The notes beneath the pieces were generated by a model that worked only from the letters and a program-made list of their open reading frames with translations, did no database searches and had not been told where the DNA came from. Positions 1 to 26,408 of a stretch of 26,408 bases of DNA are shown piece after piece (position 1 is the stretch's first letter; the number at the start of each line of letters is the position of its first letter). A program made the translations under genes and the position numbers. This DNA is from a virus. The DNA is taken from the IMG/VR virus record IMGVR_UViG_3300025687_004890, positions 1 through 26,408 of that record; one strand, given 5' to 3'.

Positions 1-2
1 TT

Positions 3-812
3 CGCCCACACGACGAACAGGCTGCGTGCTATTATGGACAAGGCACACAGTGGTGTACTGCGGCAACACAATCACACAACATGTTTAACCATTATCACAG
101 TGACGGCGAATTAAGCATCTTTATTCCTAAAAAGCCCAATCACGAAGGTGAAAAATATCAACTCTGGGTACACAATAGCAACGGTTCATATCAGTTAATG
201 GACGAACATGATGACCCCGTCGAGGAGGGTGGAATAGAAGTACTGAACAGTTTGTTCCCGTCGGTCACCGACAAATTGTTACTAAAAATACACCCTTCCC
301 TGGTGAATCATCCACAGGTAAACTGGCAGGAATATGGATCGGTTAAACAACAGGTTATTGAAAAACTGTTGCGCAATGGATATTTTAAAGTAGCATATCG
401 TGATTTAATCAACATGTTGGATGATGGCGACGACAACGACGAAGATCATCGGGTACATGTTCGGGATATGAAAGAGCAATTCCAGGAAATGGAAAACGAA
501 GTCATCCGCGATGTTCAAGGCGCTACATATGAAGAACTTACACATTATCAATATGATGCGAACATGATCCATATTCCAAACGCTATATTTGATTTTATCG
601 ATACTTACGCAGAAGAACATGGAAGCTGGCGTGGAGATTGGGCAGACGACGAAGTTCTTTTGGGCTTCACAAAAAATATACACAATTGGTTTAACAGACA
701 AATGCCCTGGGACAAACGTAATAGTGAAAGACAGGGACGCCTAGAACCTTACTACGAAATTGAAAAAGACGAAAACACTGGCAAGTGGACCGTAGAGTAC
801 ACAGGACCATAA
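3..812 (+). CDS. GTQWCTAA-motif phage protein, 5' partial
   Basis: The frame is open to the left edge, so the gene starts outside the window; an internal ATG at 81 is not the real start because the conserved motif lies upstream of it. Codons 27-71 encode CYYGQGTQWCTAAT, nearly identical to the same motif in the next gene, followed by an IFIPKxPxxEGEKYQxW block that both share. The C-terminal half is acidic and predicted helical. The family (YGxGTxWCT followed by a Y...G.LYxF strand) occurs in many tailed phages, but I know of no function. It is one nucleotide from the downstream paralogue, which suggests tandem duplication. Two Cys and the invariant Trp in the motif could be catalytic or structural; that is inference. 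Confidence 0.85.
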   Translation, partial: RPHDEQAACYYGQGTQWCTAATQSHNMFNHYHSDGELSIFIPKKPNHEGEKYQLWVHNSNGSYQLMDEHDDPVEEGGIEVLNSLFPSVTDKLLLKIHPSLVNHPQVNWQEYGSVKQQVIEKLLRNGYFKVAYRDLINMLDDGDDNDEDHRVHVRDMKEQFQEMENEVIRDVQGATYEELTHYQYDANMIHIPNAIFDFIDTYAEEHGSWRGDWADDEVLLGFTKNIHNWFNRQMPWDKRNSERQGRLEPYYEIEKDENTGKWTVEYTGP

Positions 813-813
813 C

Positions 814-2232
814 ATGCGAGCTCAAGACTTAATATTTGAATACAAACGCGACGTAACAGCACGCAACTATGCAGAACAGTTAATAGATCGCATATACAGC
901 GACGGCACTACCGAACGTCTACGTTTTCCAAATACAGCCGCCGGCACTGGATACACTACACGTGAGTTATGGGACTATACCAAAGGTACACTGGCCAAAG
1001 AAAAAAGAATACCGCCTGAAAATGTTGAGGCAATGAAAGACATATTTGTAAACGGTGTTATTGCTGAAATTGAAAAGGCAGACCCTACCAGCAAAAAAGC
1101 ATACACAGAATGGTTGGTCATGGCCTACATCAATGGAATTTTTGTTCGCTGGGAAGACATATTCTCAACCGGTACAGAATTTTTAACCATGTACAACGAT
1201 CTAAAACAGCGCAACATAATCAACAAATCAGATACGCTCAAATACCTATCAAACATTAAACAGATTAACCACCGAGGTAGATTTAGTCAGGCATACAATG
1301 ATGTAATGAATGCTCATGAATGGTATCTGGGTGCCGAAAAGCAAACTGACAAGGGCGATGCAGAAGAAGTATACAATGGCCCAGCAGTACGTGTTATCAA
1401 AGCCAAAGACAAAACGTCTGCGTGCTATTACGGACGTGGCACACAGTGGTGCACAGCAGCCACACGCAGTCATAATTATTTTGATCAGTACAATAAGTCC
1501 GGCGACATTTATATTTTCTTGCCCAAGAATCCCAAATACGAAGGCGAAAAATATCAGTTCTGGGCCGGTGATGATGGGCGTAACGTTGGCTTCCAGTTAA
1601 TGGATCCTGAAGACGAACCTGTGACACTTGAAGATTGGGACAAGCGTTTTCCAGGTCTGGGCATTGCGTTCTTGTACAATCTTGCACCAGAAGTTTTGAA
1701 AAATCTTGTTGTTTTTAACGGCGATATGTTTGAAAATGTGCTGGCACAAATCAGCACGGTGCTGGAACAAAACTGGAAATGGGAAACGGTTTCTGACCAT
1801 GAGTTAAATGATGATTACTGGTATAAATGGCTACAAGACGAAGGTTATGTAGACGAAGAAGGCAATATTGACGACGATAAAATGGCGGAAGATGGCATAG
1901 ATTATTTAGAGCACAACGAAGAACTGCGCAGAGGCATTGAAGAAGCTGTCGACACTGTTGAAGAATTAACCCCTGAAGAACTGGATTCCTGGTATGAAGA
2001 CTGGAAGGGACTTGGCGAACACCTGGACTTTTATCACATGGTTAATGCAGTGGGTGATTATCTACGAGAGCAAGATGGAAGTTACTATGAGTCATTGGTC
2101 AAAGAGGCCGGACATTTTATCAAAGAGCGCATGGCCAGCACATCAGACAAGAATCTGGAAAACTTTAAGGTGAAAATGATGTCTGAACTAGAAAGCCACG
2201 AGCGAGTGCATCCAACCAGACGCACAGCATAA
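814..2232 (+). CDS. GTQWCTAA-motif phage protein, full-length paralogue
   Basis: This 472-residue protein is the complete version of the upstream partial gene. The N terminus MRAQDLIFE resembles the T4 capsid-targeting peptide and has an I-x-E site that a gp21-type prohead protease could cut after residue 9. Residues 10-170 are helical, with an EYKRDxTAxN start and a DPTxKKxYxEW segment that I recognise from other phage members of this family. Residues 204-216 hold the conserved CYYGRGTQWCTAA core (C204, C213, W212), followed by a predicted beta strand and the EGEKYQFW block at 243-250. The C-terminal 190 residues are strongly acidic. Function is unknown; the tag would imply packaging in the head, which is inference. 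Confidence 0.88.
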   Translation: MRAQDLIFEYKRDVTARNYAEQLIDRIYSDGTTERLRFPNTAAGTGYTTRELWDYTKGTLAKEKRIPPENVEAMKDIFVNGVIAEIEKADPTSKKAYTEWLVMAYINGIFVRWEDIFSTGTEFLTMYNDLKQRNIINKSDTLKYLSNIKQINHRGRFSQAYNDVMNAHEWYLGAEKQTDKGDAEEVYNGPAVRVIKAKDKTSACYYGRGTQWCTAATRSHNYFDQYNKSGDIYIFLPKNPKYEGEKYQFWAGDDGRNVGFQLMDPEDEPVTLEDWDKRFPGLGIAFLYNLAPEVLKNLVVFNGDMFENVLAQISTVLEQNWKWETVSDHELNDDYWYKWLQDEGYVDEEGNIDDDKMAEDGIDYLEHNEELRRGIEEAVDTVEELTPEELDSWYEDWKGLGEHLDFYHMVNAVGDYLREQDGSYYESLVKEAGHFIKERMASTSDKNLENFKVKMMSELESHERVHPTRRTA

Positions 2233-2237
2233 CAAAA

Positions 2238-2244
2238 CTAAATA
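2238..2244 (+). promoter_or_regulatory. Late promoter-like CTAAATA element
   Basis: CTAAATAC followed by TATATC and then ATG at 2252. The T4 late promoter is TATAAATA at -10, with initiation a few bases downstream, so transcription would start at or next to the ATG. No Shine-Dalgarno sequence precedes the ATG. The same arrangement recurs at 25011-25028, which strengthens the call. Confidence 0.6.
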
Positions 2245-2251
2245 CTATATC

Positions 2252-2647
2252 ATGAGAGCAAGAGAATTCACTACAGAAGCAGATATCACACGCAGAGATT
2301 TTCTCAAGCGTGCCGCAGCAACTACAGCAGCGGCAGCAGGAGTAGGCAGCGCAGAAGCTGATCACGACAGCGAAGAAGCACGCATTGCTGCTGATCCAAA
2401 TTGGATGCCGCTATACAAAGACGGTAAACCCGTTACAGATCTTCCAGGTAGAATCGTTCCAGGTGACCAAGCAGGCCCTGGTCCAGGCGAGGAAGAACAG
2501 CGTTGGGACGATCCCGAATCAAGTGTAATGCAGTTTTACAAGTTAAAGCAGCAAAAGTGTGCAGATATGCGCGGCACTTGGGATCCAACAACAAACAGTT
2601 GCACACAAGGTGCATTAGGCAATAAAAACGTTAAAACCACATGGTAG
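2252..2647 (+). CDS. Small protein with Tat-like signal and N-terminal tag
   Basis: This 131-residue protein begins MRAREFTTEA, like the tag in neighbouring genes, then carries TRRDFLK at residues 13-19. That fits the twin-arginine consensus (S/T)RRxFLK. It is followed by an Ala-rich hydrophobic stretch (21-33) and an A-E-A site at 34-36, typical of signal peptidase I. The remainder is Pro/Gly/Asp-rich with two Cys near the C terminus, about 14 residues apart, that could form a disulphide after export. It is probably transcribed from the TAAATA element directly upstream. The Tat call rests on the motif only; an alternative is an internal head protein whose Ala-rich segment is not a signal. 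The mature function is unknown. Confidence 0.75.
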   Translation: MRAREFTTEADITRRDFLKRAAATTAAAAGVGSAEADHDSEEARIAADPNWMPLYKDGKPVTDLPGRIVPGDQAGPGPGEEEQRWDDPESSVMQFYKLKQQKCADMRGTWDPTTNSCTQGALGNKNVKTTW

Positions 2648-2653
2648 AGGTGA

Positions 2654-2893
2654 ATGGGCAAGATACTAAAGTTTCCAACTGAAAAAACTTTTACTTGTAT
2701 GCTGCCAGATGATTGGGCAGACCCAGAAAACCCTACGCAATACGAAATTGCTAACACAATGCGCACATTACGCGAAATGAAGCGCGACTTTGAAGCAGAA
2801 TATAACAAAACAAACTCTGCTTCTCTCACCGTTCAAATCAACAAAATCAATTCTTGTATTTCACTTCTATACAGTTATTATCGTTCAGACTAA
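2654..2893 (+). CDS. Hypothetical 79-residue protein
   Basis: The start is ATG 2654, preceded by GAGGTGA overlapping the previous stop region; upstream ATG/GTG triplets are in another frame and terminate quickly. The protein has a short N-terminal beta-like segment (GKILKFPTEKTFTC) followed by predicted helices with mixed charge (residues 28-70). There is no signal or membrane segment and I recognise no family. It sits 6 nt after the Tat-like gene and ends immediately before a CATAAATA element, so it closes that transcription unit or is read through. Confidence 0.7.
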   Translation: MGKILKFPTEKTFTCMLPDDWADPENPTQYEIANTMRTLREMKRDFEAEYNKTNSASLTVQINKINSCISLLYSYYRSD

Positions 2894-2901
2894 CATAAAT
2901 A
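2894..2901 (+). promoter_or_regulatory. Late promoter-like CATAAATA element
   Basis: CATAAATA matches the T4 late consensus TATAAATA at 7 of 8 positions and sits directly after the stop of the preceding gene. About 30 nt of leader then follows, with a strong AAGGAG before the GTG start at 2931. Confidence 0.65.
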
Positions 2902-2918
2902 TTTTTAATATGTAGGTC

Positions 2919-2924
2919 AAGGAG
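2919..2924 (+). promoter_or_regulatory. Shine-Dalgarno AAGGAG deciding a GTG start
   Basis: AAGGAG lies 6 nt before GTG 2931. It identifies that GTG, rather than a later codon, as the start of the following small basic protein. Confidence 0.8.
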
Positions 2925-2930
2925 ACTGCC

Positions 2931-3179
2931 GTGAGTGAAGATCGTTTAGATGATGTTGAACTCGAAGGCACTGAACGTTTTACTGGACATCACAATTCAG
3001 ATATCAACGATCGTGCCTTCCACTATGTAACACATAGTCCTACTTACTACAAGGTGCCATTAAGCGAATTACGTAAAATTCGCAACAAAGCAAAGAAGAT
3101 TAAACGAAGCTACAAAAAACAATTGCGTAAGCAATCAAAAGATATTTCAAAAAAATACAGTTGTTGTTGGAATCATTAG
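2931..3179 (+). CDS. Small basic hypothetical protein
   Basis: The 82-residue protein uses a GTG start with AAGGAG at 6 nt spacing. The N-terminal third is acidic (DDVELEGTE). Residues 45-76 are very Lys/Arg-rich (RKIRNKAKKIKRSYKKQLRK), predicted to form a helix that could bind nucleic acid or an acidic partner. The C terminus, YSCCWNH, holds two adjacent Cys and a His. A late promoter-like CATAAATA lies upstream, so a virion or late role is likely. I do not recognise the family. Confidence 0.72.
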   Translation: MSEDRLDDVELEGTERFTGHHNSDINDRAFHYVTHSPTYYKVPLSELRKIRNKAKKIKRSYKKQLRKQSKDISKKYSCCWNH

Positions 3180-3180
3180 T

Positions 3181-3657
3181 ATGAAAATCACCCCATTATT
3201 CCAGATTACTTTTTCTCAATCTGAACCATCACTATGGTGGAACGACGAACCTAATAATAAAACATCCAATGGGTGGGGTATTGTTTTAAGATTCAACGCA
3301 GGTAGATTTGTTCGACCAATATTGCACCCAAAACATTGGTTCAAACCAAGATTACCTCGAGGATACGACGATCCAGAATCTGAAAATTATATTTCCAATC
3401 CAGAAGATTATAAGAAATATGCACCTAATATATGGAAAATGACATCTAGCGATGCTCATTGGTTTGTGGTTAATATCCCTGTATTAATTGCTCCATTTTT
3501 ATCTATCAACTTTGGCGGCTTTGGCGCTTATATTGGATTTAAGCCGTATGGACTTGATTGGCCAGAATACAAAAAGTGGTATAATCCTGATGAAATTTAT
3601 AACGGGTCTCAGGCATTAGCTTTATCAGCAAGAACCACTAGCGATATTACTAAATAA
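3181..3657 (+). CDS. Conserved phage hypothetical, beta-rich
   Basis: The 158-residue protein starts one nucleotide after the previous stop. It is rich in aromatic residues and Pro, with a predicted beta-rich core: WGIVLRFNAGRF, HWFVVNIPVLIAPFLSINFG and FGAYIGFKPYGLDW. The segment around residues 96-115 is hydrophobic but contains Pro and reads more as a beta hairpin than a clear membrane helix. It resembles small proteins seen in other marine T4-like phages, with no assigned function. Confidence 0.75.
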   Translation: MKITPLFQITFSQSEPSLWWNDEPNNKTSNGWGIVLRFNAGRFVRPILHPKHWFKPRLPRGYDDPESENYISNPEDYKKYAPNIWKMTSSDAHWFVVNIPVLIAPFLSINFGGFGAYIGFKPYGLDWPEYKKWYNPDEIYNGSQALALSARTTSDITK

Positions 3658-3669
3658 CGTTGATAAATA
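3650..3669 (+). promoter_or_regulatory. Tandem late promoter-like elements CTAAATA and GATAAATA
   Basis: CTAAATA (3650-3656) overlaps the previous stop codon and GATAAATA (3662-3669) follows. GTG 3674 lies only 4 nt after the second element. A transcript from the first would start just before the GTG; a transcript from the second would start within the gene. The first is therefore the better candidate for this start. Confidence 0.45.
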
Positions 3670-3673
3670 CAAT

Positions 3674-3991
3674 GTGAAAACAGTATTTGTAAAACTTTAC
3701 GTAGATTTACATTGCGAGTGGGAAGGGCTACCACCAGATTATCGCATCTATGTCGACGACGAAATGTTTGCTGAACGCACTTTTAAATGGAGCGAACCTG
3801 TTTACTTAACAGAAATTTTGCAAATCGAAAGCGACATAGATCACGTACATTGGGTTAGATTAGAACCAATCGGACCACAGTTAGCAACATTCCGTTTTAA
3901 CAATCCACGTGTTGGGTATTGCGACCACAAAGTTAGAGTGTTGCCAGACCCGGACAAAACAACAGAATTTACATTCAAGGTTCGTCCATGA
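3674..3991 (+). CDS. Conserved phage beta-sandwich-like hypothetical
   Basis: The 105-residue protein has a GTG start; the ATG two bases upstream is out of frame and reads straight into TGA. It is rich in predicted beta strands (KTVFVKLYVDLHCEW, DYRIYVDDEMFAERTF, ATFRFNNPRVG, TEFTFKVRP), suggesting a small beta-sandwich. I recall similar proteins in marine T4-like phages with an xLPPxYRIYVxDExFxERTF signature, function unknown. It overlaps the next gene by ATGA, so the pair is translationally coupled. The TAAATA elements upstream suggest late expression. Confidence 0.7.
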   Translation: MKTVFVKLYVDLHCEWEGLPPDYRIYVDDEMFAERTFKWSEPVYLTEILQIESDIDHVHWVRLEPIGPQLATFRFNNPRVGYCDHKVRVLPDPDKTTEFTFKVRP

Positions 3992-4128
3992 AGATTAATG
4001 ATATTATTACAGAAACTACCAGCGCAGGTGCTGTTGCCGCAGTAGCACAACCACTTGGTGGCATGATTAGCCGTAACATGGGCGTATACAATAAACCAAA
4101 GAAAAAGAAATCAAAAAAGAGTAAGTAA
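3988..4128 (+). CDS. Small Lys-tailed protein with capsid-targeting-like N terminus
   Basis: This 46-residue ORF begins with an ATGA overlap. MKINDIITE followed by T fits a short amphipathic capsid-targeting peptide ending in an I-x-E prohead-protease site. The middle is small and apolar (SAGAVAAVAQPLGGMISRN) and the C terminus is a Lys/Ser-rich basic tail (KPKKKKSKKSK) that could neutralise packaged DNA. Similar small proteins with an xxSGAVAxVAQPxGGMxxR stretch occur in related phages. An internal head protein role is inferred. Confidence 0.65.
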   Translation: MKINDIITETTSAGAVAAVAQPLGGMISRNMGVYNKPKKKKSKKSK

Positions 4129-4130
4129 CC

Positions 4131-5357
4131 ATGCATGATCCAGCAATGAACGATATTTTAAGTAAGTTTAACGCTGTTGGCAACAAGTCAGCAAGTACAT
4201 CTGCTCCTCAACAGAGTCGTAGCAGTTCAGCAGGTGATCCTGCTATGCACAGTATTCTAAGTAAGTTTGCTGCGGTTAGTGACACACAATCAGCATTAAA
4301 ATCACCGGGACAACTTGCGCTAAGCGAAGGGCTAGGTGCTGAACAAAAACGTGTTGGACAACTTCCGCAGGATTTTGAGCCGTCAAACGTTAGTGTCGTT
4401 AAGCATGGTGATCCACATCCAATGAAGGATAAGTTTGTTGGCGAAGCTTCTAATCCGGTTGATACAGTAACTATGGATGTTCCGCTAATGATTCGTATGT
4501 TTGAATATGCTAGAGAAGAAGCAAAGTCAGACATGGACTTACATGATGTTGCTGAAAAACTTATTGCACTAGGCACAGGTGGCAGCACATTAACAATGGA
4601 CAACTATGAAGACATCATTGGCAATGTTGAGAACGGTGTTGAAGATCATGAAATGGACGAAGCAGTAGGTGATAAACTCACTGATCTTGAGTATGGTAGT
4701 GCAACTGCTACAGCAACTCCAACTGTTGGTGGATATCATCAACGTCGTGATTTAGAAACAGGTTCGTATACTGACTACACAGACCATGGCCCGATTAGTA
4801 CACAAACAACATATGATAAATCAGGACAAATGACAAGTCAGCACGCACAAGCACGTGTAGGTGATCAATCAATGGCACGTTCTCGTTTCTATCCTAAGAA
4901 AAAGGTGGGCGAAGCAGACCAAGACTGGAAAGGGCCAGGACGTGGTAGCATCGAGGGTGCGATTGATGCAGCAACCCAAGCAGACCAACTTGAAAAGCAA
5001 GGTAGTCTAAGTGGCGGTGTTTCTGGTGAAACACATCGCTCTGCTGGTGCAGATCAAGAAATCGCTAGTCTACGTAAACTAGCTGGACAGCAAGCACCAG
5101 GATACAGTTCCAACGAACTTGCTAAAATTGGCAGCGATAGATTGCGTAGTCAAGAGAAAAACCTATTCCAGGGCATGTATAGCGAAGATTATGTTGGCGG
5201 TAAAGAAACACCACAAGATTTAGTAAAATCGCTAAGTAAAAGTTATAGAGACTTTGTTAAAGAAGTAGAACAACAAAATGCTGCTAAACCAGATCGTGAG
5301 TTACGCAGTAAAACAGAAAAGCCACGTAAGTTCGGCAATATTTTGGACGAAGAATAA
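4131..5357 (+). CDS. Virion-type hypothetical with duplicated DPAMxxILSKFxAV motif
   Basis: The 408-residue protein is low in aromatics and rich in Ser, Gly, Gln, Asp and Glu. The motif DPAM-(N/H)-x-ILSKF-x-AV appears at residues 3-16 and 36-49, exactly 33 residues apart. A folded helical block follows at about 118-165 (VTMDVPLMIRMFEYAREEA, then DLHDVAEKLIALG), which I recognise as conserved in marine T4-like phages. The later part is probably disordered, ending in a helix (SKSYRDFVKEVEQQ) and a basic/acidic tail. An L-S-E/G site near residue 68 fits the T4 gp21 cleavage rule. A scaffold, core or neck role is possible, but the function is not established. Confidence 0.8.
   Translation: MHDPAMNDILSKFNAVGNKSASTSAPQQSRSSSAGDPAMHSILSKFAAVSDTQSALKSPGQLALSEGLGAEQKRVGQLPQDFEPSNVSVVKHGDPHPMKDKFVGEASNPVDTVTMDVPLMIRMFEYAREEAKSDMDLHDVAEKLIALGTGGSTLTMDNYEDIIGNVENGVEDHEMDEAVGDKLTDLEYGSATATATPTVGGYHQRRDLETGSYTDYTDHGPISTQTTYDKSGQMTSQHAQARVGDQSMARSRFYPKKKVGEADQDWKGPGRGSIEGAIDAATQADQLEKQGSLSGGVSGETHRSAGADQEIASLRKLAGQQAPGYSSNELAKIGSDRLRSQEKNLFQGMYSEDYVGGKETPQDLVKSLSKSYRDFVKEVEQQNAAKPDRELRSKTEKPRKFGNILDEE
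4137..4277 (+). repeat. Two coding copies of a 14-residue motif, 99 nt apart
   Basis: Copies at 4137-4178 and 4236-4277 encode DPAMNDILSKFNAV and DPAMHSILSKFAAV. Synonymous differences show that the duplication is old and selected at protein level. The linker between the copies is Ser/Ala/Gln-rich. Two identical binding peptides on a flexible arm is the simplest reading. Confidence 0.8.
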
Positions 5358-5875
5358 TGAACTTTTACGAATTATTTGAAAAAAGGGAAGACACGGAACA
5401 TCAAAATGTAACTATTGCTGACCCAAAGGCAGCATTTGCACTAAAACAAGCACGTGCAAAGTACAGTTATGCCGATTCCGACCTGGAAGCATTTGTTAAA
5501 ATGACACAGGACAACGAAGAAGAAGAAGATCAAGAAATTGAAAAAATTGAAAAAGAAATTCAAAATGCCGAAAATGAAATTAAAGATTTAGAAGATACAG
5601 AGGCATCTCAGCAAGACGAAATTAATCGGTTAGAAAAAGAAAATGATCTCCAAGATAAATCAATCAGAGCGTTAACTGCAAAAGAAAAAGCATATGAACG
5701 TATGTCACAAGATTATGTGAGAAGATTAAGAATGCTCGACGATCACATAAGCGATTTAGAAAATCGTCTAGCAAAGGCAAACTTACAAGGGTTTGAACCA
5801 GCAACAAGATCACAAACAGTTGAACCAGAGAAAGGGCCTGAAGCATATATTTCACCATACGATGTTCGGGATTAA
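5357..5875 (+). CDS. Coiled-coil protein, possible head/core component
   Basis: The 172-residue protein starts with a TAATG overlap. The N terminus MNFYELFEKRE resembles the capsid-targeting tags of its neighbours and includes an L-F-E site. Residues 50-140 form an uninterrupted, highly charged heptad region (EKIEKEIQNAENEIKDLE, then EINRLEKENDLQDKSIRAL and DDHISDLENRLAKA), a clear long coiled coil. The C terminus is Pro/Glu-rich. Length and composition resemble scaffold or core proteins, but no specific family is recognised. A terminator 17 nt downstream ends this block. Confidence 0.78.
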   Translation: MNFYELFEKREDTEHQNVTIADPKAAFALKQARAKYSYADSDLEAFVKMTQDNEEEEDQEIEKIEKEIQNAENEIKDLEDTEASQQDEINRLEKENDLQDKSIRALTAKEKAYERMSQDYVRRLRMLDDHISDLENRLAKANLQGFEPATRSQTVEPEKGPEAYISPYDVRD

Positions 5876-5892
5876 TCAGAAAAGATTTTTCC

Positions 5893-5919
5893 AAAAAAGC
5901 GTACAATGTACGCTTTTTT
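5893..5919 (+). terminator. Rho-independent terminator
   Basis: The perfect 12-bp stem AAAAAAGCGTAC / GTACGCTTTTTT has an AAT loop and ends in a T tract. The A tract on the other side would also let it work in reverse. It sits between the coiled-coil gene and the promoter of the DsbA-like/polymerase unit, one nucleotide before that promoter's -35 box. Confidence 0.88.
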
Positions 5920-5920
5920 A

Positions 5921-5949
5921 TTGACACAAATATATAATGTTGTTATAAT
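5921..5949 (+). promoter_or_regulatory. Consensus sigma70-type promoter
   Basis: TTGACA (5921-5926), a 17-nt spacer and TATAAT (5944-5949) are all exact consensus. The predicted start is about 7 nt downstream, giving a short leader with AGGAG at 5963-5967 before ATG 5974. It drives the DsbA-like and DNA polymerase genes and needs only the host holoenzyme, consistent with early expression. Confidence 0.85.
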
Positions 5950-5973
5950 TTATACTTCACACAGGAGAAAATT

Positions 5974-6234
5974 ATGAGTGATGTTATTTTTAACGCCGAG
6001 CAGAAGGCAAAATTAAACCACCTTTTCAATGAAGGTATTGCTGTAATGACCGAAATCGAAACCCTGCAGGGAGGCCTATCAGATACTATCAAGGCCATTG
6101 CAGAAGAAATGCAAATTAAGCCAAGCGTGCTAAAGAAAGCCGTGCGTACCGCTTATAAGAGCAAATTTACTGACGAAAAGCACGACTATGAGCTACTCGA
6201 AACCATTCTCGAAACTGTTGGTAAAACCTGGTAA
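5974..6234 (+). CDS. DsbA-like small dsDNA-binding protein (tentative)
   Basis: The 86-residue protein is all-helical: an N-terminal helix, a central segment ETLQGGLSDTIKAIAEEMQIKPSVLKKAVRTAYK resembling a helix-turn-helix, and an acidic C-terminal helix. T4 DsbA (89 residues) binds double-stranded DNA and influences late transcription, and has a similar order of DELGVDxKxFNRLL followed by an acidic tail. The match is by pattern and length, not strict identity. It is the first gene after a consensus promoter and overlaps DNA polymerase by TAATG. Any small helical DNA-binding regulator is an alternative. Confidence 0.55.
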   Translation: MSDVIFNAEQKAKLNHLFNEGIAVMTEIETLQGGLSDTIKAIAEEMQIKPSVLKKAVRTAYKSKFTDEKHDYELLETILETVGKTW

Positions 6235-8918
6235 TGAGTTACGTTGACGCACTACACGATCGCGAACACGACCGCATTTTAGTTGTGGAGCGTGTTAACG
6301 GAAAGCGGGTTTACAATGAGTTTCCTGCTGAGTATGTGTTTTATTATCCTGATCGCAAGGGTAAATTTAAAACTATTTTTGATACTCCTGTTAGTAGATT
6401 TGCAACACGCAATTATAAGGAGTTTCAAAAAGAAGTTCGTATGCATAGCGGACAAGAACTGTTTGAAAGTGATTTTAAACCTGTATTTCGTTGTTTAGAA
6501 AACAACTATAAAGGTAAAAATTCACCTAAGCTACAAACAGCATTCTTTGACATTGAGGTGGATTTCCACCAAGAACGAGGATTTAGTCCACCAGAAGATC
6601 CATTTAATGCTATTACCGCAATTACTGTGTACTTAGATTGGCTTGAACAATGTATTACACTTGCTATTCCACCTAAAACGCTTACAATGGAACAAGCAAA
6701 ACATCAAGTACAAGAATTTGATAATACATTTTTGTTTGACAATGAACACGAAATGCTGTTAGCGTTTTTGGACATTATTCAAGACGCAGACATTTTAAGT
6801 GGCTGGAACTCAGAAGGCTTCGATATTCCATACACAATTAATCGTATTACACGTGTTCTGAGCAAAGATGACACAAGACGTTTTTGTTTGTGGGGGCAGT
6901 TACCAAAGAAGCGCACATTTGAACGCTATGGTGCAGAACACGAAACATATGATATTATTGGTCGTGTACATATGGACTATTTGCAACTATATCGCAAATA
7001 TACATATCACGAAATGCATTCGTATTCGTTGGATGCTATTGCAGAGTATGAACTTGGCGAACGCAAGGTACAATATGAAGGCACACTTGATCAGTTATAT
7101 AATCAGGACTTCCGTAAGTTCATTGATTATAACAGACAAGATACCATGATTCTCGGTAGGCTCGACGAAAAACTGCGTTTCCTAGACTTAGCAAACGAAC
7201 TTGCTCATGCAAATACTGTATTGCTACAAACAACTATGGGTGCGGTTGCCGTAACAGAACAAGCAATTATCAACGAAGCACATGAACGCGGACTAGTTGT
7301 TCCTGACCGTAAAAAACACGACAAAGAGGATACACAGGCCGCTGGTGCATACGTTGCGGTTCCAAAAAAAGGCATTCATCAATGGGTAGGTTCGGTAGAC
7401 ATTAACTCACTGTACCCGTCGGTTATTCGTGCATTAAACATGGCTCCAGAAACCATTGTAGGGCAACTGCGTCCGGTAATGACCGACAAACTTATTAAAG
7501 AACGCATGAGTGATAGAAAGGACGGTAACAGAATTGTCAAGGGCGATTCTTTTGCCGCAGCATGGGAAGGATTGTTTGGTACCATTGAGTATACTGCTGT
7601 AATGGAGCAGCGTGCAGACACAGAAATCACTATCGACTGGGTTAACGGTACTAGTACGGTACATTCAGCAAAAGACATCTGGCACCATGTATTTGATTCT
7701 AATAGTAACTTGTGTTTGAGTGCAAACGGCACAATCTTTACATACGAACGCGAAGGTGTTGTGCCTGGGTTGCTAAAGCGTTGGTATGCAGAGCGCAAAG
7801 AGCTTCAAGCAAAGAAAAAGGAAGCAACAACTAAAGAGGATATTGCATTCTGGGATAAGCGACAACTGGTTAAAAAGATTAACTTGAACTCGCTGTACGG
7901 TGCTATTCTTAACCCAGGTTGTAGATTCTTTGATAAACGTATTGGTCAGTCCACTACACTAACCGGACGTGCTATTGCGCAACATATGGATGCTTTTATT
8001 AATCAAGTACTTACAGGCGAATATAATCATGTAGGAAAATGTGTTGTATACGGCGATACAGACTCGTGTTACTTCTCTGCTTGGCCTGTTATGAAGGATA
8101 AGGTCGAGCGTGGCGAAATGGAATGGAACAAAGATATCGCTGTTAACTTATATGATGCTATTGGCGATGAAGTTAATAATAGTTTCCCACCGTTTGCATA
8201 CAGAGCATTCCATTGTCCAGAAGAATACGGAAACATTCTAGCATGCGGACGTGAAGTGGTTGCCGAATCAGGATTGTTTATTACCAAAAAGCGTTATGCG
8301 CTACTTGTATACGATCTCGAAGGCAAGCGTCTAGATGAGGACGGCAAGGACGGTAAAGTAAAAGCAATGGGATTAGATTTAAAGCGATCAGATACTCCTA
8401 AAGTAGTACAGGATTTCTTGTCAGATATTCTGAATAAAGTATTAAAAGGTGCTGATCGAGAATTAATTGTTAACGAAATTAAAGAATTTAAAAATGATTT
8501 TCATAATCGGCCTGCATGGGAAAAAGGTACACCAAAGCGTGTTAATAACTTAACCAAATATGGCAATATGATTAAACAAAAAGCCAAGGCAACGGTCCCA
8601 GGGCATGTTAGGGCTGCAATCAATTGGAATTATTTGCGTAATTTAAACGGTGATAACTACAGTATGGCAATTGTTGATGGACAGAAAACTATTGTATGTA
8701 AACTACGTCCTAATCCACTTGGATACACGTCAGTTGGATACCCTACTGACGAAAGCCGTTTGCCTAATTGGTTTAAAGAACTACCTTTTGACGACTCATT
8801 AATGGAATCTGTGATTATTGATCAAAAAGTTGAAAACTTATTAGGGGTTCTTAACTGGGATCTATCTGCATCAACTGATACCCAAAGCACATTCGAAACA
8901 TTATTTGAATTTTCATGA
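6234..8918 (+). CDS. 43: DNA polymerase, family B (T4 gp43-like)
   Basis: Replicative DNA polymerase with proofreading, 894 residues against 898 in T4 gp43. Exonuclease motifs: Exo I DIE at 106-108, Exo II NSEGFD at 192-197, Exo III YNRQD at 299-303. Polymerase motifs: A DINSLYPS at 389-396, B KKINLNSLYGA at 548-557, C YGDTDS at 606-611, and KKRY at 685-688. All catalytic acids are present. The C-terminal STFETLFEFS resembles the hydrophobic clamp-binding peptide at the end of T4 gp43. It is coupled by TAATG to the upstream DsbA-like gene and by ATGA to the downstream methyltransferase-like gene. The call is secure. Confidence 0.98.
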   Translation: MSYVDALHDREHDRILVVERVNGKRVYNEFPAEYVFYYPDRKGKFKTIFDTPVSRFATRNYKEFQKEVRMHSGQELFESDFKPVFRCLENNYKGKNSPKLQTAFFDIEVDFHQERGFSPPEDPFNAITAITVYLDWLEQCITLAIPPKTLTMEQAKHQVQEFDNTFLFDNEHEMLLAFLDIIQDADILSGWNSEGFDIPYTINRITRVLSKDDTRRFCLWGQLPKKRTFERYGAEHETYDIIGRVHMDYLQLYRKYTYHEMHSYSLDAIAEYELGERKVQYEGTLDQLYNQDFRKFIDYNRQDTMILGRLDEKLRFLDLANELAHANTVLLQTTMGAVAVTEQAIINEAHERGLVVPDRKKHDKEDTQAAGAYVAVPKKGIHQWVGSVDINSLYPSVIRALNMAPETIVGQLRPVMTDKLIKERMSDRKDGNRIVKGDSFAAAWEGLFGTIEYTAVMEQRADTEITIDWVNGTSTVHSAKDIWHHVFDSNSNLCLSANGTIFTYEREGVVPGLLKRWYAERKELQAKKKEATTKEDIAFWDKRQLVKKINLNSLYGAILNPGCRFFDKRIGQSTTLTGRAIAQHMDAFINQVLTGEYNHVGKCVVYGDTDSCYFSAWPVMKDKVERGEMEWNKDIAVNLYDAIGDEVNNSFPPFAYRAFHCPEEYGNILACGREVVAESGLFITKKRYALLVYDLEGKRLDEDGKDGKVKAMGLDLKRSDTPKVVQDFLSDILNKVLKGADRELIVNEIKEFKNDFHNRPAWEKGTPKRVNNLTKYGNMIKQKAKATVPGHVRAAINWNYLRNLNGDNYSMAIVDGQKTIVCKLRPNPLGYTSVGYPTDESRLPNWFKELPFDDSLMESVIIDQKVENLLGVLNWDLSASTDTQSTFETLFEFS

Positions 8919-9877
8919 AGCTAAGCGATTTAGTTACTTATCGATCAAAAGTTGACAAGTTATCAACTAACGAACTATCAAAGTTTGTACATTCTCAGGT
9001 TGATAAAATTGTCAATGATTTGCGTACTGACAATCCTGGCCTAGATCAAGAACAACATGATATCGAGCTCATTCGCGACAATTTGTTTGAATTACTGAAT
9101 AATTTTAACGAATCTCTCCACGTGTTTCAGGATCATCTGCAACAGTTAGTTCGCGAACAAGAAGTCCCGTATATTCAACAAAGCTATGCACAATATGACG
9201 AAATGTCAACCGATAGCCCTGGTTATATTCTCGATCGGCATTTGTTTCACACGTTAATATACAGAGAAAACATTAAAGAACTATTCGGAAGTAGAGTATC
9301 AAAATATGGCGATTGGAAATATGCAGGAATGTTTATACGTCCGCTTACTGGAGAATTTGTTGACTTAATGATTAACTGCGATCCGCTTTATATCGCCGAC
9401 GAGCATCGTGAATTACTTAACCCAGTTAAAAAACTATGGAGCGAGGATTTTCAAAATCGGTTACGTTATCAACTAATTTCTGAATCCGACGATATTATAT
9501 TTAAAAATATTCCAAGAAATCAACTTGGGTTTGTGGTCGCTATGAACTTTTTTAATTATCGACCACTGGATGTGATTAGACGCTATCTTCTAGAAATTCT
9601 AGAAATTTTGCGTCCTGGCGGAGTATTCATGTTTACCTACAATAATTGCGACTTGCCCGGAAGTGTTAAAAATGTAGAAAAAAGTATGTACTGTTACACT
9701 CCCGGGCGGTTGGTACAAACAATGGTCGAATCACTAGGGTTTGAAATCATTGATTCTGTTGATTTCACAGACACTAACGTTAGCTGGCTTGAAATTAAAA
9801 AGCCCGGGTCAATTAAGAGTCTGCGTGGCGGACAAGAATTGGCTAAAATTATTAAGACCCCAACAGATATTATCTAA
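8915..9877 (+). CDS. SAM methyltransferase-like protein with helical N-terminal domain
   Basis: In this 320-residue protein, residues 1-125 are helical and charged. From about 130 a class I methyltransferase pattern follows: YGDWKYAGMFIRPLTGEF in place of motif I, CDPLYIADEH as the acidic strand, a helical stretch, then ILRPGGVFMFTYNNCD (about 232-248) as the post-motif III strand. The glycine-rich loop is degraded (RPLTG instead of GPGTG), so SAM binding may be altered. I recall homologues in marine T4-like phages, generally annotated as hypothetical or methyltransferase. The substrate is unknown. Its position next to the polymerase fits a nucleic-acid role but does not prove one. Confidence 0.6.
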   Translation: MKLSDLVTYRSKVDKLSTNELSKFVHSQVDKIVNDLRTDNPGLDQEQHDIELIRDNLFELLNNFNESLHVFQDHLQQLVREQEVPYIQQSYAQYDEMSTDSPGYILDRHLFHTLIYRENIKELFGSRVSKYGDWKYAGMFIRPLTGEFVDLMINCDPLYIADEHRELLNPVKKLWSEDFQNRLRYQLISESDDIIFKNIPRNQLGFVVAMNFFNYRPLDVIRRYLLEILEILRPGGVFMFTYNNCDLPGSVKNVEKSMYCYTPGRLVQTMVESLGFEIIDSVDFTDTNVSWLEIKKPGSIKSLRGGQELAKIIKTPTDII

Positions 9878-9883
9878 ATAATA

Positions 9884-9912
9884 TTGACAAATAAATCTAA
9901 ATATCTTATAAT
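9884..9912 (+). promoter_or_regulatory. Consensus sigma70-type promoter with embedded CTAAATA
   Basis: TTGACA (9884-9889), 17 nt and TATAAT (9907-9912) are exact consensus. The spacer contains CTAAATA at 9897-9903 and another copy lies upstream at 9874-9880, so a late mode of use is conceivable. AGGAG at 9926-9930 serves ATG 9936. It drives the clamp/dpdA operon. Confidence 0.85.
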
Positions 9913-9935
9913 ACACAAATTATATAGGAGAAACT

Positions 9936-10667
9936 ATGAGAGATTATCTATTAGATCTAGTTGAACATACCTATGATCTAGGTTGTATCGATTTAATTAA
10001 AATTACAGGCGACGACAAAGAGACTAACATCGATGGTATTGCCGACGATCGTTCTGTAATTGTTCAAGGAAAGTTTGCTAAAGCTAACGCAGACTTTATG
10101 GGTACGTTTGGTATGCCTAATTTGAGCAAGCTAAAAATTCTAATTAATTTGGCAGAATATAAGGAAGATGCTCAAATTAACATTGTCAACAGTGACCGAA
10201 ATGGCGAAACTGTTCCAACTGGACTTCATTTTGAAAACAAAGCAGGCGACTTTAAGAACGACTACCGTTTTATGGTTAAGGAAATTATCGACGATAAGCT
10301 CAAGGCAGTAACTTTTAAAGGCGCAAATTGGGATATCGAATTTGAACCTACAATGGCAGCTATTCAACGCTTGAAGATGATGGCACAGGCCAACTCAGAA
10401 GAAGCGACATTCCAGGTTAAAGTAGAAGATAGTAACCTGAAGTTTTACTTTGGTGATCATTCCACTCATGCTGGTAACTTTGTATTTCAAACTGACGTAA
10501 CGAGTACTCTTAAACATACTTGGAGTTATCCAGTAAGTCAAGTTATTCGTATCTTGGATTTAACTGGCGATAAAACCATGCGTATTTCTGATCAGGGCGT
10601 TGCTGAAATTACTGTTAATTCAGGTATTGCAACTTACACTTATCTATTGCCAGCACAATCTAAGTAA
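9936..10667 (+). CDS. Sliding clamp candidate (gp45-like)
   Basis: The 243-residue protein (T4 gp45 has 228) consists of alternating beta strands and short helices. It includes VIVQGKFAKANADFMGTFGMPNLSKLKILINL, equivalent to the strand-helix that begins each clamp domain, and a second domain with TFQVKVEDSNLKFYFG and a YxYLLP end. A clamp holds the polymerase on DNA and, in T4, activates late transcription. Sequence similarity to T4 gp45 is weak; the call depends on the domain pattern, the length and the position just after DNA polymerase under its own promoter. It overlaps the following dpdA-like gene by TAATG. Confidence 0.65.
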   Translation: MRDYLLDLVEHTYDLGCIDLIKITGDDKETNIDGIADDRSVIVQGKFAKANADFMGTFGMPNLSKLKILINLAEYKEDAQINIVNSDRNGETVPTGLHFENKAGDFKNDYRFMVKEIIDDKLKAVTFKGANWDIEFEPTMAAIQRLKMMAQANSEEATFQVKVEDSNLKFYFGDHSTHAGNFVFQTDVTSTLKHTWSYPVSQVIRILDLTGDKTMRISDQGVAEITVNSGIATYTYLLPAQSK

Positions 10668-12184
10668 TGAACTCAGACCTAACCGCAGCACAACACGATT
10701 ACGCAATTTATTTGCCAGCAATCAGTAACTTTTATGCTACTTACATCGGTAAGCAGCAGCACGAGGAGTACGTTGAGCAAAGTCGAATGCCGTCAGGCAT
10801 TCCTGAGATGGAAATGCTCAACTTTTTTAACCCTAACAAAGGATTATTCCACTACCAGTGGGGTCTATACTCAGCAGGGCATGCTAATTTAGATTTAAAT
10901 AAGGATGTTCCTGCTGAGAATATGATTCGTAAGCGAGGCAAGCATACTACATTGCTTGCTGACTCGGGTGGATTCCAGATTGCTAAAGGCGTGTGGGCAG
11001 CGGATTGGAAGAATATGGACGCTCGAGCACAGAAGTATAGATCAACTGTGCTCGAGTGGCTATGTAAAATTTCTGATTATTCAATGACACTTGATATTCC
11101 AACTTGGATTGTTAATAATCCAGATTCTGTTGCTAAGACTAATATTCATACTGTACAGGATGCAATTGACGTTACCCGCAACAATCACGAATACTTTATG
11201 GAACACTCGTTTAATGACGCTAAGTTCTTGAATGTATTACAGGGTTCTAACCACGACGACGCAGACACGTGGTATGAAATCATGAAGGAATATAACGATC
11301 CGTCAAAGCACGAAAAGTTCTTCCGCGGGTGGGCAATGGGTGGTGCTAACATGGCTGATCCACACTTGGCACTTAAACGTATTGTTACTATTATTCATGA
11401 TGGATTACTTGAACAAGGTAAGCACGATTGGATGCACTTCTTGGGAACATCCAAAATGGAATGGGCAGTTATCCTTACAGATATTCAACGTGCTGTGCGC
11501 AAGTACCACAATCCTAACTTTACTATTAGTTTTGATAGTGCTAGCCCATTCCTTGCTACTGCTAATGGACAGATTTACACATATTCCACCTCTGAGAATC
11601 ACGGACGTTGGACATATAAAATGGAACCAACTGCTGATAACAAAGGCTACGCACGTGATACACGGTCGTTCCGTGATGCAGTTTTAGCAGACGGTATTCA
11701 CGACATTTTCGATGACAGTCCTATTAGTGCTAATTTAATGATCAAGGATGTATGCACATATGCGCCAGGTGACTTAAATAAGATTGGCAAAGAAGGTAAA
11801 ACTTCGTGGGATTCGTTCTCATACACACTAATGATGGGCCATAATGTTTGGCACCATATTAACGCGGTGCAACAAGCAAACCGTGTATTTGATTCAGGGA
11901 TTACTCCCGCTAACTTGGTAAACGATTATGATGGCATCACTTCTCGCGATATTATCAACGCAGTCTTTGCTGAGCCAGATTACGACAACAGACTTGCTAT
12001 TCTTGATCATTACAGCAAGTTTTGGACTGGCGTTCCTGGCGCTCGTGGTATGGGCGGTAAAAAAGCTGTAAGTGCTGCTCGTCAATTTAATGCATTGTTT
12101 GAAGTTGCTGATACTACACCAGCGAGCAACGACGAATTAGATGAAACAAAATTGGATAAACTAGAAAATGAAGTACTCGTTTAA
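10667..12184 (+). CDS. dpdA: TGT-superfamily DNA base exchanger, DpdA-like
   Basis: This 505-residue enzyme has a tRNA-guanine transglycosylase TIM-barrel pattern. D99-SGGFQ at 99-104 is the hallmark substrate loop, LDIPTW at 142-147 contains the base-binding Asp (D143), LQGSN at 191-195 matches the QG loop, GWAMGGANMA at 221-230 matches GxAIGG, and ISFDSASPF has D290 as the likely nucleophile. The C-x-C-x2-C...H zinc site of tRNA enzymes is not visible, which fits the phage DpdA branch that swaps guanine in DNA for a 7-deazaguanine such as preQ0. FolE and QueD homologues lie in the same window. A tRNA substrate cannot be excluded from sequence. Operon partners overlap on both sides. Confidence 0.85.
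   Translation: MNSDLTAAQHDYAIYLPAISNFYATYIGKQQHEEYVEQSRMPSGIPEMEMLNFFNPNKGLFHYQWGLYSAGHANLDLNKDVPAENMIRKRGKHTTLLADSGGFQIAKGVWAADWKNMDARAQKYRSTVLEWLCKISDYSMTLDIPTWIVNNPDSVAKTNIHTVQDAIDVTRNNHEYFMEHSFNDAKFLNVLQGSNHDDADTWYEIMKEYNDPSKHEKFFRGWAMGGANMADPHLALKRIVTIIHDGLLEQGKHDWMHFLGTSKMEWAVILTDIQRAVRKYHNPNFTISFDSASPFLATANGQIYTYSTSENHGRWTYKMEPTADNKGYARDTRSFRDAVLADGIHDIFDDSPISANLMIKDVCTYAPGDLNKIGKEGKTSWDSFSYTLMMGHNVWHHINAVQQANRVFDSGITPANLVNDYDGITSRDIINAVFAEPDYDNRLAILDHYSKFWTGVPGARGMGGKKAVSAARQFNALFEVADTTPASNDELDETKLDKLENEVLV
11022..11056 (+). repeat. Perfect 11-bp inverted repeat inside dpdA
   Basis: CTCGAGCACAG (11022-11032) and CTGTGCTCGAG (11046-11056) are exact reverse complements around a 13-nt loop. 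This could form a strong mRNA hairpin within coding sequence. There is no T tract, so it is not a terminator. Role unknown; it may slow ribosomes or protect the transcript. Confidence 0.7.
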
Positions 12185-12683
12185 TAATTGGAATAACCAA
12201 TTTGGAACCATTCCAGTAACATGGAATAAATTAGATTACACAGAACGCACAACATGGCGGAACCACGGAAACAAAAACAAAGGGTTCACTACATATGATG
12301 ATAATCGTAAAATTTATGATAAAAATATAGGTGTGTTGGTTCCTAACGAATTACTACCGGTGTTTGATGTCCGAGACTACTTTGATTTAGATAATCTGGT
12401 TTTTGACCTAAGTAAATATACCCCGGGCATGATTTTACCATGGCATCACGACGACTATCCTACGTATGCAAAAAATATGGGGGTGCAGGATTTAGATAGC
12501 ATTGTAAGAATTATTGTATTCTTGCATGATCCTGCTCCTGGCCAACAGTTATGGATTAAAGATCGATACTGCACCGGAGCAGCTGGAAGCTGGTTTGCGT
12601 GGACTGGCAAAACCAAACACATGGCTGCAAATTTAAGCGAAGTGGATAGATACGTTATTCAACTAACAGGTATTAACAAATAA
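12168..12683 (+). CDS. 2OG-Fe(II) oxygenase-like protein
   Basis: The 171-residue compact double-stranded beta-helix candidate has H93-H-D95 as the HxD metal pair within PGMILPWHHDDYPTY, H151 as the distal His and R161 ten residues later as the 2-oxoglutarate anchor. GSWFAWTGKTKHMAANLSE is the typical strand around the distal His. The family hydroxylates proteins, nucleic acids or small molecules. The gene overlaps the end of dpdA by 17 nt and the amidinotransferase by TAATG, so its product is made together with theirs. A base-modifying role is inferred from that; peptide hydroxylation or an aspartyl/asparaginyl hydroxylase-like role is the alternative. Confidence 0.75.
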   Translation: MKYSFNNWNNQFGTIPVTWNKLDYTERTTWRNHGNKNKGFTTYDDNRKIYDKNIGVLVPNELLPVFDVRDYFDLDNLVFDLSKYTPGMILPWHHDDYPTYAKNMGVQDLDSIVRIIVFLHDPAPGQQLWIKDRYCTGAAGSWFAWTGKTKHMAANLSEVDRYVIQLTGINK

Positions 12684-13768
12684 TGTATTCTGTTTATAAT
12701 CATTGGGATAGGTTAGATACCTGTATCGTAGGAAAAACTTATCCACCAGAATTCTATTCATGGATTAAAGACAGCAATACTCGCACCCGGTTTGAGCAAT
12801 TAGCAGAAGAAACCGAAGAAGATTATCAGAAATTAATTAACCTATTAGAAAAATTTAACGTTAACGTCCGGCGTCCGGAGTTTCCTGAAGACCTTAATGA
12901 ACTTTGGCTTGAGGATAAGTGGGTGCAACCGCCTACTGCGCCTCGTGACTATTTCATAATGATTCATGATAAATTTTGGATTCCAAATATTCCAAATCTA
13001 CATCATGCACAAGGGCTGTTTGAAAGAAAGCACAGTGAGCTTACAGGTAACGAACGTAATCTTGCGTGGGAAAAGTTTCAAATTGCAGATCAATTACACT
13101 TAGATAAAAAACTAAGTTTTTATAATCACATTTATGACGAAATTCGCGCAAGCGGAACAGAAATTGTATACACCGACCAGGACTATATCAACGGTTGTTT
13201 TGTAAGTCGGTTAAGCGATCGTTTGTATTTTGCTACACAAACAGCGCACGACTCAGAAGAAAAGATATTAGAAACAGTTGACAAACTATTTCCAAACACT
13301 TATAATAAAGTTGTTCCTGCAGAAGGGCACGGAGATGCGGTATATTGTCCTGTCACAGAAGGATTGATTATTAGTATCAATGATATGCCAACTTATGCAG
13401 AATCATTCCCAGACTGGGAGGTAGTGTATTTGCCAGACTCAAACTTTGCGTATAACGATAAGTTTAAAGTAGCAATGACTAAAAACAAAGGTCGTTGGTT
13501 TGTACCAGGGTTTGAAAAAGATCCTAACATGATGCACATGGTAGATCATTACTTTGACGAATGGGTAGGACAAGCAAGTGAAACACAGTTCCAGGTTAAT
13601 ATTTTAATTATTGATCCAAAGAACATTGTTGTAAGCTCACATAATGATCAAGTTGAAAAAGCGTGTGCAAAGTATGGTATAACCGTTCACGTAGTACCTT
13701 TTAGACACAAATACTTCTGGGACGCAGGAACACATTGTATTACAAATGATATTAACAGGGTGACGTAA
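12683..13768 (+). CDS. Amidinotransferase-like protein (guanidino-modifying fold)
   Basis: This 361-residue member of the GME superfamily (glycine/inosamine amidinotransferase, arginine deiminase) has EGHGDAVYCP with catalytic His216 and Asp218, and FWDAGTHCIT with the nucleophilic Cys at 352. LDTCIVGKTYPPEFY at the N terminus matches the first beta-alpha unit (VxVGxxyp). These enzymes transfer an amidino group from arginine through a Cys-amidino intermediate, or hydrolyse guanidino groups. The acceptor cannot be read from sequence. Coupled to the 2OG oxygenase and close to dpdA, it could act on an aminated deazaguanine; a small-molecule acceptor or host-metabolism role is equally possible. 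Confidence 0.82.
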   Translation: MYSVYNHWDRLDTCIVGKTYPPEFYSWIKDSNTRTRFEQLAEETEEDYQKLINLLEKFNVNVRRPEFPEDLNELWLEDKWVQPPTAPRDYFIMIHDKFWIPNIPNLHHAQGLFERKHSELTGNERNLAWEKFQIADQLHLDKKLSFYNHIYDEIRASGTEIVYTDQDYINGCFVSRLSDRLYFATQTAHDSEEKILETVDKLFPNTYNKVVPAEGHGDAVYCPVTEGLIISINDMPTYAESFPDWEVVYLPDSNFAYNDKFKVAMTKNKGRWFVPGFEKDPNMMHMVDHYFDEWVGQASETQFQVNILIIDPKNIVVSSHNDQVEKACAKYGITVHVVPFRHKYFWDAGTHCITNDINRVT

Positions 13769-13770
13769 AT

Positions 13771-13959
13771 ATGCCTACAGTAGCAGAAATACAAAAACAA
13801 TTAACAATAGTTAGTAAAAAACTAGCAGAAGCAAAAGATGTACAACAACAAGACGAGTTGCGTAAGAAAAAAACTGCACTTGCACTTGATTTAAAAAGAG
13901 CTCAACAACGAGCATGGAATAACCGCAACGATAGTATAGACTGGGGCGATGGCTACTAA
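13771..13959 (+). CDS. Small coiled-coil hypothetical
   Basis: The 62-residue protein starts two nucleotides after the amidinotransferase stop. Residues 5-50 form one long, Lys/Gln/Ala-rich helix with heptad spacing (IQKQLTIVSKKLAEAK, then QDELRKKKTALALDLKRAQQ), probably a coiled coil. The C terminus is DSIDWGDGY. The next gene begins inside its last four codons. I do not recognise the family; an oligomerisation or adaptor role is plausible. Confidence 0.65.
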   Translation: MPTVAEIQKQLTIVSKKLAEAKDVQQQDELRKKKTALALDLKRAQQRAWNNRNDSIDWGDGY

Positions 13960-14455
13960 ATCAGCACACGACAATTTTAAAGGGCAGTACTTTACCGGTA
14001 CTGAAGTAGAACAAACAGCTATGTATGGTAAGACCACACTTTTCGTAGTAGGTGAACCAGAATTATATAGCATTCAACAACAACTAGATGCAAATCCAGA
14101 TATTCAGCACATTTACTTTGGTGCTAATATGAGTTTTAACGCAAAGAAACTTCATCAATGGGAAGCAGTTATTATGGACTTCCTGCGTGCAGACTATTGG
14201 TGCACACTAGACTTTGACGTTCAAAATGTAGAAGATATTCTGGAAACCGAACTGGTAGAATGGCATCGTTTTATTCCAATGATTAGTGTTAAACTTCCAT
14301 ACATTGACCAACTTGGTTATAATGCGGTACTCAAACTAGACGATACAGACTTTAAAGCATCTAATCCTGGTGTTTGGTGTCATCGAGTACGTGATTTGAT
14401 GACCACCAACAGTTTTACAGATTGGTCTAAGTATGAAGAAGACGAGCCGGTATAA
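13949..14455 (+). CDS. Conserved phage hypothetical, alpha/beta
   Basis: The 168-residue protein overlaps its upstream neighbour by 11 nt and the downstream gene by TAATG. The pattern is alternating beta/alpha (TTLFVVGEPELYSIQQQL, DIQHIYFGANMSFN, HQWEAVIMDFL, YWCTLDFDVQNVEDIL), suggesting a small Rossmann-like fold. The C terminus FTDWSKYEEDEPV resembles a conserved acidic tail that I recall from marine phage hypotheticals. There are no catalytic motifs I can name. Confidence 0.72.
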   Translation: MATKSAHDNFKGQYFTGTEVEQTAMYGKTTLFVVGEPELYSIQQQLDANPDIQHIYFGANMSFNAKKLHQWEAVIMDFLRADYWCTLDFDVQNVEDILETELVEWHRFIPMISVKLPYIDQLGYNAVLKLDDTDFKASNPGVWCHRVRDLMTTNSFTDWSKYEEDEPV

Positions 14456-14910
14456 TGGAAGAACAAATTAAACAAGCACAACTAGAAACTGCTAATCGCA
14501 TTATGCAGAAAGCACCTCGTATGATTTGGGTAACGCTACAAAAAGAAGGTGTACATCGTTATCCTGGTGCTGATACTGATCCTAAACTCGCAACAGGCGA
14601 CTGGGACGATGTAAGTTTCCTAGGTGTTCCTCACAGACATATCTTTCACTTTAAGGTATGGATTGAAGTATTCCACAATGATCGTGATATTGAGTTTATC
14701 CAATTTAAACGTTGGATCACTAGACTATACGATCAAAGTGTGTTACAGTTAGACTATAAATCATGTGAAATGATAGCAGATGATTTATATGCTGAAATCG
14801 CTACTAAGTATCCAGGTCGTGCCGTGTGGATCTCAGTTAGCGAAGATGACGAAAACGGCGCATTTATTCAATACAACACAACACAACCAGTAACATTACT
14901 GAAAATTTAA
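14455..14910 (+). CDS. Conserved phage protein, possible QueD-like T-fold
   Basis: The 151-residue protein can be laid along the QueD/PTPS pattern: EGVHRYP (H34) in place of FxAAHRLP, PHRHIFHFKVWIEV (H60-x-H62) in place of LHGHSFxVxLEI, DIEFIQFKRWI in place of WIIDFxELK, SCEMIADDLYAEI in place of TSExLAxWIW, and VWISVSEDDENGA in place of the VxVxET strand. The catalytic Cys that precedes HGH in QueD is absent. So the fold and a metal site may be shared while the chemistry differs. The alignment is mine, by eye. Homologues of unknown function occur in marine T4-like phages. It overlaps its upstream neighbour by TAATG. Confidence 0.7.
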   Translation: MEEQIKQAQLETANRIMQKAPRMIWVTLQKEGVHRYPGADTDPKLATGDWDDVSFLGVPHRHIFHFKVWIEVFHNDRDIEFIQFKRWITRLYDQSVLQLDYKSCEMIADDLYAEIATKYPGRAVWISVSEDDENGAFIQYNTTQPVTLLKI

Positions 14911-14922
14911 AAGAGAAAAACA

Positions 14923-15132
14923 ATGTCTAAGAAGACTTATAATAATCCTCGTGTATCCCAGGTATTCAATGACTTAGAGTCTTATCTGGATTTCTGTCGC
15001 TCATATGGATATCGTTTTAACGAAAGTGATTTATACAATATGCAATCGTATCCATTCCAGCAATTCAATAAATTCCGTCAAGGAAAGAACTTCAAGGACC
15101 AATGGGCAGTTGACGCTCGCCGTATTCGATAA
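14923..15132 (+). CDS. Small conserved phage hypothetical
   Basis: The 69-residue basic protein is preceded by AAGAGA at a workable distance. The sequence RVSQVFNDLESYLDFCRSYGYRFNESDLYN, then FNKFRQGKNFKDQWAVDARRI, resembles a small protein often seen in marine T4-like phages, of unknown function. It is predicted helical with a basic C-terminal half. It overlaps the next gene by TAATG. Confidence 0.72.
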   Translation: MSKKTYNNPRVSQVFNDLESYLDFCRSYGYRFNESDLYNMQSYPFQQFNKFRQGKNFKDQWAVDARRIR

Positions 15133-15749
15133 TGGAACAACAAGCGTTTGATGCATTCAGGAATTTTTTTAAATCACCAATTTACCGTTCGCCAAACAGT
15201 AAATTAGTGTATATTCCTGTATTAAAAAATGCCAGTTCATATTATGACTGGGTATTTTCACAGGCTAATTGGACAGAGATACAGTACAAAGATATACACC
15301 CAGACGAAGATTATCTTTTTGGGTTTATATCTGAACCAATGACAAGATATGTTAAAGGTGTTGTACAAGACATGATATCACACGGATCGGAAAATATTCT
15401 ATGCAATATGTTAGGTGTGAAATTTTGGGAATTTGCTCCTATTTTAGGAATTCACAGCGTACCAATGACTGTCATATACCCCGAGTTATATAATAAAATT
15501 AACTGGATTCCTCTCGACCACCGTAAAATAAACGCAAAAGAAGTTTTACAAGACATTCTGAATACACACGGAGAACAATCAGTTCAACTTCCGCAGGAAA
15601 GAATGAATTCAGCGGCACCGTGGCAAAAACGATTGTACGATGATATTGGACCAAAGTTTTATGGAGCCGGCCATACTTGGTTTAAAATACTATATCCGGA
15701 TGAATATCCATTATATCAAAAGTCTATAGATCAATATCTTAATAATTAA
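15132..15749 (+). CDS. Sulfotransferase-like protein (tentative)
   Basis: In this 205-residue protein, KLVYIPVLKNASSYYDWVF near residue 25 resembles the sulfotransferase 5'-PAPS loop (hxYIPxxKxAGSS). FGFISEPMTRYVKGVVQDM at about 73-92 resembles the FxRDPxxRxxS 3'-phosphate segment. The C terminus YDDIGPKFYGAGHTWFKILYPDEYPLYQ recalls the YxxDxxLY end of such enzymes. If active it would transfer sulfate from PAPS to a sugar or small acceptor. It stands just upstream of a glycosyltransferase, epimerase and aminotransferase, which fits glycan decoration. The match is partial. Confidence 0.5.
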   Translation: MEQQAFDAFRNFFKSPIYRSPNSKLVYIPVLKNASSYYDWVFSQANWTEIQYKDIHPDEDYLFGFISEPMTRYVKGVVQDMISHGSENILCNMLGVKFWEFAPILGIHSVPMTVIYPELYNKINWIPLDHRKINAKEVLQDILNTHGEQSVQLPQERMNSAAPWQKRLYDDIGPKFYGAGHTWFKILYPDEYPLYQKSIDQYLNN

Positions 15750-15750
15750 C

Positions 15751-16128
15751 ATGTTTTACATTATACATAATACCGGCAATACCGCCGGCGGGACACAGCT
15801 AGCAGAGCAATTAAGAAATATTTACGGCGAGACACATGTAGCAGATGTTTGTGCTGATGATACTTCTGTCCCTGATAGCAGTGATGCTGGACATTATTGG
15901 ACGGCGGCACAAGTATTAATGAAATTATGTGATATGTATGCCGACGATGTCATTAAAACAGGCGATACAATTATCTTTACATGGTTCCATGATCCTAACG
16001 CTAGACTTGTAAATGACCTAAATATCAGCTATAATGTACAACCTAACATGTACTGGTATACATTCGAAGGCACTGGTGTTTGGGAGTTAAGCTCTCACAA
16101 ATTTATGAAACTTGAGGAATTAGCGTAA
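15751..16128 (+). CDS. Hypothetical 125-residue protein beside the glycosyltransferase
   Basis: It begins one nucleotide after the previous stop and overlaps the glycosyltransferase by TAATG. MFYIIHNTGNTAGGTQLAEQLRN looks like a beta strand, a Gly-rich turn and a helix, as at the start of a nucleotide-sugar or Rossmann-type domain, but the protein is too short for a full GT-B half. GDTIIFTWFHDPNARL is another strand-turn. I do not recognise the family. A partner or accessory to the glycosyltransferase is suggested only by coupling. Confidence 0.68.
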   Translation: MFYIIHNTGNTAGGTQLAEQLRNIYGETHVADVCADDTSVPDSSDAGHYWTAAQVLMKLCDMYADDVIKTGDTIIFTWFHDPNARLVNDLNISYNVQPNMYWYTFEGTGVWELSSHKFMKLEELA

Positions 16129-17312
16129 TGCGTAAATTATTTTATATGGGTTTGGAAAGTTATCAAGCTCGTTACACATATCAATTAACAGACTGGAACG
16201 AACGTGTATTTAAACGTCGCGGTATTGATTATGTAATTGTTCCAGGCGAAACTATTGACGATACTAAAGCAATTTCCGTAGGGCAGGTACTCGACGCACA
16301 CGGACGTTCATACTTTGGTATGAGCCAAATGATGAATCTTGTACAGATGATGCGTAACGGCGAGTGCAGCGGCGAGGATGCAGTCTTCTTTGAAGATATG
16401 TTCCAACCCGGTATTGAAAGTTTGCCGTATATCATGTGCCAGATTCCAGAGAAGGATCGTCCGCAGATTTATGTGCGTTGTTTAGCACAAGCAATCGATC
16501 CAGATGACTTTGTACACGTTTGGGGCATGAGTAAATGGATGAGTCTTTACGAACAAATGGTAAATGAAATTCCAAATGTTCATGTTCTTTCATCAAATGA
16601 GGAAATGGTAGCACATCAGCGTATTGCTAACTGGTCAGCACCCATTTACAATATTTCAGGACTTGCGTTCGGTAAGGAAGAAGTACAAAGTCGTGTAGAA
16701 AGTATTAAACCATTTGCAGAACGTGCAAATCGTGTAGTATTTGCAGCACGTTGGGATCAGGAAAAGCAGCCAGATTTCTTTATGGATATCGTAGAAGAAC
16801 TCTCAGGACTGGGTACAGAATTTGCTGTGCTACAAGGTGGTCCATTACGTTCTAACAATCCTAAGTATATTGAACGTGCAAAGGATCTTGAACGTCAAGG
16901 TAAACTGTGCATCTACGAAAATCTTTCAAAGAATGATTATTATGCTATCCTAAACGACAGCCGTGTACTGTTTAACTGTGCATTGCAGGATTGGGTATCT
17001 AACACAGTGAGCGAAGCAGACGCACTAGGGTGTAATGTAGTATATCCTGCTTACCGCAGTTTCCCAGAAACATTTGCCAATGATTATACTCGCTTGTATA
17101 CTCCGTGGAGCAAAGCCGATGCATTGGCTAAGATTGCAGCAGGCCTAGAAAAGCCAAGCTCAAACATGGGCAAGATTTCAGATTGGACAGATGGCACCGT
17201 GGACCGTATTGTAGATATTATCGAAGGTAAGGGCGAGCAATGGAACCGAGCAGGCATCCGCTATCGCGATCATGTTGCAGAATCAAAATATGAAGTTAAA
17301 GAACACTGGTAA
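16128..17312 (+). CDS. GT-B glycosyltransferase
   Basis: In this 394-residue protein the C-terminal half matches glycosyltransferase group 1/GT4. RVVFAARWDQEKQPDFFMDIVEEL (about 202-225) is the inter-domain start of the donor domain. LSKNDYYAILNDSRVLFNCALQDWVSNTVSEADALGCNVVYPAY holds the acidic residue and Gly-rich strand that bind the sugar nucleotide. The N-terminal half is the less conserved acceptor domain. No membrane segment is visible. The next gene is a GalE-like epimerase that could supply its donor. The acceptor (modified DNA, virion protein or host surface glycan) is unknown. Confidence 0.82.
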   Translation: MRKLFYMGLESYQARYTYQLTDWNERVFKRRGIDYVIVPGETIDDTKAISVGQVLDAHGRSYFGMSQMMNLVQMMRNGECSGEDAVFFEDMFQPGIESLPYIMCQIPEKDRPQIYVRCLAQAIDPDDFVHVWGMSKWMSLYEQMVNEIPNVHVLSSNEEMVAHQRIANWSAPIYNISGLAFGKEEVQSRVESIKPFAERANRVVFAARWDQEKQPDFFMDIVEELSGLGTEFAVLQGGPLRSNNPKYIERAKDLERQGKLCIYENLSKNDYYAILNDSRVLFNCALQDWVSNTVSEADALGCNVVYPAYRSFPETFANDYTRLYTPWSKADALAKIAAGLEKPSSNMGKISDWTDGTVDRIVDIIEGKGEQWNRAGIRYRDHVAESKYEVKEHW

Positions 17313-17313
17313 T

Positions 17314-18303
17314 ATGGATCTTGAAGGTTTAACTATTTGCGTTACTGGTGGCGCTGGTTTTGTTGGAAGCCACACCGCAAAAACACTTAAAGCAGCAGGT
17401 GCTCGTGTAATTGTTCTTGACCGTAGACGCTTGCCACTACCAGACACCATTTATGATCAGTTCTTGCACGATGATTTTGCTGAAGAACGTGTACTAGATT
17501 ATTTACAAGGTATGAACGTTGACGGGTTTGTTCACTGTGCAGGAACAAGCCTAGTAGGTCCTTCCATTAAAAACCCAAGCGAATACTATAATAACAATGT
17601 TTTAAAGAACATTCAGTTCTTAGATCACTTAAAGGAATGGAAACGTAAACCGTTCATTGTATTTTCAAGTTCAGCAGCAACATATGGTAATCCAGTGAAC
17701 ATTCCTATTAAAGAAACAGACCCGCAGTTACCGATTAACCCTTACGGCGAAACTAAACTTATTATGGAAAAATTATTGCGTGACTATGATCGTGCGTATA
17801 ATATTCGCAGTTATAGTTTACGATATTTTAATGCCTGCGGAGCGGATGTATGGGGTACAGAACTTGGTCCAGAAGACGGTGATACTCATATTATTCCTCG
17901 ATTGTTTACCAATAATCCTTTCCACCTTTTTGGCGATGATTACAATACGCCCGATGGCACTTGCGTCAGGGATTATATTCACGTTAGCGACCTTGCATTA
18001 GCACATTGTAAAGCTGTAGAAGCATTGTCCGGAAGTGAAATTAATTTTCCGCACGGGCGACCAAGTGCATGTTATAACTTAGGAACAAATACAGGTATTA
18101 GTAATCGAGAGCTTATCGAAGCATACAAAAAATATGTAGGAGAACTTACAGTTATCACAGGACCACGAAGAGAAGGTGATCCAGACGAATTAGTAGCCGA
18201 CGGCAAACAATTTCAACTTGATCACCACTGGAAACCTGCATATAGCGATCTAGAGACCATTATTACTAGTACAAAAGCATGGTACGATAAGCATGGCGTT
18301 TGA
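17314..18303 (+). CDS. NAD-dependent sugar epimerase (GalE-like)
   Basis: This 329-residue extended SDR has GGAGFVGSH at 12-20 as the NAD-binding loop, SSSAATYG at 118-125 with the catalytic Ser/Thr, and YGETK with Y144 and K148. YFNACGAD...HIIPRLF is typical of UDP-glucose 4-epimerase relatives. I chose ATG 17314 rather than the in-frame ATG at 17272, because the latter adds 14 non-family residues and runs 41 nt into the glycosyltransferase gene. It probably converts an NDP-hexose for the adjacent glycosyltransferase. The exact sugar is not determined, since related dehydratases share these motifs. Confidence 0.88.
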   Translation: MDLEGLTICVTGGAGFVGSHTAKTLKAAGARVIVLDRRRLPLPDTIYDQFLHDDFAEERVLDYLQGMNVDGFVHCAGTSLVGPSIKNPSEYYNNNVLKNIQFLDHLKEWKRKPFIVFSSSAATYGNPVNIPIKETDPQLPINPYGETKLIMEKLLRDYDRAYNIRSYSLRYFNACGADVWGTELGPEDGDTHIIPRLFTNNPFHLFGDDYNTPDGTCVRDYIHVSDLALAHCKAVEALSGSEINFPHGRPSACYNLGTNTGISNRELIEAYKKYVGELTVITGPRREGDPDELVADGKQFQLDHHWKPAYSDLETIITSTKAWYDKHGV

Positions 18304-18889
18304 TGCAATTTTAAAATTTGAACAAGCTCTGGCATCATACACAGGTGCTCCGTATGCTATCATGACTGATTGTTGCACCCATGCCATTGAATTATGTTTA
18401 CGTTACGAACAACCTAAGATCGTAGTGCTTACGCCTTTTACTTATTTAAGCGTACCAATGATAATGCACAAACTAGACATTCCATATGAGTATATTAACG
18501 ACAATGCGTACTGGATCGGCGAATACAGGCTAATTGGATCGCGTATTTGGGATAGTGCCAGAAGACTTGAAAAAGACATGTACGAACCCAACACAATGAA
18601 ATGTTTATCTTTTGGGTATTCTAAACCTTTAGAAATTGGGCACGGTGGTGCTATATTGTTAGACGACGAAAAAGCATACAACAAACTAATTCGTATGCGT
18701 TATGATGGTCGCGACCTAAATATTAGTCCATGGTCAGAACAAGTAACCTTTGAAGTTGGATATCATTATAGGCCAACAATTGAGGATGCTAACCGTGGGT
18801 TAGCATTACTAGAAGAATATAAAAAGAAAGATGATACTGATCCTGTATATGTGCAATATCCTGATTGTCGTCTAATTAATATTGAATAA
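18293..18889 (+). CDS. Compact DegT/StrS-like PLP aminotransferase
   Basis: The protein has 198 residues, about half the usual 370. YTGAPYAIMTDCCTHAIELCL matches the N-terminal G/T-rich substrate loop, TPFTYLSVPMIM the next strand-helix, IWDSARRLEKDMY with D87 the pyridine-N contact, and LSFGYSKPLEIGHGGAILLDD contains K111 at the PLP Schiff-base position. The C-terminal small domain is largely missing. The core looks intact, so a minimal enzyme or a PLP-binding relic are both possible. It overlaps the epimerase by 11 nt, suggesting amino-sugar formation. Short versions occur in other marine phages as I recall, so this is probably not a recent truncation. Confidence 0.72.
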   Translation: MAFDAILKFEQALASYTGAPYAIMTDCCTHAIELCLRYEQPKIVVLTPFTYLSVPMIMHKLDIPYEYINDNAYWIGEYRLIGSRIWDSARRLEKDMYEPNTMKCLSFGYSKPLEIGHGGAILLDDEKAYNKLIRMRYDGRDLNISPWSEQVTFEVGYHYRPTIEDANRGLALLEEYKKKDDTDPVYVQYPDCRLINIE

Positions 18890-18891
18890 CA

Positions 18892-18920
18892 TTGACAATT
18901 ATCTAAATAAAGTGTATAAT
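18892..18920 (+). promoter_or_regulatory. Consensus sigma70-type promoter with embedded CTAAATA
   Basis: TTGACA (18892-18897), 17 nt and TATAAT (18915-18920) are exact consensus. CTAAATA lies at 18903-18909 in the spacer, as in the promoter at 9884. The leader carries CGGAG at 18954-18958 before ATG 18965. It drives folE and the queD-like gene. Confidence 0.85.
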
Positions 18921-18932
18921 ACATCATGTATT

Positions 18933-18948
18933 AAGACATCCTCGTCTT
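18933..18948 (+). other. Leader stem-loop upstream of folE
   Basis: AAGAC and GTCTT pair around ATCCTC, just after the expected transcription start. The 5-bp stem is short; it may stabilise the 5' end. It does not match the preQ1-I or tetrahydrofolate riboswitch consensus as I know them. Confidence 0.3.
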
Positions 18949-18964
18949 TAACTCGGAGAAATAA

Positions 18965-19648
18965 ATGAAAAAGTACGAAGAAATTATTGAACGCTGCAAA
19001 TCTGCAGACAAACGTTACTGGGCAGGTGATAATATTTCACGTCTAATCCAATCAGGTGAAAAAGAACAACTAATCGATGAAGCAACAGAAGCATTTGAAA
19101 CTGTACTTGATACATTGATTATTGATAGACACAACGATCCTAACTCAAAAGGCACGGCACGCCGTCTTGCTAAAATGTACTTTAATGAGATTATGGCAGG
19201 ACGTTATGAACACGCTCCGGACGCAACAGCATTTCCAAATGACTCAGAAGATCGTTATGAAGGTATGCTTGTTGTTCGTTCAGAACTTAAATCAATGTGT
19301 TCACACCATCACCAGCCAGTAACTGGCACAGCATATATTGGCATTATCGCTGCTGAAAAGTTAATTGGATTGAGCAAGTATACACGTATTGCACAGTGGT
19401 GCGCACGTCGTGGTACATTGCAAGAAGAACTTGCTAATGACATTGCTCGCGAGATTAAGAAAGCAACTGGCGCTAAGGACTTAGGTGTTTACATTCAAGC
19501 CACGCATGGTTGTTGCGAGAATCGCGGCATTATGGCACACAGTAGTCTTACACAGACAACTGTCCTCGAAGGCTCATTTAAGACTGATCCAGGTACTAAG
19601 AAAGAGTTCTTTGATAACATTAAACTACAGCAAGAATTTGCTTGTTAA
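18965..19648 (+). CDS. folE: GTP cyclohydrolase I
   Basis: The 227-residue enzyme (E. coli FolE has 222) converts GTP to 7,8-dihydroneopterin triphosphate, the first step to tetrahydrofolate and to 7-deazaguanines. Zinc ligands are visible: C112 and H115 in SMCSHHHQPVTG, and C183 in ATHGCC. GLSKYTRI at 135-142 and QEELANDIA at 153-161 match the conserved core, and SKGTARRLAKMY at 61-72 corresponds to the DTPxRVAKMY motif. The gene has its own consensus promoter and is followed 9 nt later by a QueD homologue, pointing to the preQ0 route and DNA modification with the DpdA-like protein upstream. Confidence 0.95.
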   Translation: MKKYEEIIERCKSADKRYWAGDNISRLIQSGEKEQLIDEATEAFETVLDTLIIDRHNDPNSKGTARRLAKMYFNEIMAGRYEHAPDATAFPNDSEDRYEGMLVVRSELKSMCSHHHQPVTGTAYIGIIAAEKLIGLSKYTRIAQWCARRGTLQEELANDIAREIKKATGAKDLGVYIQATHGCCENRGIMAHSSLTQTTVLEGSFKTDPGTKKEFFDNIKLQQEFAC

Positions 19649-19657
19649 GGAGAAAAC

Positions 19658-20245
19658 ATGGGCGTTAAGGTAAAATCAACAAAAGTATATAGATATCTAC
19701 CTTGCGGTCACGCACAGTTCTTTGATCGTGAACCAGACGGTAGTCCAGGTGAATGTGCAAGTGTACACGGGTATGATCGTTCAGTAGAACTAACATTTGC
19801 CGGTGATATTGATGATATGGGCTGGATTGTTCCGTTTGGTGAACTAAAAGATGTTAAAACTTTTATCGAATACTATTTTGATCACGTAACTGTGCTGCCA
19901 GCAAATGATCCTAGGCTGGATCAGATTACAGCGGAAATGAAACAACCCGGTGGCATTTTGGGTACAGTTCGTGTACTGCCAAGCGGTGTAAGCATGGAAA
20001 TGAGTAGTTTGTTTATTTGGGAATGGGTCAATCAATATATCTTTAGTGTAACTGAAGGTCGTTGTTATGTAGAACGAGTGCGTGTTTACGAGCATGATCG
20101 CAATGATGCAATGATTGAAGTTGATCGTGAAACTGCTATCAAAGATGCAACACGCAAACTAGCAGCAGGCGAGGATATTCTTCCACTAATCAGTGAATGG
20201 TACTGGGAAGCACCTAAAGCTGCCGTAGCACGCATTGAATCATAA
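19658..20245 (+). CDS. queD: QueD/PTPS-like 6-carboxytetrahydropterin synthase homologue
   Basis: The 195-residue protein has a clean AAGGAG at 5 nt. H18 in LPCGHAQFF, C33 and H37 in ECASVHGY, WIVPFGELK at 56-64, FDH at 74-76 and VRVYEHD with E146 follow the QueD order (first His, catalytic Cys, HGH, DFxELK, DH, E). The third metal His of HGH is Tyr39 here. I recall HGY in a family of marine phage and cyanobacterial homologues, so it is a subfamily feature rather than a lesion. It would take the FolE product to 6-carboxytetrahydropterin for preQ0 synthesis. Activity with the altered metal site is unproven. Confidence 0.8.
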   Translation: MGVKVKSTKVYRYLPCGHAQFFDREPDGSPGECASVHGYDRSVELTFAGDIDDMGWIVPFGELKDVKTFIEYYFDHVTVLPANDPRLDQITAEMKQPGGILGTVRVLPSGVSMEMSSLFIWEWVNQYIFSVTEGRCYVERVRVYEHDRNDAMIEVDRETAIKDATRKLAAGEDILPLISEWYWEAPKAAVARIES

Positions 20246-20628
20246 TGTCCGATAATGATAAGCCATTGGGTTTCTGTGAGAATGCTAGAAGTCTAACCTA
20301 TCCAAGCAATGTAGGTGCTCCTGCTTTTACAGTACCCGATGTGCTTACTCATAAAACGGAAAAGACCAACAAGGCAGTTCATCAATTACAAACCAAGTTT
20401 GATGAACTAAAAGAAGAATACTTTCGACTAGTTGAACTAGCAGAAGACACTAGTTTGGTATATAACGCAGAGTACAATTTTGTTCCTGTAGTAGGCAAAA
20501 CATATCACTTATACGACAGTGAAAGAAAAATATTTCTAAGTATTATTGATCCAAAAGATTGGAGCAGCATGAAGCATCTAGGTAGTTTTCGATATACGTC
20601 TGATGCAACATGGGAGAGAATTGAATGA
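20245..20628 (+). CDS. DUF2452-like protein
   Basis: In this 127-residue protein, LTYPSNVGAPAFTVPD at the N terminus, a central helix (KTEKTNKAVHQLQTKFDELKEEYFRLVEL) and VYNAEYNFVPVVGKTYHLYDSERKIFLSIIDPKDW match the pattern I know as DUF2452, found in bacteria and marine phages with no known biochemical role. It overlaps the QueD-like gene by TAATG and the following small membrane gene by ATGA, so it is co-translated with both. Confidence 0.72.
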   Translation: MSDNDKPLGFCENARSLTYPSNVGAPAFTVPDVLTHKTEKTNKAVHQLQTKFDELKEEYFRLVELAEDTSLVYNAEYNFVPVVGKTYHLYDSERKIFLSIIDPKDWSSMKHLGSFRYTSDATWERIE

Positions 20629-20777
20629 AATGGGGGACTTGGTGTAAAACCTTAGGATCCAAAATTTCTGAGGATAAAAAAGAAGCAGATCATGCATGTT
20701 TGTTCAGAACTGTGTATACCGGTATAATGTTTGTTACCTGCTTCTTTATTATTGCTGGAGTCATACACCAATGGTGA
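20625..20777 (+). CDS. Small single-span membrane protein
   Basis: The 50-residue ORF has ATGA coupling to the DUF2452 gene. The N-terminal half is polar (KWGTWCKTLGSKISEDKKEADH). TGIMFVTCFFIIAGVI near the C terminus is one clear membrane helix, followed by HQW. The last codons overlap the next lipoprotein start. With the helix at the C-terminal end there is no periplasmic domain, so it is not a classical inner-membrane spanin; a holin-like or regulatory membrane peptide is possible. Confidence 0.6.
   Translation: MKWGTWCKTLGSKISEDKKEADHACLFRTVYTGIMFVTCFFIIAGVIHQW
20700..20728 (+). promoter_or_regulatory. Possible weak internal promoter
   Basis: TTGTTC, 17 nt and TATAAT (20723-20728) lie inside the small membrane gene. 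The -10 box overlaps the perfect 12-bp palindrome TATACCGGTATA (20715-20726), a possible operator. This could give separate control of the lipoprotein at 20771. Confidence 0.35.
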
Positions 20778-20911
20778 GAGTGCTAATTTTTAGTGCGATC
20801 GTGCTAGCAGTTAGTGCGTGCAGCATTACTTATTATGGGACTTATGTAGAACCAGGCGCAGAACCCTCTGGTCCCAAACTAATAATCAAACCAGCAGACG
20901 TAAGTCGTTGA
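20771..20911 (+). CDS. Small lipoprotein
   Basis: In the 46-residue protein, MVRVLIFSAIVLAVSAC is a short signal peptide ending in a lipobox (V-S-A-C, Cys17), so the mature product is about 30 residues, lipid-anchored and Pro-rich (YVEPGAEPSGPKLI). Size and composition resemble Rz1-type outer-membrane spanins and small phage exclusion lipoproteins such as T5 Llp, but no clear inner-membrane spanin partner is present here. I chose ATG 20771, which overlaps the previous gene; the alternative reading from 20696 adds 25 residues in front of the signal peptide. A terminator follows immediately. Confidence 0.65.
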   Translation: MVRVLIFSAIVLAVSACSITYYGTYVEPGAEPSGPKLIIKPADVSR

Positions 20912-20922
20912 TTTTACACCCT

Positions 20923-20951
20923 AAAAATCCGCTTGACACAGCGGATTTTTT
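20923..20951 (+). terminator. Rho-independent terminator enclosing a promoter -35 box
   Basis: AAAAATCCGC (20923-20932) pairs with GCGGATTTTT (20941-20950) and a T tract follows. The 8-nt loop is TTGACACA, so the -35 box of the next promoter is the loop itself. It separates the lipoprotein operon from the subtilase gene. Confidence 0.88.
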
Positions 20952-20960
20952 ATGTATAAT
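20933..20960 (+). promoter_or_regulatory. Sigma70-type promoter of the subtilase gene
   Basis: TTGACA (20933-20938), 16 nt and TATAAT (20955-20960). The -35 box sits in the loop of the terminator and its downstream arm forms the spacer. Leader of about 45 nt, AGGAG at 21000-21004, ATG at 21012. Confidence 0.82.
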
Positions 20961-21011
20961 ATGCATTGTAAGTAAAACTTTTTAACCCATCCACTACATA
21001 GGAGAACTAGG

Positions 21012-24000
21012 ATGGCTTTTACAAAGAGTAAGATTGCAATTGCTGTTGCTACTACTGCTAGCCTAACTGGCTGCGGAGGCGGTGGCGGTGGACCCGGCGG
21101 AGCCGGTATTAAACCTTCGGTATCTACAGAATATAGTTTTTCAACTAAAAGTGTGAAAGATATTTTTGGTTGGTCAGAAATTCAAACAGTAGACGAAAAC
21201 GAAAAACAAGACCTTGAAAACTTAGTAAAAGTTTTTAAATTCGTGCAAGAACATCGATATGATTCATTGAAAGAATCCGGTGCAATAATCTACATTAATA
21301 ATCATCCACGCACACTCGAAGATGCGTGGAATGTTCTTAAAGGATTAACAAAACAATATTACGAAGGACAGGAAGAGTTTTGGGATAAAGTAGTCGAAAC
21401 CGGACAATTCAATGATGCAGACGATGCATATAATAGAATCATTGCGGCCGGTAATGTAACATCTAATATGTCTGATGAAGAACAGTTTGATTATTACTTA
21501 AACATCGGTTCGGGTATTGTAGCTGTTGCACCTGATCCAAACGTTAGTTGGCATAATGGCATTTATACCGATTGGACACTTAGCAACGCAGGTGTTCCTA
21601 CCAGCGATACCAATGACAATCCGGCGTGTACTGCTGACGTATACACTCGTGATGTACATTGGGAAAAGGTGGTCAACGGACAACGCACTGGCGTCCGTGG
21701 AGAACATATTCGTACCGAAACCGAAGAACGCAATGTTTCGTGTCCTGCAATAGTCAGCACGCAAGACGTTACTAGTGCAGAAAACTCGTACACCGAAGGT
21801 GACGTAACTACAGAAACCACATACGAGGACGATACTCGTACTAGTCTAGATGCTAATGGCAGCACTGTTACTGAGGTATGGCGTACTGTAACTGCGGTCA
21901 GCACAATTCCACGCACAACTACCACAGTAACCACTGTTACTCGTGTTGTTACATATTCAGATGGTACTACTTCAAGCGAAGTAATTGACACCGAAACAGT
22001 TACCGAAACTGCCGATCAAGTTATCACCGAAACATCTGAATACATGCTGTCTCGCACAGTAACACCAAATGTTACCGAAACCGGTGACACCGTAAGCACC
22101 ATTGATACTGTAACATATGGCGAAACCACAGTATCTACTACCTACGTAGACAATACCACAACCAAACTCGACTCTAGTGGAAATACTGTAACTGAAGTTT
22201 GGCGTACCTATACAGATATCTCAACTACACCAGTAACAACCACTACAGTCGCAACCACTACTCGCACCACGTACTATACTGATGGATCTAGTACCAGCGA
22301 GGTTATTGATACAACCACCACAGAGGACACCGTAAACAATGTTTCTACTACTACCCGCGAACCCGAACGCATTAGCCGAACTGTTACTGCTAATCTCGTT
22401 AGCAGCGAAGTAATCTCCGCAGATGTAACTGCTACTAGCACAGGCACAACTGTTAGCGAAACTGTATCTGAGGATGATACTCGTACTAGCCTAGATGCAA
22501 ACGGTAGCACGGTTACTGAGGTGTATCGTGTTTATACAACAACGAACACAACTCCAGTAACTACAACTGTTACTACTACGCAAACACGTGTTGATACTTA
22601 TACCGACGGCACTGTTCGTGAAACTGTTGTTGATGTAAGCGAATCGTCTACGGTTACTAACACAGTTACTACGGCCACTTCTGAAGAACTAGTATCTCGC
22701 ACTGTTACACCAAATGTAGCAAACACAAGCGACTTAGACGTAACTACTGTAGCAACCACAGTTAGCGAACCAGTATTAGCTAAAACTATTATCAACACCG
22801 ACACACGTGATGACGGTGTTTGGACGTTCTACTATTACTTTTGGAACACTACAACTACAGTAACTACTACGGTGGTTACAACTCGCACAACCAACTGGAC
22901 CGATGGTACTACAACCACCGAAGTAATCAATACTACTGAAACCGTCAACGATTCTGTTGCAGAAACTATTACCACACAGATTGTATCTCCCGAAGCTACA
23001 CCTGTTGCACCAACTGCACCAGACACTGGATCGGGTACTGTAATTGTTGAACAACCCGGCGCACCTGCCCTGGACTATGACCCGGAAACATATAACTATG
23101 TTTCCTACTATGGTAGCGACCACGTTGGTACTCCTACAGAAGTTGACAGTCACGATCCAGCAGATTTTGCAACCGCCGAAGCAGATAATGGTGCTGTGCT
23201 TGATGTAAATGCAAACTATGCATACGCACGTGGCTGGACTGGTCTAGGCTCAACAGTAATGATCATGGACACTGGCATCGACACTGATCATCCAGAGCTA
23301 GCAGACAAAATCAAGTACGAATGGGAACCGGGTTATGACACCGGTCTCGAAGACACTAACGGGCACGGCACTCACGTAGCAGGCATCGTTGCTGCTGCCA
23401 AAGATGGCACAGGAACACACGGCGTTGCATATGATGCAGAACTTGCCATTGCACGTATCGGTGAACGTGTTCCATCAATGAGCTTTGCACGTCAAGCACT
23501 CAATTGGGCAAAGGACAAGCCAGACATTGTTGCTGCTAATTTAAGTGCAAACGTTATATATTCTACAAGCTATAAAGAAAGTATTACCGCACACGGCGAT
23601 GGTATTTTTACCAGCAATCACGAAATTTACGGTGGCGAAAACTATTACAATCTAGAAAATCCTCAAAATTGGGCAGATGCACTTAACGGTTCAGAAATTG
23701 TACTAACTGTTAGTGCAGGCAACACAAACTTGGGTTATGTGCAGAATCCAGCAACATTTGCTAGTGCAGTAGACGACAACGGAAACTTGCTACTCGATGG
23801 GCGTATGCTGGTTGTTGGCAATTGGAATACAAGTGCTAACACAATCGAAGGTGCAAAGTCAGGGCATGTTTGTAAGGATTTTACAGAAGCAACCTCAACT
23901 TGTAATGATCCATATTTAACCAAGGATTTTTATATTCTTGCCCCAGGCACACGCATTAATAGCACGTATCTTGATGGTTCGTACAAGACCATGTCGGGGA

Positions 24001-24995
24001 CTAGTATGGCGGCTCCAGTAGTTGCTGGTGCAGTAGCTATTGTACATCAACTGTGGCCTTACATGGAAGGCAAGAACATTGCACAACTACTGTTGCAAAC
24101 TGCTAACAAGAATATCACAGGCTACAACGAAAACACACACGGACAGGGTTTGCTAGATTTGGATCAAGCAACACGACCGGTAGGCGATCTTGGTATTAGC
24201 CTAACTGGACGCAATGGCGCTACTGTGGAAATATCAGGCGGTATTAGTGTAAATGGCATCGAAGCTGGCACACTTAGCAACGTTGCAGCAGTAGATGACT
24301 ATGATCGTGACTTTACTGTGGACTTGTCCAGTGCTAATGTAGAGCGCAAGATTAGCGTAGAATATGCAGATCGTCAAAAGAACAACGGCGGTTGGGCAAG
24401 CACAATGGCTAACTTATCTGCACGCAAGATTGACAATGTACGCTTTGCTGCTAGCGATAATGTAGAAGAATATAGTATTGGCTATGAACATCGGTTCTTT
24501 GATACCAACTTAACTGCTGGTGTAAGTTATACCAAAGCAGATACTAATCCCTGGATTGATATGTCTGGCATGTGGGGTGAAGTTGATGGCTCACAAACCA
24601 CAGAACTTAACCTAACATACGACTACAAGGACATGTGGGCACAGATTGGTGCAATGAATACCAGCACTCGCTACAAGACTGGACTAGTAACTGATGTAGA
24701 TGACATTCGATCAGTGTACGCAACTGTGGGGTACGACACAGACTCAATTGCTGTGTTTGGCGGTATCAAGCCATACGCAGTAAATGGTTCAGTAACAATG
24801 CGTCTGCCAACTAGTGTTGATGCTGATGGTGTTATGCATTATGATACTGTAAGCAGCCGTGTGCGTTCAGAACTCGACGGTTATGTTGGATTTAAGCACA
24901 ATTATCAAAAGAAAAACCATAGCACTACATTTGTAGGTATCGTAGACGGTGGCGGGGAAGGACACTTGAACTTTAACTATCGCTACAAGTTCTAA
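21012..24995 (+). CDS. Subtilase lipoprotein with Thr-rich repeats and C-terminal beta-barrel
   Basis: The 1327-residue protein has a signal peptide ending in the lipobox LTGC (Cys21), then a Gly-rich linker. Residues 40-255 form an N-terminal domain; about 260-670 hold four Thr-rich repeats of roughly 107 residues. The S8 peptidase domain spans about 725-1075, with catalytic D753 (IMDTGID), H785 (HGTHVAG) and S998 (GTSMAAP) and oxyanion N904 (SAGN); all are present. The last 240 residues alternate beta strands and end NFNYRYKF, a C-terminal aromatic typical of outer-membrane barrels. This layout recalls autotransporter lipoprotein proteases such as NalP and SphB1. It has its own promoter. 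Possible roles are surface-protein shaving, superinfection exclusion or lysis. Such a gene is unexpected in a T4-like phage. Confidence 0.93.
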   Translation: MAFTKSKIAIAVATTASLTGCGGGGGGPGGAGIKPSVSTEYSFSTKSVKDIFGWSEIQTVDENEKQDLENLVKVFKFVQEHRYDSLKESGAIIYINNHPRTLEDAWNVLKGLTKQYYEGQEEFWDKVVETGQFNDADDAYNRIIAAGNVTSNMSDEEQFDYYLNIGSGIVAVAPDPNVSWHNGIYTDWTLSNAGVPTSDTNDNPACTADVYTRDVHWEKVVNGQRTGVRGEHIRTETEERNVSCPAIVSTQDVTSAENSYTEGDVTTETTYEDDTRTSLDANGSTVTEVWRTVTAVSTIPRTTTTVTTVTRVVTYSDGTTSSEVIDTETVTETADQVITETSEYMLSRTVTPNVTETGDTVSTIDTVTYGETTVSTTYVDNTTTKLDSSGNTVTEVWRTYTDISTTPVTTTTVATTTRTTYYTDGSSTSEVIDTTTTEDTVNNVSTTTREPERISRTVTANLVSSEVISADVTATSTGTTVSETVSEDDTRTSLDANGSTVTEVYRVYTTTNTTPVTTTVTTTQTRVDTYTDGTVRETVVDVSESSTVTNTVTTATSEELVSRTVTPNVANTSDLDVTTVATTVSEPVLAKTIINTDTRDDGVWTFYYYFWNTTTTVTTTVVTTRTTNWTDGTTTTEVINTTETVNDSVAETITTQIVSPEATPVAPTAPDTGSGTVIVEQPGAPALDYDPETYNYVSYYGSDHVGTPTEVDSHDPADFATAEADNGAVLDVNANYAYARGWTGLGSTVMIMDTGIDTDHPELADKIKYEWEPGYDTGLEDTNGHGTHVAGIVAAAKDGTGTHGVAYDAELAIARIGERVPSMSFARQALNWAKDKPDIVAANLSANVIYSTSYKESITAHGDGIFTSNHEIYGGENYYNLENPQNWADALNGSEIVLTVSAGNTNLGYVQNPATFASAVDDNGNLLLDGRMLVVGNWNTSANTIEGAKSGHVCKDFTEATSTCNDPYLTKDFYILAPGTRINSTYLDGSYKTMSGTSMAAPVVAGAVAIVHQLWPYMEGKNIAQLLLQTANKNITGYNENTHGQGLLDLDQATRPVGDLGISLTGRNGATVEISGGISVNGIEAGTLSNVAAVDDYDRDFTVDLSSANVERKISVEYADRQKNNGGWASTMANLSARKIDNVRFAASDNVEEYSIGYEHRFFDTNLTAGVSYTKADTNPWIDMSGMWGEVDGSQTTELNLTYDYKDMWAQIGAMNTSTRYKTGLVTDVDDIRSVYATVGYDTDSIAVFGGIKPYAVNGSVTMRLPTSVDADGVMHYDTVSSRVRSELDGYVGFKHNYQKKNHSTTFVGIVDGGGEGHLNFNYRYKF
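21786..23010 (+). repeat. Four Thr-rich coding repeats of about 107 residues
   Basis: Each unit carries a (Y/S)EDDTRTSLDANGSTVTEV-type segment, a TTTTVTTxTR run, a (Y/W)(S/T)DGT turn near residues 316, 422, 531 and 630, EV(I/V)(D/N), and usually SRTVT(P/A)N. Copies 1 and 3 are nearly identical in protein yet differ at many codon third positions. Copy 4 has diverged and is about 99 residues. Confidence 0.85.
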
Positions 24996-25010
24996 AGGTT
25001 TTAACGTTCG

Positions 25011-25018
25011 CATAAATA
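25011..25018 (+). promoter_or_regulatory. Late promoter-like CATAAATA element
   Basis: CATAAATA, 7 nt, then ATG 25026 without a Shine-Dalgarno sequence. The stretch TAAATACTACATTATG matches TAAATACTATATCATG at 2239-2254 at all but two positions, and the following bases (CGAGC versus AGAGC) also match. Confidence 0.68.
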
Positions 25019-25025
25019 CTACATT

Positions 25026-25307
25026 ATGCGAGCAACAGATTTAATTCGTCAACTACTAGATTTAATTGACAACATTGAGTCCACTAAAGGACCTGATGTT
25101 TCGGTTAGTGTTACCAATATCACACAGGAAGTCAACGACGAACCAGAATACGCCAACGAACCAAACGAGCAGTATGCTCCGGTTAGTGCGGTTACAACTG
25201 ACATGGGCGGCGGTCCTAACAAGCCCAAACATCCAGCAGATATCAGAGGCGATTCACAGAGCCTGTATCCTGCTGCACAGTGGAACTCTAGTAAGGATTA
25301 TCGCTGA
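25026..25307 (+). CDS. Small virion-type hypothetical with MRATDLI start
   Basis: The 93-residue protein begins MRATDLIRQLLDLIDNIE, an amphipathic helix sharing the MRA-x-DLI opening with the protein at 814. The usual L/I-x-E cut site is less obvious here; IDNIE at 14-18 has no L/I at the right spacing. The rest is Pro/Asn/Glu-rich and probably disordered, ending HPADIRGDSQSLYPAAQWN, which resembles conserved C-termini of marine phage hypotheticals. The late promoter-like element and structural neighbours suggest a virion protein. Confidence 0.75.
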   Translation: MRATDLIRQLLDLIDNIESTKGPDVSVSVTNITQEVNDEPEYANEPNEQYAPVSAVTTDMGGGPNKPKHPADIRGDSQSLYPAAQWNSSKDYR

Positions 25308-25735
25308 TGGCTACGGTAACCGTTCAAAGCCTATTAAACACGGCTGTTTATGATAGTTACACAGTAGATGTTACTGTAAGTGGCGATACAGTAGGCGACT
25401 TAAAAGACGCTGTTGAAACCGCAACTGGCGTTAGCATTGATTGGTTTGATCTAGTGCTAGACGAACAGTTACTAACAGTTGGTGATACACTATACACTGC
25501 TGGTGTTGTGGATGGAACAGTACTCCGCACACACAATAAAATTGCTCGTTTAGCAACACGCGAAGATAGACAAAAAGCAAAACTTGATCTAGCAGCACTG
25601 GATAGGACTGCCAGCAGTAATCCTCGTGATGTGTATGACATTACTGAATTACCAACACAGTATTCCGGGAATACTGTTGTAGACAATCCAAACGTAGGCG
25701 GATTAGTTGAAGGCAGACCCTGGGATACAACCTAA
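25307..25735 (+). CDS. Phage protein with ubiquitin-like (beta-grasp) N-terminal domain candidate
   Basis: The 142-residue protein starts with a TGATG overlap. Residues 1-75 read as two strands (VTVQSLLNTAVYDSYTVDVTVSG), a helix (TVGDLKDAVETATG), then SIDWFDLVLDEQLLTVGDTLYTAGVVDGTVLRT. This matches the order and spacing of ubiquitin: the SDTIxxVKxKIxxxxGI helix, the RLIFxGKQLxxxxTL hairpin, and the STLHL final strand. A charged helix (REDRQKAKLDLAALDR) and a Pro/Asn-rich tail follow. There is no C-terminal GG, so conjugation is unlikely; beta-grasp domains are also used as binding modules. It is probably a small structural protein. Confidence 0.7.
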   Translation: MATVTVQSLLNTAVYDSYTVDVTVSGDTVGDLKDAVETATGVSIDWFDLVLDEQLLTVGDTLYTAGVVDGTVLRTHNKIARLATREDRQKAKLDLAALDRTASSNPRDVYDITELPTQYSGNTVVDNPNVGGLVEGRPWDTT

Positions 25736-26408
25736 TGGCCAACCTAAATCCAAACTCAACTGATTACTTCCATAGCTACGAACCAAATACCAATGACCTC
25801 ACAATGGCCATGGACTATACAGAAGATGGCAAGCCTGCTATTCGTGTGCTGTCAAACATTCAAGGTGATATTGTTATTGAAGGTGAAGTAACTATTCCTG
25901 GCATAGTTACAGTAACTAACACCGACGACGATCCTTTATTCACGCATACACATATCTATGATGAAAACGAGGTTGAGTACACTGATTCAAATCCATTTAC
26001 TGTAGATGGCACTGTCACTGTGTTACAGGGCACAGATCCGTGGACTGTATCGGGCACGGTTACTGTTGATTCAATAACTGGTGCTGTTACTATTGCGCAA
26101 CCAGTGGAAGTTACACAGGGCACAGACCCTTGGACTGTTGATGGCACTGTTAATATTGGCACAATGCCAGAAGTCGAGATCAAAAACGACACTGGCAATC
26201 CTATAACAGTGATAGGAACAACCATAAACCCATTTGGTTTGCCTGTAGTCAGTGTCGATGATGATACGGTACAGCACACCGCAACCAACAGGCGTAAAGT
26301 AAGTAACTACGAAATCACCGAGTTTAATACATTTCAATACACAAAAGACCCACTGATCTGGGACGAGGAAGTTACAGGCACAGCATCATCAACACTCAAT
26401 ACTTATGA
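25735..26408 (+). CDS. Repeat-bearing virion protein, 3' partial
   Basis: The frame opens at ATG 25735 (TAATG overlap) and runs 224 codons to the right edge without a stop. An N-terminal STDYFHSYEPNTNDLTMAMDY segment precedes beta-rich repeats: NPFTVDGTVTV, QGTDPWTVSGTVTV and QGTDPWTVDGTVNI, the last two exactly 30 residues apart. Such PWTVxGTV repeats resemble beta-helical or fibre-type regions of phage tail, baseplate or head-decoration proteins. The three preceding genes are coupled to it under one late promoter-like element. The exact structural role cannot be fixed because the C terminus lies outside the window. Confidence 0.8.
   Translation, partial: MANLNPNSTDYFHSYEPNTNDLTMAMDYTEDGKPAIRVLSNIQGDIVIEGEVTIPGIVTVTNTDDDPLFTHTHIYDENEVEYTDSNPFTVDGTVTVLQGTDPWTVSGTVTVDSITGAVTIAQPVEVTQGTDPWTVDGTVNIGTMPEVEIKNDTGNPITVIGTTINPFGLPVVSVDDDTVQHTATNRRKVSNYEITEFNTFQYTKDPLIWDEEVTGTASSTLNTY
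26026..26157 (+). repeat. QGTDPWTV(S/D)GTV repeats, 90-nt period
   Basis: Copies at 26026-26067 and 26116-26157 encode QGTDPWTVSGTVTV and QGTDPWTVDGTVNI. A degenerate copy without the QGTD part lies at 25990-26022. The regular spacing suggests stacked beta turns. Confidence 0.75.

Follow-up and report, generated by a model that had tools for sequence, protein, structure and literature searches.

A viral dpdA locus probably combines a QueC-less deazaguanine system with an unrelated, inserted oxygenase-amidinotransferase cassette

The window, by which we mean the whole 26,408-nt stretch analyzed here (IMG/VR record IMGVR_UViG_3300025687_004890, positions 1 to 26,408), contains three overlapping open reading frames on the plus strand, at 10667-12184 (505 aa), 12168-12683 (171 aa), and 12683-13768 (361 aa). 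The original prediction held that these genes overlap, and the coordinates bear this out: the first two share 17 nt, and the second junction reads TAATG. Because 14 of the 31 neighboring gene pairs in the window overlap, as judged from the listed gene coordinates, short overlaps are ordinary here and do not by themselves point to a joint pathway. The label "clamp" for the gene at 9936-10667 was dropped; it had been guessed from position, and the sole match is phrog_12062, a family of unknown function.

The first frame of the trio (10667-12184) encodes a putative dpdA-like DNA-guanine transglycosylase, the core of the system. A sequence search of solved structures with this protein returned no match. 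When its AlphaFold model (pLDDT 88.3) is compared with the PDB by Foldseek, all 13 matches at E ≤ 1e-3 are tRNA-guanine transglycosylases (TGT), and VIA-align superimposes it on TGT with a Z of 19.7 and an rmsd of 4.2 (298 aligned). D99 (within DSGGFQ), D143, and D290, the residues singled out in the original prediction, are Asp in every one of 80 aligned sequences (the window's own among them); we take them to be the catalytic aspartates of the TGT family. In the phage DpdA/DpdA2 system described by Hutinet 2019 (PMC6884629), a TGT-type transglycosylase carries out base exchange in DNA. Unlike the enzymes covered there, the window protein forms a separate subfamily with a weak tie to the DpdA2 PHROG: it matches phrog_10773 weakly (0.0053), the family to which DpdA2 of BUCT-ZZ01 belongs (1.7e-94), and a profile comparison of that DpdA2 with the window dpdA family gives a weak link (19% probability, E 0.0013).

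Genes for deazaguanine synthesis accompany the transglycosylase. As predicted, the window contains FolE, GTP cyclohydrolase I (18965-19648, plus strand; Pfam GTP_cyclohydroI, 1.3e-39; 21 of the 21 regions compared), and a QueD homologue (19658-20245, plus strand; Pfam PTPS, 2.7e-15; TIGR03367 QueD, 7.6e-09, below cut-off); QueE lies downstream in relatives, at a position that falls beyond the window's end. Among the 27 records examined, the 24 with dpdA all contain FolE, with QueD and QueE in 22 each (the QueE query missed the annotated QueE of Phosso), and none of the three genes was found in the 3 dpdA-negative records. Taken with the Foldseek matches, these counts support a DpdA-type transglycosylase of TGT fold with a deazaguanine pathway, and this part of the earlier interpretation stands. 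The combination of a TGT-type transglycosylase with FolE, QueD, and QueE (the last in relatives) resembles the DpdA/DpdA2 systems of PMC6884629 and differs from them in QueC, for which a clear match (PF06508) occurs in only 1 of the 24 dpdA-positive records (Vibrio 2.275.O, which is also the only one with QueF); these records may be fragments, in which, as in the window itself, the absence of a gene proves nothing for that virus. With one QueC query, none was detected in the best 80 dpdA loci, the best 80 glycosyltransferase loci, or the 21 regions, and, among carriers of the glycosyltransferase family described below, QueC was likewise missing from those tested, PA5oct, Phosso, and the long contigs. 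Five weak QueC-like matches to PF06508 were seen (G005, G009, G018, G020, and G022); those in G009, G018, and G020 look NadE-like by motif and were not counted as QueC. An aminomethyl group needs QueC and QueF, and with both nearly absent no amine is expected to receive an amidino group, so the aminomethyl-deazaguanine substrate assumed in the original prediction loses its footing. Since dpdA almost always occurs without QueC or QueF, the predicted base is 7-carboxy-7-deazaguanine or plain 7-deazaguanine.

The gene order of the dpdA block is conserved over the window and 20 further regions. FolE, QueD, QueE, a QueD-fold paralogue, and a GT-B glycosyltransferase travel with dpdA, which is itself seen in 18 of the 21 because region cuts left it outside (G010, G011, G014, G019, and G020 are cut with dpdA wholly or partly outside). 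The block includes a conserved gene of unknown function (13949-14455, plus strand; 18 of 21 regions) and, directly after it, the QueD-fold paralogue (14455-14910, plus strand; phrog_17812), which is present in 26 phage records and sits in a QueC-less FolE/QueD/QueE cluster in 19 of 21 regions. Profile comparison of this gene with the phages' QueD reached only 72% probability, so a fold search was used instead; with a model of pLDDT 90.6, all 18 Foldseek matches at E ≤ 1e-3 are PTPS/QueD proteins. We regard it as a candidate for a step acting on 7-carboxy-7-deazaguanine, and its place in such a cluster is the one expected of a DpdL-type CDG decarboxylase. Cellulophaga phage phi19:2 has a relative of this gene within its own FolE/QueD/QueE cluster.

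The dpdA-linked glycosyltransferase is of the GT-B (GT4-type) class (16128-17312, plus strand; Pfam Glycos_transf_1, 4.2e-06; 19 of 21 regions), and dpdA is found in 74 of the loci of its best 80 relatives. Its profile matches the dpdA-adjacent genes of PA5oct, ACP17, and X1, and 15 of the 19 phage records with a relative carry it inside the deazaguanine cluster (PA5oct/Paride, Phosso, ACP17, X1). A further relative sits two genes from DpdA2 in the deazaguanine cluster of BUCT-ZZ01, and the family thus stands beside two DpdA subfamilies. Also in the block are a nucleotide-sugar epimerase (17272-18303, plus strand; Pfam Epimerase, 1.7e-42), present in 76 of the best 80 glycosyltransferase loci, and a short DegT/DnrJ/EryC1-type protein of the sugar aminotransferase family (18293-18889, plus strand; Pfam, 1e-13). 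The best 80 dpdA loci hold DegT in 44 cases and epimerase in 54, but neither is specific to dpdA, as the 73 oxygenase loci without dpdA have epimerase in 17 and DegT in 45. Compared with the DpdA/DpdA2 systems of PMC6884629, the paralogue and the glycosyltransferase are additions. PA5oct shares the dpdA subfamily (38% identity), QueE, QueD, FolE, the QueD-fold paralogue, and the glycosyltransferase, and differs in that no amidinotransferase or oxygenase of the window families was found in it; the available text of the paper on its deazaguanine system mentions neither the glycosyltransferase nor the missing QueC (PMC7824862).

The second frame of the trio (12168-12683) encodes a 2OG-Fe(II) oxygenase-like protein in which H93-x-D95...H151 is invariant across 12 relatives and R161 is kept across 5. 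The window protein has no match in Pfam and no significant one among solved structures (best PDB profile match, 0.13), and two relatives match PF05118 weakly (0.008 and 0.016, below cut-off). The HxD...H iron ligands agree with the original assignment as an oxygenase. The third frame (12683-13768) is confirmed as an AGAT/HsvA-like amidinotransferase: phmmer against solved amidinotransferases finds HsvA (1.3e-05) and L-arginine:glycine amidinotransferase (about 4e-04), and C352 and H216, invariant in 8 sequences, align with the Cys and His of HsvA that we take to be catalytic. It has 524 viral relatives, of which the best 80 occupy varied gene positions, and a radical SAM family is present in 13 of 92 loci. 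Taken by itself, the amidinotransferase seldom has DegT nearby (7 of 83 loci), an observation that speaks against a glycan role for the pair.

Comparison with a 95%-identical relative (L002) reveals an empty site, the same locus with both of these genes cleanly absent. Positions 5508-8359 of the relative correspond to window 9314-12165 at 80.9% and positions 8366-9744 to window 13764-15134 at 84.1%, leaving 12166-13763 as the missing stretch. Among the dpdA loci read, both genes lie beside dpdA only in the window's near-identical sibling contig. The best 80 dpdA loci contain the amidinotransferase in 11 cases and the oxygenase in 10, anywhere in the locus, while among the 79 oxygenase-family loci an amidinotransferase-family gene occurs in 62 (24 of them with the two directly side by side) and dpdA in 6 (only the sibling has it adjacent), with DegT in 49 and UDP-sugar dehydrogenase in 37; these are counts of loci and not of independent phages, because the best-80 lists, drawn from larger sets, overlap (L008/L154, L037/L125, and L075/L127 each stand for one contig, and G002/G003 look near-identical). 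An oxygenase-family gene directly adjoins dpdA in three more loci (L050, L140, and G019), always upstream, an observation that counts against reading the two genes as a separate cassette. The pair recurs in a 17.9-kb locus that has no dpdA (L152), at 62% and 60% identity and again sharing 1 nt; there it sits between what we read as gp47-like and gp46-like (recombination) genes. Cyanophage S-SCSM2R (PQ898602) carries a diverged pair among glycosyltransferase genes; the oxygenase, of the window family, again overlaps the amidinotransferase, but the latter is only 21% identical over 196 columns, and no relative of the window DpdA or of DpdA2 was found in that record. Of 14 oxygenase-positive records, 6 have the two genes no more than 25 nt apart, and in the 5 of these that carry dpdA it is about 70-246 kb away. 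Pair and dpdA thus occur largely independently in both directions, the survey outcome that the original prediction named as refuting it, and with the empty site this leaves the proposal that oxygenase and amidinotransferase work jointly with dpdA unsupported. Most likely, the two genes form a separate cassette that has entered between dpdA and the gene that normally follows it.

We therefore consider it likely that a QueC-less deazaguanine system and an unrelated inserted cassette lie side by side in the window. FolE and QueD in the window, with QueE downstream as in relatives, would make 7-carboxy-7-deazaguanine, which the QueD-fold paralogue probably processes, with decarboxylation the likeliest reaction; the dpdA product would then swap guanine in phage DNA for that 7-deazaguanine base, probably as an escape from restriction. 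A pathway that stops at the QueE product for want of QueC would fit dCDG or decarboxylated dDG, as in the dCDG/dDG phages with DpdL reportedly described by Cui in 2023, in which we know of no glycosyltransferase. The pair is found at unrelated sites, often among sugar-biosynthesis and glycosyltransferase genes, making a glycan-related substrate the most likely one; the cassette would hydroxylate and amidinate a sugar or some other small compound destined for a glycan, and not a base in DNA. DegT and epimerase are common in these phages, so finding them near the pair is a weak argument for such a role.

A serious alternative, to which we give somewhat less than an even chance, is that glycosyltransferase and epimerase form a surface-glycan cluster that shares only its neighborhood with dpdA and to which the pair belongs. 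The frequency of epimerase and DegT in oxygenase loci without dpdA fits this, as does the placement of 4 of the 19 relatives of the PA5oct glycosyltransferase outside the deazaguanine-cluster groups, the one inspected lying among amino-sugar genes where no deazaguanine gene is shown; in the available text of PMC7824862, jumbo-phage glycosyltransferase clusters are interpreted as outer-polysaccharide genes. However, the GT4 profile has 0 matches in the 144 dpdA-free loci of the amidinotransferase or oxygenase, and in PA5oct, ACP17, X1, and Phosso relatives of the glycosyltransferase directly adjoin DpdA or the QueD paralogue, besides accompanying two DpdA subfamilies. That the pair instead serves to build or modify a small molecule (a guanidino amino acid, for instance) and not a glycan seems unlikely to us: the amidinotransferase matches both AGAT, whose substrate is glycine, and HsvA, a secondary-metabolite enzyme, and its neighbors are varied, radical SAM among them, but such pairs often lie amid glycosyltransferase and nucleotide-sugar genes. 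Least probable by far is the pathway first proposed, in which a dpdA-inserted deazaguanine is hydroxylated by the oxygenase and amidinated by the amidinotransferase to give a new base, for although the three genes follow one another with overlaps both in the window and in the sibling contig, active-site residues are kept in all three proteins, and preQ1 could still come from the host, the empty site, the pair's independence of dpdA, and a predicted base without an amine argue strongly against it.

Within the favored reading of a deazaguanine system beside a separate cassette, the glycosyltransferase suggests a further and rather doubtful possibility, that these phages glycosylate 7-deazaguanine in their own DNA, the dpdA-linked GT-B enzyme, fed by the nucleotide-sugar genes, adding sugar to the carboxy-derived base, much as T4 glycosylates hydroxymethylcytosine. 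Should decarboxylation be all that the QueD-fold protein does, the base would lack an obvious sugar handle; a way out would be a different reaction by this protein, or attachment of the sugar to the carboxylate or elsewhere on the base. A limited literature search, which is no proof of novelty, found no report of an amidinotransferase acting on phage DNA, of glycosylated deazaguanine DNA, or of dpdA with a glycosyltransferase.

These findings remove a likely false lead, in that the window dpdA probably does not have its tailoring enzymes in the amidinotransferase and oxygenase. In phage DNA, guanine is found with a growing set of groups at position 7, and a sugar at this position, if the idea is true, would unite two kinds of DNA armor, deazaguanines and glycosylated bases.

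The three-gene arrangement in the window, an IMG/VR viral fragment of 26,408 bases with no completeness estimate in its record, is real: the open reading frames of dpdA (10667-12184), the oxygenase (12168-12683) and the amidinotransferase (12683-13768), their overlaps, and residues D99, D143 and D290 were as originally described when checked on the sequence and by alignment. Overlap is ordinary here, with 14 of 31 neighboring pairs overlapping by the listed gene coordinates. The dpdA product has no match in Pfam or NCBIfam and a single weak one in PHROGs (phrog_10773, 0.0053). A Foldseek search of its AlphaFold model (pLDDT 88.3, built from 22 sequences) against the PDB returned 13 matches at E ≤ 1e-3, all tRNA-guanine transglycosylases, and VIA-align places it on T. 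maritima TGT with Z 19.7 and rmsd 4.2 over 298 aligned positions. Thirteen members of the family are present in phage records, 11 of them from PA5oct/Paride-type Pseudomonas records (about 38% identity) and the others from Vibrio phage 2.275.O, where 7-cyano-7-deazaguanine reductase, a vitamin transporter, a queuosine-biosynthesis protein and GTP cyclohydrolase I are annotated near dpdA, and Sinorhizobium phage Phosso. A deazaguanine synthesis and incorporation system has already been ascribed to PA5oct (PMC7824862). The dpdA matches in locus L013 (7980-9518, record G008) and in record G017 of locus L005 contain in-frame stops, perhaps reflecting assembly error or decay.

The original prediction held that the oxygenase and amidinotransferase act with DpdA to make a new base, which is unlikely given that the pair is absent from the corresponding site of a close relative and is mostly found without dpdA. 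That relative, locus L002, has a dpdA 95% identical to the window's and aligns to window positions 9314-12165 (80.9%) and again to 13764-15134 (84.1%); because the alignment jumps from 12165 to 13764 with only six bases between the matching stretches, the pair is cleanly absent. In locus L008, the 13771 gene comes immediately after dpdA, and an amidinotransferase lies upstream of the polymerase. The proposed survey of dpdA neighborhoods points the same way: in the best 80 loci of at least 599 dpdA relatives in viral contigs, the polymerase and the 9936 gene occur in all 80 and the 8915 gene in 79, but the amidinotransferase in only 11 and the oxygenase in 10 (12 by profile). Among loci read, the window's order recurs only in contig 3300025655_003364, whose pair genes are both 100% identical to those of the window.

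Seen from the pair itself, dpdA is present in 12 of 83 amidinotransferase loci (the best 80 of 524 viral relatives plus three oxygenase loci), where by our own reading of the sequences the neighbors include recombination, single-strand-binding and other genes. The oxygenase has 168 relatives; in the 79 distinct loci kept, an amidinotransferase-family gene occurs in 62 (directly adjacent in 24), a DegT relative in 49, an unnamed 389-aa family in 46, a UDP-sugar dehydrogenase in 37 and dpdA in 6, adjacent only in the sibling contig. At locus L152, gp47-like and gp46-like genes flank a version of the pair that is 62% and 60% identical to the window's and keeps its 1-nt overlap. In S-SCSM2R, a cultured Synechococcus phage, a relative of the oxygenase overlaps a gene annotated as an inosamine amidinotransferase; glycosyltransferases, a radical SAM gene and a 3-amino-5-hydroxybenzoate synthase surround them. 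Not everything fits so simple a pattern: L050, L140 and G019 each have an oxygenase-family gene immediately upstream of dpdA. Two further families were seen in 92 amidinotransferase loci: a 325-aa family (L154, 11161-12138) in 34, directly adjacent in 18, and a radical SAM family directly adjacent in 8.

What does accompany dpdA is a block reaching to QueE. In 21 regions (the window and 20 others, some cut before dpdA), FolE occurs in 21; the QueD-fold paralogue, QueD, QueE, epimerase and glycosyltransferase each in 19; dpdA, affected by that cut, and the 13949 gene in 18; DegT and a second glycosyltransferase-like protein in 17; phosphoribosyltransferase in 14; the oxygenase in 5 and the amidinotransferase in 3. 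A cluster represented by a 1327-aa protein (21012-24995) with a lipoprotein-like start, threonine-rich repeats and then a subtilase (S8) domain (Pfam 9.2e-37) is present in 10 of 21 dpdA regions. Elsewhere in the window, the adjacent proteins at 81-812 and 814-2232 are probably paralogues, since by eye one similar stretch is common to both, and 25307-25735 gives a weak, below-cutoff ubiquitin-like match (5.3e-04).

We searched 27 whole records, namely PA5oct, 2.275.O, Phosso, S-SCSM2R and 23 long IMG/VR records picked by length from dpdA and amidinotransferase matches. FolE was found in the same 24 as dpdA, QueD in 22 and QueE in 22 (single PA5oct query); the amidinotransferase family occurs in 21 and the oxygenase family in 14. 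The three dpdA-negative records carry the amidinotransferase, and no FolE, QueD or QueE was found in them. Five weak QueC matches were obtained, and the three read were rejected as NadE-like: L259 988-1743, L260 7259-8071 and L261 863-1738, which we take to be NAD synthetases by their motif; those of L259 and L260 adjoin QueE. With QueF in one record and a clear QueC in one (2.275.O), the aminomethyl acceptor required by the original prediction is not phage-encoded in the records searched. QueE converts CPH4 to 7-carboxy-7-deazaguanine, and QueC takes this to preQ0 (PMC13329287). Since QueC is nearly absent and acts after QueE, the phage-encoded route is predicted from gene content to stop at the carboxy base; the host could complete it.

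The QueD-fold paralogue (14455-14910; model pLDDT 90.6) resembles only PTPS or QueD structures (18 of 18 Foldseek matches at E ≤ 1e-3) and VIA-align superposes it on E. coli QueD at Z 10.4 and rmsd 2.5 over 109 positions. H34, H60 and H62 are invariant in its family, as is a Leu four positions before H60. In QueD this position holds the catalytic Cys, so the paralogue probably catalyzes another reaction. The family occurs in 26 phage records, and the clusters opened (ACP17, X1, phi19:2, RHph_I1_18, Ahp1, Phosso and Paride) each contain FolE, QueD or QueE, with FolE alone named in Ahp1. Cui et al. (2023) reportedly described dCDG, dDG and the CDG decarboxylase DpdL.

The glycosyltransferase (16128-17312) co-occurs closely with dpdA. 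In the best 80 loci among the matches listed for its relatives in viral contigs, the epimerase occurs in 76, the QueD paralogue in 75, dpdA in 74 and FolE in 60; the six without dpdA all have FolE and all start shortly before the glycosyltransferase. Synechococcus phage BUCT-ZZ01 encodes a 71.5% identical enzyme at the end of the order QueE, phosphoribosyltransferase, short gene, QueD, FolE, other glycosyltransferase, DpdA2, QueD paralogue. Profile relatives gp167 of PA5oct (182 bits) and gp124 of ACP17 (145) overlap the DpdA gene, X1 WEM34306 (127) ends 1 base before it, and the relative in Phosso has a 4-nt overlap with the QueD paralogue; in the QueC-bearing 2.275.O, the gene after dpdA scores -2. 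Neither the glycosyltransferase profile nor the QueD paralogue has a match in 144 amidinotransferase/oxygenase loci lacking dpdA, where epimerase and DegT are nonetheless found. Searching with the X1 enzyme gave 16 matching phage records, all from the groups of PA5oct/Paride, Phosso, ACP17 and X1; searching with that of PA5oct gave 19, of which 15 are from these groups and the others are three PhiXhv phages and Ep032. PhiXhv-12, the only one of these four opened, has its relative within an amino-sugar cluster (L371, 4735-7969), beside an annotated fructose-6-phosphate aminotransferase and deacetylase; the 14.8 kb displayed contain no deazaguanine gene, and the cluster may serve to modify another base or a glycan.

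Overall, the system belongs to the DpdA kind, is QueC-less and has a glycosyltransferase tightly linked to it, and this linkage makes a glycosylated deazaguanine in the DNA of these phages a fair but unproven guess.

Follow-up and report, generated by a model that had tools for sequence, protein, structure and literature searches.

An S8 protease gene of T4-type phages combining a lipoprotein signal peptide with a predicted outer-membrane barrel

In a 26-kb fragment of a phage genome (26,408 nucleotides, hereafter the window), we identified a gene (21012..24995, + strand) for a 1,327-amino-acid S8 protease with a lipoprotein signal peptide and a predicted C-terminal outer-membrane barrel. The anatomy of this protease is well supported; its substrate and function we infer, and we consider it about an even bet that this is a phage-encoded, autotransporter-like surface protease, displayed early and cleaving the surface proteins of the infected cell. 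The closest known kind is the S8 autotransporters of bacteria, namely the lipidated NalP and SphB1. Many uncultured giant and aquatic phages of the T4 type encode such a subtilisin-type protease, apparently made to sit in the outer membrane of the infected bacterium, probably at an early stage and so as to change the cell surface.

The open reading frame begins with ATG, contains no internal stops and encodes a Sec signal peptide, a passenger and a C-terminal barrel in the order found in type Va autotransporters, the barrel being predicted with AlphaFold2. In the lipoprotein signal peptide (21012..21074, +), K5, K7 and a hydrophobic stretch precede the lipobox L18-T19-G20-C21 (LTGC), with Cys21 as the predicted lipidation site and six glycines behind it. 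A lipobox is present in 29 of the 57 complete non-redundant homologues and nearly all of the others have an ordinary signal peptide, so that the N-terminus is of secretory type in 56/57, the exception (L054) having no N-terminal part. Self-similarity peaks at offsets of 107 and 215 residues delineate four repeats of ~107 amino acids (residues ~263 to ~676–680; 21798..23040, +) in a region that is 33% threonine and probably forms a beta-rich stalk. The peptidase S8 domain (residues 746–1046; 23247..24149, +) matches Pfam PF00082 with E=9e-37 and 127.3 bits, against a curated cut-off of 21.8, as do all 60 relatives (60/60 matched). The catalytic triad D753, H785 and S998 and the oxyanion residue N904 are unchanged across the 60 relatives (one sequence is truncated ahead of the aspartate), and the fold aligns with subtilisin (1iav, Z 35.9) and with Serratia Ssp (8e7f, Z 35.6 over 300 residues). 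A preliminary description, made from the letters alone, had already reported the lipobox, the four Thr-rich repeats and an intact catalytic set at exactly these positions, and had proposed an HMM search against S8 families; all of these readings held.

For the C-terminal domain, the AlphaFold2 model (pLDDT 91.2, pTM 0.85) predicts with high confidence an outer-membrane beta-barrel made up of the final ~190 residues (residues ~1137–1327; 24420..24992, +) and ending in NYRYKF. DSSP assigned about 12 strands, from about residue 1137 to 1325, with two short helices before the first strand. The preliminary description had expected a barrel ending in phenylalanine and starting at residue 1080; the barrel and its final Phe stood, but the strands begin only near 1137. 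An F (44), W (2), Y (1) or L (2) is likewise the last residue in 49 of the 57 complete homologues. The solved structures matching the model best are outer-membrane barrels: the autotransporter barrels of EspP (Z 11.4), NalP (1uyo, Z 10.9 with 191 residues aligned) and EstA (Z 10.6) all match it, and the porin-type barrel KdgM (Z 12.9) scores as well as these. By sequence alone, the barrel profile matched no solved structure. The Pfam autotransporter beta-domain PF03797 matched 0/60 phage barrels at E 0.1, versus 14/23 bacterial S8 C-termini in a control; the profile of the curated family does not recognize the predicted barrel.

Both NalP of Neisseria meningitidis and SphB1 of Bordetella pertussis are lipidated S8 autotransporters that cleave surface proteins (PMC9977779). 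The window protein shares their lipobox, S8 protease and C-terminal outer-membrane barrel, but differs in being phage-encoded and in having a barrel unmatched by PF03797. The S8 domain directly abuts the barrel in the phage proteins, with a median of 284 amino acids after S8 versus 580 in 45 bacterial comparison proteins, and is preceded by a median of 221 versus 76; NalP and SphB1 themselves are not among the sequences of this comparison or of the S8 tree. The barrel does have relatives in a set of alphaproteobacterial S8 lipoproteins, from SAR11 (L144/L165), the PS1 clade (L134), Rhodobiaceae (L137) and their relatives (L110/L118/L120/L133). Most of these have a lipobox followed by glycine runs, all have an S8 domain and an aromatic-ending C-terminus, and by hhalign their C-terminal domain and the phage barrel are homologous (99.3%, E 7.7e-21, 182 columns, in a run whose bacterial set left out the phage-clade member L106), whereas the match to mixed bacterial barrels was weak (87.5%). 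They are chromosomal, the SAR11 copies lying among ordinary chromosomal genes, and in the tree their S8 domains branch apart from the phage clade. Serratia Ssp shares the common S8 fold but belongs to a bacterium, acts as a cytotoxic protease and has a longer passenger, and it is absent from the lipidated ones named in PMC9977779.

Among phages, relatives of the protease are encoded at at least 122 IMG/VR places, from many metagenomes, and five relative-bearing contigs of 134–340 kb carry the T4 major capsid protein Gp23. In the tree, 61 phage rows group with two bacterial-MAG contigs in a single clade (support 100). Over the export, protease and barrel regions dN/dS is 0.05–0.34, and the phage neighbourhood, with deazaguanine, folate-type, nucleotide and surface-sugar genes in the loci that we read, is conserved among relatives. 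The preliminary description had called the genome T4-like, a label that is correct if taken broadly: the window's DNA polymerase (phrog_262, E 3e-202) belongs to the T4 superfamily, with the jumbo phages Phosso and Atu_ph07 (47–50%) as its nearest relatives. As markers for such contigs, phrog_2 also matched 11/14 cellular controls and was dropped, and PF20911 had no match anywhere and was unsuitable. A search of the window for tRNAs and Rfam families found none. When annotated phage records were searched by tblastn with three family members, every S8 match was partial and under 60% identity (mostly about 25–44%, none covering 80% of the query), and the family is therefore essentially absent from that collection. 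Plasmids yielded general S8 matches only. Family members are usually annotated only as 'peptidase S8', and we found no description of phage-encoded autotransporter proteases in the literature within our search scope, which left out most subscription journals.

The bacterial-type architecture, together with two relatives on contigs binned as Gammaproteobacteria, could suggest bacterial DNA joined to phage DNA in a chimeric assembly. We consider this hardly credible. A second contig (L002) is 100% identical over 14.5 kb (window 11924–26408), including the flanks of the protease gene, which argues that the gene is not a chimera; the gene also occurs on the 134–340 kb contigs with Gp23, and its phage neighbourhood is conserved. 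The absence of a barrel, absence from other phages and chimeric flanking DNA had been named beforehand as outcomes contrary to the reading; each was looked for, and none occurred.

The promoter motifs point to early expression. A sigma-70 consensus promoter, TTGACA-N16-TATAAT, lies 51 bp ahead of the ATG (20933..20960, +) and matches the consensus at 12/12 positions, in agreement with the own promoter noted in the preliminary description. The window contains five such perfect sites versus 0.02 expected, and consensus promoters precede the open reading frames at 5974 and 9936, FolE and the protease gene. Matches of at least 11/12 occur upstream of 31/57 homologues versus 51/688 other open reading frames and only 1/47 in structural regions. 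A late-type motif, ATAAATA (25012..25018, +), precedes a downstream block containing a virion structural gene (phrog_1645, at 25735) and probably marks where the separate transcription unit of the protease stops. In structural regions, ATAAATA occurs 21 times on the gene strand and never on the opposite strand, but it is found upstream of only 3/57 protease genes. The exact T4 late promoter, TATAAATA, was absent upstream of the structural open reading frames that we read, and the shorter ATAAATA was taken as the late motif in its place.

These features are consistent with the following course of events. Early in infection, unmodified host RNA polymerase would transcribe the protease gene, as it would FolE and similar genes, and separately from the virion genes. 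The product would be exported by Sec and lipidated at Cys21, and BAM would insert its barrel into the outer membrane, so that the S8 domain, directly adjacent to the barrel in the chain, would be displayed on the cell surface. The Thr-rich repeats would connect that domain with the lipid anchor, a build resembling that of NalP and SphB1. Once displayed, the domain would cut proteins in the outer membrane or on the surface of the host cell. The phage would most likely profit, as precedent suggests, from the destruction or remodelling of surface receptors, which would exclude competing phages and keep progeny from binding to spent cells or debris. Since the promoter is of early type, receptor trimming or superinfection exclusion fits better than progeny release.

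The phage T5 lipoprotein Llp, made early in infection, confers superinfection exclusion (PMC9586334). Like T1-type Cor, it acts at the host's outer membrane during infection, but both are small, non-enzymatic and have neither protease nor barrel, making the parallel a functional one only. Pelagimyophages carry the curli-secretion genes csgF/csgG (PMC7029224), another case of bacterial-kind outer-membrane machinery in T4-like aquatic phages, although the proteins are unrelated and include no protease. Tentatively, and with more doubt than belief, we propose that T4-type aquatic phages possess a dedicated early protease with type V-like self-secretion, that receptor stripping by it amounts to enzymatic superinfection exclusion and receptor destruction, and that its translocator barrel differs from the curated autotransporter family. 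Llp and other known lipoproteins of superinfection exclusion, by comparison, involve no enzyme in blocking receptors.

Other roles for a protease of this build can be weighed on the same evidence. It could be an auxiliary metabolic gene whose displayed product feeds the infected cell by breaking down extracellular protein or peptides, a role compatible with early expression and plausible for the homologous chromosomal S8 lipoproteins of marine Alphaproteobacteria (SAR11, PS1); the loci that we read show no linked peptide transporter or peptidase, and infection may be too brief to profit, so we regard a nutritional role as unlikely. Surface translocation of the S8 domain is itself a step that we infer, and the model fits porin-type barrels as well as autotransporter barrels, so the barrel could be an anchor only, with the protease digesting envelope proteins in the periplasm or aiding lysis; a small membrane protein and a small lipoprotein adjoin upstream. 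But an N-terminal passenger, a C-terminal barrel and a lipid anchor make up the layout of NalP and SphB1, both of which act on surface proteins, and an early-type promoter would be odd for a lysis gene, leaving periplasmic action quite improbable.

A virion-borne protease for entry is very improbable: other phages do encode subtilases, including S8 proteins of 1,251 and 1,291 amino acids in Atu_ph07 and Phosso, and the Atu_ph07 gene lies near a tail-fibre gene, but the window's family keeps the signal peptide and barrel that the Atu_ph07 protein lacks, and its promoter class is unlike that of virion genes. The S8 proteins of Atu_ph07, Phosso and Bacillus phages have only weak similarity to the family, and the Atu_ph07 protein, starting without a signal peptide and ending without a barrel, was ruled out as a cultured orthologue.

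If surface display and cleavage are borne out, a large group of phages of the T4 type equips the host surface with an active protease by way of an outer-membrane protein that they encode themselves. The breadth of the family would allow direct tests of surface change in infected cells, of phage competition and of surface-protein processing in aquatic bacteria, and the comparison reveals an uncharacterized type of barrel common to phages and to S8 lipoproteins encoded in the chromosomes of SAR11 and other marine bacteria.

Two smaller observations concern the region just upstream of the protease gene. It holds the genes for the small membrane protein and small lipoprotein mentioned above. It also contains a terminator-like hairpin, unmentioned in the preliminary description, AAAAATCCGC-TTGACACA-GCGGATTTTT (20923..20950, +; fold -15.7 kcal/mol), whose loop holds the -35 hexamer of the protease promoter and whose stem is kept in the relative L004 by compensating changes (AAAAGCCGC...GCGGCTTTT).

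Lipidated S8 autotransporter-like proteins are a kind already known from bacteria. What is new here is a phage-borne, widespread and most likely early-class lineage with a layout of its own, namely a long N-terminal part, an S8 domain set directly against the barrel and a barrel that goes unrecognised. We found no report of a phage-borne lineage of this type in the open-access library searched.

The protease gene is an intact ORF (window 21012–24995) encoding 1,327 amino acids. Its product begins with a lipoprotein signal peptide (residues 1–21; lipobox LTGC, with six glycines after the cysteine), continues through four Thr-rich repeats (residues ~263–680, period ~107) into a Peptidase_S8 domain (residues 746–1046; profile match E=9e-37), and ends in NYRYKF. 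The lipobox and repeats claimed in the preliminary description are thus present, and its catalytic residues, D753, H785, N904 and S998, were confirmed at these positions. At the profile level the barrel is not recognisable as Pfam PF03797, which matched 0 of 60 phage barrels (14 of 23 bacterial controls).

AlphaFold2, given an alignment of 60 relatives, modeled residues 675–1327 with a pLDDT of 90.7 and residues 1058–1327 alone with 91.2. The latter model contains the proposed C-terminal barrel, which starts at residue ~1137 and has roughly 12 strands. In structure comparisons Z reached 35.9 for the S8 part against subtilisin and 35.6 against the autotransporter Ssp, and the best matches of the C-terminal part were outer-membrane barrels: KdgM (Z 12.9), EspP (11.4), NalP (10.9) and EstA (10.6). 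We predict an outer-membrane barrel; these Z values alone do not separate autotransporter from porin barrels. The NalP and EspP alignments include the stretch ahead of the barrel; that of KdgM covers the barrel only. Foldseek E-values for the C-terminal part were weak (best 3e-3). In BFVD there is one full-length structural relative, A0A6J5TBB6 (23% identity), which comes from an uncultured Caudovirales phage and is annotated 'Peptidase S8/S53 domain containing protein'.

The protease gene is not chimeric: a second contig, L002 (IMGVR_UViG_3300025655_003364), is 100% identical to window 11924–26408, including the protease gene and its flanks. L002 continues for another 3.9 kb, which supplies the rest of a virion structural gene (phrog_1645, E=1.5e-106). 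Scanning IMG/VR with the family alignment gave 139 pattern hits. Of these, 122 were relatives, and we kept 79 loci, drawn from 73 differently numbered metagenomes. Five relatives' contigs (212,917, 340,172, 192,024, 302,518 and 133,896 bp) carry T4 Gp23, four of them with an S77 prohead protease as well. Among the 57 complete homologues in the non-redundant set, a lipobox occurs in 29 and a terminal F in 44; 27 of the 28 without a lipobox have an ordinary signal-peptide-like N-terminus, the exception being L054, whose N-terminus lies close to S8. Pairwise dN/dS lies at 0.05–0.34 in every part of the protease. For these values the region borders are approximate (the S8 envelope sometimes took in the barrel), and a number of synonymous distances approach saturation. 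One sub-clade (L069, L070, L075, L077, L090, L097, L103) carries ~70 extra residues beyond the barrel, which is therefore not C-terminal there; these tails end in HGLxYxLxxDxFVPI-type motifs.

A quick ML tree built from S8 domains placed 61 phage rows in a single clade (SH-aLRT 100, long stem) with two MAG contigs, L105 (4 kb, low coverage) and L106. The L106 member (5161–7929) lies on a gammaproteobacterial contig of 59% GC whose other genes look chromosomal and include rml-like ones; the phage clade thus seems to have a member on at least one bacterial chromosome. The cellular rows were collected using phage-derived patterns, so there may be a bacterial sister group closer than those in the tree. 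Alphaproteobacterial CGGGGG-type S8 lipoproteins, including those of SAR11 and PS1-clade genomes, have a barrel homologous to the phage one (99.3%, E 7.7e-21). SAR11 single-cell genomes encode chromosomal S8 lipoproteins (L144:5779–8154 and L165:125–2476; lipobox TACGGGGGGGG and NACGGGGGG, respectively) whose C-terminal domain is homologous to the phage barrel. Annotated phages and plasmids yielded distant S8 matches only, and the cultured jumbo phages closest in DNA polymerase carry a different kind of S8 protein; that of Atu_ph07 lacks the signal and barrel that the phage-family protease has.

The window contains five perfect TTGACA-N16/17-TATAAT sites (5921, 9884, 13278, 18892 and 20933) versus 0.02 expected. 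Four lie directly ahead of ORFs: one at 5974 that shortly precedes DNA polymerase, one at 9936, FolE and the protease, which accordingly has the consensus promoter of its own claimed earlier; the fifth (13278) is within an ORF. Promoters matching 11–12 of 12 positions precede 31 of 57 homologues, compared with 51 of the 688 other ORFs (an odds ratio of 14.9; p 1e-17, which overstates independence because the loci are related) and 1 of 47 ORFs in structural regions. In those regions the gene strand carries 21 copies of ATAAATA and the opposite strand none; the motif lies upstream of the protease gene in 3 of 57 homologues and, at window 25012, ahead of the downstream structural block. Located in L179–L182, in L022 and at window 2895, 3663 and 25012, it is a likely late promoter of these phages. 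Together, these motif distributions suggest that the protease is most likely transcribed early by the host sigma-70 polymerase, and virion genes late. At window 20923–20960, a terminator-like hairpin overlaps the protease promoter, with the -35 hexamer in its loop and stem pairs that covary in L004, a relative's locus.

NalP and SphB1, both lipidated S8 autotransporters, cut surface proteins (PMC9977779), and T5 Llp is an early phage lipoprotein that acts on an outer-membrane receptor (PMC9586334). These are precedents, respectively, for cleavage of surface proteins and for action at the outer membrane early in infection. The phage protease may be lipidated, with its barrel inserted by BAM and S8 displayed on the surface, and would there cleave a substrate.

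In most loci FolE and a phosphoribosyltransferase-like gene are found close to the protease gene, and QueE, MetK and RNase H-type genes follow downstream (thymidine kinase as well in one clade); genes for surface sugars (glycosyltransferase, epimerase, DegT) are often close by. The names FolE, QueD, DegT, glycosyltransferase and epimerase are backed by Pfam or PHROG hits within the window, and those of all other markers come from reading their sequences. None of these markers was found in two groups of loci, one made up of L069–L070, L075, L077, L090, L096–L099 and L103, the other of L100–L102 and L104. Genes at window 16128–18889 for a glycosyltransferase, an epimerase and a short DegT-type aminotransferase suggest surface-sugar modification. 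Just upstream of the protease are a 50-aa single-span membrane protein (20625–20777) and an overlapping 46-aa lipoprotein (20771–20911; lipobox VSAC), both with counterparts in L004 and both possible exclusion or lysis factors.

Elsewhere, window 2252–2647 encodes a protein of 131 aa whose twin-arginine-type signal (Pfam TAT_signal, 22.0 bits against a cut-off of 22.7) is unusual for a phage protein, and the protein encoded at 25307–25735, adjoining the virion structural gene, is ubiquitin-like in its N-terminal part (PF00240 E 5e-4, under cut-off). L002:16766–17827 (-) weakly matches a polyvalent-protein ADP-ribosyltransferase (PF18760 E 3e-4, under cut-off). The T4-type phage contig L016, on which the protease is present too, encodes an 808-aa secreted protein (17365–19788) that combines Cys-rich tandem repeats (ADPLYDSGCxGY) with a repeat tract rich in Glu and Thr.
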